This document shows positions 1-53,730 of a stretch of 53,730 nucleotides of DNA, in pieces; position 1 is the first letter of the stretch, and the number at the start of each line of letters is the position of its first letter. The notes below the pieces were generated by a model. It searched no databases. It was not told where the DNA came from and saw nothing but the letters and a program-made list of their open reading frames with translations. Where the stretch lies: contig JAPLJI010000069.1 in assembly GCA_026388655.1 (NCBI GenBank), positions 1-53,730 on the forward strand, read 5' to 3'. This stretch comes from Pseudomonadota bacterium. Lineage in GTDB: Bacteria > Desulfobacterota > JAPLJL01. A program made the position numbers and the translations under genes.

Positions 1-18
1 GTCTAATCTCGTTCTTTT

Positions 19-105
19 TTATGGAGTGCATTAGCTTGTTTATCCCGACAACGGAGGGACTAATGCAACGCATCCCGCCCGGGGCGGGATGCAGTCCATA
101 TAAAA
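19..105. repeat. REP-like inverted repeat element, copy 1
   Basis: The outer arms ATGGAGTGCA (21-30) and TGCAGTCCAT (90-99) are near-inverted repeats. Inside lies a perfect 10-bp hairpin, GCATCCCGCC (70-79) against GGCGGGATGC (83-92). No T-tract follows, so it is not an obvious terminator. Related ATGGA(C/G)TGCA elements occur near 21322 and 34453. The remainder of 1-241 shows no supportable gene. Confidence 0.6.
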
Positions 106-241
106 AACTTGATGAAAATACTCGGAACACCCTCTATTAAGGTAAATGGTCAAAATACTGAATGGGTTTGAACTTGGTATCGCAACAGGATTGTAAATAT
201 TACTTTCGGATGGAAAGCTTAAATGCAATAATTTGATTTAC

Positions 242-769
242 ATGAACTTTAAAAGTTTAGATATTTTGCGGATTTCAAATCTTTTACCGCTGGGTCTGAA
301 AACGGCGGCAATCGTGATCGTGGCCGCGATCGCCGGTCTGCTTTTAAATCTGGTCAATCCCCGGGCCATCCCATACTTTTCTCCGAAGCCATACGATATC
401 TACGTTTCCTGCCCCCAGGAAGAAACGGCCCCGGGGATAAAAAAGATCACCAGTAGGGAATTGAACGAACTGAGGGTGGCCGGGGTGGTAATCGTCGATT
501 CCCGCCCTACGCCTGAATATCTGGAAGGGCACATACCCGGGGCGATTTCCCTCCCTTACGATCCCCTGGCCTGTCCGGATCCAAAAACAGTGGAGATGAT
601 AAAGGAGGGAGAGCGGGTGGTGGTGGTTTACGGGAGTACTTCGCCTGACGAAGGAGTGGCTTTAGCCCAGGGACTTCACCACCAGGGGGTTCCCATGGTG
701 GCCCATCTCGAAGGAGGTTTTCCCGCCTGGGTCAAGGCGGGGATGACGGTTAAGAAGGGAGACAAATAG
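242..769 (+). CDS. Membrane-anchored rhodanese-like protein lacking the catalytic Cys
   Basis: About 175 residues. One N-terminal hydrophobic segment (about residues 17-38) is followed by a single rhodanese homology domain. The sequence shows the IVDSRP start, the EGHIPGAISLP motif and the C-terminal LEGGFPAWVKAG motif. At the active-site loop, where rhodaneses read YCxxGxRS, this protein reads YGSTSPDEG, so the sulfur-accepting Cys is Gly. It is probably a binding or sensing domain rather than a sulfurtransferase, held at the membrane with the domain likely outside. The MauE/DoxX gene follows at 1120. Small rhodaneses next to MauE/DoxX proteins are familiar in Deltaproteobacteria (recollection). 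A TTG nine bases upstream (233) is an alternative start; neither has a clear ribosome binding site. Confidence 0.8.
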   Translation: MNFKSLDILRISNLLPLGLKTAAIVIVAAIAGLLLNLVNPRAIPYFSPKPYDIYVSCPQEETAPGIKKITSRELNELRVAGVVIVDSRPTPEYLEGHIPGAISLPYDPLACPDPKTVEMIKEGERVVVVYGSTSPDEGVALAQGLHHQGVPMVAHLEGGFPAWVKAGMTVKKGDK

Positions 770-1119
770 GTAACGGGTAGCATGTAACCGGTAGCCGGAT
801 TAATAAAATGCTAAATGCCAAAGCCCAAAAAGCAAATCAAACTACAAGCTCAAAATGATTGAAAGTTCAAATGCCGAAGTTCAAATATCAAATCAAGCCC
901 AAAGCTCAAAGAACCAAAGTTTTGAGTTTAAAATAATATTGAGGCTTGATTTGGAGAACCGTGGTTTTTGTCACCTCACTCCAACCCTCTCCCTCGAGGG
1001 GAGAAGGCGAGGGAGAGGGTGAAAAAGTTGATTTGAACAGCTTTGATTACAGTATTCATTAGACCTTTGGATTTTGGACTTTGAACTTCGGCGATCGTGA
1101 CGGTGGTGGATTATTGAAA
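770..1119. repeat. Intergenic short-word repeat array with a GC-rich hairpin
   Basis: No gene is seen in this 350-bp gap. About 805-935 is made of degenerate words such as CAAAGCCCAAA, AAAGTTCAAATG and CAAATCAAGCCC. Their complements reappear near 1062-1088 (TTTGGATTTTGGACTTTGAA), so the array can fold on itself. At 984-1020 there is a perfect 13-bp stem, ACCCTCTCCCTCG against CGAGGGAGAGGGT. It has no U-tract on the plus side and looks like a repeat rather than a terminator. Confidence 0.6.
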
Positions 1120-1590
1120 ATGAAGAAAGATAACATTATCCGGACCATAAACCTTGGGTTGCGGATCTACCTCGGCTGGGTCTTTCTTTACGCCTGCTAC
1201 TACAAGGTTCTCGACCCCGGGGAATTTGCCTTGAGCATCGCCAGTTACCAGCTTCTCCCCCTGGCCCTGGTCAATATTTTTGCCCTGATCCTGGCCTGGG
1301 TGGAACTATTCGCCGGCCTGGGATTGATCCTGGGGTTTCGCCCCCGGGAAAACAGCCTGATCATTATCGGAATGCTGGTCATTTTCATAATTGGAATCTC
1401 CTCCGCGCTCTATCGCAATCTTTCCATGGGTTGCGGTTGTTTTGCCTCTACCATCGCGGGGGAGGAGATGACCAGCGGGACCCTGATCCGGGATTTCGTC
1501 TGGCTATTCATCGGCATTTACCTCTTTTTCACCGAGGATGGTTCCTGGGGGATAGAGGGAATATTCCAAAGGAAAAAGGTTGCCGATTAA
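1120..1590 (+). CDS. MauE/DoxX family redox-associated membrane protein
   Basis: About 156 residues with four predicted membrane segments (roughly residues 9-28, 45-70, 77-97 and 125-144). The motif MGCGCFAST in the loop before the last segment matches the Cys-rich loop of the MauE branch of the DoxX superfamily, which is associated with disulfide formation or quinone-linked redox in the envelope. The family assignment comes from topology and this motif; the substrate is unknown. ATG at 1120 is chosen over the in-frame TTG at 1081 because the upstream bases belong to a dispersed repeat. It overlaps the next gene by 11 bp, so the two are probably translationally coupled. The preceding rhodanese-like gene is a plausible functional partner. 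Confidence 0.78.
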   Translation: MKKDNIIRTINLGLRIYLGWVFLYACYYKVLDPGEFALSIASYQLLPLALVNIFALILAWVELFAGLGLILGFRPRENSLIIIGMLVIFIIGISSALYRNLSMGCGCFASTIAGEEMTSGTLIRDFVWLFIGIYLFFTEDGSWGIEGIFQRKKVAD

Positions 1591-2413
1591 GATCACCATC
1601 CTGGTTGATAATTCCGCCGGTCAGCTCAGCAGTTTGTTGGGAGAACGCGGTTTCAGCGCCCTGGTCGAGGCGGATGATTTCCGCCTGCTTTTCGATACGG
1701 GCTCGGGTCGGGCGATCATCCCCAATACGCAGTCCCTGGGACTTAACCTGTCTGAAGTTAACGCGGTGGTTATTTCCCACGGCCATTATGATCACACCGG
1801 GGGGCTCCCCCCCGTGCTTTCCCGGATGGAAAAGGTCCCGGTTTATCTAGGGGCGGAGGCCTGGGCCGACAAGTTCGCTTTGCTGCTGGATGGAAGCGAA
1901 AGGTGGATCGGGATGCCGGCCGCTCAAGATTTGCTCGAGAAAAGCGGGGCCAGGTTTGAAGTGACTGACGGTCCCCGTGAACTTTATCCGGGGATTATAC
2001 TCACCGGTCCCATTCCGCGAACGACCGATTTTGAAGCGGTGGAGCCGATATTGCGGGTGAAAAAAGCGGGGGAATTGCTGCCCGATCCGGTTTCTGAAGA
2101 TCAAGCCTTGATCCTGAAAGGGGAAGAGGGAATTACCGTGTTGACCGGGTGCGCCCATGCCGGGGTGGTTAATACCCTTTTGTACGCCATGCAATTAACC
2201 GGGGCTTCCGGGATTCGCGGTTTGATCGGGGGCTTTCACCTGCTTTTCGCCTCGGAAGAGAGGCTGGATAAAACCGTGGCGTTCTTCAAACAAGCCGGTT
2301 TAAAAATGCTGGCCCCCTGCCACTGCACCGGGTTCCGGGCCATGGCCGAGCTCCACCGCCGGGTGGGGGAGATAATGCTCCCGGCCGGATCGGGATCGGT
2401 TTTTCTGCTCTGA
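1580..2413 (+). CDS. Metallo-beta-lactamase-fold hydrolase (COG1237-like)
   Basis: 277 residues. The metal-binding signature HGHYDHTGGLP lies at about residues 70-80. LLFDTGSG, LTGCAHAG and GGFHLL supply further metallo-beta-lactamase motifs, including downstream His ligands. The overall pattern (ILVDNSAG start, FDTGSG, HGHxDHTGG, GCAHAGVVNT, GGFHL) resembles COG1237 proteins, which are often named 7,8-dihydropterin-6-methyl-4-(beta-D-ribofuranosyl)aminobenzene-5-phosphate synthase-like. That name is not evidence of the reaction here. It starts at TTG 1580, inside the end of the MauE gene, behind the purine-rich AAAGGAAAAAGG. It is likely co-transcribed with the redox genes upstream. Confidence 0.85.
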   Translation: MPIKITILVDNSAGQLSSLLGERGFSALVEADDFRLLFDTGSGRAIIPNTQSLGLNLSEVNAVVISHGHYDHTGGLPPVLSRMEKVPVYLGAEAWADKFALLLDGSERWIGMPAAQDLLEKSGARFEVTDGPRELYPGIILTGPIPRTTDFEAVEPILRVKKAGELLPDPVSEDQALILKGEEGITVLTGCAHAGVVNTLLYAMQLTGASGIRGLIGGFHLLFASEERLDKTVAFFKQAGLKMLAPCHCTGFRAMAELHRRVGEIMLPAGSGSVFLL

Positions 2414-2455
2414 TTGTACCCCCTGTTTTTTAAATTCTTTCCACCCTTTCAATTT

Positions 2456-2485
2456 TGCTAGCGGGATTTTACCATTACGGATAAT
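2456..2485 (+). promoter_or_regulatory. Candidate sigma70 promoter upstream of the metallophosphoesterase
   Basis: TTGCTA (2456-2461), an 18-bp spacer, then GATAAT (2480-2485). A strong Shine-Dalgarno-like GGAGGGG follows at 2494-2500, but no ATG, GTG or TTG in the gene's frame lies just after it. This leaves the true start of the next gene unsettled. Confidence 0.35.
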
Positions 2486-2571
2486 TATAAATTGGAGGGG
2501 TCATAAGCTTAAAGCGAGAGTGCTGGAGTTCCCAGGTTTATCGAACGACCGTTTTTCTCCCCGGCCACCGT

Positions 2572-4179
2572 TTGATTGAAATCGGGGGATTAATCTGCCT
2601 GGCTCTCTTCTGGGGGTGGATGGGTTTCGGATGCGGGAAGGGGGGAAGTAATGCCCCGCATCTCCCCCGCGCCGGGACGGAGATTCCTCCCTATCGAACC
2701 ACCCTGGTTCAGACCTGGAAGCCGCTTCTCCCGGCGGTCTGGCTGAGTTATTCCAATTCCCCGACCGCTCAGGCGGATCTGGGGGTTTTACTTGAAGGCG
2801 AGGGCGAACCCCATCTCCTCCGGGATGATCTCGGGGTTGGGGGAGGTGGAACGGAAGCCAGGGCTTCGCTTTTATATTTTGCCCATCTGAGCGATATTCA
2901 TTTATGCGATGATGAATCCCCGATGCGGATGACGAATATAGATTTCCCCGGCCCGACGCAGGCAGCTTTTCGTCCACAGGATAACCTCAGCGTCCAGGTT
3001 TTAGATGCGATGATTCGAACCTTGAATCATTTCAGCGATGAAAGACCATTTGACTTTTTATTAAATACCGGTGATTCGATCGACAATGACCAATGGAACG
3101 AGGTTCGCTGGCTTATTGATACCTTTGACGGGAAGGTGGTTGACCCGGACACTGGGGCGGACGATGATCCAATACCCGGGGGAGGGAATGATTTCAGCGA
3201 CCCCTTCCTTGCTTGGGGGTTGGATCCCCGGGTTCCCTGGTACACGGTCATTGGGAACCACGACGGCTTGATCCAGGGCAATCTTTCTCCGACGGTGAAT
3301 TATGACCAGACCGCGACCGGAAGCGAGGTTTTTTGGGGGACCAGGGACGGTTCGACCGCGGAAGCGGGGATAATCCATGACGGCAAGGTGCCCGCGGATC
3401 CGGGCCGGCAGCTTCTGGGGATGAACCAGAGTCCCCGGGACTTCATCGAGGAATTTTTCCACACCTCTTCCCTGCCGGTCGGGCATGGATTCACCCAAGC
3501 CGGCCGGGATGGAGGGTTCGGTTATTACTGCTTTGACCCCGCGGCGGGAATCCCGGTTCGCTTTATTGTCCTGGAAACTTACCGCCGCCTGGGTGGCTGG
3601 GCCGGCTCAATGGATCGAACCCAGTTTGAAAATTTCCTGATCCCCGAATTGGATCAGGCCCGGGCGGAGAAAAAACTGGTGACAATCGTCTCCCACCACA
3701 CCCCCGGGGATTTTCTGGGCTCCGAGATTTCCGGGGATGAATTGATTTCCACCCTGAGTTCATATCCGAACGTCATCCTGCACCTGATCGGTCACGGCCA
3801 CGAAAACAAGATTGTTCCGCGCCCGGGAAGTAATCCGGGGGAGGGTTACTGGGAGGTAGAAGCCCCCTCGCTGGCTGATTATCCCCAGCAGGCCCGAATT
3901 ATGGAAATCGTGAACAACGGGAACGGCACCGGATCGATATTCTCGACCATGGTGGATCATAATTCCCCCGAGGGCACCTTGACTTATCGATCCCGGTCGC
4001 TTTCCCTTTATGATGTCCAGACCGGAGAGCAGACGGCCGGGGGGGAGGGCCGTCCGGAGGAACGAAACGTGGAGATGATTTTCAAAATTCCTTCTGAAAT
4101 GGTAGATATATTAAATCAGTCGGTGGGTTCAAACCGGATCGAATCCCTGACTACCTTAATGATAGAGCCGGTAAATTAA
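2572..4179 (+). CDS. Secreted/lipoprotein calcineurin-like metallophosphoesterase (RPA4764/TIGR03768-like)
   Basis: At least 535 residues. The N-terminus is hydrophobic and ends in GFGC, a lipobox-like site, so an envelope lipoprotein is likely. The metallophosphoesterase motifs appear in order: HLSDIHL (about 106-111), LNTGDSIDN, VIGNHDG, IVSHHTPG and LIGHGHENK. It is long for the superfamily, with insertions between motifs, as I recall for the RPA4764 family; no substrate is known. The start is uncertain. TTG at 2572 is the first usual start codon in frame but has no ribosome binding site and gives a signal peptide without basic residues. The frame stays open back to 2491 and would add Lys/Arg residues, but only through an unusual start codon. 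Confidence 0.82.
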   Translation: MIEIGGLICLALFWGWMGFGCGKGGSNAPHLPRAGTEIPPYRTTLVQTWKPLLPAVWLSYSNSPTAQADLGVLLEGEGEPHLLRDDLGVGGGGTEARASLLYFAHLSDIHLCDDESPMRMTNIDFPGPTQAAFRPQDNLSVQVLDAMIRTLNHFSDERPFDFLLNTGDSIDNDQWNEVRWLIDTFDGKVVDPDTGADDDPIPGGGNDFSDPFLAWGLDPRVPWYTVIGNHDGLIQGNLSPTVNYDQTATGSEVFWGTRDGSTAEAGIIHDGKVPADPGRQLLGMNQSPRDFIEEFFHTSSLPVGHGFTQAGRDGGFGYYCFDPAAGIPVRFIVLETYRRLGGWAGSMDRTQFENFLIPELDQARAEKKLVTIVSHHTPGDFLGSEISGDELISTLSSYPNVILHLIGHGHENKIVPRPGSNPGEGYWEVEAPSLADYPQQARIMEIVNNGNGTGSIFSTMVDHNSPEGTLTYRSRSLSLYDVQTGEQTAGGEGRPEERNVEMIFKIPSEMVDILNQSVGSNRIESLTTLMIEPVN

Positions 4180-4197
4180 CTTTCCGAAGGAGGAAAA

Positions 4198-5289
4198 ATG
4201 GAAGAGAATGTTTTTTACAAGCTGGGGATGAGACTCAACGAATATCCACTCAAAATGCTCCTGGTGGAGTCGTTCCTCCAGGTCTTGCGGGAGATCTATA
4301 CCGAGGAGGAAGCTCAACTGGGATCGGAATTTCCCCTGGGTTCTCATACCCTCCCGGAGGCGGCAAAGCTGCTGAACCGGGATGAAAAAATATTGGGGGT
4401 TCTGCTGGAAAAAATGGCCAACCAGGGAACCTTGTTTACCATTAAAGATAAAGGGGTTACCCGTTATTCCCTGACCCCGTTCGTTCCGGGGGTGGTGGAG
4501 TTCCAGTTGATGCGGGCCACCGATACCCCCCGCGACCGGCGCATGGCCGCCGCCTTTGAAGAGCTGATGGAAGGGGAGATGGCCGATCTGATGCGGGCGG
4601 TGCTGTCTGATAAGGAAACCGCGAAACAGATGATTCCTTATCCCCCGGCCCGGACCATCACCATTGAAAAAGAACTTCCCTCCGGTTCGAATATTTATCC
4701 CTTTGAGAAGGCCTCCGAGTTGATTTCGCAGGAAACCTCTTTTTCCGCGGCCAAATGCTACTGCCGCCATCATGCTCACCTGGTCAATCGGGACTGCCAG
4801 GTCAAGGGCATTCCCGAGTATTCCTGCCTGATGTTCGGCAAGGTAGCCGATTACGTCGTGGACCGGGGATTCGGCAAACGCGTCACCAAGGAAGAATCCC
4901 TCCAAATCGCCAAGGCCTGCGCCGAGGCCGGGTTGGTGCACAACGTCAACAATTTCATCAACGGGACGGTATTCATGTGCAATTGCTGCGGCTGCTGCTG
5001 CGGATTCTTACGCCCCCTGAAGAAATTTAAAACCGACGCCATGCTGGCTTCTTCCAACTTCACGGTCAAGGTTAACGCGGAGGATTGTAATGGTTGTGAA
5101 ACCTGCATAGACCGCTGCCCGGTCGACGCCCTTTCTATGAAGGATGATGTGGTTGTGGTGGATTCGGGCGGTTGCATAGGTTGCGGCAACTGCACCGCGG
5201 TCTGCCCGACGGAATGCTTAAGCATGATCCGGCGGGCGGAGAACAAGCCTCCGCGTGTGGATAACGCCCTGAAAGCCATGGGAATATAA
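4198..5289 (+). CDS. 4Fe-4S ferredoxin-type protein with Cys-rich middle region
   Basis: 363 residues, with a clear ribosome binding site AAGGAGG at 4187-4193. The N-terminal about 150 residues are helical without Cys and include a winged-helix-like segment. A Cys-rich middle follows: CYCRHH, then a later CNCCGCCCG cluster at about residues 260-268. The C-terminus carries two classical [4Fe-4S] motifs, CNGCETCIDRCP and CIGCGNCTAVCP, giving a two-cluster ferredoxin module. Proteins of this layout are common in sulfate-reducing and syntrophic Deltaproteobacteria (recollection) and are presumed electron-transfer or sensor proteins. Partners are not apparent from the neighbours. It stands alone between the phosphoesterase and the convergent dnaE2. 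Confidence 0.85.
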   Translation: MEENVFYKLGMRLNEYPLKMLLVESFLQVLREIYTEEEAQLGSEFPLGSHTLPEAAKLLNRDEKILGVLLEKMANQGTLFTIKDKGVTRYSLTPFVPGVVEFQLMRATDTPRDRRMAAAFEELMEGEMADLMRAVLSDKETAKQMIPYPPARTITIEKELPSGSNIYPFEKASELISQETSFSAAKCYCRHHAHLVNRDCQVKGIPEYSCLMFGKVADYVVDRGFGKRVTKEESLQIAKACAEAGLVHNVNNFINGTVFMCNCCGCCCGFLRPLKKFKTDAMLASSNFTVKVNAEDCNGCETCIDRCPVDALSMKDDVVVVDSGGCIGCGNCTAVCPTECLSMIRRAENKPPRVDNALKAMGI

Positions 5290-5425
5290 GTCAGGCACCA
5301 GTAACTAGAAAAAGAATGTTGCTGGGTGGTCGGGTGGCTGGAAAAAACCGAGGCGATCAGGTGATCAGGAAGTGGAAATCGGGATATCAGGATAGCAGGT
5401 AGCCGGAAACCAGAAAAAACCGATA

Positions 5426-5487
5426 AAAAAACAGCTTCAAGTTGATAAGCAGCTGAAGGCCGAAAACCTTAAATGGTTTTCGGCCTT
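5426..5487 (-). terminator. Hairpin terminators after dnaE2
   Basis: On the minus strand a perfect 13-bp stem, AAGGCCGAAAACC (arms 5475-5487 and 5456-5468, loop 5469-5474), overlaps the dnaE2 stop codon. A second small stem, CAGCT/AGCTG, follows and is trailed by a T7 run at about 5425-5431. Together they look like a rho-independent terminator. The hairpin could also slow transcription arriving from the Fe-S protein gene on the plus strand. Confidence 0.65.
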
Positions 5488-8400
5488 CGCGCTTTCGTCA
5501 GGAGCTTTAACTCCTGCACGTTGACCGTGACCGCTCCGAATTCCTCCTCCACCTTCCCGCAGAAGGCGAAGGGGCCGGGGGAATAGAGCAGGTATCCATC
5601 CTTCCGGAAAACCCCGGGAAAAAGCACGGTTTCGACCAGGCCGGTTTCGTCCTCGAAGGTGACGAAGCTCATCGGCTCCCCCCGGCCGGAGAGGACGTCC
5701 TTCCGGGTAATCTGGATCCCGACCAGGGTTACGGTTTGGCCGATCTTTCCTTCCAGCTCCCGGGCCCGGCAATGGGGAATCCGGGAGATCTCTTCCCGCC
5801 AGAAGCTGAGCGGATGGGTGGAGGTGAAAAAACCGAGGATTTCATGCTCGGCCCTGAGCATTTCTTCCGGCGGGTATTCCCGGAGCCGGGGCAGGGAGGT
5901 TTTTTCCGGGGTGAAACCCCGTTCCCGGAGCTCGAGCAGGAGAAGCAGCTCCGGCCGGGTGTGCTCTCCCCGGAGGGAGTCCAGGGCCCCGGCCCGGATC
6001 AAGATCCGAACCTCCGCGGGGGTAAGGTACTGAATGTCATCCTGATCCCGCCTCTGGCGGGAGAAGGATCTCGAGGGTTCAGGATAAACGCCAGCGAAAG
6101 ATCTGGTTTTTTTGAATTCTCGGTCAAAAGAGAGATTCTTCACCCCCGCCATAAGCGGAGGTTCAGAATGACAAAATGGGTGTTTGTCAGCTGTCTCCAG
6201 GGAATTGTTATTTCTACCTCCTGGAGGGAGGGGATGGGTAAGGGAGGAAGTGCGGTCCAGGAAATCCGGGAAGGAGGAATATCGTCCCCCCCGGTTGCGC
6301 TCCTCGATGACCCGGGAGACCGCTTTTTCCCTGATTCCCTTCAGGTGGGCGAGCCCGACCCGGATGGCCCGGTCCCGGCCGGTGAAGGCGGGGTCGCTCT
6401 CGTTGACGTCCGGGGGAAGGATCTGGAGACCCATCCGGACGCACTCGGAGAGATAAGCGGAGGAAGAGTAATATCCACCCTGGTTGGCCAGAACGCCGGC
6501 CATGAATTCGGCCGGATAGTTGGCCCGGAGGTAGGCGGATTTCTGGGCCACCAGGATGTAGGAAGCGCTGTGGCCCTTGCAGAAGGAATACCCCGAGAAG
6601 GAAAGAATCATATCCCAGATTTTTTCGGCGGTGTCCGGGTCGATCCGGCGGGTCCGGGCGCCGGCGAAAAATTTCTCCCGGTAGGCGTTTAAGACCCGGG
6701 AATTCTTTTTTTTACTCAGGCTTTTGCGGAGGTCGTCGGCCTCTTTGGGACTCATCCCGGCCAGGGCCACGCAAACCCGCGTTACGTCCTCCTGGAAGAC
6801 CATGATCCCAAAGGTCTCGGAAAGGACCTCGTCGAGGAGGGGGTGGAGGGGCCGGTAGGGACGGCCGGAGAGCCGGGCCAGGTATTCCCGGATGAAACGG
6901 TTGGCGGCTGGCCGGATGATCGAGGTGTTCAGAACCAGGAGGTCGAAGGAATCGCTCTGGGATTTCCGGCAGAGGAGCCGGGAGGCCGGGCTTTCGGCGT
7001 AAAAGACCCCCATGGTCTCGCCCCGGCGGAAGAGCGCCCGGGTGGACTCATCTTCGGAGGGATCCAGGGAAGCGTAGCCGATCGCCTGGCCGGTGTTCCG
7101 TTCCACGAGTTTCAGACTGTCCCGGATCACGGCCAGGGAGCGGTTGCCCAGGAGGTCAAGCTTAACCAGGCCGGCCTCTTCCACCTGGTCTTTTTCCCAC
7201 TGGGTGACCCGGGCGAGGTCGGGGTCGGGGGCGGTTTCCCCGGACCGCTGGACCGGCGTATAGTCGGTGATCGGGCCGGGGGTGATGATGACCCCGCCGC
7301 AGTGGGTGGAGAGGTGGATGGGGATTTCCCGGACCTGGCCGGCGAGTTGCAGGATCTCGGGCCAGGGAGGGGAAAGCCGGAAGCGCTGGAGGCCGGGGTA
7401 ATTTAAAAGCCGGTCCGGAAAATCCTCACCCGGTTCTTCCAGCCAGGGGATCCTTTCCGTGAGCCGGGTGATTTCCTTTTCCGGGAGTCCGTAGACCCGG
7501 GCGATCCGGCGGATGGCCCCGCGGGTTTTCAGGGTGACGTGATTCGCCACCCGGACGGTTTTTTCCGGTCCGAATTTCCGGATCACGTATTTCAAAACCC
7601 GGTCGCGCTCGTCCCAGGGGAAATCCACGTCCAGGTCGGGGGGATCTTCCCTTTCCGGGTTCAGGAACCGCTCGAAGAGGAGATTGGCCTTGAGCGGCTC
7701 CACCTGGGTGATGAAAAGGCAGTAGGAAACGATGGAGTTGGCGGCGCTGCCCCGGCCGCAGGTAATCCGGGAGGGGGACCCGTTCCGGACGATATCCCAG
7801 ACGATCAGGAAATAGTCGGAAAAATTTTTGTCCCGGATCACGGAGAGCTCGGTTCTGATCCGCCTCGCGACCACCGGCGAGATTTTTCCGTATCTTTCCC
7901 GGGCTCCCCGGTAAACCAGCCGGGAAAGGAGGGAAAAGGAATCTACCCCCGGGTCGTAGCGGGGGAAAACCGGCCGGCCGGTGGGGATCTCGAACCGGCA
8001 TTCCTCGGCGATCCTCTGGGTGTTGAAGATCGCCTCCGGGCATTCTGGGAAGATCCTTTCCATTTCTTCCGGGGGTTTAAGCCAGGATTCCCGGGCCGCG
8101 AGTTCCGGGGCGGGGAGGGTAGAGAAAGTCAGGTTCAGAAAGGCGGCCCGGAGGAGACGATGCAGGGCGTGTTCATGGGCCCGGAGAAAATGGACGTTGT
8201 TGGTGGCGACCGGGGGCAGGCGGTTTTCCCGGGCGAATTTGAGGAGGGGGCGGCGGGAAACCCCGGGACGGAGTTCCACGCCGAGCCCGGCGGGGCCCCG
8301 GCTGGAGACCAGGCTCTGGAGCAGGGGAAGATGGTCGGAAAGAATGAAGAGCCCCTCGGCTTCGGAGAGGCTTTTCCCCAGGGAAAACCCGGGGTCCAGG

Positions 8401-8699
8401 TGCCGGGCGGTGATGATCCGGCAGAGGGCGCGGTATCCCTCCGGGGATTTGACCAGGAGGAGGGCCCGTTCCTTTTCCCCGGACTCGGCTTGAACCTCCG
8501 CCCCGATGAGGGGGCGGAGGCCTTGCTCCTGGGAGGCCTTCTGGAAATAGATGGCCCCGCAGAGATTATTGGTATCGGTCAGGGCCAGCGCGGTCATTCC
8601 CCGGGACCGGGCGGCCTCGGCCAGGGATTTGGGGGAGGTTATCCCCCAGCCGAGGGAGTAATGGGAATGGACGTTGAGATGGACGAAGTCAGAAGCCAT
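5469..8699 (-). CDS. dnaE2: Error-prone DNA polymerase III alpha subunit (DnaE2/ImuC)
   Basis: About 1076 residues from ATG 8699; upstream sequence is repeat. An N-terminal PHP domain (FVHLNVHSHYSL near residue 5) is followed by the C-family polymerase core. PDLDVDF lies at about 354-360 and VKLDLLGNRSL at about 512-522, supplying the three catalytic Asp positions. A C-terminal OB-fold (VGIQITRKDVLSGRG) is present. Its length and partner Y-family gene point to the DnaE2/ImuC branch, the translesion polymerase of SOS mutagenesis cassettes, rather than the replicative enzyme. Residues of about 818-889 are a 72-codon insertion of repeat DNA (see 6020-6243). Removing it restores a continuous RTSS-LTPAEVRIL join, so the frame is intact but the protein carries a foreign loop. 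Confidence 0.9.
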   Translation of the reverse strand: MASDFVHLNVHSHYSLGWGITSPKSLAEAARSRGMTALALTDTNNLCGAIYFQKASQEQGLRPLIGAEVQAESGEKERALLLVKSPEGYRALCRIITARHLDPGFSLGKSLSEAEGLFILSDHLPLLQSLVSSRGPAGLGVELRPGVSRRPLLKFARENRLPPVATNNVHFLRAHEHALHRLLRAAFLNLTFSTLPAPELAARESWLKPPEEMERIFPECPEAIFNTQRIAEECRFEIPTGRPVFPRYDPGVDSFSLLSRLVYRGARERYGKISPVVARRIRTELSVIRDKNFSDYFLIVWDIVRNGSPSRITCGRGSAANSIVSYCLFITQVEPLKANLLFERFLNPEREDPPDLDVDFPWDERDRVLKYVIRKFGPEKTVRVANHVTLKTRGAIRRIARVYGLPEKEITRLTERIPWLEEPGEDFPDRLLNYPGLQRFRLSPPWPEILQLAGQVREIPIHLSTHCGGVIITPGPITDYTPVQRSGETAPDPDLARVTQWEKDQVEEAGLVKLDLLGNRSLAVIRDSLKLVERNTGQAIGYASLDPSEDESTRALFRRGETMGVFYAESPASRLLCRKSQSDSFDLLVLNTSIIRPAANRFIREYLARLSGRPYRPLHPLLDEVLSETFGIMVFQEDVTRVCVALAGMSPKEADDLRKSLSKKKNSRVLNAYREKFFAGARTRRIDPDTAEKIWDMILSFSGYSFCKGHSASYILVAQKSAYLRANYPAEFMAGVLANQGGYYSSSAYLSECVRMGLQILPPDVNESDPAFTGRDRAIRVGLAHLKGIREKAVSRVIEERNRGGRYSSFPDFLDRTSSLTHPLPPGGRNNNSLETADKHPFCHSEPPLMAGVKNLSFDREFKKTRSFAGVYPEPSRSFSRQRRDQDDIQYLTPAEVRILIRAGALDSLRGEHTRPELLLLLELRERGFTPEKTSLPRLREYPPEEMLRAEHEILGFFTSTHPLSFWREEISRIPHCRARELEGKIGQTVTLVGIQITRKDVLSGRGEPMSFVTFEDETGLVETVLFPGVFRKDGYLLYSPGPFAFCGKVEEEFGAVTVNVQELKLLTKARRPKTI
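6020..6243. mobile_element. Repeat-element insertion in dnaE2 with 8-bp flanking direct repeats
   Basis: GGGTAAGG occurs at 6020-6027 and again at 6236-6243. The 216 bp from one copy to the next is exactly 72 codons. Inside, 6036-6172 is a copy of the dispersed CATTCTGA-type element, with ends GTCATCCTGA and TCAGAATGAC as near-inverted repeats. A similar element sits at 38298-38516. The rest (about 6173-6235) carries CTCCTGGAGGGAGGGG, like other GC-rich intergenic repeats here. No transposase is encoded, so it is a non-autonomous element. The flanking repeats look like a target-site duplication, though chance similarity cannot be excluded. Confidence 0.72.
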
Positions 8700-8862
8700 G
8701 AGAATTACTGTTAAATCCCAAATCCAAAATCCCAATACTACCAATCAAATCCCAAATCCCAATAACCAATAAAAAAACCTTCGAGATTTGGGAGTTGGGG
8801 TTTGTTTGGAATTTGGAAATTGGGATTTACTTGGGATTTGGTTATTGGTCATTGGGATTTTT
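8700..8862. repeat. Short-word repeat array between imuB and dnaE2
   Basis: No gene is seen. About 8712-8773 has words such as AATCCCAAATCCAAAATCCC. About 8781-8861 has their complements (TTTGGGAGTTGGGGTTTG, GGAATTTGGAAATTGGG), so the 160-bp spacer can fold into one long imperfect hairpin inside the presumed operon transcript. Confidence 0.65.
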
Positions 8863-10011
8863 TTAAATTCCATGGCTGATGGCGTCCTCGCCGAAGCGCG
8901 CGTGGATCCGGTCGAGGGCCGGCTCCAGGAGCCGGGCGGGGGAGGGAAAGAGCTCGGCTTGGTCCCGGGCGGGGCGGATCTCCGAGAGGGAGATTTCCAG
9001 GCTGGAGATCCGGGTGCGCCGGGAGCGGGACCGGGAAAGCAACTCCCACCCGGCCGAGAAAAGCTCGGAATCGTGGTTGGTGGGGTTTGGGAGTTTCCGG
9101 GATTCCCGCGTCTCCCGCTCGTCCGCGTAGCGGAGGGAGAGGACCAGGCTTCCGGCCTGGATTTTTTTTCTCCGGAGGTCAGAACCGGCCCGGTGCGCGA
9201 GCAGACGCAGGCGGGCTTCGACCAGGTCGGAATTGTTGGTGTCCTCGGCCAGGATGTCGGCGAAGGTCAACTCCGGTTTCTTCTCCGGGGGGTGGACCGG
9301 CCGGGGATCGATTCCCTGGGCCCGCTCGTGGAGGATGAGACCGAAGTCTCCGAAGAGAATTTCCAGCAGGAAGGCAGGGAAGACCGCGATCTCCCCGATC
9401 CGGTTCAGGTTGAAGTCGCGGAGCCGGTGCCCGGCTTCTTTTCCGGCGGCGTTTTCCCGGAGCTCGGGGAGGAAATCGAGCGGCAGGGGGGCGAGAAATT
9501 TCTTTTCCTCGCCGGGGCGGACCGTGAAGATTTCCTCGGGCTTCGCGAAGTGGGCGGCGGCGTGGGAGAGGAGTTTGTTCGGGGCCAGCCCGACCGTGCT
9601 TTCCAGGCGGAGCGATTTTTTCAATTCCCGCCTGAGTGCGAGGGCGGTATCCGCGGGAGGACCGAGGAGCCGGCCGGTGCCGGTCATGTCCAGGTAGGCG
9701 TGGCCGGGGCCGACCGGTTCAATCGTGGGGCTGAAGCGGGCCAGGGCCTGGAAGACCGCCGCGGAGGCCCGGCGGTAAAGGGATTCGCGGGGGGGGATAA
9801 CCAGGAGCCCGGGACAGAATTTCCTGGCCTGGGCCAGGGTTATCCCCCGTTCCACCCCGTTCTCCCGGGCCGGGGCCGAGGCCGCCAGCACCAAACTGCG
9901 GTTTTCCCCGGGCGAGATTACCAGGGGGCGTCCCCGGAGGCCGGGATTCGCCAATTCCTCCACGCTGGTAAAAAACGAAATCACATCCAGGAAAAATATT
10001 TGCCGTTCCAT
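8863..10011 (-). CDS. imuB: ImuB-like Y-family DNA polymerase homologue, catalytically degenerate
   Basis: 382 residues from ATG 10011; the open frame upstream is repeat-derived. The first catalytic motif is present (IFFLDVISFFTSVEE, Asp at about 9). At the second, where active DinB-type enzymes read SIDEAYLD, this protein reads GPGHAYLD (about 101-108), so the metal-binding Asp and Glu are Gly and His. Loss of that pair is the hallmark of ImuB, the inactive scaffold that links DnaE2 to the sliding clamp. A clamp-binding-like QAELF lies near the C-terminus (about residue 351), fitting that role. It is transcribed between lexA and dnaE2. No imuA is present. DinB was the alternative and is rejected on the missing residues. 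Confidence 0.82.
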   Translation of the reverse strand: MERQIFFLDVISFFTSVEELANPGLRGRPLVISPGENRSLVLAASAPARENGVERGITLAQARKFCPGLLVIPPRESLYRRASAAVFQALARFSPTIEPVGPGHAYLDMTGTGRLLGPPADTALALRRELKKSLRLESTVGLAPNKLLSHAAAHFAKPEEIFTVRPGEEKKFLAPLPLDFLPELRENAAGKEAGHRLRDFNLNRIGEIAVFPAFLLEILFGDFGLILHERAQGIDPRPVHPPEKKPELTFADILAEDTNNSDLVEARLRLLAHRAGSDLRRKKIQAGSLVLSLRYADERETRESRKLPNPTNHDSELFSAGWELLSRSRSRRTRISSLEISLSEIRPARDQAELFPSPARLLEPALDRIHARFGEDAISHGI

Positions 10012-10185
10012 AAAATCAAATTCCAAATCCCAAGCACCAATTACCAAATAAATTCCAATGACTAAGCGCCAAATTTCAAACAAGTCCCAATAAAGTTATT
10101 AGCTTTTTGATTGTTGTTTTTTGGTTATTGTTAAATTGGTTATTTGGATTTGTTTGGTTATTGGAATTTGGTCATTGGTTATTTT
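10012..10185. repeat. Short-word repeat array between lexA and imuB
   Basis: No gene is seen. Words such as TTCCAAATCCCAAGCACC and CAAATAAATTCCAATG (about 10019-10092) are followed by complementary words (TTTTTGGTTATTG, GGAATTTGGTCATTGG, about 10117-10180). It has the same hairpin-forming layout as the spacer at 8700-8862. Confidence 0.6.
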
Positions 10186-10717
10186 TCATCTGTATCTCCT
10201 CACGACCCCCACCACTTTCCCCAGGATCCGGGGCTCGGGGCCACCGGACCGGTAGACCAGGGGTGAGAACCCCGGGTTGGAGGGCTGGAGGATGATTTTT
10301 TCCCCTTCCCGGCGGAACCGCTTCACCGTGGCTTCCCCCTCCACCAGGGCCACTGCCAGCTCGCCGTTTTCCACCCGCCCCTGTTCCCGCACGATGACGA
10401 TATCCCCGTCCTGGATGCCGTCCCCGATCATGCTTTTCCCTTTGACCCGGAGGGCGAAGAGATTCCCGGGCCTTCCGGCTTTGAGCTTCCAGAAGTCCGG
10501 GTCGAGAGGAAGATATTCCTCGATATTTTCAACCGCGAGGAGCGGGGGGCCGGCCGGGACCGTGCCCAGGAGGGGGATCTCGGCGCTGCCTTTTTTAAAC
10601 CCGGTTACCTGGAGGGAACGGGCCTTGGCGGCGGCGCGCCGGAGATGTCCCCTCCCGGGAGAGGTGGGCCCGGATAAACTCCAGCACCTTTTCCTGAACC
10701 GGCGAGAGCTTTTCCAT
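10186..10717 (-). pseudogene. lexA: lexA with deleted DNA-binding region and frameshift
   Basis: From ATG 10717 the frame reads MEKLSPVQEKVLEFIRAHLS, a normal LexA N-terminus, then runs out of family similarity near 10650 and stops near 10598. In another frame the sequence resumes at GHLRRAAAKARSLQVTGF and continues through the whole peptidase domain. That domain has the cleavage site VPAG, the catalytic Ser in GKSMIGDG and the Lys in ATVKRF, and ends at 10186. Compared with LexA of normal length, about 40 residues covering the helix-turn-helix core are missing at the junction (about 10648-10652). A fragment could start at ATG 10431, but it lacks the cleavage site. As sequenced it cannot make a DNA-binding repressor; a misassembly is the main alternative. 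Confidence 0.82.
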
Positions 10718-10880
10718 TGTTTTTCTCCCTTGACTATCGTCTTTCGGCTACGGTCACGAGGCCCGTTTCGTCCGTCGGCTACGTCTTTCGGCCTTTAAAC
10801 CGTAACCGAACTCCGTAACCGAAACGGGCATCGTAGCCTTGACCCCTCGGACCCTTGGCCCCTTTGTTTTTTTAGCATAT

Positions 10881-10898
10881 ATCTAACAAACGTTAGAT
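10881..10898. promoter_or_regulatory. Palindromic candidate LexA operator
   Basis: ATCTAAC (10881-10887), spacer AAAC, GTTAGAT (10892-10898): a perfect 7-bp inverted repeat about 165 bp upstream of lexA, in an AT-rich promoter-like stretch. Its position ahead of a lexA-imuB-dnaE2 cassette suggests an SOS box. The motif is not one I can match to a published consensus. Confidence 0.5.
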
Positions 10899-11174
10899 GT
10901 CAAGGGTTGGGGGGCAAAGGGCAAAGAGCATAGGGCAGGGAGGCAACCGCAACCTTCAGGTTGCGTTATTTACCGTAAATGTCAAATGTCAAAGCCCAAA
11001 TTTCAAATCAAATCCAAAGCTCAAATTATAAATTTTTGACATTTGGATTTTGACATTCATTTGACATTTGGATTTTGAACTTTGGATTTTCAACCCGAAA
11101 TATATTTAATGATTGCAGAAAGATATTATTCTGATACAATTATCCGCTCAGAGAGGATAAAGGAGGATATAAAA
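10899..11174. repeat. Intergenic repeat words upstream of the small conserved gene
   Basis: About 10913-10940 has GGGCAAAGGGCAAAGAGC-type words. About 10976-11094 has AAATGTCAAAGCCCAAA and the complementary TTTTGACATTTGGATTTT words. No gene is seen before the ribosome binding site AAAGGAGGA just upstream of 11175. The other side of the operator (10718-10880) also holds no gene; it includes repeated CGGCTACG/CGTAACCG words. Confidence 0.5.
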
Positions 11175-11351
11175 ATGGTGGTGGAAAGATCTGAATTCAA
11201 AGGCAAGCCGATGCTGGTGATCAAGAGCAGCGAGGATGATAAATATCCATTCTCCTTCGGCCTGACCAAAGCCAAGAAAATTCTCGAACATATAGACGAG
11301 ATCCGGAAGTTTGTCGAGGAAAACGACAAACCTCAGGAAGACAAGCCCTAG
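11175..11351 (+). CDS. Small conserved protein of unknown function
   Basis: 58 residues, MVVERSEFKGKPMLVIKSSE at the start, then KYPFSFGLTKAKKILEHIDEI. It is charged and soluble, with a predicted beta-strand pair followed by one long helix and an acidic/basic tail. ATG 11175 has a strong ribosome binding site (AAAGGAGGA); an upstream in-frame extension to 11082 is repeat-derived and is rejected. I recall similar short proteins of about 55-60 residues in Deltaproteobacteria with the same FxFGLxKAK pattern, but no function is known. It stands alone, with AT-rich repeat upstream. Confidence 0.7.
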   Translation: MVVERSEFKGKPMLVIKSSEDDKYPFSFGLTKAKKILEHIDEIRKFVEENDKPQEDKP

Positions 11352-11541
11352 GAAAAGCGGATTCCTTTCTTTTTCCCGTACCCCCCAGCATGGGTTTTCG
11401 CAGGGTTTTTGCCTGGCGGAAGGCATGCCCGTATATTCACCCCCTTAATTTTTTTCGAAAATTTCATTAACTTTCCAAACGCAATTGTTTTTCATTTGTT
11501 GGATATTTCCACTGCTCTTATCAATGGGAAAGGAAAAAGCC

Positions 11542-12333
11542 ATGTCGCATGAGATGGACCTTTCTTTTCTGGATCAGCCGGCCATCCTCCGCCTGCTTTT
11601 TTACCCCCGCAGGGATATGGGGATCAGCACGGCCGGCGATACCCATTACCTCGAAGTGGAAAAGGGCATCAAGATCGGCTGCCGGTTTTACTGGAAGGAT
11701 ATCAACTGGCCTTCCATCATTTATTTCCACGGGAATGGAGAAACGGTCAGTGATTACGATTGGGTGGCCCCCTATTTTAATGAAAGAGGGATGAATCTCT
11801 TCGTGGCGGATTACCGGGGCTATGGATTAAGCGACGGATTTCCGACCGTTACCAGTCTGGTCCGCGATTGCCACCCGGTTTTCCAGGGATTTCAGAAGAT
11901 CCTGGCGGAGGGGAATTTCGCGAAGAAGATATTTATCATGGGCCGGTCCCTGGGGAGCATCCCGGCCACGGAACTCGCGTTTCATTACCAGGAAAAGATC
12001 CAGGGGCTGATCATCGAGAGCGGCGGGGCGGACACGGTCCTCCGGCTCTTCGATCTCTTCGAGATCTTCGTGGATGAGCCGTTAAAAGAAAAATTGGAAG
12101 CCGCTTCCAATAAGGCCAAGATTCGCCAGGTCAAGGTTCCTACCTTTATCATCCATGCCGAGTATGACTCAATCATCCCTCTCAGCGAGGGGAAAAAACT
12201 TTACGAAAATTCCGGGGCGGAGAAAAAAGAAATTTTCATCATTCCCGGGGCCGATCACAACGATCTCTGGCAGGTGGCGGGAGACGAGTATTTCGACCGG
12301 ATCGGGAAATTCGTGAAGGAATATAGCAGATAG
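11542..12333 (+). CDS. Alpha/beta hydrolase
   Basis: 263 residues. The fold signature is complete: IIYFHGNGE for the oxyanion loop (about residues 56-64), the nucleophile elbow GRSLGS (about 133-138), the acid in HAEYDSIIP and the His in GADHND. It has no signal peptide, so it is cytoplasmic. It resembles the BEM46/ABHD-type hydrolase group of serine esterases or peptidases; the substrate is unknown. Start ATG 11542 is preceded by GGAAAGGA at suitable spacing. An in-frame codon at 11485 would add a hydrophobic stretch without a ribosome binding site. Confidence 0.82.
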   Translation: MSHEMDLSFLDQPAILRLLFYPRRDMGISTAGDTHYLEVEKGIKIGCRFYWKDINWPSIIYFHGNGETVSDYDWVAPYFNERGMNLFVADYRGYGLSDGFPTVTSLVRDCHPVFQGFQKILAEGNFAKKIFIMGRSLGSIPATELAFHYQEKIQGLIIESGGADTVLRLFDLFEIFVDEPLKEKLEAASNKAKIRQVKVPTFIIHAEYDSIIPLSEGKKLYENSGAEKKEIFIIPGADHNDLWQVAGDEYFDRIGKFVKEYSR

Positions 12334-12356
12334 CAGATGGCAGATGGCGTATTGAT

Positions 12357-12701
12357 TTATTGCTGAATCCGAATTTCGGAATTCGGAATTAACACTTCCT
12401 CAGCGTTCATTCCTATCTCTAAGATAAATCGGGCTGGTTTTTTCGGGCGGTAGACCCGGAAGGGTTTCATCTTTTTAACCTCAACCATTTCGTTTTGGGA
12501 ATTGATGAAGATGGCTTGAAAGGGGAAAAAAACGAAGAAGGAATGGATGGCGGCGCGGTTCCTTCCCTCCCGGGGAAGAACCAGCAGGATATTTTTTCTC
12601 CGGGAGAACATCAATCCCCGGAAGTTTTTCCAGAACCCCCGGAAGTATTCCACCTCGATTGTCTTTTGGTTTATTTCAATTTGCATCGAGGTGAATGCCA
12701 A
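12357..12701 (-). CDS. DUF192 family protein
   Basis: 114 residues (109 if ATG 12686 is used). The family pattern is visible: FRGLMFSRR near the N-terminus, then HSFFVFFPFQAIFIN, VEVKKMKPFRVYRPK and ARFILEIGMNAEEV. DUF192 proteins are small beta-barrel proteins of unknown role, often secreted; this one has no clear signal peptide. The C-terminus (EVLIPNSEIRIQQ) runs into an AATTCCGAATTTCGG-type repeat, so the last residues may be repeat-derived. It converges with the alpha/beta hydrolase gene 23 bp away. Confidence 0.78.
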   Translation of the reverse strand: MAFTSMQIEINQKTIEVEYFRGFWKNFRGLMFSRRKNILLVLPREGRNRAAIHSFFVFFPFQAIFINSQNEMVEVKKMKPFRVYRPKKPARFILEIGMNAEEVLIPNSEIRIQQ

Positions 12702-12827
12702 AGTTCAAAATCCAAATGCCAAATGAAGCTCAAAAATTAAATGTCAAAAGTTTGATTCATTTGAACTTTGGATTTATTTTGAACTTTGAGCTTTGTCATT
12801 TGGATTTGGAATTTGGTGGGTTGTCCA
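12702..12827. repeat. Short-word repeat array
   Basis: AAAGTTCAAAATCCAAATGCC words (about 12700-12740) face AACTTTGGATTTATTTTGAAC words (about 12763-12800). The array runs into the 3' end of the Fe-S protein gene, whose last codons (NSKSK, stop at 12796) are made of repeat sequence. Confidence 0.6.
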
Positions 12828-14085
12828 GCACCTCGTAGAGATGGGCCACCTTCATTGGCTTTCCCGCCCGGATCAGCCCGTCTTCAATCTGGAAGATGCA
12901 ACCGGGGCAGGAGGTCACCACCAGGCCGGCCCCGGTTTGGGCGAGAGATTCCACTTTTTTGGCTTGAATCCGGCGCGAAAGATCATAATGTTCGAAGGCG
13001 AAGCTTCCGCCAAACCCGCAGCAGCGGCTTCGCTCGGTGTGCTCGGATAAATCTATCCCGGGCAGTCGGCTGAGCAGAGACCGCGGCTCCTTGGATATTC
13101 CCATTCCCCGGGCCAGGTGGCAGGGGTCGTGATAGGTCAAAAGACCGGAAAGTTTTTTCTCCGGCCGGGGGAGCAGGTCGGGTTTGGAAACCAGGTATTC
13201 CGAGAGGTCCACCACCTTTTTCCCGATTTCCAGAGCCAGGGAGTCTTCTTCCAGGAGCCGGGGCAGCTCCCCTTTCAGGAAGCGGGCGCAGGAAGGGCAG
13301 GGGCTTACGATCAGATCGGGCTGGTAACGGCTGATTATTTCCAGGTTGCGCCGGGCCAGGGCGCGGGCGCCCTTTTCGTCTCCGCCGGCCGAGAGCGGCA
13401 GGCCGCAGCAGATTCTTTCCCGGGGCAGGATGACCCCGGCCCGGGTTTTTCGGATCAGGGAAACCGCGGCTTCCCTGATCCGGGGATAGAAGATGTCACC
13501 CAGGCAGCCGGAGAAAATGAATATCCGGGGCCGGCCGGCCTCGAGGGGCGGAAGATTGATCTCGGGCGTGTCCTTGATGTCCGGCAGGGGATAACTCCGT
13601 TCCGGATCGATTTTATAAAGAAACGGCTTAAGAACCTGCCAGGGTTTAAGTCTTCCCTCTCGGTTTTTCAGGATTTTCGCGGCGGGAAGAAAAGGGAAGA
13701 TCGCCCGGCGGCTGATGGAGGAACCGAGCACGTTCTTGAAAGCGGCTCGTTTCAGGAGCGGGATTCCTTTTTTCTCCTGGAGTATCCGCCGGGAACCGAG
13801 GATGATGGATTCGGTTTTAACCCCGTTGGGGCAGTTGGCCTCGCAGGCCAGACAGAGGAGGCAGGTGGAAAAATGCCGTCCGGTTCCGGCGCTGACCGGG
13901 AGGCGGCCGGAATCCAGCGAACTGCCGAGCGCGACCCGTCCCCGGGGGGAAAAGGACTCGTCTTTCAACTCCTCGTAGGTCGGGCATCCGGCCAGACAGG
14001 TCCCGCAGCGGACACAGGCGGAATAGTCAACCTTTAAGTCCGAGGTCCGAAGTCCTAAATCCGAAGTCTTGCTATCGGTGGTCAT
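12796..14085 (-). CDS. GlcF/CCG-type Fe-S oxidoreductase subunit
   Basis: 429 residues from ATG 14085. Two ferredoxin motifs, CVRCGTCLAGCP and CLLCLACEANCP, sit in the first about 90 residues, followed by two CCG domains. The first has ICCGLPLSAGG and SPCPSCARFL; the second has YHDPCHLARG, RCCGFGGSF and TSCPGCIFQI. This is the layout of glycolate oxidase subunit GlcF and related lactate/heterodisulfide-type subunits, which pass electrons from a flavoprotein. No FAD partner gene lies next to it, so the substrate is open. Residues of about 5-15 (SKTSDLGLRTSDLK) and the last five are encoded by dispersed repeat sequence, so both ends of the gene have been invaded. Confidence 0.85.
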   Translation of the reverse strand: MTTDSKTSDLGLRTSDLKVDYSACVRCGTCLAGCPTYEELKDESFSPRGRVALGSSLDSGRLPVSAGTGRHFSTCLLCLACEANCPNGVKTESIILGSRRILQEKKGIPLLKRAAFKNVLGSSISRRAIFPFLPAAKILKNREGRLKPWQVLKPFLYKIDPERSYPLPDIKDTPEINLPPLEAGRPRIFIFSGCLGDIFYPRIREAAVSLIRKTRAGVILPRERICCGLPLSAGGDEKGARALARRNLEIISRYQPDLIVSPCPSCARFLKGELPRLLEEDSLALEIGKKVVDLSEYLVSKPDLLPRPEKKLSGLLTYHDPCHLARGMGISKEPRSLLSRLPGIDLSEHTERSRCCGFGGSFAFEHYDLSRRIQAKKVESLAQTGAGLVVTSCPGCIFQIEDGLIRAGKPMKVAHLYEVLDNPPNSKSK

Positions 14086-14171
14086 AAATCCAACTCCCAA
14101 TATTAATTCTGATGTTAAGATTAAAATTGGGCAAGGATTAAGATATTTCATAACGGGATTTTTAATGAGAT

Positions 14172-14262
14172 GTCATTCCTGTCCCGCATCAGGGTGCGGG
14201 GTAAACTTCAGCAGGAATCCAGGATTTCTACTTTTTTGGATTCCCACTTCCGTGGGAATGAC
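14172..14262. repeat. GTCATTCC...GGAATGAC dispersed element
   Basis: Ends GTCATTCCTG and CGTGGGAATGAC are inverted. Internally GAATCCAGGATTTC and GGATTCCCAC are typical of this family. Related copies occur at 17233-17301, 27781-27852 and about 37158. The rest of the gap 14086-14273 has no gene. Confidence 0.65.
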
Positions 14263-14273
14263 GAATAAAGCAA

Positions 14274-15380
14274 ATGAGGTATTTTAAAAGTTTTATCATT
14301 TTAGCGTGTTTTCTTTTCTTGATCCCGCCGGGCTTGCTTCAGGCTGGGACCTTGGTTTACCCGGACTCGAGCACGGCGGTAATCCAAAAATCAAAAGGTG
14401 GGGAGCTGCCCGGGAACCGATACCTGGCCCCGGTGGTCTCGCTCCTGCCCGGGGTTTTATATCACGGGCTGGGGGCTTCCTATCTGGGATATGAAAAGGA
14501 TTCCCGCTCCCTTGCCAATCTTGAGCTTATCGGCTTGGGCTTGGCCGGCCTGGGGGGGATGGTAGCGTTTTTATCAGGCGGGGCGGGGGATCTTTATCCG
14601 ATCTATATTCCATTGATATGGAGTGGGGGGGCATTATTTATTAACAGCTACTTGTTCGATTTTTTCGGCACCTTTCAACCGGAGGGCCCTTTACCGCCCC
14701 TTGGGCCAAGGGCATCAGGAAGGATTTCCTACACCTATCTTGAAGATGGGTTAGACAACATATTCCGCATTCTTTCCCTGGATGGCAGCTGGTCGGGCCT
14801 GGGATTCAATTTGCGCGGCCGGGGCATGATGGATAGGGATAAATACTCAAGGCTTGATCTCGAAATAGACCGGCGGGTCTCCCTGGGTTCCGGAAGGTTG
14901 AGTCAGCTTTACCTGGGGGCACAGGGAGGGCGCGAGAGCGTGGAAGTTAATCTTCGTAATTTTGTCGCAGGATTAACTAGTTATCCGATAATTATTAAAG
15001 CTGGAGGTGAGTTTTTCCTGGGTGACTTTATGAGATTTTCCCGGAGCGTAAAGTTCTCTCCGGAGGTGGCATATCTTTTCCAGGGAATAAGGGTAAAAGG
15101 GTCAAATGATTATGCGTATACCCTTGATCCGGTGATCATCAACCGGGTGGAATGGACACTCCATCGCCGGGTTGAAATCGGTGTTGAGCATTCAGTCCGC
15201 CCGGACCTTCTTGTCGGGCAAATCCATAAGTGGATAGGGGCGGTCGGGGTATGGGCCAGGATCTTTCCGCTGGCCGGAACGGAAATATTCCTGGGCGCGG
15301 ATTTTGGGGATGGATACGATTTACGGGTGGGAATAGGTTACTCGTTAGATCAAAAATCAAAGAGCAAAAATCAAAATTAA
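14274..15380 (+). CDS. Predicted outer-membrane beta-barrel protein, unknown function
   Basis: 368 residues. A Sec signal peptide (MRYFKSFIILACFLFLIPPG, cleavage likely after LLQA) is followed by a Gly-rich part with two hydrophobic stretches (about 60-130). From about residue 145 there are many alternating short strands ending in YDLRVGIGYSLD, as expected for a barrel. I do not recognise the family. Four base pairs separate it from a lipoprotein phosphoesterase, suggesting one transcript. The final residues (DQKSKSKNQN) come from a short-word repeat, so the native C-terminal strand is probably GIGYSL. Confidence 0.65.
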   Translation: MRYFKSFIILACFLFLIPPGLLQAGTLVYPDSSTAVIQKSKGGELPGNRYLAPVVSLLPGVLYHGLGASYLGYEKDSRSLANLELIGLGLAGLGGMVAFLSGGAGDLYPIYIPLIWSGGALFINSYLFDFFGTFQPEGPLPPLGPRASGRISYTYLEDGLDNIFRILSLDGSWSGLGFNLRGRGMMDRDKYSRLDLEIDRRVSLGSGRLSQLYLGAQGGRESVEVNLRNFVAGLTSYPIIIKAGGEFFLGDFMRFSRSVKFSPEVAYLFQGIRVKGSNDYAYTLDPVIINRVEWTLHRRVEIGVEHSVRPDLLVGQIHKWIGAVGVWARIFPLAGTEIFLGADFGDGYDLRVGIGYSLDQKSKSKNQN

Positions 15381-15384
15381 ATAT

Positions 15385-16467
15385 ATGAGGAGAAATCGTT
15401 TTTCAACCTGTGATTTGGCCTTAATTTCGACCTTTGCCTTAACCTTAACCTGGCTTTTGTCCGGTTGCTGGATTTCCGGCGCGGACGAACGTTTTCTCCG
15501 GGGTGAGGAGGCCCGGAGACTGGTCCGGGACAATTACGAGGCCTGGATTTCGGCGGGGTCAGTCCGGGAGGAGAACGGCGCCCTGGTTTTTCGGGCTTCG
15601 GAACCCGAGCCGGTCATCCAGGTGTTGCCCCGGGATAATTCCTTCTCTAACTATACCGGGCGGATAGAAAATCTCATCCCGGGGACCCAGTTGATCTATC
15701 CGGATGGGAGCACCAACACGGCCGGGAGGGACCTGCGGGCCGATTTTTACCTTCCTTCCGGGGGAGGCATAATCAATACCCGGGTCCCCGACGGGGAGAA
15801 TAGTTTCTTGTTCGCCGTGATTTCCGACAACCATAATAACCAGAAGGTTTTCGAAAATTTTATTGAGGATGTGAATGGGCGGGAGATAGCGTTCGTGATC
15901 AGCCTGGGGGATTTTACCGTTTTTGACGGGAGCCAGGAGATTGAAAACGCGATCAAATGGTCATCCGAATTAAAAGTGCCCTTTTATACCACCCTCGGGA
16001 ACCATGAGAGCTACGGCAAAGATTGGGAGATGGTGATTGACCATTTTGGCGCTTCCAGTTATTCATTTTCCCTGGCCGGCAGTCGTTTTGTATTTTTGGA
16101 TTCAGCCAATTACGGGCTGGGAAAGGAAACCCGGGACTGGTTCTTGGATCTTCTGGGGGCGGTGACCGAAAAGAACATCATGGTTTTTACCCATGTTTCA
16201 CCGGTGGAGGATATTGATAACCGGGTCCTGGCGTTTAAGGATCAGAAGGAAGGGTTGGAGTTGATCTCGGTGATGTCCCAGGCGGGGGTTAATTATCTTT
16301 TCGCCGGGCACGCGCATTCCTACCGGCATTTTAAGTTTGGCGGGGTTGAGATTTATGTCAGCGGCGGGGGAGGGGGAAGCACGGAGAAAATGAACGGGGC
16401 GGGTTATCATTACCTGCTGGTAAATCTGGCCGGAGAACTTCAGGTCAGGAGGATCAGTCTTGAGTAA
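15385..16467 (+). CDS. Lipoprotein metallophosphoesterase
   Basis: 360 residues. The signal ends in LLSGC (Cys at about 28), a good lipobox. The first about 145 residues are family-free. Then the metallophosphoesterase motifs appear: AVISDNHNN (metal-binding Asp and His), SLGDFTVF, TLGNHES, VFTHVSP and FAGHAHSYRHF. It is predicted to hydrolyse a phosphoester in the periplasm. The neighbours suggest an envelope unit: a barrel protein upstream and a HAD phosphatase downstream that overlaps its stop codon. Confidence 0.83.
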   Translation: MRRNRFSTCDLALISTFALTLTWLLSGCWISGADERFLRGEEARRLVRDNYEAWISAGSVREENGALVFRASEPEPVIQVLPRDNSFSNYTGRIENLIPGTQLIYPDGSTNTAGRDLRADFYLPSGGGIINTRVPDGENSFLFAVISDNHNNQKVFENFIEDVNGREIAFVISLGDFTVFDGSQEIENAIKWSSELKVPFYTTLGNHESYGKDWEMVIDHFGASSYSFSLAGSRFVFLDSANYGLGKETRDWFLDLLGAVTEKNIMVFTHVSPVEDIDNRVLAFKDQKEGLELISVMSQAGVNYLFAGHAHSYRHFKFGGVEIYVSGGGGGSTEKMNGAGYHYLLVNLAGELQVRRISLE

Positions 16468-17164
16468 GAAAAAGGTAAAGATCATTTCCTTTGATCTGGA
16501 CGGAACCCTGGTGGATTTCGAGTTCAACGAGCTGGTCTGGCATCAGGGGATCCCGGAGAAATACGCCGAGAAACACAATCTGGATTTCGAGTCCGCCCGG
16601 GGCCGGGTCCGGGCGGAATACGACCGGGTGACCGACGGCGGGCTTTCCTGGTATGACATCAGGCACTGGTTCAATTTTTTCGGACTCCCGGGAACCCACG
16701 ACGAGCTTTTCGAACGGTTCCGTCACTCGATCCGGACCTTTCCAGAGGTAAAAGAAGTAATGAAGAAACTGCAGGGGATGGGTTACGAAATGGTTCTCAC
16801 CACCAATTCCTCCCGGGAATTTCTCACGATTGAATTGCAGGAGACCGGGCTGGCGCCTTACTTCTCCCGGATTTTTTCCGCCACCTCCGATTTCCGGATG
16901 GTCAAAAAGGTCCCGGAGTTTTACCGGCAGATCCTCGGTCTGCTCGGGACGGATGAAAAGTCGGTTATTCATGTGGGCGATCACTGGAAATTCGATTATC
17001 TCGCGCCCCGGGAGGCGGGGATCGAGTCCTACTTCGTGGATCGAAAATCCGAACGCGAGCCTTCCCGGGAAGAGGGGATCATCCAGGACTTAAGCGAACT
17101 GCTCAAAATTTTAAAAGATAGTCCTAAGCCTTCAGTTCGAAGTCCTAAGCCGAAAAAGAAATAG
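16460..17164 (+). CDS. HAD-superfamily hydrolase
   Basis: 234 residues. Motif I FDLDGTLVDF (about 10-19) holds the nucleophile and acid Asp. Motif II is TTNSS, motif III a Lys in RMVKKVPEF, and motif IV VGDHWKFDY. A helical cap lies between motifs I and II, typical of subclass I phosphatases. The TTG start at 16460 overlaps the upstream phosphoesterase by 8 bp and suggests coupling. The C-terminal KDSPKPSVRSPKPKKK is encoded by an AGTCCTAAGCC-type dispersed repeat and is unlikely to be functional. Confidence 0.83.
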   Translation: MSKKKVKIISFDLDGTLVDFEFNELVWHQGIPEKYAEKHNLDFESARGRVRAEYDRVTDGGLSWYDIRHWFNFFGLPGTHDELFERFRHSIRTFPEVKEVMKKLQGMGYEMVLTTNSSREFLTIELQETGLAPYFSRIFSATSDFRMVKKVPEFYRQILGLLGTDEKSVIHVGDHWKFDYLAPREAGIESYFVDRKSEREPSREEGIIQDLSELLKILKDSPKPSVRSPKPKKK

Positions 17165-17232
17165 TTTAAGGTTGGGAGTGGAAACTTTAGCTTGTAATTC
17201 CTCGTGGTCTTTCCACCGGGTTACTTTATTCT

Positions 17233-17301
17233 GTCATTCCGCACTTGATGCGGAATCCAGTATTATTTGTTCGCCTGGATTCCCGCTTCCGCGGGAATGA
17301 C
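17233..17301. repeat. GTCATTCC...GGAATGAC dispersed element
   Basis: Ends GTCATTCCGC and GCGGGAATGAC are inverted. Internal GGAATCCAG and CTGGATTCCCGC pair with each other. It lies in the 233-bp gap between convergent genes. The gap also holds TAACTGGCTACCGGCTAC-type words at about 17370-17390 and the small stem CTCCGCG/CGCGGAG near 17335-17356, but no gene. Confidence 0.65.
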
Positions 17302-17397
17302 AACCCAAAGCTTAATGATCGTTTTGAAGAAGATACTCCGCGTTCTAAGCCGCGGAGAGGTTTGTTTGGTAACTGGCTACCGGCTACTTGTTACCTG

Positions 17398-18768
17398 CTA
17401 TCTACAGATTTTCTCCGCCAAATCCTGCGCGCTTCTAATGGCCAGCTCGATTCCCACGCCGCTGCCCCCGGCCTCGGATCCGCAGAGATAGAGCCCCTGG
17501 ACCGGGGTTTCCGAAGGAAGACGATTCTTGCCGACCTGTCCGGTTGATTGCCCGGCCCCGATAATCGCCCCGCTTTCGCCCACGGCCTGGTTGATGTCCG
17601 CCGGGGTGGTTTTCTCCACCCAGAGAAGCTTATCCCGGTAGCCGGGGATAAGCCGGTCCAGGGTTTTCAAAATCGCTTCCCGCCATTCCTCAATCCGGGA
17701 AGTGGAGTAGGGGATGATCGCCCCGGCGGTCAAAAGCTGCCGGCCGGGCGGGGCCACCGCGGGGGCGAAGTTGGAAGGGACGGGGCAGAAGATGCTGACA
17801 TCATCGGGGACCAGGTCCGCCCGGGTGTTTTCTTCGTAGAGCTCGGGATTGTCGGACCCGATATGGGTTAATAGTTTCCAGGAAGCGACCGGCTCTTTCA
17901 AAGCCAGGCGCAGGTTGAGCATGCTGTAGGAGTAGGTGAGAGATTGCACTTTCTCCAGATAGTCGTCCGGGAAAAATTCCCGGCCGGTGAGCTCGATAAC
18001 GGTGTGATAGGGATCGGCGTTGGAAATTATCGTCCGGGCGGGGAAAAAAGCTCCCGGGGATTCCAGGCCCCGGACCGCGTTATCCCGGACGAGGATCTTG
18101 GCCGCCGGCGCGGTGGTCAGAATCTTTCCGCCTTTTTCCCGGATAAAATCGGCCAGGGCTTCGGAAATGGACCGGCATCCGCCTTCGGGATAGCCGGAAG
18201 CCCGGGCACCCGCTTCCCACTTCAGGCAGCGGATGAATTCACCGGCGCTGGCTTCAAAGTAGGGCAGGCAGACATAAACCATGCAGATATTGTTGAGGCA
18301 GGAGACGCTCAGGGGATTCCGGGTAAAACGTTGGATATAGCTGCGGAGGTCCTCCAAATCGAATTCGTGGGTTTCCGCGTCGGTCATGGAGGTCATGGTC
18401 TGCAGCATCCGCATCAAGTCCTGGAAATCCCTCCCGGGGATCAGTTCCTCCAGTCCCCGGGGAAAGGCGAAGATTTTTCCCTGGAAACTCGTCAGGGGGC
18501 GGACGTATTGAAAGGTAACCCGGTTTTCCTTTCCCGCGAGCCGGAGAATTTCTCCCAGGGGGCCTTTATCCGAGCGGGAGATGACGTGGGCCCCGAGATC
18601 GATCTGGAAGCCGTCCCGCTCATAGGAGGTTACCCGGCCGCCCACCCAGGAGTTCTTTTCGAGAATGAGAACCCGTTTTCCCCGGGCGGAAAGGATGGTG
18701 CCCAGGGCGAGTCCTCCTATCCCCGCCCCGATGATGGCGAGGTCGTACGGAGATTTAATGGCGTTCAT
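17398..18768 (-). CDS. Phytoene desaturase-like FAD-dependent oxidoreductase
   Basis: 456 residues. The N-terminal dinucleotide-binding motif is AIIGAGIGGLALG (about 11-23), followed by VLILEKNSWVGGRV. The C-terminal flavin motif is GLYLCGSEAGGSGVGIELA. This is the amine oxidase/phytoene desaturase superfamily (NAD(P)-binding Rossmann-like). Such proteins act on carotenoids, on protoporphyrinogen or on unknown polyisoprenoids; no carotenoid synthase is nearby. A CrtC/AttH-like gene lies far away at 49 kb. Likely cytoplasmic or membrane-surface. The start at ATG 18768 leaves only eight residues before the Rossmann strand, as expected. Confidence 0.82.
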   Translation of the reverse strand: MNAIKSPYDLAIIGAGIGGLALGTILSARGKRVLILEKNSWVGGRVTSYERDGFQIDLGAHVISRSDKGPLGEILRLAGKENRVTFQYVRPLTSFQGKIFAFPRGLEELIPGRDFQDLMRMLQTMTSMTDAETHEFDLEDLRSYIQRFTRNPLSVSCLNNICMVYVCLPYFEASAGEFIRCLKWEAGARASGYPEGGCRSISEALADFIREKGGKILTTAPAAKILVRDNAVRGLESPGAFFPARTIISNADPYHTVIELTGREFFPDDYLEKVQSLTYSYSMLNLRLALKEPVASWKLLTHIGSDNPELYEENTRADLVPDDVSIFCPVPSNFAPAVAPPGRQLLTAGAIIPYSTSRIEEWREAILKTLDRLIPGYRDKLLWVEKTTPADINQAVGESGAIIGAGQSTGQVGKNRLPSETPVQGLYLCGSEAGGSGVGIELAIRSAQDLAEKICR

Positions 18769-18845
18769 ATTCGGCGCGGTTTATTTCGATGCTAGATTTT
18801 ATCAAGATCGTATTCGTGTTTAAATAGCTAGGAGTTGTTGTTTTT

Positions 18846-18901
18846 GTAGCCTGCCGATTTATCGGCGATAATATTTTCTGCCCAATAAATTGGGCAACTA
18901 C
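18846..18901. repeat. GTAG...CTAC double-hairpin REP-like element
   Basis: Two hairpins face each other: GCCGATTTATCGGC and GCCCAATAAATTGGGC. GTAG lies at the left end (18846-18849) and CTAC at the right (18898-18901). Single-hairpin relatives are at about 21238, 21411, 24887, 24926, 34409 and 38190. The element lies 50 bp upstream of the RNase R start. No other feature is seen in 18769-18950. Confidence 0.65.
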
Positions 18902-18950
18902 ATTTTTGATGTTAGTTGATTAAATATTTTTAATAAAAGGAGAGGAAAAC

Positions 18951-21149
18951 TTGTCGAAGCGAAAGAAAAAAGAGATCCGGGGCGTTACCCCGCAGGAAAT
19001 AATCCGGGAATTGAATAACCGGGGCGGCCCCCTCTCAACGGCCGATCTGGCCGACGCCTTGGGCATCCCCCGGGCGGGGGCCAAGGGGCTCCGGCGGTTG
19101 CTCGGGGAGATGGTCCAGGACCGGAAGCTGATCTGTTCTCAGCGGGGACGCTATGCCCCGGCGGGAGAGCCGGAAAAGATCACCGGGCAGATTCGGATCA
19201 AGCCCAGCGGTTTCGGGTTCCTGGATGTTCCCGGAGACACCGAGAAGAAGGGCAGGCTGATCCCGTTCCGGAACCTGGGATCGGCGCGGGATAAAGACAC
19301 GGTGGAAGCGATTTTCCCCGGCCCCGGACGCCCCGGGCGCGTCGTTAAGGTGGTCGAGCGGGGAAGAAAACGGATAGTGGGTGAAATTTTCCAGCCCGAC
19401 CGCGAGGGTAAATGGTTTATCCGTCCCTGGGACCCGTGTCTGCCCGAGGTTATGGCTGAAGACCCCACCCCGAATCTGGCTTGGAAAAGCGGGGAGATTG
19501 TCAGCGCGGAATTTCTGGATACCGGGAAAACCCGGGGAATACTGGTCGCGCGGGTAAAAGAAAGGCTGGGAAGAAAGGAAGACCCCCGTGTGGGGATCGA
19601 GGCGATCATCGCCGAAAGGGAACTTCCCGTGGAGTTCCCCGAGGAAGTTATCCGGGAAGCGGAGGGGAAACCCGACCGGGTCCGGGAAAAAGATCTCAAA
19701 GGCCGGGTGGATCTCCGCGGCGACCTGACCATGACCATCGATCCCGTGGACGCCCGCGATTTTGACGACGCGGTTTCCATCCGCGCCGGGGAAAACGGGG
19801 TGAAAATCGTCAAGGTTTCGATCGCGGACGTCTCGCATTATGTCCGGGAGAGGTCGCCGCTCGATCTGGAGGCCTACGCCCGGGGAACGAGCGTTTATCT
19901 GCCGGACCGGGTTATTCCCATGCTTCCCGAAAGACTGTCCAACCGGATCTGCAGCCTGCGCCCGGAGGAGGACAGCCTGACTTTGACGGCGGAGATGCAT
20001 TTTGACCGGACCGGCCTGGTGCAGCGCTCGGAATTTTATCCGAGCGTGATCCACAGCAAGGCCCGGCTGAATTACGGCCAGGTCCAGGAGGTCCTGGACG
20101 GGAAGCTTAAGCTCCGGGATGAAATTGACGCCGCGATCAGGGAAATGGGCGAGCTTTGCAATCTGCTGGTTTCCCGGAGGCGGGAGCGGGGGTCGGTGGA
20201 TTTGAACCTCCCCGAGGCCAAGGTGATCCTGGATTCGAAGGGAGAGCCGGAGAAAATTGTCAGGTATCCCCGCTGGCGTTCCCACCGCCTGATCGAGGAA
20301 TTCATGGTCGCGGCCAACGAGGCGGTGGCCAAGCACCTGGCCCGGAAAGGTATCCCGTTGATCCAGCGGGTGCACGAACCGCCGGACCCGGCGGATATCG
20401 AGGAACTCCGGGCCTTCCTCGCCGAGATCAACCTTACTCTCGGGGGCGGGGAGACTCCGCTTCCGAAAAATTACCAGGACCTGCTCGAATCAATTGCCGG
20501 CACGCCTCAGGAAACGTCGGTCAGCCGGTCGTGCCTGCTTTCCATGCGGCAGGCCAATTACAGCGCCGAAAAGGGCGGGCATTTCGCCCTGAACCTGAAT
20601 TATTACTGCCATTTCACCTCGCCGATCCGGCGGTATCCCGACCTCGAGGTTCACCGGATTTTAAAACTGGCCCAGAGCGGGCAGAAACAGACCAAGCGGA
20701 GAGAGGAGTTGGAGGCCGTCGCCCTGCATTCATCCGAACGCGAGCGGGCGGCGGTGGACGCCGAGAGGGCCGCGGTTTCCTATTACGGGGCGCGCTGGAT
20801 TTCCAAGCACATCGGAGAGGAGATGGACGGAACGGTCAACGGTGTGATCGAAAGCGGGATCTTCATTCAGCTCAAGGAGAGCCTGGTCGAGGGTTTCCTG
20901 CCCTTTCACAAGGCCGGGCCGTCCGCCCGGGATCTGAAGCTCGGCGATCCCCTCCGGGTCAGGGTGGCGGGGGCGGAGCCGGAGCGAGGCCGGGTAGATT
21001 TCGAAATCGCCGGGAGCAAACAGGTCTTCGGCACAAAAATCGCCGAGAAATTCAGCCCAAGACCCAGTCAAAAACCTGGTCAAAAACCAAGTCAAAAACC
21101 CCACCAAAAATCCGGCCACGAACCACACCGGGGAAAAAGAAGAAGATAG
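18951..21149 (+). CDS. rnr: Ribonuclease R
   Basis: 732 residues, the usual RNase R length. The N-terminal winged helix (PLSTADLADALGIP) is followed by cold-shock/OB domains. The RNB catalytic domain carries TIDPVDARDFDDAVS (about 263-277) with the metal-binding Asp cluster, then CHFTSPIRRYPDLEVHR. An S1 domain (DGTVNGVIESGIFIQL) follows. The tail is Lys/Gln/Pro-rich and repetitive (KPGQKPSQKPHQK), probably for RNA binding. It degrades structured RNA 3' to 5'. The TTG start has a strong ribosome binding site (AAAAGGAGAGG, 18935-18945). Confidence 0.93.
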   Translation: MSKRKKKEIRGVTPQEIIRELNNRGGPLSTADLADALGIPRAGAKGLRRLLGEMVQDRKLICSQRGRYAPAGEPEKITGQIRIKPSGFGFLDVPGDTEKKGRLIPFRNLGSARDKDTVEAIFPGPGRPGRVVKVVERGRKRIVGEIFQPDREGKWFIRPWDPCLPEVMAEDPTPNLAWKSGEIVSAEFLDTGKTRGILVARVKERLGRKEDPRVGIEAIIAERELPVEFPEEVIREAEGKPDRVREKDLKGRVDLRGDLTMTIDPVDARDFDDAVSIRAGENGVKIVKVSIADVSHYVRERSPLDLEAYARGTSVYLPDRVIPMLPERLSNRICSLRPEEDSLTLTAEMHFDRTGLVQRSEFYPSVIHSKARLNYGQVQEVLDGKLKLRDEIDAAIREMGELCNLLVSRRRERGSVDLNLPEAKVILDSKGEPEKIVRYPRWRSHRLIEEFMVAANEAVAKHLARKGIPLIQRVHEPPDPADIEELRAFLAEINLTLGGGETPLPKNYQDLLESIAGTPQETSVSRSCLLSMRQANYSAEKGGHFALNLNYYCHFTSPIRRYPDLEVHRILKLAQSGQKQTKRREELEAVALHSSERERAAVDAERAAVSYYGARWISKHIGEEMDGTVNGVIESGIFIQLKESLVEGFLPFHKAGPSARDLKLGDPLRVRVAGAEPERGRVDFEIAGSKQVFGTKIAEKFSPRPSQKPGQKPSQKPHQKSGHEPHRGKRRR

Positions 21150-21586
21150 GCTTCCTAAAAATATCCCCTCCCCTGGCGGGAGGGGAAGAAGGGGAGGGGG
21201 GAAATCACCCTCCGCGGGCTCCCTTCTTTGGACTTTTGTAGTTGGCCGATTCATCGGCTTATCATCTGATTGGTTTACTTGTTCTATCGTCTGGGGATCG
21301 TTTTCCTTTAATCGTTTATTTTATGGAGTGCAATAGCTTGCTATTGCGACGTATCAGCAAGCTGATACCGTCTATAACTTAATTTCCAACAATTGATAAA
21401 GGTTTTTGTAGTTTGCCGATTTATCGGCTTATCATCTGGTCGATTTAATTGTTTTGTAGGGGAGCCCCTCCGCGGGCTCCCTTCTTTGGGCGGCCGCTGA
21501 GGGCCGCCCCTACATAATCATCAGTGTTTGGTTTAAAATAATAACAGTGGTTTTTGGTTGAAAATAACCTGGCTGGAGGAATAACA
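21150..21586. repeat. Repeat-filled intergenic region between rnr and hicB
   Basis: No gene is seen in 437 bp. It holds a GC-rich inverted stretch (CCCTCCCCTGGCGGGAGGGG, about 21166) and CTCCGCGGGCTCCCTTC twice (about 21210 and 21468). GCCGATTyATCGGCTTATC also occurs twice (about 21244 and 21417). One ATGGAGTGCA-type double hairpin lies at about 21322-21378. A GGGCGGCC/GGCCGCCC stem lies at about 21488-21510. The order of pairs suggests an internal direct duplication. Confidence 0.6.
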
Positions 21587-21826
21587 ATGATAAACACCTA
21601 CACCGCTAAATACACGAAAATAGATGCCGGCTATATGGGGCAGTTGGTGGAATGGCCGGAGGTAATCACCGAAGGAAAAACCTTGGAAGAATGCCGGGAA
21701 ATGGTTCAGGATGCGCTTAAGGAAATGATCAAGGCATATCGTCAGCAAAAGAAGGAATTACCTTTAGGAAGAGCCCTGCTTGAGCAGATCCCCGTCGAGG
21801 TAGATTATGTCGGTCAAACGGCGTGA
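21587..21826 (+). CDS. hicB: HicB-family antitoxin
   Basis: 79 residues. It has the partially degraded RNase H-like fold of HicB: YTAKYTKIDAGYMGQLVEWPEV, then GKTLEECREMVQDALKEMI. It lacks an appended C-terminal DNA-binding domain of obvious type. It neutralises the HicA RNase encoded immediately downstream with a 20-bp overlap. ATG 21587 has the ribosome binding site GGAGGA; an upstream in-frame codon at 21554 has none. The antitoxin-first order is common for short HicBA pairs. Autoregulation is likely, but no operator is obvious. Confidence 0.87.
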   Translation: MINTYTAKYTKIDAGYMGQLVEWPEVITEGKTLEECREMVQDALKEMIKAYRQQKKELPLGRALLEQIPVEVDYVGQTA

Positions 21827-21995
21827 TCTGGTTAAATATTTCGAGGAAAACGGATTTTATCTTTTACGTGAAGGCAAAAAACATCCGGTTTATACCAACG
21901 ATTCCAAAACTATACCGATCAAAAGGCACAAGGTGATTGACAGAATAACCGCTAATGAATTGTGCAAACAAGCCGGATTAAAGCCAAAGTTTTAA
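21807..21995 (+). CDS. hicA: HicA-family mRNA interferase toxin
   Basis: 62 residues with the small double-stranded RNA-binding-like fold: MSVKRRDLVKYFEENGF, then LLREGKKHPVYTN with the catalytic His, then IPIKRHKVIDRITANELCKQAGL. HicA cleaves mRNA in a translation-independent way. It overlaps hicB and is overlapped in turn by the next gene. The His and basic residues are intact, so the toxin looks functional. Confidence 0.87.
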   Translation: MSVKRRDLVKYFEENGFYLLREGKKHPVYTNDSKTIPIKRHKVIDRITANELCKQAGLKPKF

Positions 21996-23239
21996 AATTT
22001 ATCTTTTCAGGATCGGGATTTGTCCTATTAATCCTCCTTCCATTTTTTTTCATTCCATCTTTTATTTGGGGTCAGGAAAAGAAGGATGTTCTCGTTATTT
22101 TTGAGGTCGAGATAAAGGGTATCACCCCCAAACCTATCCAGGAAGGGGTCCTGACCGATGCCCTTACCGCTGAATTCGCCGAGGCTGGTAATTACAATCT
22201 AGTTGACCGGGACACGCTTTATTACTACTTCAAACAAATCCAAGAGAAAACAAAGAAACCATGTTCGGGTCCAGAATGCCTGGCTGATCTCGCCGCCAAT
22301 CTGGATGCGGATCTATTCGTGAAAGCGGAGGTCAGCAAAGCGGGGAAGGAGTGCAGGTTTTCGGTCAAGCTATATAAACGAAAGCCCCAGACGGTTCTTT
22401 ATTTCGTGGATCAGACCAAGATTGAAAGTTGCTCGTGCCAGGCTGCTGGTCTGGAGAAAGCGGCTAAAGCAATAGGGAGAAAACTAACCGGCCGTGAAGG
22501 TTCCGAGAAACTAGAGGGAGGAAAAGAGATTAATCCTACCGGAACCAAAGGCGGCCCGATGGTTTTAATTCCCGCCGGGGAGTTCATGATGGGATGTAAT
22601 GAGTCGGTGGATAACCAATGCCGTGAAGCTGAAAAACCCTTTCACAAGGTTTCCCTGGATGCGTATTACATTGATAAATACGAGGTAACGGTAGACCAGT
22701 ATGCCCAATGCGTTCAGGCGGGGAAATGCTCGAAACCTGCCGACGGCCGTGATTGTAACTGGGGTATATCGGATCGTGGGAATCATCCGATCAACTGCGT
22801 TGATTGGAATCAGGCAGGAGCTTATTGCGGATGGGCGGGTAAGCGTTTGCCGAGAGAAGCTGAGTGGGAGAAGGCGGCACGAGGGAGAGATGGAAGAATT
22901 TATCCTTGGGGAAATGAAAAAGCAACTTGTGAGTATGCGGTGTTTGAGGAGAATTATCCGAATTCGGGATGCGGCCGTTATTCCACCTGGCCGGTGGGGA
23001 GCAAAATAAAGGATGTAAGTCCGTATGGGGTTATGGACATGGCGGGAAATGTAGGTGAGTGGATAAATGACGCGCTGAATTCCCGAGGGTCATCTTCGGG
23101 GCCGCGCTATAGTTTGCGCGGCGGGTATTGGTTCTCTGATGCGGATATCCTGCGCACATCTTTCCGGATCGTCAACTCTTTAGGCCCGTCGTTTCAGGAA
23201 AGCAAACTCGGCTTCCGCTGTGTCCGTGACGCAAAATAA
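21962..23239 (+). CDS. Secreted SUMF1/FGE-domain protein with N-terminal CsgG-like region
   Basis: 425 residues. A signal or membrane segment (about 13-36, ending FIWGQ) precedes a domain of about 130 residues (VLVIFEVEIKG to KAIGRKL) that resembles periplasmic CsgG/LpoB-like folds. The SUMF1 fold spans about 197-425: MVLIPAGEFMMGCNE, DKYEVTVDQY, CVDWNQAGAYCGWAGKRLP, EWEKAARG, GNVGEWIND, LRGGYW and GFRCVRDAK. The paired active-site Cys of true formylglycine-generating enzymes is not evident, so a structural or binding role is likelier. GTG 21962 overlaps hicA by 34 bp and has no clear ribosome binding site, so the start is uncertain. Confidence 0.8.
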   Translation: MQTSRIKAKVLKFIFSGSGFVLLILLPFFFIPSFIWGQEKKDVLVIFEVEIKGITPKPIQEGVLTDALTAEFAEAGNYNLVDRDTLYYYFKQIQEKTKKPCSGPECLADLAANLDADLFVKAEVSKAGKECRFSVKLYKRKPQTVLYFVDQTKIESCSCQAAGLEKAAKAIGRKLTGREGSEKLEGGKEINPTGTKGGPMVLIPAGEFMMGCNESVDNQCREAEKPFHKVSLDAYYIDKYEVTVDQYAQCVQAGKCSKPADGRDCNWGISDRGNHPINCVDWNQAGAYCGWAGKRLPREAEWEKAARGRDGRIYPWGNEKATCEYAVFEENYPNSGCGRYSTWPVGSKIKDVSPYGVMDMAGNVGEWINDALNSRGSSSGPRYSLRGGYWFSDADILRTSFRIVNSLGPSFQESKLGFRCVRDAK

Positions 23240-23344
23240 ACAATGCGCCTGAAACTAATCAGCCATGGACTTTCATAGTCCTGCCTGATTGCAATTTGAA
23301 AAAGTAGATTATCGGGGAGCAAAAGAAGCATAAAGGAAATAACT

Positions 23345-23944
23345 ATGGCAATTATTGATGTAAAGCCACCGTTATGGCCAGTAAAAGGAGATAAATTGTT
23401 TAAGGGAGTTCCAGATCAAAATGATGAAATATGGAATGGTCATAGAGATAGGCAATGGTCCCTTTATCCCTATGGATACCAAAAAGCTTTTCAATTATTA
23501 GGATCCGAGGCATTAAAAGATGATGCTGCGAAACAAGTGCTTATTTTCCCTATAATATTTCTTTTTAGGCATTATATCGAGTTAACGCTTAAACAAATTA
23601 TTGAAATAGGCAACCCCATTTTAGGAAAGCAATCAAAATACGATCCAATTCATAAAATAGAAGAATTATGGGATCAGGCCAAGAAAATAATTATCAAGGT
23701 CTATCCGGAAGGAAAAAATGAAGATTTAAGTACCGTTGACGATTGCATGAAAGAAATAATTAAAAAAGATCCCAAATCACTTGTATTCAGATATCCGGAA
23801 GACCCGAAGAAAACGGAGGTATATTTACCAGATTGTGGAAATTTCGATATGAGAAATTTTCTTGAAGTTTCCGAGAAAATTTCTAATTTTCTTGAAGGAT
23901 CTTTGACTGGTATTTATGAATACAGGAAGAATTCAGAAGAATAA
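23345..23944 (+). CDS. AT-rich accessory protein of unknown function, possibly HEPN-like
   Basis: 199 residues, ribosome binding site AAAGGA. Base composition is clearly more AT-rich than flanking housekeeping genes, suggesting recent acquisition. The middle is helical and contains FLFRHYIELTLKQII. That RHxxEL.LK pattern resembles uncharacterised HEPN-type helical proteins, though the canonical Rx4-6H spacing is not matched. No signal peptide. A nucleotidyltransferase gene lies convergently about 100 bp downstream. HEPN and nucleotidyltransferase proteins often pair as toxin-antitoxin, but usually co-directionally, so the pairing is only suggestive. Confidence 0.6.
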   Translation: MAIIDVKPPLWPVKGDKLFKGVPDQNDEIWNGHRDRQWSLYPYGYQKAFQLLGSEALKDDAAKQVLIFPIIFLFRHYIELTLKQIIEIGNPILGKQSKYDPIHKIEELWDQAKKIIIKVYPEGKNEDLSTVDDCMKEIIKKDPKSLVFRYPEDPKKTEVYLPDCGNFDMRNFLEVSEKISNFLEGSLTGIYEYRKNSEE

Positions 23945-24043
23945 AGCTGCAAATCCGATTTTTTGCAAGTCAATAAAACCGTAATCCGGCCGGGGTTTAA
24001 TACTGATCCAAGCCGGAAAATTATTTTCGAGAAGATGAATGGA

Positions 24044-24382
24044 TTATCCGAAGATAACTTTCCCTTCTTCTTTCGCGGCGTTGATGATTAGCGAATTGCC
24101 GTTTTCCCATTCCTTGTCCGAGTAATACATTATATCGAAGGGTTTTCCTGTCTTTTTCACCAGTTCGCGACCAACGCCGCGGACAAGTTTAACCCTTTCG
24201 AACAAACCTTTATTCCTGAAATTCTTTGACACGATAATCAAATCAATATCACTGTCTTTTTTCTGAGTGTTTTTTGCCCAGGAGCCGAAGATTACGATTT
24301 TATTCAAATCAATTCCTCTCTCCTGGAAAAGATTTACTAATATATTGGTGATTTCTCTTTTCAGAGGTGTTTTTTTAACCAT
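24044..24382 (-). CDS. MNT-type nucleotidyltransferase
   Basis: 112 residues. The pol-beta superfamily motif is IVIFGSWAKNTQKKDSDIDL (about 29-48), giving GSx10DxD with both metal-binding Asp. A third acidic position may be in PFDIMYY. Minimal nucleotidyltransferases of this size are typically the antitoxin half of HEPN/MNT modules, where they adenylylate the HEPN toxin. Here the possible partner is the convergent AT-rich gene at 23345. The composition is also AT-richer than surrounding genes, and it closes the hicBA-to-MNT accessory islet. Confidence 0.8.
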   Translation of the reverse strand: MVKKTPLKREITNILVNLFQERGIDLNKIVIFGSWAKNTQKKDSDIDLIIVSKNFRNKGLFERVKLVRGVGRELVKKTGKPFDIMYYSDKEWENGNSLIINAAKEEGKVIFG

Positions 24383-24462
24383 GAAATATTTTTTATGACG
24401 GGAGCCGATGAGACGGTTCCCTATTTGCTCTTAGCCCTATGCCCTATGCTCTCTGCTCTATG

Positions 24463-24876
24463 CTATGTTTTATAAACCATCGATCCAGTTGCGAGGAGGC
24501 GGCCGGTGACGGTCGAAACCCGGGCCTCGACGAAGGCGTGGGAAGCGGTTCTCCTGATGATTTTTGCTTCCGCGGACAAATCCTCTCCTTCCGCGGAATC
24601 CAAATAATTAACAAGAAGCGAAACGGTGGAAAAGGTTCTGCCGGAGGAAAACTCCAGGTTGGAGGCTACCGCCGCCGCCCCGACCACATCGAGCAGGGTG
24701 GCGGTTACCCCGCCGTGGACCGCGCCGGTGGACCGCCCCAGCTCGGGTTTCCAGAGGAGGGTAACCCGGGCCCGGTCTTTTTCGATCTCCGCGAGTTCGA
24801 TTCCGAGCAGGGCGTTGAAAGGTATCTGGCTGATCCCGGCCCGGATCAGATCGAAGACTTGGTTGGGCTCGGCCAT
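24463..24876 (-). CDS. PaaI-family hotdog thioesterase
   Basis: 137 residues from ATG 24876 (150 from ATG 24915). The hotdog signature is GAVHGGVTATLLDVVGAAA, with typical FSTVSLLVNYLDSA and AEAKIIRRT strands. It hydrolyses acyl-CoA thioesters in the cytoplasm; specificity is unknown. The start region is duplicated: a 39-bp tandem repeat gives two ATGs, each followed by codons for AEP. The downstream ATG leaves the normal family length, so it is preferred. The duplicated unit contains a GCCCAATAAATTGGGC hairpin just upstream of each ATG. A second thioesterase of this kind is at 48583. Confidence 0.82.
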   Translation of the reverse strand: MAEPNQVFDLIRAGISQIPFNALLGIELAEIEKDRARVTLLWKPELGRSTGAVHGGVTATLLDVVGAAAVASNLEFSSGRTFSTVSLLVNYLDSAEGEDLSAEAKIIRRTASHAFVEARVSTVTGRLLATGSMVYKT

Positions 24877-24943
24877 GTTTAAAACCGCCCAATAAATTGG
24901 GCAAGGCTCGGCCATGTTTAAAACCGCCCAATAAATTGGGCAA
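24866..24943. repeat. 39-bp perfect tandem duplication across a start codon
   Basis: Two identical 39-bp units (24866-24904 and 24905-24943), each containing CAT (the minus-strand ATG) and the hairpin GCCCAATAAATTGGGC. Because 39 is a multiple of three, the reading frame is kept. The hairpin belongs to the GTAG-type REP family. Confidence 0.85.
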
Positions 24944-25044
24944 CTACATTAGAAAATGTCATTCTGAGGCGCCAGCCGAAAAATCTTCTTTGATTCCGTA
25001 AAACCCTGAACCTTGAACTTTGAACTTGAAACCGATATGCGTGT

Positions 25045-26229
25045 TTATCTGAGGGCCTGATCCAGGTCAGCCATCAGGTCTTCAGGGTCTTCCACCCCGA
25101 CGGCCAGGCGGATCAGGGTGTCGGTAATACCCATCTTGTACCTTTCGCTCCGGGTCATGTCGTAATAAGTGACTAAGCCGGGATGGGTGATCAGGGTCTC
25201 CGTTCCCCCCAGGCTGGGCCCGATAAAGCAGAGCTTAAGCCGGTTCAAGAAGCGTTTGGCGTCTTTGAGCCCGCCCTTAACGTCAAAGCTAACCACCCCG
25301 CCGTAACCTTTCATCTGGGCCCGGGCGATCCGGTGATGGGGATGCTCGGGAAGACCCGGGTAATAAACTTTTTGGATCCGGGGATGAGTTTTTAAAAAGC
25401 GGGCGATCCGGAAGGCGCTTTCATTCTGATGGGCTACCCGGAGCACAAGGGTTTTCAAACCACGGATAAGAAGGTAACAGGTAAATGGTTCCGGGGAACC
25501 TCCGGTGGTTTTTTGAAATTCACGGATCGGGAGGAGCAATTTTTCCGAGCCGGCCACTACCCCGGCCAGGAGGTCGTTGTGCCCGCCCAGATACTTGGTG
25601 GCGCTGTGAATCACCAGGTCCACTCCAAATTCCAAGGGCCGCTGATTGATCGGCGTAGCGAATGTAGAATCAATCGCCAACAGGACTTTATGTTTCCGGG
25701 CGATCTTAACCAGGCGGGGCAGGTCGGCAACGAAGAGGTAAGGGTTGGTCGGAGACTCGGTAAATATCATCCGGGTTTCAGGCCGGATGGCTTTTTCCAG
25801 CTCTGGGTAATCTCCCATTGGGACCACGGTATTAGTGATCCCGAAACGCTTAAGATCCCGCTGGCAGAACTGGAGGGTCTTTTTATAAATATCATGAGTG
25901 AAGAGCAGATGATCTCCGGAAGATAAAAGGGCCAGGAAGGTGGAGACCAGGGCGTTCATCCCGGAAGAAAAAAGAAGAACCGATTCGGCTCCCTCCAGGG
26001 CTGCCAGCTTAAGCTCGGCCGCCTTTTGGGTGGGGGTGCCATAACGGGCGTACTCATAGCGGAATTTCTTTTTGCTGGTGTATTGTTCGATTTCCTTGGT
26101 GTTCGGGAAAACGAAAGTCGAGGTCTGAGCGATCGGGGTGGTGATCGCGTCGCCGTATTTCCGGCGATCCTCCCCGGCGTGCACCGCTATGGTGGAGGTT
26201 TTCCAGTTTTGGCTTGATCGTTTAACCAT
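25045..26229 (-). CDS. Cystathionine gamma-synthase-type PLP enzyme
   Basis: 394 residues of the Cys/Met metabolism PLP family. YEYARYGTPTQKAAE carries the Tyr/Arg phosphate-binding positions. SSGMNAL, ESPTNPY and DSTFATP are typical. The Schiff-base Lys is in VIHSATKYLGGHND, and the C-terminus has GPSLGGTETLITHP. The family includes cystathionine gamma-synthase, beta-lyase and O-acyl-homoserine sulfhydrylases, which cannot be separated by eye. Threonine synthase is encoded just upstream on the same strand, and both enzymes compete for activated homoserine. The pair therefore looks like a branch point of Met/Thr synthesis. Ribosome binding site AAAGGA precedes ATG 26229. Confidence 0.9.
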   Translation of the reverse strand: MVKRSSQNWKTSTIAVHAGEDRRKYGDAITTPIAQTSTFVFPNTKEIEQYTSKKKFRYEYARYGTPTQKAAELKLAALEGAESVLLFSSGMNALVSTFLALLSSGDHLLFTHDIYKKTLQFCQRDLKRFGITNTVVPMGDYPELEKAIRPETRMIFTESPTNPYLFVADLPRLVKIARKHKVLLAIDSTFATPINQRPLEFGVDLVIHSATKYLGGHNDLLAGVVAGSEKLLLPIREFQKTTGGSPEPFTCYLLIRGLKTLVLRVAHQNESAFRIARFLKTHPRIQKVYYPGLPEHPHHRIARAQMKGYGGVVSFDVKGGLKDAKRFLNRLKLCFIGPSLGGTETLITHPGLVTYYDMTRSERYKMGITDTLIRLAVGVEDPEDLMADLDQALR

Positions 26230-26294
26230 TTTTACTTGTCCTTTCTTGATGAGTTTCTGCTTTAAGGTCCAGAGCCCTCTTTCCCTTCCCCAAA

Positions 26295-27632
26295 TTAGTA
26301 CTTGAATTTCTCCAGGTTTTTAAAGACCGCCCCTTTTACTTTTTCGTACTCCGCGGGAACAACCACCAGCTGGTTCCGGAAATGGGGAACGACACCTTTC
26401 AGCTTGTTCTGGTGGTAGCGGATTTTAAACTCGGGGAATTTTAGCCCGTTGGCGGTGGAAATGACCACCACCCGTTCATCAGACCGGATCTCCTTTCTTT
26501 TAATCAGCTTGAAAAGCGCGGCCAGGGCCACCCCGGTGTGGGGGCAGTTGAAAAGCCCGGTGCGGTCGGCCCGCGCCGCCGCGTCGGCCAGTTCCTGCTC
26601 GCTGGCCTGCTCCACGATCCCGTCGAATTGCTTCAGGGCGGCGATGGCTTTTTTGATACTGATCGGATTCCCGATCTGGATCGCGCTGGCCAGGGTTTTC
26701 CGGGCTTTCAGGGGCTGAAACTCCTGGAAGCCCTTCAGATAACTCAGGTACAGCGGGTTGGCCCGGGCCGCCTGGGCACAGACGATCCGGGGCAGTTTTT
26801 TAATCACCCCCAGGTCTTTGGCCATCGTTATTCCCTTGGCTAAGGCGGAGACATTGCCCAGGTTGCCGCCCGGGATGATGATCCAATCCGGAACTCCCCA
26901 GTCGAACTGCTGGATGATCTCAATCCCCACGGTTTTTTGGCCTTCAATCCGGAGGGAATTCATGGAATTGGCCAGGTAAATATTTTCCCGGCGGCAAAAC
27001 TCCCGGACCAGCTTCATGCAGCCGTCGAAGTCGGTATCGAGAGCCAGGGTGAGGGCGTTGTTGGAGATGGGCTGGATGAGCTGGGCGGGCGAGATTTTCT
27101 TGTAGGGGAGGAAGACGATCGCCGGAATCCCGGCGGCCGCGCAGTAGGCCGCGAGCGAGGCGCTGGTGTCGCCGGTGGAGGCGCAGGCCACGGCGGGGAT
27201 CTTTTTCCCTTCAGTTCTCATCTGCTTGACCATGGAAACCAGGACGGTCATGCCCAGGTCCTTGAAAGAGCCGGAATGGCTGTTTCCGCAGAGCTTGATC
27301 CAGAGGTCGGAAACCCCGATCTCGCGCCCCAGGCGCTCGGCCCAGAAAAGGTTGGTGCCGCCCTCGAGCATGGAAACGATGTTGTCGTCATCCACGTTGG
27401 GGCAGACCCATTCCTTTTTTCCCCAGATGCCGCTGCCGTAGGGCCAGGTGTTGGTGAGATAACGATCGTGAAAAAGTTTCTTCCAGGCGGAGGCGGGTTT
27501 TTTCCGGAGCGGGGTGAGGTCGTGCTTGACCTCGAGAAGACCGCCGCATTTCTTGCACTCGTAAATAATCGAGTTCAGCGGATATTTCTCCCCGCAGTCC
27601 GCGATACATTGAAACCAGGCTTTATACGCCAT
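26295..27632 (-). CDS. thrC: Threonine synthase
   Basis: 445 residues from ATG 27632, with AAGGGGG upstream. A short N-terminal Zn-ribbon-like region has Cys pairs in FQCIADC and YECKKCGG. The fold-type II PLP core carries [11 protein letters not shown] with the cofactor Lys, [15 protein letters not shown], and the phosphate-binding loop IIPGGNLGN. It converts O-phosphohomoserine to threonine. It forms a minus-strand pair with the cystathionine synthase-type gene, 65 bp apart. An in-frame GTG one codon upstream is the only other start. Confidence 0.92.
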
Positions 27633-27966
27633 CACGCACCCCCTTTAGAAGCAAATTCCAAATCCCAAATTCCAATTACCAAACAAATCCCAAGCAAATT
27701 CCAAATGAGTCCCAAGTTCCAAACTCTCAGAAGAATTGACTCTAAAATCTATCGCAGTTTGCCGTGAGCTTTTCTTGATTCTGTCATTCCCGCGGAAGCG
27801 GGAATCCAGTTTTTTCCGGAAATATCTGGATCCCTGCTTTCGCACGGATGACGAACTTATTAAAAAGATTAACTAAATATTATTCATAAGAAATTCCAAA
27901 ATAAATTTTATATCCGTTTACAAATAATAGCCTGATTTAAGGCTATTCGGTAGTATAATTCGCACA
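27633..27966. repeat. Intergenic region with word repeats, a GTCATTCC element and an AT-rich promoter zone
   Basis: No gene is seen. 27655-27722 has CAAATTCCAAATCCC-type words. 27781-27852 is a GTCATTCCCG...GGATGAC dispersed element. 27860-27966 is AT-rich and leads into the promoter of the next gene. Confidence 0.6.
27932..27959 (+). promoter_or_regulatory. Candidate -10 box giving a leaderless transcript
   Basis: A perfect TATAAT at 27954-27959 ends seven bases before the ATG at 27967. Transcription would therefore start at or next to the start codon. The -35 region is weak (CTGATT at 27932-27937, 16-bp spacing). No Shine-Dalgarno sequence precedes the gene, which agrees with a leaderless mRNA. 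Confidence 0.45.
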
Positions 27967-28470
27967 ATGCCGAAGCGAACAAAAGAAATGCTTCCCGAGC
28001 ACCGGTTTCTCCTGGAGAATCTTTTCGGGGATGATTTCGGCCGGGTTAAAATTCACCAGGATTTCCTGGCCCGGAGAATTACCCGTCGCCTGAAAGCCCG
28101 GGCGGTCACGATCGGAAACCGGATTTTTATGGCTCCGGATGAAGACCCGGGGGACTATCCTTTCGGTTTCTTGCTCATGACCCACGAGCTGGTCCACGTG
28201 GTCCAGTATCAACGCCAGGGATTTTTACCTTTTCTGGCTAGGTATTTTTGGGATCTCGGCCGGGGATTGATGGCGGGGAAAAGGACGTTTGAGGCCTACC
28301 GGGCGGTTCCCGCCGAGAAGCAGGCTTTTGATTTCGAGGCGGAGATCCGGGAATGGGCCAGGAATAATCCCGAGATCGGTGAGATCCTCAATCGCAAGGA
28401 TTTAAACGCGGAAGAGAAGTTTAAACTTTTAGAGGATGGGTTGACTCAGATTTCTAACCTGCAAATTTGA
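27967..28470 (+). CDS. DUF4157-like putative zinc metalloprotease domain protein
   Basis: 167 residues. The central LLMTHELVHVVQYQRQG gives HExxHxxQ, the zinc motif of the DUF4157 (eCIS core) family. It is preceded by RAVTIGNRIFMAPDE, matching the family's AxTxGxxIff strand. The C-terminal EAYRAVPAEKQAFDFEAEIREW is a long helix with possible third metal ligands. It occurs here alone; in other genomes such domains accompany contractile injection cargo, but nothing of that kind is in this window. There is no signal peptide and no ribosome binding site; a TATAAT box sits directly before ATG. Confidence 0.72.
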   Translation: MPKRTKEMLPEHRFLLENLFGDDFGRVKIHQDFLARRITRRLKARAVTIGNRIFMAPDEDPGDYPFGFLLMTHELVHVVQYQRQGFLPFLARYFWDLGRGLMAGKRTFEAYRAVPAEKQAFDFEAEIREWARNNPEIGEILNRKDLNAEEKFKLLEDGLTQISNLQI

Positions 28471-28602
28471 ATGATGAATACCTAATTTCTAATGCCTAAT
28501 TAAATCCCAAAACCCAATTTCCAATGGCCAATTTGGAAACTCGAAAATTAGAAATTTGGCATTAGTAATTGATTAGAAATTCGACATTAGAAATTAGAAA
28601 TT
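28471..28602. repeat. Short-word repeat array
   Basis: CCTAATTTCTAATGCC and CCCAATTTCCAATGGCC words (about 28482-28530) face AAATTAGAAATTTGGCATTAG words (about 28545-28603). It lies between convergent genes, and no gene is present. Confidence 0.55.
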
Positions 28603-29118
28603 TCAATAAATATCTAATATTGAGTCTTTTTTCTTATTCCGGGGCGGGGCCGGCTGGTCTTCCGCGGAATATCCGACCGGGATCAGGGAAACGATCCGGT
28701 ATTCCCGCGGGACCCCGATGATTCTGGACGCTTCCTCCTCTTGGAACGCCCCGATCCAGCAGGTTCCGAGTCCATGGGTATAGGCAACCAGGAGCAGGTT
28801 CTGGATGGAGGCGGAGACGTCCTGGATTGCGTATAAATCCCTTCCCCGTTTACCGTAATTCTGCTCGATATCCAGATCGATACAGGCTCCCACCACCAGG
28901 GGAGCTTCCGCGATGAAGAACTGGTGAAGAGCTGCCTCGACCAGCGCCTGCTTCATTTGCCGATTAAAGATAAAATAAAAAAGACGGCTTTGCAGGTTGC
29001 CGGCGCTCGGGGCCCAGATCAGGGCGTCCTTTAATTCCTCGAGAATTTTCGGCGGGATCGGGCGATCGGTGAAACTGCGGATACTTCTCCGCTTTTTAAC
29101 CGCTTCCATTATTTCCAT
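28603..29118 (-). CDS. Nitroreductase-family flavoprotein
   Basis: 171 residues. The N-terminal FMN-binding signature KKRRSIRSFTDRPIP is followed by ALIWAPSAGNLQSR, then ASIQNLLLVAYTHGLGTCWIG, all classical for nitroreductases. It is expected to be an FMN-dependent NAD(P)H oxidoreductase acting in the cytoplasm; the substrate is unknown. ATG 29118 has GGAGG at proper spacing, preferred over an in-frame start four codons upstream. The last codons lie in a repeat-derived tract. Confidence 0.87.
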   Translation of the reverse strand: MEIMEAVKKRRSIRSFTDRPIPPKILEELKDALIWAPSAGNLQSRLFYFIFNRQMKQALVEAALHQFFIAEAPLVVGACIDLDIEQNYGKRGRDLYAIQDVSASIQNLLLVAYTHGLGTCWIGAFQEEEASRIIGVPREYRIVSLIPVGYSAEDQPAPPRNKKKDSILDIY

Positions 29119-29221
29119 GCTATCCTCCAAAAAATAAGTAAGGAGTTAGGGGAGAAAAAACGTCTTTAATCTACTAATTTCCACCCGACACCTGACTCCC
29201 GACTGCTGACTATATAGGGGT

Positions 29222-29947
29222 TTACCAGTTAGTCAGAAAACTCAGGTAGCAGTTGAGGAAGGTGAAGCAGTTGGTGAGAACCAGCACCCCGGCGATGATT
29301 AAAAGGATGCCGCTGGCCATGGTGATCGCCGGCAGGTAGCGGCGGATCCGGGCGAAACCGGCCAGGAAGCTGGTAAAAGCCCAGGAACAAATCAGGAAGG
29401 GCAGGGCCATCCCGAGGGAATAAAAAGAAAGCAGGATGATCCCGGTGCTGACCTTGCCGGTGGTCCCGGCGTAGACCAGGATAGACCCCAGCATCGGGCC
29501 GATGCAGGGGGTCCAACCGGCGGCGAAGGCGCTCCCGACCAGGATGGAACCCAGGTAGCCCAGGGGTTTTTTCTCAATCCGAATCCGGTGCTCTTTTTCC
29601 AGGGCTTCGACCCGGAAAAATCCGGCCACGTAAATCCCGAAAAATATGATCAGGATCCCGCCGACGATTCGGATAATATTGCGATAGGAAAAAAGGACCT
29701 TGCCGAGCAGGGTGGCCGAGGCCCCCAGGCCGATGAAAATCAGGGAAAAACCGAGAACAAAAAGCAAAGAATGGATCAGACTCAGCCGGACCACCGCGCT
29801 GTTTCTTTTTTCGGTAAAATCCTCGAAGCAGAGCCCGGTGATGAAGCAGAGATAGGAAGGAAAAAGAGGCAGAACGCAGGGGGTGACAAAGGAAAGCAGC
29901 CCGGCGGTAAAGGCAAAAAGGATGGAAATGGTTTCCGGTTGATCCAT
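29222..29947 (-). CDS. ccdA: CcdA-type thiol:disulfide transporter
   Basis: 241 residues with six membrane segments. The two signature Cys lie in membrane segments: LLSFVTPCVLPLFPSYL (near residue 24) and AAGWTPCIGPMLGSIL. These carry electrons from cytoplasmic thioredoxin to envelope thioredoxin-like proteins, as in cytochrome c maturation or DsbD-like reduction. The size fits CcdA rather than the three-domain DsbD. No cytochrome c maturation genes are adjacent, but a DsbA-like protein (46365) and MauE (1120) are other envelope-redox genes in the window. Confidence 0.9.
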   Translation of the reverse strand: MDQPETISILFAFTAGLLSFVTPCVLPLFPSYLCFITGLCFEDFTEKRNSAVVRLSLIHSLLFVLGFSLIFIGLGASATLLGKVLFSYRNIIRIVGGILIIFFGIYVAGFFRVEALEKEHRIRIEKKPLGYLGSILVGSAFAAGWTPCIGPMLGSILVYAGTTGKVSTGIILLSFYSLGMALPFLICSWAFTSFLAGFARIRRYLPAITMASGILLIIAGVLVLTNCFTFLNCYLSFLTNW

Positions 29948-30058
29948 GGCTAGGGAATATTATTAACCATTACCCTTCCGGACGTCTATATTGACCCCGG
30001 GGCTGCAATGCCGAATAATTTAACCGGATTACGCAACGCGTCATTTTTCGATTTCCTA

Positions 30059-30086
30059 TTGAAATTGGTTGGCGGTTAATTATAAT
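30059..30086 (+). promoter_or_regulatory. Strong sigma70-type promoter of the DUF2148/thiolase operon
   Basis: TTGAAA (30059-30064), a 16-bp spacer, TATAAT (30081-30086). The predicted transcript begins near 30093 and the first gene starts at 30145 with the ribosome binding site AAAGGAG. Confidence 0.65.
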
Positions 30087-30144
30087 TAGCCTACTCTGAA
30101 ATAGGGAATAATAAGAGATTTTATTAAACAGAAAGGAGTTAAGA

Positions 30145-30933
30145 ATGCCAAGAATGTACGCAAAAGAGTATCCCTGGTATTCGCCCTGGGATACCGCCCG
30201 AAGAGAAAACGGGGTCTTGGCTGCCCGTTTGATGCTGAACGCGGCCCTGACCGCTCCTACAACTGGCGGCGAGGATCATACCGAAGGCGAAATAGTTTGG
30301 GGCGATGACGAACTGGAAGGGATCGCCCGGAAGATGGAGGAACTCGCTTACACCTTGAAAAACAAGCGGATCGAGGACCTGCTGAAGTACGAGGCGGTTA
30401 TGGTCCGCGCCTCCGACTGCATTCTTTTCCTCGGCGATTACCGGGCCCGGGTTAGTCCCTTTGATATCGATTGCGGCATCTGCGGGGGAAAAGAAGGTTG
30501 CGCCTATGTGTACAAGCGCCACCGCACCGCCGCCGGCCTGATTGATCCGACCGACCGGGACATGGGCACCACTCCCATCCAGGGTCCTCTCTGCCAGGTG
30601 CGGGTGATGGACCTCGGGTATAACATCGGCTCGGCCCTGTGGATGGCCAACCGGCTGATGGTGGATTGCCGGCCCTCGATGATGATGGGAATCGCCGCCC
30701 AGAAGCTGGGCTACTGCAAGAATTCTCCCCTGGTGGTGGCCCTGCCGGTCGGCACCCTGGCCAAGAACCCTTACGTTGATATTTGCTATGACTACCATGT
30801 GACCAATATGGACCGGATCCTGGACGAGGTCAGAAAAATTTACGTTCTGCCCCGCCAGATGGGAACCGACTTCCGGCGCTACCGGGTAGTGAAGGAAGGC
30901 GAGTCTTCCGGTTCTGAAGGAGAGGAGGAATAA
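30145..30933 (+). CDS. DUF2148 ferredoxin-domain protein, first paralogue
   Basis: 262 residues. It matches the COG4739/DUF2148 pattern. A central Cys cluster, DCGICGGKEGC plus a later Cys in QGPLCQVRVMDLG, gives a CGxCGxxxC...C set able to bind a 4Fe-4S cluster. It is followed by NIGSALWMANRLMVDCRP and LGYCKNSPLVVALPVG...AKNPYVDI. The N-terminal about 80 residues are extra relative to the family. The function of DUF2148 is unknown. It is the first gene of a five-gene unit, two bases from its paralogue. The acidic C-terminal tail (GESSGSEGEEE) is unusual. Confidence 0.8.
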   Translation: MPRMYAKEYPWYSPWDTARRENGVLAARLMLNAALTAPTTGGEDHTEGEIVWGDDELEGIARKMEELAYTLKNKRIEDLLKYEAVMVRASDCILFLGDYRARVSPFDIDCGICGGKEGCAYVYKRHRTAAGLIDPTDRDMGTTPIQGPLCQVRVMDLGYNIGSALWMANRLMVDCRPSMMMGIAAQKLGYCKNSPLVVALPVGTLAKNPYVDICYDYHVTNMDRILDEVRKIYVLPRQMGTDFRRYRVVKEGESSGSEGEEE

Positions 30934-30935
30934 AT

Positions 30936-31853
30936 ATGCCGATAATTGATTCGAGAAAATTAGCCCAGGAAGGATTGTTGGAAGCGGCGAAACTCGCGGT
31001 CCTTTCACTTCACAAAGCCCCGCAGATTACCGGGCGGACCGAGGTCAAGGCCGTCGTGGTTACCGGCGACGCCTTCAAGCCTCTGATGGGGGTAATGGAG
31101 GAGATCGAGGCGCTCGGTTTTGAGGGGATGATGAAATTCCCCTTCATGCCCCTGTTTCTTGATTATATCTGCTACAAAACCGCGATCGAGGAAGGGTGGA
31201 ACCCGGTGGCCATTATCCTGGGGGCGGATCTGACCGTTTCCCAGAGCGGATGGGACTGTGGAGCCTGCGGATTCCCGTCCTGCGCGGCTTTTAACAAGTA
31301 CGCCCGGAAACACAAGAGCCCCGGACCCCTCCTGGGACGCGGCCTGGGGATGGGCCCCTCCTGCGCGATGAAGATGCTGGACCTATCCATCGCCTGTGAT
31401 TATGTGACCGCCACCCTGCATAATTTGAACGTGGAAACCCGGGCCCAGGGGACCTTCGCGATCCTGGCCCAGGGTCTGGAATACATCCCGGGGACGAGCT
31501 GTTGCATCGTCAACCCGGTGGGACCGATCGCGGAGCTTTACTGGTACAGCCGGAAACCCCTGGGCGGGATGATACCGATCCCGGCGAGCGGCGAGATCCC
31601 GGACATGGTTTACCAGATGGGCCTGACCTTCCTCCGGGAAAGACATCCCGATGCCTGGGAAGCCCTGCCGGCGTTGACCCATCCCTGGATCAAGGGTCAC
31701 GGGAAATGGTGGGAAAGGAGCAAGGAATACGTCAAGATCGAATCCGACCCGCAGATCGAAAAGGACGCCGAGGATCTTACCAAGATTTTCCTCCAGGCGA
31801 TTGACAAACGGAAAGCCGAAGTGAAAAAGCTCCGGGAAGAGGGCAATCTTTAA
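30936..31853 (+). CDS. DUF2148 ferredoxin-domain protein, second paralogue
   Basis: 305 residues, related in layout to the gene just upstream. The Fe-S region reads SGWDCGACGFPSCAAFNKY (about 106-124), with a fourth Cys in MGPSCAMKMLDLSIA. The CGACGFPSC form also resembles the Fe-S module of RnfB-like and corrinoid proteins (PF04060), so that family is the alternative. A CCIVNPVGPIAELYWYSRKP segment and a C-terminal helical extension are not explained. With its neighbour it probably forms a heterodimer, given the 2-bp spacing. It is followed after 27 bp by the DUF35 gene, which suggests a link with thiolase chemistry. Confidence 0.78.
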   Translation: MPIIDSRKLAQEGLLEAAKLAVLSLHKAPQITGRTEVKAVVVTGDAFKPLMGVMEEIEALGFEGMMKFPFMPLFLDYICYKTAIEEGWNPVAIILGADLTVSQSGWDCGACGFPSCAAFNKYARKHKSPGPLLGRGLGMGPSCAMKMLDLSIACDYVTATLHNLNVETRAQGTFAILAQGLEYIPGTSCCIVNPVGPIAELYWYSRKPLGGMIPIPASGEIPDMVYQMGLTFLRERHPDAWEALPALTHPWIKGHGKWWERSKEYVKIESDPQIEKDAEDLTKIFLQAIDKRKAEVKKLREEGNL

Positions 31854-31880
31854 TTTATTGTTTGAAAGGAGGCTACTAGC

Positions 31881-32375
31881 GTGGCAGAAGAATACGGTCC
31901 CAACCGAGGTCCCTATGGGCATCTTTCAATCCTCGAAGACGAGGGAGAAATCCCCCTCAGGGAAGGGATCCTGAAATTCCCGACCAAGCCGGGCGAACCC
32001 GCGCGGATCATCGCGAGCAAGTGCAAGAAGTGCGGAGACATCTCTTTTCCGCAAAAATTGTATTGCGGAATATGCGATGGAGAAGAGATGGAAGAGCATG
32101 TTTTGAGCCCCCGCGGCAAGGTTTACACTTACACCGTTGTGCACCAGATGGGGACTCCCGGGGTCGAGGTTCCCTATGCCTTGGTCCTGGTCAAGGTTCC
32201 CGAAGACGATAAGCTCCTGATCGCCGGCCAGCTCACGGGTGTGAAGATGGAGGACGTGAAGATCGGGATGGACGTGGAGATAATCTTTGGCAAATGCCGG
32301 ATGGGGATGCTGGGTCTCCTGGCCGGTCAACCGCAGGACGTCATCGGCTATCTGTTCCGGCCGGTAAGAAAATAA
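31881..32375 (+). CDS. DUF35 Zn-ribbon/OB-fold thiolase partner protein
   Basis: 164 residues. The rubredoxin-like zinc ribbon has CKKCGD and CGICDG (about 48-65). An OB-fold follows: GKVYTYTVVHQMG, PYALVLVKVPEDDKLLIAGQL. DUF35 proteins bridge or channel acyl-CoA substrates to thiolase-superfamily enzymes, as in archaeal thiolase/HMG-CoA synthase complexes and BbsA of anaerobic toluene degradation. The thiolase gene follows at 32552. GTG 31881 has the ribosome binding site AAAGGAGG. About 35 residues before the ribbon are longer than in minimal members. Confidence 0.85.
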   Translation: MAEEYGPNRGPYGHLSILEDEGEIPLREGILKFPTKPGEPARIIASKCKKCGDISFPQKLYCGICDGEEMEEHVLSPRGKVYTYTVVHQMGTPGVEVPYALVLVKVPEDDKLLIAGQLTGVKMEDVKIGMDVEIIFGKCRMGMLGLLAGQPQDVIGYLFRPVRK

Positions 32376-32384
32376 AATTATTAA

Positions 32385-32512
32385 AATCCCAATGGCCAAT
32401 AAATACCAAATCCCAATTAAATCCCAATTTCTAAATCCCAAAGAGAATCATTTGATTATTGGAGTTTGGGATTTGTTTGGTAGTATTTGGATTTGGGATT
32501 TTGGATTTATCG
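32385..32512. repeat. Short-word repeat array inside the operon
   Basis: AATCCCAATGGCCAATAAAT words (about 32385-32440) face TTGGAGTTTGGGATTTGTTT words (about 32459-32508), forming one long imperfect hairpin between the DUF35 and thiolase genes. Confidence 0.6.
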
Positions 32513-32551
32513 CTTAAAAAATCGCAGACGGAGTAAAACGGAGGAAAGAAA

Positions 32552-33772
32552 ATGAGAGATGTAATCACAATCGGCGCCGGGATGACCAGGTTCGGCAAAT
32601 ATGACGGCGCCAACATGCCCTGGCGCAATCATGAACAGCTGGGCCGGGAGGCCTGTATCAGCGCCCTGAAACACGCCGGCGTTAATCACCGGGACATCCA
32701 GGCCGCCTACTTCGGCCAGACCGCGAGCGGGATGATCCAGATCGGCCAGCGGGTGTGCGACTGGCTGGGGATCTCCGGGATCCCGATCTACAATCACGAA
32801 AACGCCTGCGCCACCAGCCTGGCGGCTTTCCGCCAGGCATATATCGATGTCGCCTCCGGGATGCATGACCTCGTCCTGGTGGCGGGTGTCGAGAAAATGA
32901 GCCTGGTTAAGGCCCGGAAGAAAGGGGAAGGCGGCGGCGGAGGCGGCGGCATGGGATTGATGGGCGGCGGGGGTGGCCCGATCGTGGTGCCCGAGGGCTA
33001 TATGTTCCTTGCCGATCTGGGGATTATCATGCCGGCTTTCTTCGCGCTCATGGGCACCCGGCACATGCACGATTACGGGACCACGCGGGAGCAGTTCGCC
33101 CAGATCTCGGTGAAAAACCACCGATGCGGGGCGATGAATCCTTATGCCCAGTACCAGAAGGAAGTAACCCTCGAGCAGGTTCTGAACTCCCGGATGATCT
33201 GCGACCCGATCACGCTCCTGCAGTGCACCCCCACGGGTGACGGGGCGGCGAGCGTGATTCTGGCCTCGAGCAAGGTAGCCAAAAAATATACCACCAAGAT
33301 GGTCAAGGTGGCCGGATCCATTGTCATGAGCGGGGAATACAAGGCCCACCAGGGTAAGTTCGCTTCGGTGGCTTCCTGCAAGGTGGCGGCCAAGATGATC
33401 TATGAGCAGACCGGGATCGGTCCCAAGGATCTGAACGTGGTGGAACAGCACGACTGCTTCACTCCCCATGAGCTCGTGACTTACGAGGACCTGGGGATCT
33501 GCAAGCCGGGTGAAGGCGGGAAACTCGTGGACCAGGGGGTCACCGCTCTGGGCGGCAAGGTGCCGTTCAACGTGAGCGGCGGGCTCCAGTCCAAGGGGCA
33601 TCCGATCGCGGCTACCGGAGTGGCCCAGATCACCGAGCTGGTCTGGCAGCTTCGGGGAGAATGTGGAAAGCGGCAGGTGGAAGGGGCCAGGGTAGGTCTC
33701 GCCCATAACGGCGGCGGGATCGGTCCGGGTCTCGAGCCGGGCCTCGCCAGCCTGACAATTCTAAAGGTGTAG
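32552..33772 (+). CDS. Thiolase (SCP2/acetyl-CoA acetyltransferase-like)
   Basis: 406 residues with ribosome binding site GGAGGAAAG. The nucleophile is in NHENACATSLAAF (Cys 86). His 300 lies in VEQHDCFTPHE and the second His in SKGHPIAATG (about 350). At the C-terminal loop, where degradative thiolases have CGGGG, this protein has LAHNGGGIG, as in SCP2-type thiolases. A Gly-rich loop, GGGGGGGMGLMGGGGG (about 127-142), is shared with the thiolase at 51615. It probably cleaves or forms a beta-ketoacyl-CoA with the upstream DUF35 protein as partner; chain or ring specificity is unknown. Confidence 0.88.
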   Translation: MRDVITIGAGMTRFGKYDGANMPWRNHEQLGREACISALKHAGVNHRDIQAAYFGQTASGMIQIGQRVCDWLGISGIPIYNHENACATSLAAFRQAYIDVASGMHDLVLVAGVEKMSLVKARKKGEGGGGGGGMGLMGGGGGPIVVPEGYMFLADLGIIMPAFFALMGTRHMHDYGTTREQFAQISVKNHRCGAMNPYAQYQKEVTLEQVLNSRMICDPITLLQCTPTGDGAASVILASSKVAKKYTTKMVKVAGSIVMSGEYKAHQGKFASVASCKVAAKMIYEQTGIGPKDLNVVEQHDCFTPHELVTYEDLGICKPGEGGKLVDQGVTALGGKVPFNVSGGLQSKGHPIAATGVAQITELVWQLRGECGKRQVEGARVGLAHNGGGIGPGLEPGLASLTILKV

Positions 33773-33826
33773 CTCTCAGGGGAGGAATTATCCCCAGGGA
33801 TTGGGGAGAGGGGGACAAACCGGATC

Positions 33827-34303
33827 ATGAATCCGGGAGAGAAAAAGATCGGGCTTAAGGATATCCCCAGGATGCGGGTGGCGTTTGTCAGCCGGACGGG
33901 GCCTTACAGCCAGATCCCGGAAGCGATGAAAACCCTGATGGGCTGGGTAACGAACCGGGGGATCAAGCCCCTGGGTCCGCCCATGGTAATCTACCATAAC
34001 AGCCCGGCTTCGGTCCGGCCGGACGAGCTCCGCTGGGATATCGCCATCCCCGTTCCAGACGGTGTTGATGGGGAAGACGAGATCGCGGTCAGGGAACTCC
34101 AGGGCGGGAAATTCGTTTACGCTCTACACCAGGGGCTATATGAGCAGGTCGGGGCGGTTTACGATGAGCTATTCACCTTCATCGGCCAGAACAGCTTACG
34201 ACCTACCGGGCCGCCGATGGAGATATATCTCTCGGATCCCGGCAAGGTCAAACCCCAGGATTTGACTACCGAGATCCGGGTTCCGGTGGCCGCGGCGGGT
34301 TGA
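33827..34303 (+). CDS. GyrI-like small-molecule-binding domain protein
   Basis: 158 residues. The SHS2-type repeat of the GyrI/AraC effector-binding fold is visible: MRVAFVSRTGPYSQIPEAM in the first half, GKFVYALHQGLYEQVGAVYDELF in the second. LRWDIAIPVPDG and TEIRVPVAA are the strands with family acidic positions. It has no DNA-binding domain, so it would bind or hydrolyse a ligand rather than act as a regulator. It is the last gene before the terminator at 34341, so it belongs to the thiolase transcript. Confidence 0.82.
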   Translation: MNPGEKKIGLKDIPRMRVAFVSRTGPYSQIPEAMKTLMGWVTNRGIKPLGPPMVIYHNSPASVRPDELRWDIAIPVPDGVDGEDEIAVRELQGGKFVYALHQGLYEQVGAVYDELFTFIGQNSLRPTGPPMEIYLSDPGKVKPQDLTTEIRVPVAAAG

Positions 34304-34340
34304 TATTCAGAATAGATATTTTGCCCGGATTAAACGGGAT

Positions 34341-34370
34341 AAAAAAGGCGGCTTTTCAGCCGCCTTTTTT
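34341..34370. terminator. Bidirectional rho-independent terminator
   Basis: AAAAAAGGCGGC, loop TTTTCA, GCCGCCTTTTTT. The stem is perfect, with A-tract and T-tract on both sides. It ends the DUF2148-DUF35-thiolase-GyrI unit on the plus strand and would also stop minus-strand transcripts. Confidence 0.92.
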
Positions 34371-34404
34371 ATCCTAGACAGTTCTTTTGTTTTTTCAAAA
34401 CAAT

Positions 34405-34512
34405 GCGTAGTTGCCCGATTTATTTATCCTGACATCGGAAGGATCGGGCATAATTATGGACTGCATCAGCTTGCTGATGCGTTGCAATAGCAAGCTATTG
34501 CACTCCAAAAAC
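34405..34512. repeat. REP-like elements: GTAG-type plus ATGGACTGCA double hairpin
   Basis: GTAGTTGCCCGATTTATTTA (34409-34428) opens a GTAG-type copy closed by GGATCGGGC. Next, ATGGACTGCA introduces two perfect hairpins, GCATCAGCTTGCTGATGC and GCAATAGCAAGCTATTGC, closed by ACTCCA. This is the cleanest copy of the double-hairpin family. The rest of 34513-34625 shows no gene. Confidence 0.7.
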
Positions 34513-34625
34513 AGAACTTTTTTTAACCCCGCCGATCCCCTCAGCGAAGGGACAAGTGAATCGGCAAACTACAGGAAATTACGTATAGGCAAGACGGCAG
34601 CGTTGGAATAACTGCTTTTTCCGGC

Positions 34626-37121
34626 TTATTTCAATGTCAGCAAGGTTTTTACCGCCGGGTAGGCATCCACCATCAAATACACCCGGGCCTGGGCGGGAAC
34701 GTCGTTGTTTTCATAAGTGAGTTCCACGCTTTCAATCGTGCCGTTGTCGTCGGCGTTCTTCCTGGTCTCTAGGCCGTAATCGAGCGCAACCGGACGGTTG
34801 GTGGCGGGATCAATCATCAGGATCCCGAAACTATGCTCGGACGCTTTGAGCGAGGAACCGGAAAAAGCGGCCCGGGCCAGATTGTTCCCGGCGGTAAAGG
34901 TAACATTCCCCAGCCCGGCGGGGGCAGACTGGGTCCCCCCCGCGTAGGGGGTGAGGTTGAAAGCGCCGAAGGCATTGAGGATATCCGTGTCCGGGTTGCA
35001 GAATCCGAGCTCCCGGATATAAGGAGCGAAGAACCCGAGGTCGGCACAGACCAGGCTGGCGTGGACCTGGGGGGTATCCGCCATCGCGCCGCTACTATCA
35101 AGCCGGGCGGAGATCCGGAAAGTTCGGAAGCTCAGGGTTTCATTCATAACTTTTAGTTTCATTCCCCGTTCGCTGGATAGGGTGAACAGTCCGGAATTGT
35201 AATTAAATTCCAGGGGTAGCATCGCCCCGGTTTCCGGGTCAATGACGGTTTTGTTTTCACCTTCGGCCAGTTTGGCTCCCACCATCCAGGCGATGCCTTT
35301 TCCTCCGCTTTGTCCTTCCACCAGGCCGACCAGGAAATGCAAACCGTCGAAGCCGATCTGGTTGTAGCTGGCTAAGATCGTGGGAAGCGACGCGGCCAGG
35401 CGGTTTAATTCCCATACCCCGGAATCGTCTCCCGGATTCTGCGGCACGGGTAAAGGCAGGGTTTGCGGACCGGATTGGTTAAGCGAGAAGGTGAAGGTTT
35501 CCAAGAAATTACCCGCTTGATCTCCTCCGGAAAAACGCAAGCCATCCCGCTCGGGATTGACCAGGTAGCTCCCGGAAATGGTGAGAGACATTTTGCCGCT
35601 GGTTCCGGCCGGGAAGAAATCAAGAGGTTCAACGGTCAGAAAACGGCGTTCGCCCGATACCTGCACGGTGATAGGGGAGGGAGGATCGGAGCTGATCTGG
35701 ACCGAATTCGAGTCGATCAGGGCCAAAGCCGTATCGCCGTTCTGGCGGACGAAAAGGGAGAAAGCCAGGGCGGCATTGGCATTAATAGTTTCAGGCGGAT
35801 TGGTCAGCAGGCCGCCGAACTGGGTGGTATAGAAAAGATGGGTCCCCTCCGTGGGGAGATCTTCTCCTGGCCCCAGCAAACATCGGGAATCATCCTGCAT
35901 CTCTTTCCGTAAACAGTAATCGTAGGGGATGCTGAAGACCTCTCCGTTTTCACCGGCTGTATAGATGGCGTTTTTACCGAGGGCGGGGGAGGAATTGAGA
36001 TCATTGCGTTCCTCCGCGATGAGCTGGATGGCCCAGCGCAAGGTTCCCTCGGGATTGAGGACAAAGAGTCGGCCTTCCCCGGAACCGACATAGATATGGT
36101 CCTGGCCGTCAACGGCCGGGGAGGAACGGACGGCTTCGCGGGTATCAAAGGCCCAGAGCTGGGAGCCGCTTTCCGGGTCGAGAGCGTAGATGGTTCCATC
36201 CGCGGCCGGCTGGATGATGGTGCCGTCCGAGAGCTCGGCGGGGCTGGCATAGATATGGTCGCGGGCGCCGAATTTCCAGATTTCCTGACCGTTGAATGAG
36301 TTGTACGCGTGCAAGAATCCGTCAAACCCGCCCAGGAGGATAGTGCCTCGAGCGGTTAAAAGAGGACTGGCCGCGATCGCGCCTTTGGAAAAGTTGGACC
36401 AGAGCTTGTTTCCGTTCTTATCAACGGAAAAAGAGTTGTCGCCGAAGAGCTTGACCACGTTATCATTGCCGAAGAACAGGTTGCCGGTGATGGTATCCAG
36501 GGCGGGAAGCGACCAGTTTTGGTCCGGGGATTTGAAGCGCCAGTTCACCTGTCCGGTATCCCGGTTGATTGAATACAAGAAGTAATTATCGTTGGGAACG
36601 ATCAAGTCCCCGTTGGGAGACATCGCCACGTTGCCTTCAAACCAGCGAATAAATGCATTATTAACCGAGGGTTCATCTGCCAGGAATTGCCAGATCAAAT
36701 CCCCGGTTTGAGCATTCAAGGCGCGTAGGCAACCGTCTCCGGAACCGAAATAAACCCGGCCTTTATTATCAAGCAGGGCGGCAGAGTCAATTATTTCACC
36801 GGTCAGGAACTGCCAGCGGACAGTTCCATCAAGATTCAAGGCGTAAAAAATCCGGTCCGCCGAGCCAATGTAGATTGTTCCGTCGCCGCTGATCACCGGC
36901 GAGTTGAAAACTCCCTTGCCGGTGGGAAAGCTCCAGAATAATCCATCCTTTTTGTTGGGCTGGATCGGACTCCGGCCATTCTGCTCGGCGTTCAGGCGGA
37001 ACTTCGGCCAGGGGCTGTCCGGGGCCAGCGGCATCCGGTAATCGTAATTACTACTTTTCCCACACCCGGAAAAGAGGATGAAACATATCAAAAGAATCGC
37101 CAGTCGTATGTTTGGTTTCAT
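34626..37121 (-). CDS. Large lipoprotein with PQQ-type beta-propeller
   Basis: 831 residues. The signal ends in LFSGC (Cys 20). From about 35 to 420 there are repeated PQQ-like blades, recognisable as GDGTIYIGSADRIFYALNLDG, RVYFGSGDGCLRALNAQTG, GTILLGGFDGFLHAYNSFNG, GTIYALDPESGSQLWAFDT and HIYVGSGEGRLFVLNPEG. The Trp/Gly blade signature suggests a structural propeller, BamB-like or dehydrogenase-like, with no cofactor ligands evident. The C-terminal about 400 residues are beta-rich and unassigned. It is probably on the outer face of the periplasm. It forms no operon with its neighbours. Confidence 0.85.
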   Translation of the reverse strand: MKPNIRLAILLICFILFSGCGKSSNYDYRMPLAPDSPWPKFRLNAEQNGRSPIQPNKKDGLFWSFPTGKGVFNSPVISGDGTIYIGSADRIFYALNLDGTVRWQFLTGEIIDSAALLDNKGRVYFGSGDGCLRALNAQTGDLIWQFLADEPSVNNAFIRWFEGNVAMSPNGDLIVPNDNYFLYSINRDTGQVNWRFKSPDQNWSLPALDTITGNLFFGNDNVVKLFGDNSFSVDKNGNKLWSNFSKGAIAASPLLTARGTILLGGFDGFLHAYNSFNGQEIWKFGARDHIYASPAELSDGTIIQPAADGTIYALDPESGSQLWAFDTREAVRSSPAVDGQDHIYVGSGEGRLFVLNPEGTLRWAIQLIAEERNDLNSSPALGKNAIYTAGENGEVFSIPYDYCLRKEMQDDSRCLLGPGEDLPTEGTHLFYTTQFGGLLTNPPETINANAALAFSLFVRQNGDTALALIDSNSVQISSDPPSPITVQVSGERRFLTVEPLDFFPAGTSGKMSLTISGSYLVNPERDGLRFSGGDQAGNFLETFTFSLNQSGPQTLPLPVPQNPGDDSGVWELNRLAASLPTILASYNQIGFDGLHFLVGLVEGQSGGKGIAWMVGAKLAEGENKTVIDPETGAMLPLEFNYNSGLFTLSSERGMKLKVMNETLSFRTFRISARLDSSGAMADTPQVHASLVCADLGFFAPYIRELGFCNPDTDILNAFGAFNLTPYAGGTQSAPAGLGNVTFTAGNNLARAAFSGSSLKASEHSFGILMIDPATNRPVALDYGLETRKNADDNGTIESVELTYENNDVPAQARVYLMVDAYPAVKTLLTLK

Positions 37122-37157
37122 AGGGATATTTTTAACTTCTCCTTATTGTTTATTCTA

Positions 37158-37314
37158 TTGTCATTCCGGCGAAAGCCGGAATCCAGGTCTGCTTTTTTGC
37201 GGATATTTTCTGCCTACTGCTTACTGCTTACGAGCTCTGCGAGCCCGACGTAGCCCTGAAGTCCTCCGAGGCGCAAGCCGAGGATAGCCGGGCGAAGTCT
37301 GGGCCATCGTCTGT
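37158..37314. repeat. Repeat fragments upstream of the propeller gene
   Basis: GTCATTCCGGCGAAAGCCGG at 37158 is a fragment of the GTCATTCC family. It is followed by CTGCTTACTGCTTACGAGC-type words and GGCGCAAGCCGAGGATAGCC near 37270. No gene is seen. Confidence 0.5.
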
Positions 37315-38037
37315 TTATTCTACCCGTGCGATTGTCAGCACATAAACCTTTTCCGCACCCGAGTTTTTCAGGGTCCGGGCGCATTCTTCGACCGTCGCGC
37401 CGGTGGTCATAACGTCATCAACCAGAAGTAATGTTTTCCCCGCGACGAGCGATTCTTTCTTCCGGCTGATTTCAAAAGCGCCGCGGACATTCATTCTCCG
37501 CTTTTCTTCCGAGAGCCCGACCTGGGGAGGGGTGTCGATGGCGCGGATCAGGATAAAAGGATTGCAAGGGATGGATAATTTCTCGGACAATACCCGGCCG
37601 ATCAGCAGGGATTGGTTAAAGCCGCGTTCTTTAAGTCTCCGGGGATGAAGGGGAACGGGGATAAGCATATCGGCCTTGGGAAGAAACCAGTAATCTTCGC
37701 ATTGTTGTAATGTCCATCCGGCCAGATCTTTGGCCAGGTGGATCCGCTCCCGGTATTTTAGACTGTGGATGGCGGTAATCATGGCGTTGCGGTAAAGGCC
37801 CCCGGCCCGGGCAAAATCATAGTTTGGCATTCTTTCCATGCATCTGGAACAGGGGTGGCTATCCCCCGCTGCGAAGGGCCGGCCGCAATGCGGGCAGAGG
37901 GGAGGGTGAATCGGGAAAAGTAGCTTCCGGCAGTTAAAGCAGATCGCTCCTTCTACCAATTCCGCGCCCGCCCGTCCGCAGAGAGAGCAAGCCGGAGGGA
38001 GGAAGAAATCGAGGAAACGTTTTACAAAAGGGTTCAC
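37315..38037 (-). CDS. comF: ComF-family phosphoribosyltransferase-like protein
   Basis: 240 residues from GTG 38037. Zn-binding Cys pairs are CSLCGRAG, CFNC, CPHCGRPF and CSRCMERM in the N-terminal half. The PRTase half has IPVPLHPRRLKERGFNQSLL and the PRPP loop LLLVDDVMTTGAT. ComF proteins are linked to DNA uptake and single-stranded DNA handling. The frame stays open to 38106, but those codons fall in a dispersed word repeat (GACGATTTTAAATTGACG). The GTG gives the normal length with the typical FVKRFLDFFLPPACSLCG start. Confidence 0.87.
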   Translation of the reverse strand: MNPFVKRFLDFFLPPACSLCGRAGAELVEGAICFNCRKLLFPIHPPLCPHCGRPFAAGDSHPCSRCMERMPNYDFARAGGLYRNAMITAIHSLKYRERIHLAKDLAGWTLQQCEDYWFLPKADMLIPVPLHPRRLKERGFNQSLLIGRVLSEKLSIPCNPFILIRAIDTPPQVGLSEEKRRMNVRGAFEISRKKESLVAGKTLLLVDDVMTTGATVEECARTLKNSGAEKVYVLTIARVE

Positions 38038-38189
38038 GCCGAATGACGATTTTAAATTGACGATTGACGAATGAAAATCAAAAAATATTTTGAAAGCATA
38101 GAACAAATTTCAAATATCAAAATCCAAATGTCAAATGAAGCTCAAAAAATCCAAAGTTCAAGCCAATTCCAGAACTAAAACAAATCTGT

Positions 38190-38260
38190 TGTAGTTTGCC
38201 GATTTATTTATCCCGACATAGGAGGGACCTGTCCCGAAGAATGAGGGATCGGCTTACTTA
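38190..38260. repeat. GTAG-type REP-like element
   Basis: GTAGTTTGCCGATTTATTTA opens the element, and GGGATCGGCTTACT closes it, with an inserted CGACATAGGAGGGACC segment. It is like the copy at 34409. 38100-38165 upstream is a short-word array (CAAATATCAAAATCC type). Confidence 0.55.
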
Positions 38261-38270
38261 CATCGTGTTT

Positions 38271-38542
38271 ATGAGACCGTTGCAAGAAGCTTTTTTTGTC
38301 ATTCTGAGCCCCCGCCTGTGGCGGGGGAGAAGAATCTCTCTTCCGATGGAGAAGCCAGAAAAACCAGACCCTTCGCGAAGTTTATCCTGAGCCCTTCGAG
38401 ATTCTTCACGGAGTTTATCCTGAATGAATGGAGATCCTTCTCCCGCCCAAGGCGGGATCAGGATGACAAAGAATGAAGGATTCAGGATGACAAAGAGCGA
38501 AGGACTCAGGGTGACATTTTAAGTATTTTGCAACGGTCTCAT
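38271..38542. mobile_element. MITE-like element with perfect 15-bp terminal inverted repeats
   Basis: ATGAGACCGTTGCAA (38271-38285) and TTGCAACGGTCTCAT (38528-38542) are exact inverted repeats, bounding 272 bp without a coding sequence. The interior (38298-38516) is a CATTCTGA-type element with GATCCTTCTCCCGCC and TCAGGATGAC words, related to the insert inside dnaE2. It may be one element nested in another. No clear target-site duplication is seen; the flanks are TTT and TAA. Confidence 0.8.
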
Positions 38543-38645
38543 TAAATAAGTTAAGCAACTTCTGAGATGGAATGGGTATTTTCGCAAGCTAAAGCTTGCG
38601 GCTACCGGCTACCGGTAACTGGCGACTGGATCCCGGCTACTTGTT

Positions 38646-39584
38646 TCAGGCTCTTGGATGATGTTTGTCGTAGATTTTTTTCAGGTGTTCCCGATTGACG
38701 TGGGTATAGATCTGGGTGGTGGAGATGTCGGCGTGGCCGAGCATTTCCTGGACCGCCCGGAGATCGGCGCCGCCCTCGAGGAGATGGGTGGCAAAGGTAT
38801 GGCGCAAGGTATGGGGGGAGACATTCGTGGCCACCCCGGCCTTCAGGGCGCGCTGTTTCAGGATCTTGGCAAAGCCCTGACGGGTTAATTTTTCCCCGGA
38901 ATGGTTGAGAAAGACATAAGGGGAAGGCCGGTTTTTCAGAAATATTATTCTCGGCCCGACTAAGTATTCCTTGAGCCATTTCAAGGCTTCCTGGCCGATC
39001 GGGACCAGGCGTTCCTTGGCACCTTTGCCGAAGGAGAGCAGGAACCCGGATTGCAGGTTTAGGTCGTTTAGCTTCAGGGAAACCAGCTCGGTGGCCCGGA
39101 GGCCGGTGGCGTAAAGGGTCTCAAGCATGGCCCGGTCACGGATCCCGGCCGGGTCTGAACGTGTGCCCGGATCCGGAGTGGATTCAATCAGCAGTCGGGT
39201 TTCTTCCGGGCTGAGAAAAGATGGGAGCTTTTTTTCAAAGCGGGGCGATTCGCAGAGCGAGAAGGGATTTTTCCCCATCATACCTTCCCGGATCAGGAAT
39301 TTATAAAAACCGCGAACGGAGGAGAGAATCCGGTTGATGGAGCGCTGGGCCAAACCTTTGGCGCGGAGCCCGTGGATGAAAAAACGGATGTCGTCCTGGG
39401 AAAGCTCGAGGTGGGGAGGGGTTGCTCCCGGTTTTTCCTCCTCATGGGCTGGGGCGGCAGGTGGTAAAAAATCAACAAAGAAAACCAAATCCCGGGCGTA
39501 AGACTCGAGAGTATTCTGCGAGAGGCTTCTCTCCACCCGCAGGAATTCGAGATATCGGTCGATCAGATCGCTAAGGTTCGTCAT
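38646..39584 (-). CDS. xerD: XerC/XerD-type tyrosine recombinase
   Basis: 312 residues. The N-terminal SAM-like domain (LIDRYLEFLRVERSLSQNTL) is followed by the catalytic domain with all expected residues: Arg in ATGLRATELVSL, Lys in GKGAKERLVPI, HTLRHTFATHLL, LGHADISTTQIYTHV with His and nucleophile Tyr. It resolves chromosome dimers at dif, or acts on mobile elements. The host-type length and lack of neighbouring cargo favour the chromosomal Xer role. XerC and XerD cannot be told apart by eye. A Pro/Glu-rich insertion (about 41-56) separates the two domains' first helices. Confidence 0.88.
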   Translation of the reverse strand: MTNLSDLIDRYLEFLRVERSLSQNTLESYARDLVFFVDFLPPAAPAHEEEKPGATPPHLELSQDDIRFFIHGLRAKGLAQRSINRILSSVRGFYKFLIREGMMGKNPFSLCESPRFEKKLPSFLSPEETRLLIESTPDPGTRSDPAGIRDRAMLETLYATGLRATELVSLKLNDLNLQSGFLLSFGKGAKERLVPIGQEALKWLKEYLVGPRIIFLKNRPSPYVFLNHSGEKLTRQGFAKILKQRALKAGVATNVSPHTLRHTFATHLLEGGADLRAVQEMLGHADISTTQIYTHVNREHLKKIYDKHHPRA

Positions 39585-39633
39585 GCGTTTAGAGCGTTAA
39601 TAGCGTTAATAGCGTTCAGACTTGGGACTGTTT

Positions 39634-40119
39634 TCATTCGAGTTTGATTATTTCTACTTCCAGTTTGTCCAGATCCACCATGGCAATGGTGGAAGTGCCA
39701 TAAAGCCAGCCCCCGCATTCCCCGGGATTAACGATCAGGGATTTCCCCCGGCGTTCGACGTGGGCTTTGTGGGTATGCCCGGAGCAGATCAAGTCGAAGG
39801 CCTGGGAATCGGCCGCCAGGTTGAAAAATATTTCGATGTCGTGGAAGAAGGAAATTTTCCTGCCGGCCAATTCGATGGTGGCCGGCTCCACGCGGATCCG
39901 TCCCGAGGAACTGGACTGGAGTCCCATCTTTTCTCCATCGTTATTGCCGAATACGCCTACGTATTCGCAATTGAGGTTTTGCAGGGGTTTTAAGGAAAAG
40001 GGGGCGATGAAGTCACCGCAGTGAATCACGAATTCCACTCCGAGCTGGTTGAACCGATCCACGGCCTGGCGGATCCTGGGCAGGTTGTCATGGGTATCAG
40101 AGAGGATACCGATTTTCAT
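39634..40119 (-). CDS. YfcE/MJ0936-type metallophosphoesterase
   Basis: 161 residues, the usual size. Motifs: ILSDTHDN (about 5-12), VIHCGDF, VFGNND, FFHDIEI and CSGHTHKAHVE. They supply the two-metal site of small cytoplasmic phosphodiesterases. The physiological substrate is unknown. The next gene downstream in genome order, the amidase, ends 6 bp upstream of this start, so the two are probably co-transcribed (amidase first). Confidence 0.88.
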   Translation of the reverse strand: MKIGILSDTHDNLPRIRQAVDRFNQLGVEFVIHCGDFIAPFSLKPLQNLNCEYVGVFGNNDGEKMGLQSSSSGRIRVEPATIELAGRKISFFHDIEIFFNLAADSQAFDLICSGHTHKAHVERRGKSLIVNPGECGGWLYGTSTIAMVDLDKLEVEIIKLE

Positions 40120-40125
40120 ATCGCC

Positions 40126-41910
40126 TCAATCTTTTTCCCAGTTAGCGGTGGTTAAATAGCTCCGGGCATACTCGTTGACCCCGTCCGCGATGGCCTGGGC
40201 CAGGGCTTTAAGGTAACCATCCTGATGAAGGAGTTTTTCTTCTTTGGGGTTGGAGATATAGGAAACTTCAACCAGGATTGACGGCATGCTCGCTCCCACC
40301 AGAACATAGAAGGGAGCAGGCTTGGCCCCGTGACTCTCCACGGTGGGGTTTAATTCCTTCACACCCGGAATCATTTTGTTCAATACGGAAACGGCGAAAA
40401 TGCCGGACTCTTCAATTTTGGAGGAAAGCAGAAGATCCTGCAGGATATCTTCGATGTCGCTGAGGCCCTTGGGCGAGGTGAAGTTTTCCAGGGCCGCCAG
40501 ACGCATGGTTTCGGGGTCCGTAGTGGGGTTGAGATAGTAGGTTTCTATCCCGGAGACATTCCGGCGCGGGCTCGCGTTGGCGTGGATGGAAATAAAAAGA
40601 TCCGCCTTAACCTTCATGGCCAGGGTGGTGCGGGCGTTAAGATCGACAAAAACATCTGAGTCCCGGGTCATGATGACCTGGAATTTCTCCGCTTCCAGAA
40701 GGTTACGGAGGTAGCGGGCGATCTGCAGGTTGATGTTCTTTTCCATCAATCCGCTCGGACCGATCGCGCCGGGATCCTTTCCCCCATGGCCCGGGTCAAC
40801 GACGATTTTTTTGACCTTCAGTCCGAATTGCTTGGCCAGGGTCAGGGGGGCGGAAACCGCGGGCTTGGGTTTTGGCTCTGCCTCCGCCGGTTTTTGCGTG
40901 TTGCCCGCGATGATATTTTCGATGGCTTGTTCTTCGGTTTTAACCAAGGCGGCCACTCCCTCCGGGGAGGGCTCCGGTTTTCCCTCAATGTCCACCACGA
41001 CCCGGAAGGGGTTGACGAAATGGAAGACCGTATCTTTTTCAAAACTGTTGATATCCAGGACAATCCGCACCACATTTTTCCGATACTGGGAGGCCCGGAC
41101 CTTATTCAGGAGGCCGTCACTGATGACGATGGGATCCTTGAGCTCCGGGCTGATTCTGGCCGGGTATACGTCCAGGAAAAGGCGAGGCGGCATTTTATTT
41201 TCCGGATCGGAGCGGAGCAGATGGCGCCGGTAATTGGCCCGATCGGAAAGATCAACCACCACCCGGGTGTACTCAGGCCCGGACCAGTGACGGATTCCCT
41301 GAACGGTGACGGGATTTTTAATGTCCAGCTCCGGGACGGGTTTTCTCTTCGCTTTGTTTTTAGAAGAAGATTTTTTAACCGGCTTGGCGGCGAGCTTGCC
41401 TTCCAGGCGGGTATTCCAGTAGCTAGCTTTCCCTACCATATCGCCTTCGGGATATCTAGTCATAACTTTGTTATATAAGACAAAAGCTTGTTCCGGATTT
41501 TTAAGCTTGGTCCGGTAAAGCTCCGCCGCGAGAAACCAAGCGTCGTCCGCCAGAGGATCCTGGGAATAGCTATCCCCGAGGTTCTCGTAGGCGGAGACAG
41601 CCGCCTTCAAATCACTTTTAAGATGGGAGCTGTCATAGAGTTTGGCGTAAAGGTTTCCGGCGTGGTAAAGGGACTTTGGGGCTTCCGGGCTCTGGGAATA
41701 ATCCTGGGCGATTTTTTCAAACCGCTGGATGACGGAAATCCAGTTCGTACGGATCTTTTTCTCGCTCGGGGAGGAATTGAGCCGATCCGTCTCTTTCTTG
41801 GCGGTTTCAAAGAGTTGATCAGGGTTTTGGGCCTGGGCGTTCAGCGCGAAGGAAAATGTCAGGATTATGATAGTAAATAGAATTGAGCAACGATGGAGAA
41901 AAATTGACAT
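40126..41910 (-). CDS. amiC: N-acetylmuramoyl-L-alanine amidase with TPR and AMIN domains
   Basis: 594 residues. A signal peptide (about 1-27, ending NAQA) is followed by TPR-like helices (about 55-165), a basic linker, an AMIN domain (about 198-312) and a Pro/Glu-rich linker. The Amidase_3 domain (about 367-590) has the zinc ligands in VDPGHGGKDPG (His), LMEKNINLQIA (Glu) and FISIHANAS (His), and the C-terminal Glu in ILVEVSYISN. It cleaves septal peptidoglycan during division. TPR ahead of AMIN is typical for Deltaproteobacteria (recollection). It is divergent from the lipoprotein gene at 42140. Confidence 0.92.
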   Translation of the reverse strand: MSIFLHRCSILFTIIILTFSFALNAQAQNPDQLFETAKKETDRLNSSPSEKKIRTNWISVIQRFEKIAQDYSQSPEAPKSLYHAGNLYAKLYDSSHLKSDLKAAVSAYENLGDSYSQDPLADDAWFLAAELYRTKLKNPEQAFVLYNKVMTRYPEGDMVGKASYWNTRLEGKLAAKPVKKSSSKNKAKRKPVPELDIKNPVTVQGIRHWSGPEYTRVVVDLSDRANYRRHLLRSDPENKMPPRLFLDVYPARISPELKDPIVISDGLLNKVRASQYRKNVVRIVLDINSFEKDTVFHFVNPFRVVVDIEGKPEPSPEGVAALVKTEEQAIENIIAGNTQKPAEAEPKPKPAVSAPLTLAKQFGLKVKKIVVDPGHGGKDPGAIGPSGLMEKNINLQIARYLRNLLEAEKFQVIMTRDSDVFVDLNARTTLAMKVKADLFISIHANASPRRNVSGIETYYLNPTTDPETMRLAALENFTSPKGLSDIEDILQDLLLSSKIEESGIFAVSVLNKMIPGVKELNPTVESHGAKPAPFYVLVGASMPSILVEVSYISNPKEEKLLHQDGYLKALAQAIADGVNEYARSYLTTANWEKD

Positions 41911-42139
41911 AAATTGATATATTTAGCCCTTAATTATACCTACTTACCTTATATCTGATCTCAAAGTTCCGGTCAACCGGATAAATCTTTGGTTCATTCA
42001 TAAAAAAGTTGAAAGGTGACATTTCCAAGTCTATGGATAAGCCTTCGCTTCTAAAACAATTCTCTTTTACCGATTTTTTTACGAATGAACAAAATCTTTG
42101 GGAATGACAGGGAAGGAATGAAAAGATTATAATAATCCT
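41911..42139. other. Divergent AT-rich promoter region
   Basis: About 230 bp between divergent genes with no coding sequence. On the minus side a TATAAT (41938 to 41933) lies about 22 bp upstream of the amidase start. On the plus side the promoter is at 42104-42133 (separate entry). Confidence 0.5.
42104..42133 (+). promoter_or_regulatory. Sigma70-type promoter giving a leaderless transcript
   Basis: ATGACA (42104-42109), an 18-bp spacer, TATAAT (42128-42133). The -10 box ends six bases before the ATG at 42140, so transcription should begin at the start codon. No ribosome binding site lies between. Confidence 0.55.
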
Positions 42140-43816
42140 ATGCATAAACAAACGAGACGGAAAATGTTGTTTTTCCCCGCCGTCTGCGGGTTCTTGCTGC
42201 TCGGGCTCCAGGTTTATAACGGGAGTGGTTGTGGACGGGTCGGGCAGTCAGACCTGACCGAGATGGCCACACTGCTGGAGGAAGGAAAATCCCGGCTTGG
42301 TCAGGCTGATTATGTCGGAGCCCGCGCGTATTTCACCCGAGTTTTGGACCGGTACGACTCCACCCATCCCCAGGCCAGCTTTGGCCTGGCTTTGACGGGC
42401 TTGCTGGAACTGGGGAACCAGCTCCTGCAAGTGCCTACCTTCATCATGTCACCCGGCAATGGAGGTCTGTTCCCAAGCGCTGATCAACCCGGCAACCAGA
42501 TGGTTTATGAAGCGGTCCGGGAAATCCTGGAAAATTATCGCACCAGGTTTCTCCTGCTTTCTTCCCGACTGGCCTTGATAAGTAATGATTCCCGTTTTAG
42601 TTTTTCCATTGCCTCCGCCCCCGTTTACTCCGGGGAACAGAAGGTTGTTGATCTCGGCGGCGAATACGATCTCGGGGATATTTTCATTCTGGATGCCGTT
42701 ATTTCCTCGGTTCTGGGAGGAATCGAACAGCTTTATTCCGTGAATTTTTTGGCGGATTATCTGGGGCTGGTGAATTTTGCCTCCCGGTATCTTTCGGAGG
42801 AGCTGGTAAATGGTCCTCCGGACTTCTCCCTTTATTCCGGTCTCCTGGTTTATCTCCTTAAGGATTCCCGGTATCCGGAGTTTCTGGAGTTGGCCCCGGA
42901 TGGAAAGGAACGGATGATCAGGGCCGGGAAATGGTATGGGCAGGCCACCGGTAGTCTGCTGAACGCCCTGGATTGGCTGGGAAAAAGAAAGGGAACCTGT
43001 TCCTCCCACCTGGTTTATTACGAGGATACGAACGGCGACGGGAAATATTCGGGGGGCGAACCCTTGCTTTTCCCGGAGTTAACAATTCCGCAATGGACCT
43101 CCTTGAGATTAAAAATTAATCTCACCCCGGAAGCGATCCAGGGAATCAGGGCCATCTCCGATTCATTCAGCTTTTCCTCCCGCCGGGTTTCCCTGTATCG
43201 GCACCTCTTTCCGATCGCGGAGGTGGTTCTGGCGGGAGCGAGCGAGTCCCTGGGGATATCCTCGAATCTGAGCCGGGAGATTTGGCAGGGACTAACCGGG
43301 GCGGTGGGCGATCATCTTGAATTTGAACTGGGTCATTACTTCCGGGAGCCCGTTTCCGCTCGGTCACTGCTCCCGGCCTGGAATACGGGTGAGGACCGGG
43401 ATCAGGCGTTTGATGATGAGGGGGAATTCAAAGTAGATCGTTTCCAGGACGCGAACCGCTTTCTCCTGGAATGGGATGCCTGTGAATATCCCGAGGCGGC
43501 CACCGGTTTTATCTGCTCCCGTTCGGCTGCTTCCGACCGCGGGCATTTCTCCGAAACCGATCTTTTCCCGGATTTCCCCCGGGTGACCGCGATTCCGGCG
43601 GACGGCGTCATCTCCCCGGCTCCCTATTTTCCTTTTCCCGATCCTTCTTTCAATGATCTTTTCTGGGTGAACTTAAACGGAATCCCCAACCTGAACGGGG
43701 CGGGAAGCGCAGATCCGGATTTCCACCCCGCCGATCTGTATGAGCTTAACGCCCTCCTGTCCTACTACTCCGTTTTTCTTCTCCCCTGGGTGGAAAATAT
43801 TGTCCCCGCGGAGTGA
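42140..43816 (+). CDS. Large lipoprotein of unknown function with N-terminal TPR-like helices
   Basis: 558 residues. The signal ends in NGSGC (Cys about 31). A helical N-terminus (SDLTEMATLLEEGKSRLGQA...ARAYFTRVLDRYDSTHPQA) looks like a TPR. About residues 300-312 read YYEDTNGDGKYSGGE, a DxNxDG calcium-binding loop of EF-hand or dockerin type. The rest is mixed and unassigned. I do not recognise the family. Its TGA overlaps the ATG of the SAM hydroxide adenosyltransferase fragment (TGATG). It is predicted to be a periplasmic, lipid-anchored protein. Confidence 0.72.
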   Translation: MHKQTRRKMLFFPAVCGFLLLGLQVYNGSGCGRVGQSDLTEMATLLEEGKSRLGQADYVGARAYFTRVLDRYDSTHPQASFGLALTGLLELGNQLLQVPTFIMSPGNGGLFPSADQPGNQMVYEAVREILENYRTRFLLLSSRLALISNDSRFSFSIASAPVYSGEQKVVDLGGEYDLGDIFILDAVISSVLGGIEQLYSVNFLADYLGLVNFASRYLSEELVNGPPDFSLYSGLLVYLLKDSRYPEFLELAPDGKERMIRAGKWYGQATGSLLNALDWLGKRKGTCSSHLVYYEDTNGDGKYSGGEPLLFPELTIPQWTSLRLKINLTPEAIQGIRAISDSFSFSSRRVSLYRHLFPIAEVVLAGASESLGISSNLSREIWQGLTGAVGDHLEFELGHYFREPVSARSLLPAWNTGEDRDQAFDDEGEFKVDRFQDANRFLLEWDACEYPEAATGFICSRSAASDRGHFSETDLFPDFPRVTAIPADGVISPAPYFPFPDPSFNDLFWVNLNGIPNLNGAGSADPDFHPADLYELNALLSYYSVFLLPWVENIVPAE

Positions 43817-43998
43817 TGATCTCTCCCGGAAATATTTCGGAAAAAGGTACCCCGGGCCGGGCTTTGGCCACCATCGGAGGCTTCGGTCTTCTGGAGATCG
43901 CGGTTAACCAGGGACAGGCGGATTAGATTTTAAATTTAAGGGTCGGGGACCAGGTGGCGGTGGAAAGGATGAACAAGGAAAGGAAAAAGCGGGTCTAA
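43816..43998 (+). pseudogene. C-terminal remnant of a SAM hydroxide adenosyltransferase (DUF62) with an amber stop
   Basis: The frame from ATG 43816 reads ...RALATIGGFGLLEIAVNQGQAD, then TAG at 43924-43926. It then continues in the same frame as ILNLRVGDQVAVERM to a TAA at 43996. This matches the last strands of DUF62 proteins (GSFGxLEIAVNxGxA, then LGxxVGDxV). The TAG probably replaced a CAG Gln codon. Nothing of the N-terminal domain precedes it, only the unknown lipoprotein. It is therefore a decayed fragment; a translated short peptide cannot be excluded. Confidence 0.72.
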
Positions 43999-44081
43999 TA
44001 AAGTAGCCGGTTCCCGAGAACAAACAGCCGGTAATTAATGTTCAGAAAAACCAGAATCTCGATACCAAAAATAAGGCGGTA

Positions 44082-44915
44082 ATGAAAAAAGATTTTATTA
44101 TCAGAACCCTTACGATCGCGGCGGTAATAATGATCTGGGGTTTCCTGTTTTCCTGCCACCGGCATTGCCGGAATTGTCATCCGGAAAAGCTGGTCCAGGT
44201 CAGCGTCAAGGAGGTTGGCTGGGACCGTGCCACCCGGAACCCGGTGGTATTCTTGGAGGATGTTAACGGCCGCCGGATTCTGCCGATCTGGATCGGGGAA
44301 GCCGAAGCCCGGGCGATTTTCTCCGAATTGAAACAGGAAAATCGACCCCGGCCCATGACGCATGATTTATTTATCAACCTGGTCCAGCAATTCCAGGGCC
44401 AGATCCAGGCGGCGGTGATTACGGAAATCAAGGGGAACACTTTTTTCGCCCGGCTGGAAATAGCCCGTCGGAAGGAGCGAATTTACCTGGACAGCCGTCC
44501 CAGCGACGCGATTGCCCTGGCCTTGCGGGCTAAGGCTCCGGTTTACGTGGCGGAGGCCCTGTTTTCCCGGGAGAACGGGGCGCGGGTAACCGGAGCCCCG
44601 GAGGAGGTTCCCGGGAAAGAAATAGCATCCCTGGGAATCCGGCTGCAAACCCTTACCGTCGAACTGGCCCGGCAATTTCAGGTTGAGCCCAGCCAGGGCC
44701 TGCTGGTCAGTTCGGTGACGCCGGAGGGACCGGCCGCGAGAGAGGGAATGATCCCCGGCGATATCATCGTCGAAGCCGAGGGGGGTAAATTGACTTCGCT
44801 GGCGGATTTAGAGAGAATTATCCAGTCTTCCGGAGGGGAAGGAGAATTAGAACTGGTAATTCTTCGCGGAAATGAGCGAAACAGGTTGCGTTTGAATTCA
44901 GGGACAAAAAAATAG
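44082..44915 (+). CDS. Lipoprotein fusing bifunctional nuclease (BFN/DUF151) and PDZ domains
   Basis: 277 residues. An N-terminal hydrophobic segment ends in LFSCHRHC, an imperfect lipobox. The BFN domain (about 38-165) has VFLEDVNGRRILPIWIGEAEA, MTHDLFINLV and RPSDAIALALRAKAPVYVA, all typical. The C-terminal PDZ domain (about 195-272) has GLLVSSVTPEGPAAREGMIPGDIIVEAEG. BFN proteins usually are cytoplasmic and about 160 residues. Export plus a PDZ domain suggests an envelope-located enzyme or a protease-linked sensor. Four Cys in the first 33 residues may bind a metal. It is co-directional with dodecin, 28 bp downstream. Confidence 0.85.
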   Translation: MKKDFIIRTLTIAAVIMIWGFLFSCHRHCRNCHPEKLVQVSVKEVGWDRATRNPVVFLEDVNGRRILPIWIGEAEARAIFSELKQENRPRPMTHDLFINLVQQFQGQIQAAVITEIKGNTFFARLEIARRKERIYLDSRPSDAIALALRAKAPVYVAEALFSRENGARVTGAPEEVPGKEIASLGIRLQTLTVELARQFQVEPSQGLLVSSVTPEGPAAREGMIPGDIIVEAEGGKLTSLADLERIIQSSGGEGELELVILRGNERNRLRLNSGTKK

Positions 44916-44943
44916 TTTAACAATCAAAAAGGAGGATAGGCAA

Positions 44944-45147
44944 ATGACAGTCAGCAGGGTTACGGAGGTTATTGGCCACTCCACCAAGAGCTGGGATGAT
45001 GCCATCGCGACGGCTCTCGGCCGCGCGGCCAAAACCTTGAGGAACATCGAGACAATGGAAGTTAAGAGTCAGGAAGCCAAGGTCAAGGACGGAAAGATCA
45101 CCGAATATCTGGTCAAGGTTAATATTTACTTTGTCCTGGAAAATTAA
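44944..45147 (+). CDS. Dodecin-family protein
   Basis: 67 residues: VTEVIGHSTKSWDDAIATAL, GRAAKTLRNIETMEVKSQEA, GKITEYLVKVNIYFVLE, the complete dodecin pattern. Dodecins form hollow dodecamers that store flavin or coenzyme A. The Trp in KSWDDA is the residue that stacks on flavin in characterised dodecins. The ribosome binding site is AAAAAGGAGG. Confidence 0.92.
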   Translation: MTVSRVTEVIGHSTKSWDDAIATALGRAAKTLRNIETMEVKSQEAKVKDGKITEYLVKVNIYFVLEN

Positions 45148-45191
45148 ATTCGATCTCAATCGTTTTTTGGGGAGTTGGTTTCCGGAGGGGG

Positions 45192-45746
45192 GTGATTTCC
45201 ACATTTATCATTGATTCGCCGACCCTGATGCTTTTTGGCGCGCTTTTCGCCCGCCTGAACACCCAGAAACTGGGCGGTAACGGGGATCTGCTGAAATCGT
45301 CCTGGTTTTTCCGGGGACTGATTCTTTCGGCCCTGTTCACGGCGACGGCGCTCTGGTCATATTTCCGGGCCCCGGACTGGATGTGGATGTATTTCCTGGA
45401 GGACAGCCAGACGTCCATTCCCGGTCTTATCTACATTGTGATCGTGCTTTATTTTTTCCCTTATTGTCTGGGCTACATCTGGGGGATCTGGGCGGAGCGG
45501 AAGGGCAAAAATCTCTCTTTTCTGGTGATCGGGATGGCGGTGGTTTTGAACCTTTATATCATCGGCGCCACTTTTTCCCGTTATCAGGTGGTGGGAACCC
45601 TCGAGGAGTTCCGCTCCGGAACGGCCGCGCGTCTGTCCGGGCCCAATCCGGTAAGCCTGCCGATGAACCTGGGCGCGGCGGTAATGGTGCTCTTCGGGAT
45701 CTATTGTATCGTTAAGTTTATAAAGGAAAGCCGAAAAACCTCTTGA
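45192..45746 (+). CDS. Small multi-pass membrane protein, unknown
   Basis: 184 residues with about four or five hydrophobic segments (about 5-22, 40-60, 76-100, 107-130 and 158-178). No motif is recognised. TTFSRYQV-like loops are unremarkable. GTG 45192 is directly preceded by GGAGGGG, which leaves very short spacing; a later start is possible. Its stop overlaps the frame of the macro-domain gene, suggesting co-transcription. Confidence 0.62.
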   Translation: MISTFIIDSPTLMLFGALFARLNTQKLGGNGDLLKSSWFFRGLILSALFTATALWSYFRAPDWMWMYFLEDSQTSIPGLIYIVIVLYFFPYCLGYIWGIWAERKGKNLSFLVIGMAVVLNLYIIGATFSRYQVVGTLEEFRSGTAARLSGPNPVSLPMNLGAAVMVLFGIYCIVKFIKESRKTS

Positions 45747-45772
45747 ATCCCGGTAGGCCGGGGACGGAAAAA

Positions 45773-46303
45773 ATGGAATTCCAGGCGGGAAAATCTCGGG
45801 TGGTGATCAAGGAGGGGGATATTGTCCGGGAAGAGACGGAAGCCATTGTTAACGCCGCCAACGAGACTCTTTTGGGCGGGGGCGGGGTGGATGGGGCGAT
45901 TCACCGGGTCGGGGGCCCCCAGATCCTCGAGGAATGTAAAAAAATCGGGGGTTGCAAAACCGGGAATGCCGTAATCACCTCCGGCGGAAGGCTCAGGGCT
46001 CGTTACGTTATTCACACCGTGGGCCCGGTCTTCCGGGGCGGCGGCCGCGGCGAGCCCGAGCTCCTGGCTTCCTGTTACCGCCGGAGCCTGGAGGTCGCTT
46101 CCACCCAGGGAATAAAATCCCTGGCTTTTCCCTCCATTAGCACCGGGGCCTATAATTATCCCATTGAGAAGGCTTCCCGGATTGCGATAAAAACCGTGGT
46201 TGATTGCCTGGGAAACCATCCGGAGATTCAGGAAGTGCGGTTCGTGCTTTTTTCCTCGAAGGATTTTGCGGTTTATCAAGACGCGGTTAAAGAGCTAAAA
46301 TAA
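45773..46303 (+). CDS. Macro-domain protein (O-acetyl-ADP-ribose deacetylase-like)
   Basis: 176 residues from ATG 45773; a TTG at 45743 overlapping the upstream stop would add ten. Macro-domain signatures: GDIVREETEAIVNAANETL, GGGGVDGAIHRVGG (ADP-ribose loop), YVIHTVGPVF and FPSISTGAYNYP (phosphate loop). It is of the YmdB/MacroD class that hydrolyses O-acetyl-ADP-ribose or mono-ADP-ribosyl groups. It is cytoplasmic, with no obvious ADP-ribosyltransferase nearby. Confidence 0.9.
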   Translation: MEFQAGKSRVVIKEGDIVREETEAIVNAANETLLGGGGVDGAIHRVGGPQILEECKKIGGCKTGNAVITSGGRLRARYVIHTVGPVFRGGGRGEPELLASCYRRSLEVASTQGIKSLAFPSISTGAYNYPIEKASRIAIKTVVDCLGNHPEIQEVRFVLFSSKDFAVYQDAVKELK

Positions 46304-46364
46304 AAAGGTTTGTTTCAAGAACCGGTAAAAAAATAGGGAAACACCGGGAAAGGAGATCGAATTC

Positions 46365-47075
46365 ATGGGAAAAGGAGCAAAGATAGCTTTAATCGTGGCG
46401 GTGGTTATCGCCGTGGGCGTGGGCGGGTTTTTCATCGGGCAGAAGACCAAGAAAGCGGGTAATCGGGCGGTTCCTCCCGGGGTAGCCCAAAGGATGGGAT
46501 GGGATGCGCCTTCCCCCAATCCGAATCAGCCTCCCACACCTCCTCCACCTCCGGCCAAGGTGGAGGTTAACGTTGAAGGATTGCCGAGCCGGGGACCGGC
46601 CAATGCCCCGATCACCATCCTGGAGATTTCTGATTTTGAGTGTCCTTTCTGCGCCCGGGCTTGGGGGACCGTCGACCGGATTATGCAGGAGTATCCCGGG
46701 AAAATCCGGTTAACCTTCCGGAATTTTCCCCTGCAGTTCCACCAGAACGCCCGGCCGGCCGCCGAAGCGGCTATGTCCGCGGGGGACCAGGGCAAGTTCT
46801 GGGAAATGTATGACAAAATCTTCTCCACCAAAGCGATTGATCGGCAGAGCCTGATCAATCACGCCAAGGAACTCAAGCTGGACATGAAGAAATTCACCAA
46901 ATGCCTGGATGAACAGTGCCATCGAGATCAGATCGACCGGGACCTCCAGGAAAGCGCGAAACTCGGGGTAAATGGAACCCCCTGCTTTTTCATCAACGGG
47001 AAACGGGTCGTGGGCGCCCAGCCCTACGAGGTTTTCAAGCAGGTAATCGACGAGGAACTGGCCCAGCCCAAGTAA
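46365..47075 (+). CDS. DsbA-family membrane-anchored thioredoxin-like oxidoreductase
   Basis: 236 residues. One N-terminal membrane anchor (about 6-25) is followed by a Pro-rich linker (PPTPPPPPAK). The thioredoxin-fold domain has SDFECPFCARAW, the CPFC redox motif at about 93-96, a helical insertion, and the cis-Pro loop GVNGTPCFFINGKRV. This is the periplasmic DsbA/BdbD/DUF thioredoxin type. The extra Cys in GTPC after the cis-Pro loop is noteworthy. The ribosome binding site is AAAGGAG. A terminator follows. Confidence 0.9.
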   Translation: MGKGAKIALIVAVVIAVGVGGFFIGQKTKKAGNRAVPPGVAQRMGWDAPSPNPNQPPTPPPPPAKVEVNVEGLPSRGPANAPITILEISDFECPFCARAWGTVDRIMQEYPGKIRLTFRNFPLQFHQNARPAAEAAMSAGDQGKFWEMYDKIFSTKAIDRQSLINHAKELKLDMKKFTKCLDEQCHRDQIDRDLQESAKLGVNGTPCFFINGKRVVGAQPYEVFKQVIDEELAQPK

Positions 47076-47104
47076 AAGTTCCCGAACCTTGCGGTTTTTT
47101 TTCG

Positions 47105-47133
47105 AAAGCCCCGGGGAAACCCGGGGCTTTTTT
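47105..47133 (+). terminator. Rho-independent terminator after the DsbA-like gene
   Basis: AAAGCCCCGGG, loop GAAA, CCCGGGGCTTT, followed by TTT. A stable GC-rich stem with a T-tract, between convergent genes. Confidence 0.92.
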
Positions 47134-47173
47134 GTGCAATTAAGCAGGAAAGGGCTTTTCGCGGTGGCTGAAT

Positions 47174-47740
47174 TCAGCGGTTGGTGATCCGCTCGAGGTA
47201 TTCCCCGGAACGGGTGTCGACCTTGATCTGGTCGCCTTCCTTGATGAAAAGGGGGACCTTGACCTCCAGCCCGGATTCGAGGGTGGCGGCCTTGGTGATG
47301 TTGGTGACGCTGTCGCCCTTGACCGCCGGCTCGGTGCCGATCACCTTCAACACGATCGAGGTGGGCAGGTCCAGGGCGATGGGGTTTTTCTCGAAGAAAA
47401 GGACGCGGTACTCGGAACTTTCCATCAGGTACTGCCGGGTTTCCTCCAGGGTTTCGGCCGTGATGTGGAGCTGCTCGAAGCTTTTCCCGTCCATGAAGTA
47501 ATAATTGGTCCCATCGTTGTAGAGGTATTGGAGGGTTTTTTCCTCGAAGTCCGGCTCTTCGAAGGTTTCCCCGGCGCTCACGGTTTTCTCCAGGACGGCC
47601 CCGGTTTTGAGATTCTTCAGCTTCATCCAGACGTTGGCCCGGCGCTGGGCGGTGCGGGCGTGCTGGAAATCGATCACCGTATAGAGGCCTCCCTCCAGCT
47701 TAACTTTTTTTCCTTTGCGTAAATCGGAAGTCGTGAACAT
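47174..47740 (-). CDS. efp: Elongation factor P with atypical tip loop
   Basis: 188 residues with the three-domain EF-P layout: KGKKVKLEGGLYTVIDFQH, KLKNLKTGAVLEKTVSAGE, and C-terminal KVPLFIKEGDQIKVDTRSGEYLER. It rescues ribosomes stalled at polyproline. The tip loop, usually VKPGKGxAF with a lysylated or rhamnosylated residue, here reads ARTAQRRANVW (about 28-38). The position of the modified Lys is Gln 32, flanked by Arg residues. The target for EpmA or EarP is thus absent, and a different or no modification is expected. It starts at ATG 47740 with GGGAGG upstream. Confidence 0.92.
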   Translation of the reverse strand: MFTTSDLRKGKKVKLEGGLYTVIDFQHARTAQRRANVWMKLKNLKTGAVLEKTVSAGETFEEPDFEEKTLQYLYNDGTNYYFMDGKSFEQLHITAETLEETRQYLMESSEYRVLFFEKNPIALDLPTSIVLKVIGTEPAVKGDSVTNITKAATLESGLEVKVPLFIKEGDQIKVDTRSGEYLERITNR

Positions 47741-47878
47741 GCGTTCCTCCCTTTTCTGAATGAGCGGACAGGTTGTTTTTCTGGCCGAACTGGTTGGACC
47801 GGCCGGGTTTCCGGGAATTTTTTCTGGCCTGGATGGCCGGAAGATTCCGGAAGGGGATTTTGGCCGGCTGACGCAACG

Positions 47879-48586
47879 CTATTTTTCCATAGTCTTCTGG
47901 ACGAAGGCCTGGATCTGGCGGGACTCCTGCGGGCTGAGATCGATGAAGCGGAACCCCAGCCCAAAGCGGAATTTGCCGATCGTCACGGGGAGTTTCTCCA
48001 TGCGGAGGACGTGGCTGCGGATGGAAAAAACGTTCTCATGCCCGGGTAGCGAGAAGCGGAGGTTGACCGAGGTGCCGGTCGGGAATTCCTTGGCGGATTT
48101 AACATAGATACCGCCGATACTGATATTGTCGGATTGACCGTAGAATTTTTCCCCATCCTGGAATCCTTCCACTTCGATCTCGACCCAGATGCGGATATCA
48201 ATCCGCTGGGGAATGCGCAGGAGCTGCGCCGCGGTGTCCAGGAGCATTTTCTGGGTGATCGGCTTGGTCAGGTAGGCATCGCAGCCGGCGCGCTTGCAGG
48301 CTTGGATGTCTTCCTCCTTGCCGCTGACACTGACGATAATCACCTTGATTTTTTTCAACTCTTCATCGGAGCGGATGCGCTTGAGGACTTCCAGGCCGTC
48401 CATTTCCGGAAGGTAGAGATCCAGAACCAGGAGGTCGGGTTTTTCCTTGTGGGCGAGATCCAGGGCTTCCGGCCCGGCGGTGGTGGTAAAGATCTCGCAA
48501 CCCTGCCGGCGGAAGAAGGTTTTCTCGAGTTCGAGAAAAAGCCGAACATCGTCAACTAATAGAACCTTGGTGGGTCGTTCGGTCAC
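47879..48586 (-). CDS. Response regulator with PilZ output domain
   Basis: 235 residues. The REC domain (about 1-125) has VLLVDDVRLF (acidic pocket), LLVLDLYLPEMDG (phosphoacceptor Asp), VSVSG and YLTKPIT. The PilZ domain (about 126-230) has QRIDIRI and SDNISIGGIYV, which bind cyclic di-GMP in canonical forms. It may link phosphorylation to c-di-GMP control of motility or surface functions. GTG start at 48586 overlaps the thioesterase stop by four bases. No sensor kinase is adjacent. Confidence 0.87.
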   Translation of the reverse strand: MTERPTKVLLVDDVRLFLELEKTFFRRQGCEIFTTTAGPEALDLAHKEKPDLLVLDLYLPEMDGLEVLKRIRSDEELKKIKVIIVSVSGKEEDIQACKRAGCDAYLTKPITQKMLLDTAAQLLRIPQRIDIRIWVEIEVEGFQDGEKFYGQSDNISIGGIYVKSAKEFPTGTSVNLRFSLPGHENVFSIRSHVLRMEKLPVTIGKFRFGLGFRFIDLSPQESRQIQAFVQKTMEK

Positions 48587-49008
48587 GATGTTCTCCTGGA
48601 GATAACGTGCACGGCGGTCCCCTTGGCCAGGAGCTCACCGTTTTCCTGGTGGATTTCCGCTTCTTCCACCCCTACGATTTTCCCCCGGTAAATTACCTGG
48701 CCGGTCGCGGCAAGGCGGCCGGGGTATACGGGCCGGAGGTATTTGATGTTGAGATCGACCGTCACCGCCATCTCGGTCGCATCCAGACGGCTGGCCAGGG
48801 CCAGGCCGCAGGCCGAGTCGATCAGGGAAGCCAGGCTTCCACCGTGAAGGGATCCGTAGATGTTGGTCAGGGATTCCCCGGCTTCCATGATAAATCTGGA
48901 CCGTCCGTCTCCGCAGCTTTCGACCCGCATGCCCATATGCCGGTAGAAGGGCGAGGAATTCACCGCGGCCTGGACAAATTCCAAGTAGCTGGGTTGGGGG
49001 TGGTCCAA
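48583..49008 (-). CDS. PaaI-family hotdog thioesterase
   Basis: 141 residues. Hotdog signature: IYGSLHGGSLASLIDSACGLAL, then VDLNIKYLRPVYPG. It hydrolyses an acyl-CoA. TTG start 49008 follows GGGAGG; the stop overlaps the REC-PilZ start by four bases and the upstream lipocalin gene ends two bases before its start, so the three genes form a tight operon. Confidence 0.85.
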   Translation of the reverse strand: MDHPQPSYLEFVQAAVNSSPFYRHMGMRVESCGDGRSRFIMEAGESLTNIYGSLHGGSLASLIDSACGLALASRLDATEMAVTVDLNIKYLRPVYPGRLAATGQVIYRGKIVGVEEAEIHQENGELLAKGTAVHVISRRTS

Positions 49009-49009
49009 T

Positions 49010-50053
49010 TCATCCTCCCGAATTCATTATTTCCTGCATACCTGAACCGATTTTTCTTACTTTTTCGCCGTTAATGTCAAGGTTGAGCTCCAGCTCGGCC
49101 AGGAAGCGAAGGTAAGCCGGCTGTTTTTTAGTAGGGTAGCGGGGATAGGAAAAAAGAAAAGCTTCCACCATCGGCCCGGATTTTAGGGAACCTTGGACGG
49201 TGATTCCGTTCTGTTCGAATTCGAAGCGCATCTTCCCCGGGTAAGGGGATTTGGTGTTCGGCTCGGTTCTCCAATCGGATTCCTGGATGATATTCAGGTC
49301 GGGGCCGAAGTCAGTAAAATTGAGGAGCTTTTCCCGGCCGCGGGCGAGCAGGGCGCAGATGAGCTTGGAGCTAAACAGCTCGGGGGGCATGTACCCGGCG
49401 GGCATGATAAAGGTAAAATCATCCAGCCAGAATTTGAGCCAGTACCAGCGCTCGAAGAGGCGGCCCAGGATGATATTCCCCCGGCCCTGCTCGTGATACC
49501 CCAACCCGGTCACGGGGACTTTCTTTCCCGCGATCGCCAGCGTTCCTTTTACATCCCCGCGGGGTACGAATTCGATGTAATTGAAATAGGCGGAACCGGA
49601 GGGATCGAAAGGCTGGAACATAGCGGGGTTGGAAAACCCCATTTCGTCCAGGGGGGTCCAGGGTGGCAGGAGGGGTGAAAGCTCCAGCTCCATCCCGATT
49701 TCTCCTTCCGATAAATTGAGCTGGTAGCGATCGCCTACGCAACTAACCAGGTTCTTCCCGACTTTTACCTTCAGACCCTTCCGGGATCCCTGGGATTCGG
49801 AAAGGGGATAGGCTTTCTTGGCGTCGTAGCGCTTTCCCTCGGGGGTGAGAACGGTCAGCCAGACCTCGGGGGTAAGCCTGGGGAGACTGACCCCCGGAAC
49901 GGAACCGACCGAGCGGGGCAAAATGACCGCGGCCCCGGTGTATCCATTGGTGAAGATGAAATCGAAATAAAGCCACTGCCAGTAGTCGGGGTGCTCGTCG
50001 TAATGCCAGGCATTTTCTTCCCGGGAAATGGGGGTCCAATCGGAAAAATTCAT
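49010..50053 (-). CDS. CrtC/AttH-like lipocalin-fold protein
   Basis: 347 residues without a signal peptide. AttH/CrtC (hydroxyneurosporene synthase) features: WQWLYFDFIFTNG near the start, FNYIEFVPRGDVKGTLAI in the middle and the signature GLGYHEQGRGNIIL (CrtC GxGYHDHNxG) followed by WYWLKFWLDDFTF. The family comprises carotenoid hydratases and other enzymes on hydrophobic substrates; the actual reaction here is unknown. It heads the operon with the thioesterase and REC-PilZ regulator. The ribosome binding site is AAGGAG. Confidence 0.72.
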   Translation of the reverse strand: MNFSDWTPISREENAWHYDEHPDYWQWLYFDFIFTNGYTGAAVILPRSVGSVPGVSLPRLTPEVWLTVLTPEGKRYDAKKAYPLSESQGSRKGLKVKVGKNLVSCVGDRYQLNLSEGEIGMELELSPLLPPWTPLDEMGFSNPAMFQPFDPSGSAYFNYIEFVPRGDVKGTLAIAGKKVPVTGLGYHEQGRGNIILGRLFERWYWLKFWLDDFTFIMPAGYMPPELFSSKLICALLARGREKLLNFTDFGPDLNIIQESDWRTEPNTKSPYPGKMRFEFEQNGITVQGSLKSGPMVEAFLFSYPRYPTKKQPAYLRFLAELELNLDINGEKVRKIGSGMQEIMNSGG

Positions 50054-50088
50054 GGTTTAATCTCCTTATAATTAAATCGTGGCTTGTT

Positions 50089-50094
50089 ATTATA
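50089..50094 (-). promoter_or_regulatory. Candidate -10 box upstream of the lipocalin operon
   Basis: Minus-strand TATAAT (50094 to 50089), about 36 bp upstream of ATG 50053. No good -35 hexamer lies at 17 bp (GTTAGA), so support is limited to the perfect -10 box and position. Confidence 0.35.
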
Positions 50095-50178
50095 CCACAA
50101 GGAAATTAAAATCTAACCCAAATTTTGGAAAGCCTCCGGGCTCGAAGTTAATCTGCAGTTTGAGGAGGGGTTGGCTGC

Positions 50179-51012
50179 ATGTCGCTCAAAATGAAGACCG
50201 AAAAGATCAAAGGTTTCGTTCATGATTTTCAGACCGTAATGGGGAATGAAATCCGGGCCGGAAGAAAAAACCTCCGTCGGCATCTTCGTCATGTTTTTGA
50301 GGGGAGGGACCGGAAAATCTGGCGCCCGGAGAACTTCACCCGCAACCCGATTTTCACCCTCCACGGGTATCTGCAGGGAGAGGCGGCCTTGATGGACCTG
50401 GAGGATTTTCTGGATGAGAAGGGTTTCAACGTCGATAATACTCCTTATCCCTTTTACCGGGACCTCAGGTTCGTGGAGGATCGCCTGACGCAGAGGATAA
50501 TCCGCGCCCACGAGATCACCGGACGCCGGGCGGATATCATCGGGCACAGTACCGGAGCCATGATCGCGGTGGCCCTCGCGCGCCGGGTCCCCGAGCATGT
50601 GGACAAGGTGATCAGCATGGCGATTCCGGAAAACGGTTCCGAGTTTGCCATCCCGGTCTGGTTCCTCCAGAGCGGGAGGCAGCTTCTGCCCTGGAATAAT
50701 TACGTGAAAAAATTGGTGAAAGGCCTGTTTCCCGAGGAGGTAAATCTTTTCATCATCCACGGCAGCTGTGATCCCCTGATCACGCATAAATTTTCGCTTT
50801 ATCCCCGGGGCGCGAAAAACATCCATCGCATCATGGTGAAGTCTTTGGGACATCTGGGATTGATTGAAGCCGAGATTTTCCCCCTGATTTATGACATCCT
50901 GAGCGGGCGGTTTAAGGGTGGGAACGAGGTGTTTGAGTACGATCCCTGGCCGGAAAGAGACGGTTGCCCGGTTACCCAGCGGGCGGGGTGGGAGGTGGCC
51001 GGAGGTGGATGA
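50179..51012 (+). CDS. Lipase-like alpha/beta hydrolase
   Basis: 277 residues. The oxyanion loop is FTLHGYLQG (about 59-67), the nucleophile elbow IIGHSTGAMIA (Ser), the acid in IIHGSCDPLIT and the His in SLGHLGLIEAE. It has no signal peptide, but the first about 50 residues are basic and helical. Triacylglycerol-lipase or PGAP1-like families are possible. The C-terminal RDGCPVTQRAGW resembles no known extension. The ribosome binding site is GAGGAGG. Confidence 0.8.
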   Translation: MSLKMKTEKIKGFVHDFQTVMGNEIRAGRKNLRRHLRHVFEGRDRKIWRPENFTRNPIFTLHGYLQGEAALMDLEDFLDEKGFNVDNTPYPFYRDLRFVEDRLTQRIIRAHEITGRRADIIGHSTGAMIAVALARRVPEHVDKVISMAIPENGSEFAIPVWFLQSGRQLLPWNNYVKKLVKGLFPEEVNLFIIHGSCDPLITHKFSLYPRGAKNIHRIMVKSLGHLGLIEAEIFPLIYDILSGRFKGGNEVFEYDPWPERDGCPVTQRAGWEVAGGG

Positions 51013-51041
51013 GGGTAGGGGTCGCAATTTAGCGCGGAGCG

Positions 51042-51073
51042 AAAAAATAAAGGCCCGGGTTAACCCCGGGCCT
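51042..51073 (-). terminator. Rho-independent terminator of the DUF35/thiolase operon
   Basis: AGGCCCGGG (51051-51059) pairs with CCCGGGCCT (51065-51073). On the minus strand the stem is followed by TTATTTTTTC, a suitable U-tract, 30 bp past the DUF35 stop. Confidence 0.85.
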
Positions 51074-51102
51074 GTTCATTCTATTCAAAGAAAGGGTAAA
51101 AA

Positions 51103-51558
51103 TCAGATCGGGCGGAAGCAGACCATGTCCGCCAGGGCCCCGGTGGTTTCTTCCCTTAAGATCAGCTCCGCCGGCATCCCGACGTGAACCTTCTTCCAAT
51201 CATCAATTTCCAGCTGTCCCATCATCCAGGAATCGGAACCGTCCAGTTTGACCTGGACCGCCACTGATATCTCGTCCACCGGGTTGCCCCGGACATCGGC
51301 CAGGTTGACGGTATAACAGGCAATCTTGCCTTTCTTGCTGACCTCGACCACGTCCTGGATGTCGATGAAGCATTTGCGACAATATGAGGGCCCCGGGACA
51401 TAAACCATGCCGCATTTGTGGCACTTCCGGCCGAGGATCTTTTTCTCCTTGAACCCCTGAACCAGGAGCTCAAGACCGTCGGCCTCGATCCGCCACTTGA
51501 GCAGGCTCATATCCAGGATGTCGCTTACCTGCCGGGTTTCTTTTTTCTCTTTTTGCAT
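51103..51558 (-). CDS. DUF35 Zn-ribbon/OB-fold thiolase partner protein
   Basis: 151 residues. The zinc ribbon has CHKCGM and CRKCF (about 46-66), followed by an OB-fold: GKIACYTVNLAD, ISVAVQVKLDGSDSWMMGQLE. The first about 30 residues form a longer lead helix (SDILDMSLLKWRIEADGLEL). It is the third gene of the minus-strand thiolase set and is predicted to bridge its two thiolase subunits. It diverges from the first DUF35 protein (31881), so the two sets are not recent copies. Confidence 0.87.
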   Translation of the reverse strand: MQKEKKETRQVSDILDMSLLKWRIEADGLELLVQGFKEKKILGRKCHKCGMVYVPGPSYCRKCFIDIQDVVEVSKKGKIACYTVNLADVRGNPVDEISVAVQVKLDGSDSWMMGQLEIDDWKKVHVGMPAELILREETTGALADMVCFRPI

Positions 51559-51614
51559 TATTGGCCTCCTTAATTCGCGAGTTGGTTTAATCGCATTCCA
51601 GATTTATCCGCCCC

Positions 51615-52862
51615 TTACCGTTTGACCGGTTCATCCCCGACAATGGTGATGGTGACAAACTGGAACAATCCCCCCCAACCGTGGGCCAGGGCGTTCTTGA
51701 CCCGGCGCGGAACCTGGTGCCCGCCCTCGGCCATCCCCATCACCTGGAGGGAAGCCTCCGCGACCCGCACCATGGCGGAAGCCCCGATAGCGTTGGTGGA
51801 AACCACCCCGCCCGAGGGATTAACCGGCATTTCGCCGTCAATCGCGAGGCGGCCTTCGTCGATGGCCTTGCAGCTATTGTCGACCAGGTGGAGCTTTTCG
51901 GGCCACATCAGTTCCTGGTGGGCGAACCCGTCGTAAACCTCGCACATCTGAATTTCCTTTTTCGGATTCTGGATCCCGGCCAGCTGGTAGGCCTTGGGGG
52001 CGGCGATTTTTTCGCAGATGGCCTGCTCCGCCGGGTCATTAATCTGGCCGTCAATTAGGTTCCCGGTGGTGGCGTCCGAAGAAGCGGTGGCCACGGCCTT
52101 GACCCAGGCCACCCGGTCGGTGTCGGCGAATTTCTTGACCTTTTCTTCCGCGACCAGGATCATAACGCAGGCTCCGCAGGAAGTGGGGCAGGTATGACCG
52201 AACCGGAGGGGGTAGGAAACCATCGGGGTTTTCGCGATGTCCGCGGCCGTGCAGTTGGGATGCTGGAGGTGGGCGTAGGGGTTCTTGGCGGCGTTAGACC
52301 GGGCCTGGGCCGCCATTTTGTCGATGTGTTCCGGAGTTCCCTTGGCCTTGGCCAGGTAGGATAAAGCCTGGAAGCTGGCGCCCCCGGTGGAGCCGCCTCC
52401 TCCGAGGAGTCCCATTCCGCCGCCCCGGCCCCCGCTCATGTCCGGGCCGAACTGAAACAGGGAAAAGGCCTCCGGGAGAACGATTCCCATAAGGCCGACC
52501 TGGGCGTCGCCCTCGTCATGTTTTTCCCAGCCGATGACCATGGCGACGTCAAACATCCCGGAGGCCACGCAATAATAACCCCCGTGGAAGACCGACATCC
52601 CGGTGGTTCCCCCGGTGGAGATCCGGAGGACCGGCTTGCCCGCCGCGCCGATATGGTCCGAGAACCAGAGGTGGGGATAATTGATCCCCTCGAAGGTGGG
52701 CATGTTTCCTTCCACCACGACCCCGATATCGCTGTGTTTCATCTTGGTTTTCTTCAAGGCGTTCGCCACCGCCGGCTGGATCATTTCCGGGATGTTGACG
52801 TCCGGGCGCTTGGCCACGAAGCGGTCATTGTAACCGACTGAAATGATTGCCACGTTTCTCAT
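51615..52862 (-). CDS. Thiolase-fold protein lacking catalytic Cys and His
   Basis: 415 residues from ATG 52862, with GAGGAGG eight bases upstream. The thiolase fold is recognisable (VAIISVGYNDRF, VASGMFDVAMVIGWEK, AEKLHLVDNSCKAI, VNPSGGVVSTNAIGA, NALAHGWGG). At the nucleophile site it reads STGGTTGMS, so Cys is replaced by Gly at about residue 85. At the HDxF site it reads EVYDGFAHQE, so His is Tyr. It carries the same Gly-rich loop as the other thiolase (GGRGGGMGLLGGGG, about 145-158). It is probably a structural subunit that pairs with the catalytic thiolase encoded just upstream. Confidence 0.87.
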   Translation of the reverse strand: MRNVAIISVGYNDRFVAKRPDVNIPEMIQPAVANALKKTKMKHSDIGVVVEGNMPTFEGINYPHLWFSDHIGAAGKPVLRISTGGTTGMSVFHGGYYCVASGMFDVAMVIGWEKHDEGDAQVGLMGIVLPEAFSLFQFGPDMSGGRGGGMGLLGGGGSTGGASFQALSYLAKAKGTPEHIDKMAAQARSNAAKNPYAHLQHPNCTAADIAKTPMVSYPLRFGHTCPTSCGACVMILVAEEKVKKFADTDRVAWVKAVATASSDATTGNLIDGQINDPAEQAICEKIAAPKAYQLAGIQNPKKEIQMCEVYDGFAHQELMWPEKLHLVDNSCKAIDEGRLAIDGEMPVNPSGGVVSTNAIGASAMVRVAEASLQVMGMAEGGHQVPRRVKNALAHGWGGLFQFVTITIVGDEPVKR

Positions 52863-52892
52863 ATTTAACACCTCCTCATCTTTAACTTGGGC

Positions 52893-53729
52893 CTAGTTAC
52901 CGAGGACGAATACCACGTTATGCTGGGCCGCCATGCCGATCTGCCCGTGGGCCAGGGCGAGCTTGGGGGCCTTTTTCACCTGGTGTTCCCCGGCTTCTCC
53001 CCGCAGCTGGGCGCTGGCTTCCGCGATCCGGATCAACCCACTGACGGTCAGGGGGTTGGCAGCCTGTGGGCCGCCGGACGGGTTGATCGGGGTCTTGCCT
53101 TCAATTTCCAGCCAGCCTTTGCTGACCGCGTTGGGCCCGGAGTTCTTGGGAATCAGCCCCAGGGCTTCGGCGAAAATCGGCTCCTGGGAGACATAAGTGG
53201 TATGGAGTTCCGACACCCCGATTTTCTTGGCGGGGTCGGTGATCCCGGCCATCTTGTAAGCCGTTTTGGCGGCCTTTTGCAGGGAATCCATTTTCACCAG
53301 GTCTCTCTCGCCCAGGTAATAGGTGTCCTGGCAGAAGCCCACCCCTTTGATCCAGACGGGATTCTTGACCAATTCCTTGGCTTTTTCCTCGGAGGCAAGG
53401 AGGATGGCGCAGGCTCCATCCGCCGGGGTGTAGGCGTGCAGCTCGCGCAGGGGCAGGGCCAGCGCCCGGGAAGCGAGCACGTCTTTTTCCGTGGCGTTGG
53501 CTTTTTTCCGGAGGGCCAGGGGATTCCGGGCGCCGTTCCGGAGGTTTTTGACCGCGAGGCCCGCCAGCTGTTCCTCCGTGAGCTGGGACTTGGCCATATA
53601 GGCCTGGGCCTGGAGGGCGGCCGCGGTGATCTCGTTGACCAGCTTGGCCTGCCGTTCATAAATAGGGTCGAGGACGTAATCCATGATCCGGGGAGATCGG
53701 AATTCCGATCCGCCCATCGCGTAGCCCAC
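52893..53729 (-). CDS. Thiolase, partial at window edge
   Basis: The visible 278 residues are the C-terminal two-thirds of a thiolase. They contain ELHTTYVSQEP (catalytic His retained), KTPINPSGGPQAANPLTVSG and LALAHGQIGMAAQHN. The nucleophile region lies beyond the window. It ends 30 bp before the degenerate thiolase and is probably the first of three co-transcribed genes: catalytic thiolase, degenerate thiolase, DUF35 protein. Confidence 0.87.
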   Translation of the reverse strand: MGYAMGGSEFRSPRIMDYVLDPIYERQAKLVNEITAAALQAQAYMAKSQLTEEQLAGLAVKNLRNGARNPLALRKKANATEKDVLASRALALPLRELHAYTPADGACAILLASEEKAKELVKNPVWIKGVGFCQDTYYLGERDLVKMDSLQKAAKTAYKMAGITDPAKKIGVSELHTTYVSQEPIFAEALGLIPKNSGPNAVSKGWLEIEGKTPINPSGGPQAANPLTVSGLIRIAEASAQLRGEAGEHQVKKAPKLALAHGQIGMAAQHNVVFVLGN

Positions 53730-53730
53730 G

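Follow-up and report, generated by a model that had tools for sequence, protein, structure and literature searches.

Paired DUF2148 proteins with a predicted nitroreductase-type fold and a four-cysteine insert in acyl-CoA operons of anaerobic bacteria

Background

What do two adjacent DUF2148 proteins do in an operon that also encodes a DUF35 protein and a thiolase? The question is raised by a locus on contig JAPLJI010000069.1 (assembly GCA_026388655.1) of a bacterium deposited as Pseudomonadota and placed among the Desulfobacterota by GTDB; the whole stretch of 53,730 nucleotides that was analysed is referred to here as the window. To our knowledge, no function has been assigned to the DUF2148 family, and the literature that we searched contains no mention of it by Pfam, COG, InterPro or DUF name, nor a matching account of such an operon in sulfate reducers or of an iron-sulfur heterodimer with a nitroreductase fold.

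Organization of the operon

All five open reading frames of the locus are on the forward strand, and Pfam agrees with the families proposed for them in the initial annotation: A (DUF2148-a, 262 aa, 30145-30933), its paralogue B (DUF2148-b, 305 aa, 30936-31853), C (a DUF35 or OB_ChsH2-type subunit, 31881-32375), D (an SCP2-type thiolase, 32552-33772) and E (a stand-alone protein matching Pfam GyrI-like, 33827-34303). There is no ligase, dehydrogenase or SDR among them. A promoter-like site on the same strand, TTGAAA-N16-TATAAT at 30059-30086, shows 11 of 12 matches, and 3' of E an 18-bp hairpin of -29.5 kcal/mol (about 34336-34374) lies between A- and T-runs and could act as a terminator on both strands; it is absent from the list of a simple terminator scan. 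In a sister genome (locus L050 of genome G049), whose A and B are 87% and 80% identical to those of the window, the same two hexamers stand upstream of A at equal spacing, and the order A-B-C-D is kept behind the same divergent upstream genes. The boundaries first proposed for the operon, a promoter on the left and a terminator on the right, are thus borne out by conserved hexamers and a strong hairpin, respectively. E had no match in the related loci searched and was not found with a DUF2148 pair elsewhere; its membership in the operon is therefore unsupported. The sister contig ends before its position.

A transcript break had been considered at the AT-rich, palindromic, dispersed repeat that fills the spacer between C and D (32376-32551). 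This spacer measures 176 bp in the window and 67 bp in the sister genome, which lacks the repeat, and similar words are present at other window sites. The repeat thus represents a lineage-specific insertion, and we rejected it as a conserved transcript break. The repeat words AAATCCCAA / TTTGGGATTT occur at 32376-32551, 8713-8852, 27658-27685 and 28502 of the window and build a long hairpin in the spacer. A small stand-alone eCIS_core protein encoded at 27967-28470 is conserved in the sister genome.

Family and fold of the DUF2148 proteins

Both A and B are members of Pfam DUF2148 (PF09918), with 58.8 and 30.8 bits, respectively, at a gathering cut-off of 25, and they share ancestry along nearly their whole length (hhalign 99.3%, E 1.6e-20). 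Searched against the PDB by sequence, as single sequences and as profiles, they gave no significant match, NCBIfam gave no useful one, and among 40 A members 4 hit the nitroreductase family PF00881, all of them only weakly (best E 0.052).

Structure prediction pointed to the nitroreductase superfamily. With 40 homologues for A and 35 for B, AlphaFold yielded a good model of B (pLDDT 82.8, pTM 0.81) and a moderate one of A (pLDDT 66.9), in which the core is good and the insert at residues 105-155 poorly defined. All 50 PDB matches listed by Foldseek for the A model belong to this superfamily (best E 1e-4), as do those listed for B except rank 50 (probability 0.13), at a best E of only 0.01; every match listed by VIA falls there too, with top Z scores of 13.3 (A) and 9.3 (B). 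Profile-profile comparison with 15 nitroreductases, which is independent of AlphaFold, gave E values of 2.1e-7 for short DUF2148 proteins, 7.2e-7 for the combined profile, 6.4e-5 for B and 2.2e-3 for A, the last being modest when taken alone; eight unrelated families of the same operons, serving as controls, reached 0.028 to 0.7. Together, these computations show A and B to share a predicted nitroreductase-superfamily fold, as found in PF00881 proteins such as NfsB, iodotyrosine deiodinase, BluB and the C-domain of FbiB. The fold itself is known, and that of DUF2148 may already be annotated in databases.

Cysteine insert and missing FMN motifs

DUF2148 proteins differ from the nitroreductase superfamily in the lack of canonical FMN motifs, in an Fe-S-type insert with four cysteines, and in forming an unlike paralogous pair in acyl-CoA operons. 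In alignments the insert comes after a beta strand of the nitroreductases and before the helix next to it; its cysteines are C110, C113, C119 and C150 in A and C108, C111, C116 and C143 in B. The pattern CGxCGxxxC that the initial annotation had ascribed to both proteins is present in B (CGACGFPSC), whereas the version in A is one residue longer (CGICGGKEGC). In the wider form C-x2-C-x4/5-C...GP-x-C, the four cysteines are 99-100% conserved across 93 sequences from five groups, and 34 of 35 B proteins show a partial match to Pfam FeS. Four such residues would fit one predicted [4Fe-4S] cluster per subunit.

Among 15 nitroreductases of related genomes, each of the FMN motifs RxSxR (phosphate) and AP[ST]xxNxQ (loop) was detected in 14, against 0 of 93 DUF2148 proteins. 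The ribityl phosphate of FMN is reported to be held by Arg18, Ser20 and Arg22 in NfnB (PMC8484813) and by R24 and R28 in AlbA (PMC11055893), and the flavin site at the nitroreductase dimer interface has been described in both studies. The absence of both motifs from DUF2148 indicates that the usual FMN site is gone, and the family should thus not be filed as a canonical FMN nitroreductase. It also makes the cluster, combined with a rebuilt flavin site or acting without flavin, the likely redox centre.

A and B could bind flavin through other residues; with the FMN site rebuilt in this way, the pair might be an enoyl- or dienoyl-CoA reductase that receives its electrons from NAD(P)H or ferredoxin. 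The nitroreductase fold includes flavoenzymes that form or reduce C=C bonds, among them AlbAB, which carries out an alpha,beta-dehydrogenation (PMC11055893); CLA-ER (4qlx) is among the VIA matches of B, and the GltD-like module found in some B proteins (see below) is a known type of NAD(P)H donor. With both canonical motifs missing from all 93 sequences, we consider a flavin-dependent reductase possible but treat it as tentative. The cyclodipeptide oxidase AlbAB resembles A/B in its two genes, its nitroreductase-fold subunit and its action on C-C bonds; in contrast to A/B, it has a covalent FMN and uses cyclic dipeptides as substrates (PMC11055893). AlbB has no homology to characterised families, and AlbAB is therefore not a pair of paralogues.

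Pairing of the two DUF2148 types

At 36 of 40 a-type loci a b-type gene is located nearby on the same strand, and some of the four exceptions are due to gene-caller misses or contig ends. In a quick tree of the 93 sequences, with SH-aLRT support only, A and A' form one clade (98) and B and B' another (97), where A' and B' denote the paired proteins of a second operon family described below, and each type has a single origin. Because A groups with A' and B with B', the split between the two types predates both operon families; by these phylogenetic and positional criteria, their pairing is ancient and has been kept adjacent. A candidate A-B fusion in L057 was rejected, as it consists of a run of N (an assembly gap) and then an unrelated reading frame.

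GltD-like insertion in B

At three loci (L080, L081, L078) the B protein contains a module homologous to the NAD(P)H-FAD-4Fe4S part of GltD and dihydropyrimidine dehydrogenase (Fer4_20 and Pyr_redox_2), which is nested inside the DUF2148 protein directly before the CGACG motif and is absent from B of the window. These loci represent two assemblies, L080 and L081 coming from one MAG and L078, which includes a run of N, from another. GltD-like modules usually serve as an electron link from NAD(P)H to partner centres or the reverse, and the insertion thus suggests electron exchange of B with NAD(P)H in the lineage concerned. At L081, the fusion is followed by a DUF169-like protein (6376-7025, recognized by eye).

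Genomic context in relatives

The related loci were collected with patterns built from A and are thus biased toward its relatives; most belong to Desulfobacterota, and single MAGs labelled Bacillota, Nitrospinota and Abyssobacteria also contribute. Because many of the contigs are truncated, neighbour counts are lower bounds. Near the 40 pairs we counted acyl-CoA dehydrogenases at no fewer than 23 loci, thiolases at 20 or more, AMP-ligases at 16 or more, SDRs at 12 or more, PaaK at 10 or more, DUF35 at 7 or more and EtfA at 6 or more. The commonest layout is c4 - CoA ligase - A - B - acyl-CoA dehydrogenase - thiolase - SDR, often beside a divergent sigma-54 activator and at some loci continued after the SDR by EtfA, an ETF-quinone-type Fe-S oxidoreductase and EtfB. 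In a second family the order is TetR - c4 - A' - B' - ligase - dehydrogenase - thiolase - SDR (TetR and c4 assigned by eye), and PaaK-DUF35-thiolase-A-B and A-B-SDR-x-DUF35 also occur. The pair operon recurs across sulfate reducers, including the cultured Desulfatibacillum alkenivorans and Desulfocicer vacuolatum. At the loci examined, no such neighbour occurred within six genes of a single DUF2148 gene (about 183 aa), which ties the acyl-CoA link to the pairs.

The initial annotation had asked whether the association of DUF2148, DUF35 and thiolase recurs. Pairs together with a thiolase and/or DUF35 are present in many genomes, which makes a redox-linked role in acyl-CoA metabolism well supported; the exact gene order was retrieved from the sister genome only.

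Since A-B-dehydrogenase is the commonest order and ETF genes are near few pairs (EtfA being counted near 6 of 40), A/B might perform no acyl-CoA chemistry itself and, in place of ETF, simply shuttle electrons for the operon's acyl-CoA dehydrogenase. However, several operons encode both A/B and EtfAB, and in the window and the sister genome the pair has no adjoining dehydrogenase gene; we regard a pure shuttle as rather doubtful. The same operons, with ligase, acyl-CoA dehydrogenase, SDR and thiolase conserved and no hydratase beside the pair at most loci, could also be read as missing an enoyl-CoA hydratase, which A/B would supply by using a [4Fe-4S] cluster as Lewis acid on a nitroreductase scaffold. 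This is unlikely: four near-invariant cysteines suggest a fully coordinated cluster, whereas aconitase-type hydratases have three, the NAD(P)H-linked GltD-like insertion points to redox chemistry, and a hydratase may be encoded elsewhere.

Most DUF2148-pair operons are headed by the gene for c4, a conserved protein of about 130 aa (7848-8243 in L090, and relatives) that had no Pfam or PDB match; a resemblance to lipid carriers of the SCP2-like type is only an impression. At L076, an HMG-CoA-synthase-like protein (13172-14635) and an HpaB-like protein (15958-17544) are encoded beside the pair, and the former also matches the DUF35 profile and is likely fused.

DUF35 protein and thiolase

C combines a zinc ribbon (CxxC...CxxC) with an OB domain (Pfam zf-ChsH2, i.e. 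DUF35, and OB_ChsH2_C), and D matches Thiolase_N and Thiolase_C_1 and has in alignments the nucleophile-position cysteine (NACAT), HDCF and GHP of an SCP2-type thiolase. Measured against the NCBIfam equivalog models for the benzoylsuccinyl-CoA thiolase BbsAB, both are far under the cut-offs (64.2 of 250 bits for C, 252.6 of 750 bits for D), and compared with BbsAB and other DUF35-thiolase complexes the window operon has the DUF2148 pair in addition. Like C-D, the steroid aldolases Ltp2 and Sal have a thiolase fold and a DUF35 partner; their aldolase motifs are YDHF and YDCY (PMC12329534), instead of which D shows HDCF and the nucleophile-position cysteine.

According to the initial annotation, the pair might join C and D in one stable complex and directly assist condensation or cleavage. 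A-B-DUF35-thiolase is the order in the window and the sister genome, DUF35-thiolase genes adjoin A-B at L063 and L064 and are near at L076, and in related systems DUF35 subunits provide the scaffold on which multi-enzyme complexes are built (PMC12329534). DUF35, however, was counted near only 7 of the 40 pairs and is thus missing from most, D retains its own catalytic residues, and the usual companions of the pairs form a whole acyl-CoA oxidation set. While the redox-linked part of the claim is well supported, Fe-S assistance of the thiolase step itself is therefore unsupported, and we judge such a complex improbable. The contig end of the window (51103-53729) carries, on the opposite strand, a second DUF35-like gene (51103-51558, resembling C by phmmer only) and two thiolase-like genes (51615-52871 and 52893-53729, both matching Thiolase_C_1).

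Proposed role

On balance we favour, with modest confidence, the reading that A and B form an iron-sulfur heterodimer with a nitroreductase scaffold, which serves acyl-CoA metabolism as a dedicated redox component instead of acting in the thiolase step; the probabilities attached to the alternatives overlap with this general reading and are not meant to sum to one with it. As the unlike subunits of a dimer, A and B would each bind one [4Fe-4S] cluster in the insert and together act as an iron-sulfur oxidoreductase or as an electron carrier. The dimer would handle electrons for an acyl-CoA intermediate of the pathway encoded around the pair in relatives, i.e. CoA ligase, acyl-CoA dehydrogenase/ETF, SDR and thiolase with or without DUF35. 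Most likely it would oxidise or reduce a C=C bond adjacent to the thioester, and in a later step C-D would cleave or condense the product. This chemistry is preferred by analogy with nitroreductase-fold enzymes acting on C=C bonds and because of the NAD(P)H module; against it, operons with ETF and the ETF-quinone-type oxidoreductase already provide an acceptor for the electrons of the dehydrogenase, and the window operon lacks ligase, dehydrogenase and SDR genes altogether. A more far-reaching version, which we put forward as speculative, is that two [4Fe-4S] clusters took the place of FMN in DUF2148 pairs. The pairs would then be a branch of the nitroreductase superfamily devoid of flavin and a new type of iron-sulfur oxidoreductase, catalysing a redox step on acyl-CoA thioesters that has so far gone unrecognised in anaerobes. 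If true, the replacement of flavin by Fe-S on this scaffold would be an unusual case of cofactor exchange in evolution.

The combination of lost FMN motifs, an Fe-S insert, a constant unlike pair and an acyl-CoA operon is undescribed in the literature searched. DUF2148 thereby gains a predicted fold and probable cofactor, along with a constant partner and a recurring metabolic setting in sulfate reducers, and with cultured hosts among them its function becomes directly testable. The MAG PL23a_bin.76 (G077) encodes five divergent DUF2148 pairs (L034, L036, L040, L041, L043), which suggests several parallel acyl-CoA operons in one organism.

Follow-up and report, generated by a model that had tools for sequence, protein, structure and literature searches.

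Cys-less thiolase-fold gene pairs with DUF35 partners: a candidate heteromeric acyl-CoA retro-aldolase

The window, i.e. the whole stretch of 53,730 nucleotides analysed, is the end of contig C176, and at its last positions two adjacent thiolase-fold proteins, hereafter subunits A and B, are encoded next to a DUF35 protein. The features of the locus, together with those found on the adjoining contig C50 of the same genome, are the following.

51103..51558, minus strand: DUF35b, zinc-ribbon and OB-fold protein of 151 aa, with two CxxC pairs, both intact in the translation
51615..52862, minus strand: subunit A, ATG at 52862, 415 aa, thiolase-fold protein without Cys nucleophile, the proposed catalytic subunit
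52608..52610, minus strand: codon of Gly85 of A, at the site of the thiolase nucleophilic Cys
51933..51935, minus strand: codon of Tyr310 of A, at the site of the HDxF His, counterpart of CtSal Tyr302 and TcLtp2 Tyr294
51792..51794, minus strand: codon of Asn357 of A, at the site of the GHP His
52893..53729, minus strand: 3' part of subunit B, the Cys-less thiolase-fold partner; its 5' part lies on contig C50 (L180:13112-13564, plus strand)
53202..53204, minus strand: codon of the His kept in B (SELHTTY), at the HDxF position, which is not conserved in the B family
L180:12640-13092 (contig C50): DUF35a, the second DUF35 gene, directly upstream of B

The end of C50 shares 141 identical bases with the end of the window, and the gene of B could be read across this join. 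It starts with MDRKVAIVGYKQTKY, and its nucleophile region is KVDSDGANAVLYAMMRILSG, given also as KVDSDGANAVLYAMM, in which no Cys is present. In the complete B orthologues of the genus relatives G001 and G002 the same region reads KVDSDSANAVLYAMM or KVDSDSANAALYAMM, again without Cys. Since DUF35a was found directly upstream of B, the order of the module is DUF35a-B-A-DUF35b. The thiolase C-terminal domain of Pfam was detected in both A and B. The DUF35 assignment of the gene adjoining A, made already in the first-pass annotation of this DNA, was upheld; its profile matches are weak (zf-ChsH2, E 2.4e-4; OB_ChsH2_C, E 7e-4), and its position is the same in G002. Three further B-A pairs, each with DUF35 genes nearby, are located on contigs C28, C93 and C185 of the same genome, and all four modules show the changed residues described below. 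The window also encodes an intact SCP2-type thiolase (32537-33769) with NACATS, HDCF and GHP all in place, just before which a DUF35 domain is encoded (32100-32285); it is a useful positive control.

When A was aligned with the intact SCP2-type thiolases of the same genome, its nucleophile position turned out to hold Gly85 and its HDxF His position Tyr310, as the first-pass annotation had stated, and no displaced Cys was present at the site. In addition, Gly312 occupies the position of the HDC Cys and Asn357 that of the GHP His, i.e. all four thiolase residues are absent. Relatives of A were collected from related genomes and GTDB genomes. The Cys site is Gly and the HDxF His site is Tyr in each of the 103 A proteins, wherever the alignment has a letter at the GHP His site (102 proteins) it is Asn, and G85, Y310 and N357 belong to the 12 fully invariant positions of the family. 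Since 80 of the A loci from genome contigs were retrieved by the CPx[ST][DNC]GAC pattern, Cys225 and Cys232 were left out as evidence. A decaying pseudogene or a local loss was rejected, because the changes are invariant across phyla and occur in all four modules of the genome; with Gly and Tyr in all 103 relatives, an artefact of the alignment was likewise dismissed.

In case of B the corresponding sites behave differently. None of the 97 B proteins carries Cys at the nucleophile site; the HDxF position is occupied by Ser (25), Tyr (22), His (14), Phe (12), Cys (9) or other residues, and the GHP His is kept in 18 of the 97. The window B belongs to the 14 with the HDxF His and is not among the 18. 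The equivalents of Y310, G312 and N357 fall at the 77th, 96th and 50th entropy percentile of B, so that three of the four sites lie between the 50th and the 96th percentile, whereas in A they rank among the most conserved ones; the overall variability of the A and B families is similar (1.79 vs 2.02 bits). The strict conservation of the changed site points to a working, rebuilt active site in A, and the drift of the same site points to a decayed one in B. Judged from these patterns, it is more likely that A is catalytic and that B is the degenerate subunit. The B partners on the Rhodococcus and Simplicispira plasmids (L175:7075-7989, L177:6535-7446) have an annotated length of no more than about 304 aa, in keeping with the loss of B's own active site.

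The first-pass annotation had distributed the roles in the opposite way, proposing a catalytic upstream subunit, i.e. a true thiolase with both Cys and His, and a structural role for the protein at 51615. The retained His, on which this proposal was built, is indeed there in the partial gene. However, when the sequence was extended past position 53730 through the overlap with C50, the upstream protein was also found to be without the Cys, the very result that the annotation had named as contradicting it. The Cys is absent from the completed gene, from its orthologues and from the 97 relatives, the GHP His is lost as well, and the HDxF His is a minority feature of B. The model of a catalytic upstream subunit was rejected on these grounds and retains a next to negligible probability. 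A merely structural A is not supported either, given its invariant rebuilt site, and the reverse assignment of the two subunits is the more probable one.

A thiolase working with a displaced Cys, either its own in A or that of the partner in trans, was also considered. In about 14 of the 103 A proteins a Cys precedes the canonical site by one residue (TCGSTG or TCGTTG), and in some B proteins a Cys lies no more than about 10 residues from the nucleophile site. The window A, however, has Gly84-Gly85 and no Cys at this place, no such Cys is conserved in the A family (103 proteins) or in the B family (97 proteins), and A has lost the HDxF and GHP His residues too, which makes such an enzyme very improbable. 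In general, thiolase chemistry appears unlikely for A or B, and a retro-aldol reaction like those of CtSal and TcLtp2 would fit the residues better.

The A/B pair is ancient and conserved across bacteria and archaea. Relatives of A were found in Myxococcota, Actinomycetota, Promethearchaeota (Asgard), Pseudomonadota, Thermodesulfobacteriota, Chloroflexota, Spirochaetota, Acidobacteriota and others, and the cultured Desulfatibacillum alkenivorans has at least one A/B module. B precedes A in 105 of the 106 loci with at least 1.1 kb of upstream sequence; by a strict distance rule the number is 100 of 106, and five of the six flagged loci do have B, in shifted or partial reading frames. The sole A gene without neighbouring B or DUF35 despite enough sequence, L121:5983-7161, may be a solitary or relocated copy. 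A DUF35 gene is near A in 109 of 115 loci, and where the flank is long enough, most modules contain either two DUF35 genes or a single two-domain gene. Where two are present, both are downstream in 23 modules, one is on each side in 23 and both are upstream in 10. The DUF35 copies group by position beyond chance (18 changes vs 110.6 in shuffled data). A clean division of these copies into A-partner and B-partner families is not claimed, as the deep branches are weak. We infer that A and B form an obligate heteromer bridged by DUF35 proteins, and this is well supported by the genomic linkage. This part of the first-pass prediction thus stands, by inference, while its split into one catalytic and one structural subunit, as assigned, does not.

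In two maximum-likelihood trees A formed one clade (SH-aLRT 98 and 96), B formed one clade (99 and 100), and so did A and B together (99 and 100). By these topologies A and B are sister clades that arose by a single old duplication. The Ltp2/Sal-like rows formed a separate 100% clade apart from A+B, and simple orthology of A/B with Ltp2/Sal finds no support in the two trees. Among the sampled proteins, the closest relatives of A+B carry Gly at the Cys site and keep both His residues. As the Ltp2/Sal clade stands apart and these nearest relatives retain both His, the Tyr of A may have been acquired independently, perhaps with other chemistry, the tree support at this point being modest. The family in question, a Gly-site thiolase-like group with GGATG, HDAF and GHA kept, is represented by L072:1990-3243, L075:10036-11295 and a gene on G000:C28 (L004). 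A divergent second thiolase-like pair, L134:7796-10288, branches at the base of the A+B clade; in its second member the four sites are occupied by Gly, Tyr, Pro and Asn, and the pair may represent an early stage of the A/B split.

The single-chain AlphaFold2 model of A (pLDDT 86.2) has the thiolase fold, with structural matches that span the whole chain, in agreement with the first-pass annotation, and the same was obtained for the B orthologue of G002 (pLDDT 90.4). The best structural match of A is the archaeal acetoacetyl-CoA thiolase (6esq; Z 51.4, 28% identity), a thiolase bridged by DUF35; TcLtp2 (Z 43.2) and CtSal (Z 41.6) rank lower, and the PhlC chain of PhlABC is a strong match as well. 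The archaeal enzyme differs from A in keeping the Cys, HDCF and the His of the GHP motif, and its partner is HMG-CoA synthase and no paralogue of the A/B type. That the top matches are archaeal thiolases keeping the Cys, and not aldolases, counts against an aldolase function of A, and the fold by itself, as modelled, leaves the function undecided.

Two thiolase-fold aldolases with DUF35 partners are available for comparison. CtSal has Gly at the thiolase Cys site, Tyr302 of its YDCY motif is the base, the Y302F exchange kills the activity, Cys304 is the proposed acid and the DUF35 protein flanks the dimer (PMC12329534). TcLtp2 uses Tyr294 of its YDHF motif as base and Tyr344 as acid; mutagenesis at the positions of Tyr302 and Tyr294 is described in PMC12329534. 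A shares with the steroid C5 side-chain aldolase CtSal-CtShy(DUF35) (PDB 9myr) the Gly-for-Cys and Tyr-for-His replacements, and with the steroid C3 side-chain aldolase TcLtp2-ChsH2(DUF35) (PDB 6ok1) the Tyr base and the DUF35 partner. It differs from them in that their cores are homodimeric and in that the Sal-like and Ltp2 clades are separate from its own. Furthermore, the position equivalent to Cys304 is Gly312 in the window A and Pro, Ala or Gly among A proteins, mostly Pro, and there is no second Tyr344: in the ungapped reading Ala358 of the window A stands opposite to it, with Pro, Cys or Ser in the relatives, the alignment there being uncertain. A true Ltp2, L170 (570 bits to 6ok1), belongs to the separate clade. 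Since A has no counterpart to the acid of either CtSal or TcLtp2, its proton donor, if it is an aldolase, would be new and the site a third variant, the proton coming perhaps from B or from solvent.

Considering the residues, the partners and the gene neighbours together, it is rather probable that DUF35a-B-A-DUF35b constitute one heteromeric thiolase-fold acyl-CoA retro-aldolase and not a thiolysis enzyme. A and B would each contribute one half of a thiolase-type dimer, and a DUF35 protein would cap each of them, as in the homodimeric CtSal and TcLtp2. The working site would be in A, where Gly85 would open the space left by the Cys and Tyr310 would accept the proton of the beta-hydroxyl group, so that the C-C bond is cleaved to a ketone or an aldehyde and a shorter acyl-CoA. 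B, with its decayed site, would supply structure, interface or substrate binding. The substrates are probably beta-branched or otherwise non-thiolysable acyl-CoAs. Among the 111 sampled neighbour genes of the A/B modules there are 21 acyl-CoA dehydrogenases, 15 enoyl-CoA hydratases, 8 MaoC hydratases and 8 CoA ligases, and no SDR or 3HCDH family with two or more matches is among the matches listed. Dehydrogenation, hydration and direct retro-aldol cleavage would make a hydroxyacyl-CoA dehydrogenase unnecessary. On a Rhodococcus plasmid the genes of two acyl-CoA dehydrogenases and two MaoC proteins are followed in one row by B, A and DUF35.

A thiolase-superfamily protein with a DUF35 partner is found also in the PhlABC-type acyltransferases and in the benzoylsuccinyl-CoA thiolase BbsAB. 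The reaction of PhlABC is another one, and its second large subunit is not known to be a relative of B. BbsAB is a thiolase, and the similarity to its families is weak: A reached 73 bits against the NF053628 cut-off of 750, and the DUF35 protein of the window 24 bits against the NF053627 cut-off of 250. PhlABC provides a precedent for a complex that acts on C-C bonds of CoA esters without a Cys but in another way, be it by acyl transfer (Claisen-type or Friedel-Crafts-like), by decarboxylation or by aldol synthesis in place of cleavage; its thiolase-superfamily and DUF35 proteins are described as acylating phenols (PMC12329534). The strong match of PhlC and the lack in A of both known retro-aldolase proton donors are in line with such an activity of the A/B/DUF35 complex. 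We consider it rather unlikely, since all A proteins have the YDxF Tyr, as do the two characterised retro-aldolases, the neighbouring genes belong to degradative beta-oxidation, and the sole members with a reported function, Ltp3/Ltp4, are named aldol-lyases in the literature.

These two genes are a functional reference for the retro-aldolase reading. The genes ltp3 and ltp4, whose locus tags are adjacent, are described as coding for aldol-lyases that act on C24-branched sterols (PMC7807495, PMC6593523), Ltp3-Ltp4 is called a heteromeric aldol-lyase (PMC6678751), and the title of Wilbrink 2012 states that both are essential for degrading C24-branched sterol side chains. No structure or kinetics of Ltp3-Ltp4 was found in the literature searched. 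The B/A pairs of Tsukamurella, Streptomyces clavuligerus and Nocardia farcinica exceed the cut-offs of PRK07937 (B) and PRK08313 (A) and sit within the B and A clades, and the Tsukamurella pair adjoins an EchA19 hydratase and a steroid 3-ketoacyl-CoA thiolase. The three pairs were identified as Ltp4/Ltp3-type by family, published gene order and the EchA19 neighbour, no record named ltp3 or ltp4 being among the sequences compared. The window module, completed by C50, shows the same arrangement of adjacent thiolase-like genes, B then A, with DUF35 beside them, and the actinobacterial A proteins share the Gly, Tyr and Asn signature of the window A. On the other hand, the window A remains below the PRK08313 cut-off (342 of 514 bits) and the orthologue of the window B below that of PRK07937 (212 of 419 bits), two single DUF35 genes flank the pair in place of the one two-domain gene of Ltp3-Ltp4, no steroid gene set is near the window module, and the host phylum also includes Desulfatibacillum.

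The reported need for ltp3 and ltp4 bears also on the possibility that A/B is a non-catalytic pair, i.e. a CoA-ester carrier, a sensor or a scaffold. The absence of all four thiolase residues from A and the degeneration of B at most of them would suit such a role. A scaffold would, however, not require the invariance of G85, Y310 and N357 over many phyla and two domains, nor does it agree with genes reported, by the title of Wilbrink 2012, as essential for sterol side-chain degradation, and we regard a non-catalytic pair as improbable.

As for the retro-aldolase reading, the kind of enzyme is known already from Ltp3-Ltp4 and Ltp2/Sal; what is new is the far wider range, the separate paired DUF35 genes and an active site without either known proton donor. 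A broader view can be put forward tentatively, with the odds rather against it: that A/B modules are widespread, largely unrecognised heteromeric acyl-CoA aldolases with Gly85/Tyr310/Asn357 as a third active-site design and a proton donor possibly provided by B in trans, that the Ltp3-Ltp4 steroid systems are a specialised branch, and that the others shorten beta-branched or isoprenoid chains. If so, anaerobic bacteria, SAR86-type marine bacteria and Asgard archaea could shorten acyl-CoAs which thiolases cannot cleave. In databases these genes go by the names thiolase, acetyl-CoA acetyltransferase or lipid-transfer protein. Should they encode aldolases, a wrong final reaction and a wrong product have been assigned to many of the beta-oxidation pathways predicted for sediment bacteria and archaea. 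The pair also clearly exemplifies a duplication after which one copy has kept a rebuilt active site and the other has lost its site but become a fixed partner.

The immediate surroundings of two modules in the genome count against the aldolase reading: no acyl-CoA dehydrogenase or hydratase was found beside the window module, and the C185 module adjoins an SDR gene. The window module is flanked by genes of a GMC oxidoreductase and an amine-oxidase-like FAD protein upstream, and by those of an alpha/beta hydrolase and a 4HBT thioesterase beyond. Between the thioesterase and the hydrolase a 347-aa protein without Pfam match is encoded (49010-50053). Upstream of the module, positions 8433-12325 of L180 (contig C50) carry the genes of the GMC oxidoreductase, a small uncharacterised protein and the amine-oxidase/phytoene-desaturase-like FAD protein, and this arrangement recurs in the genus relative G002 (L048).
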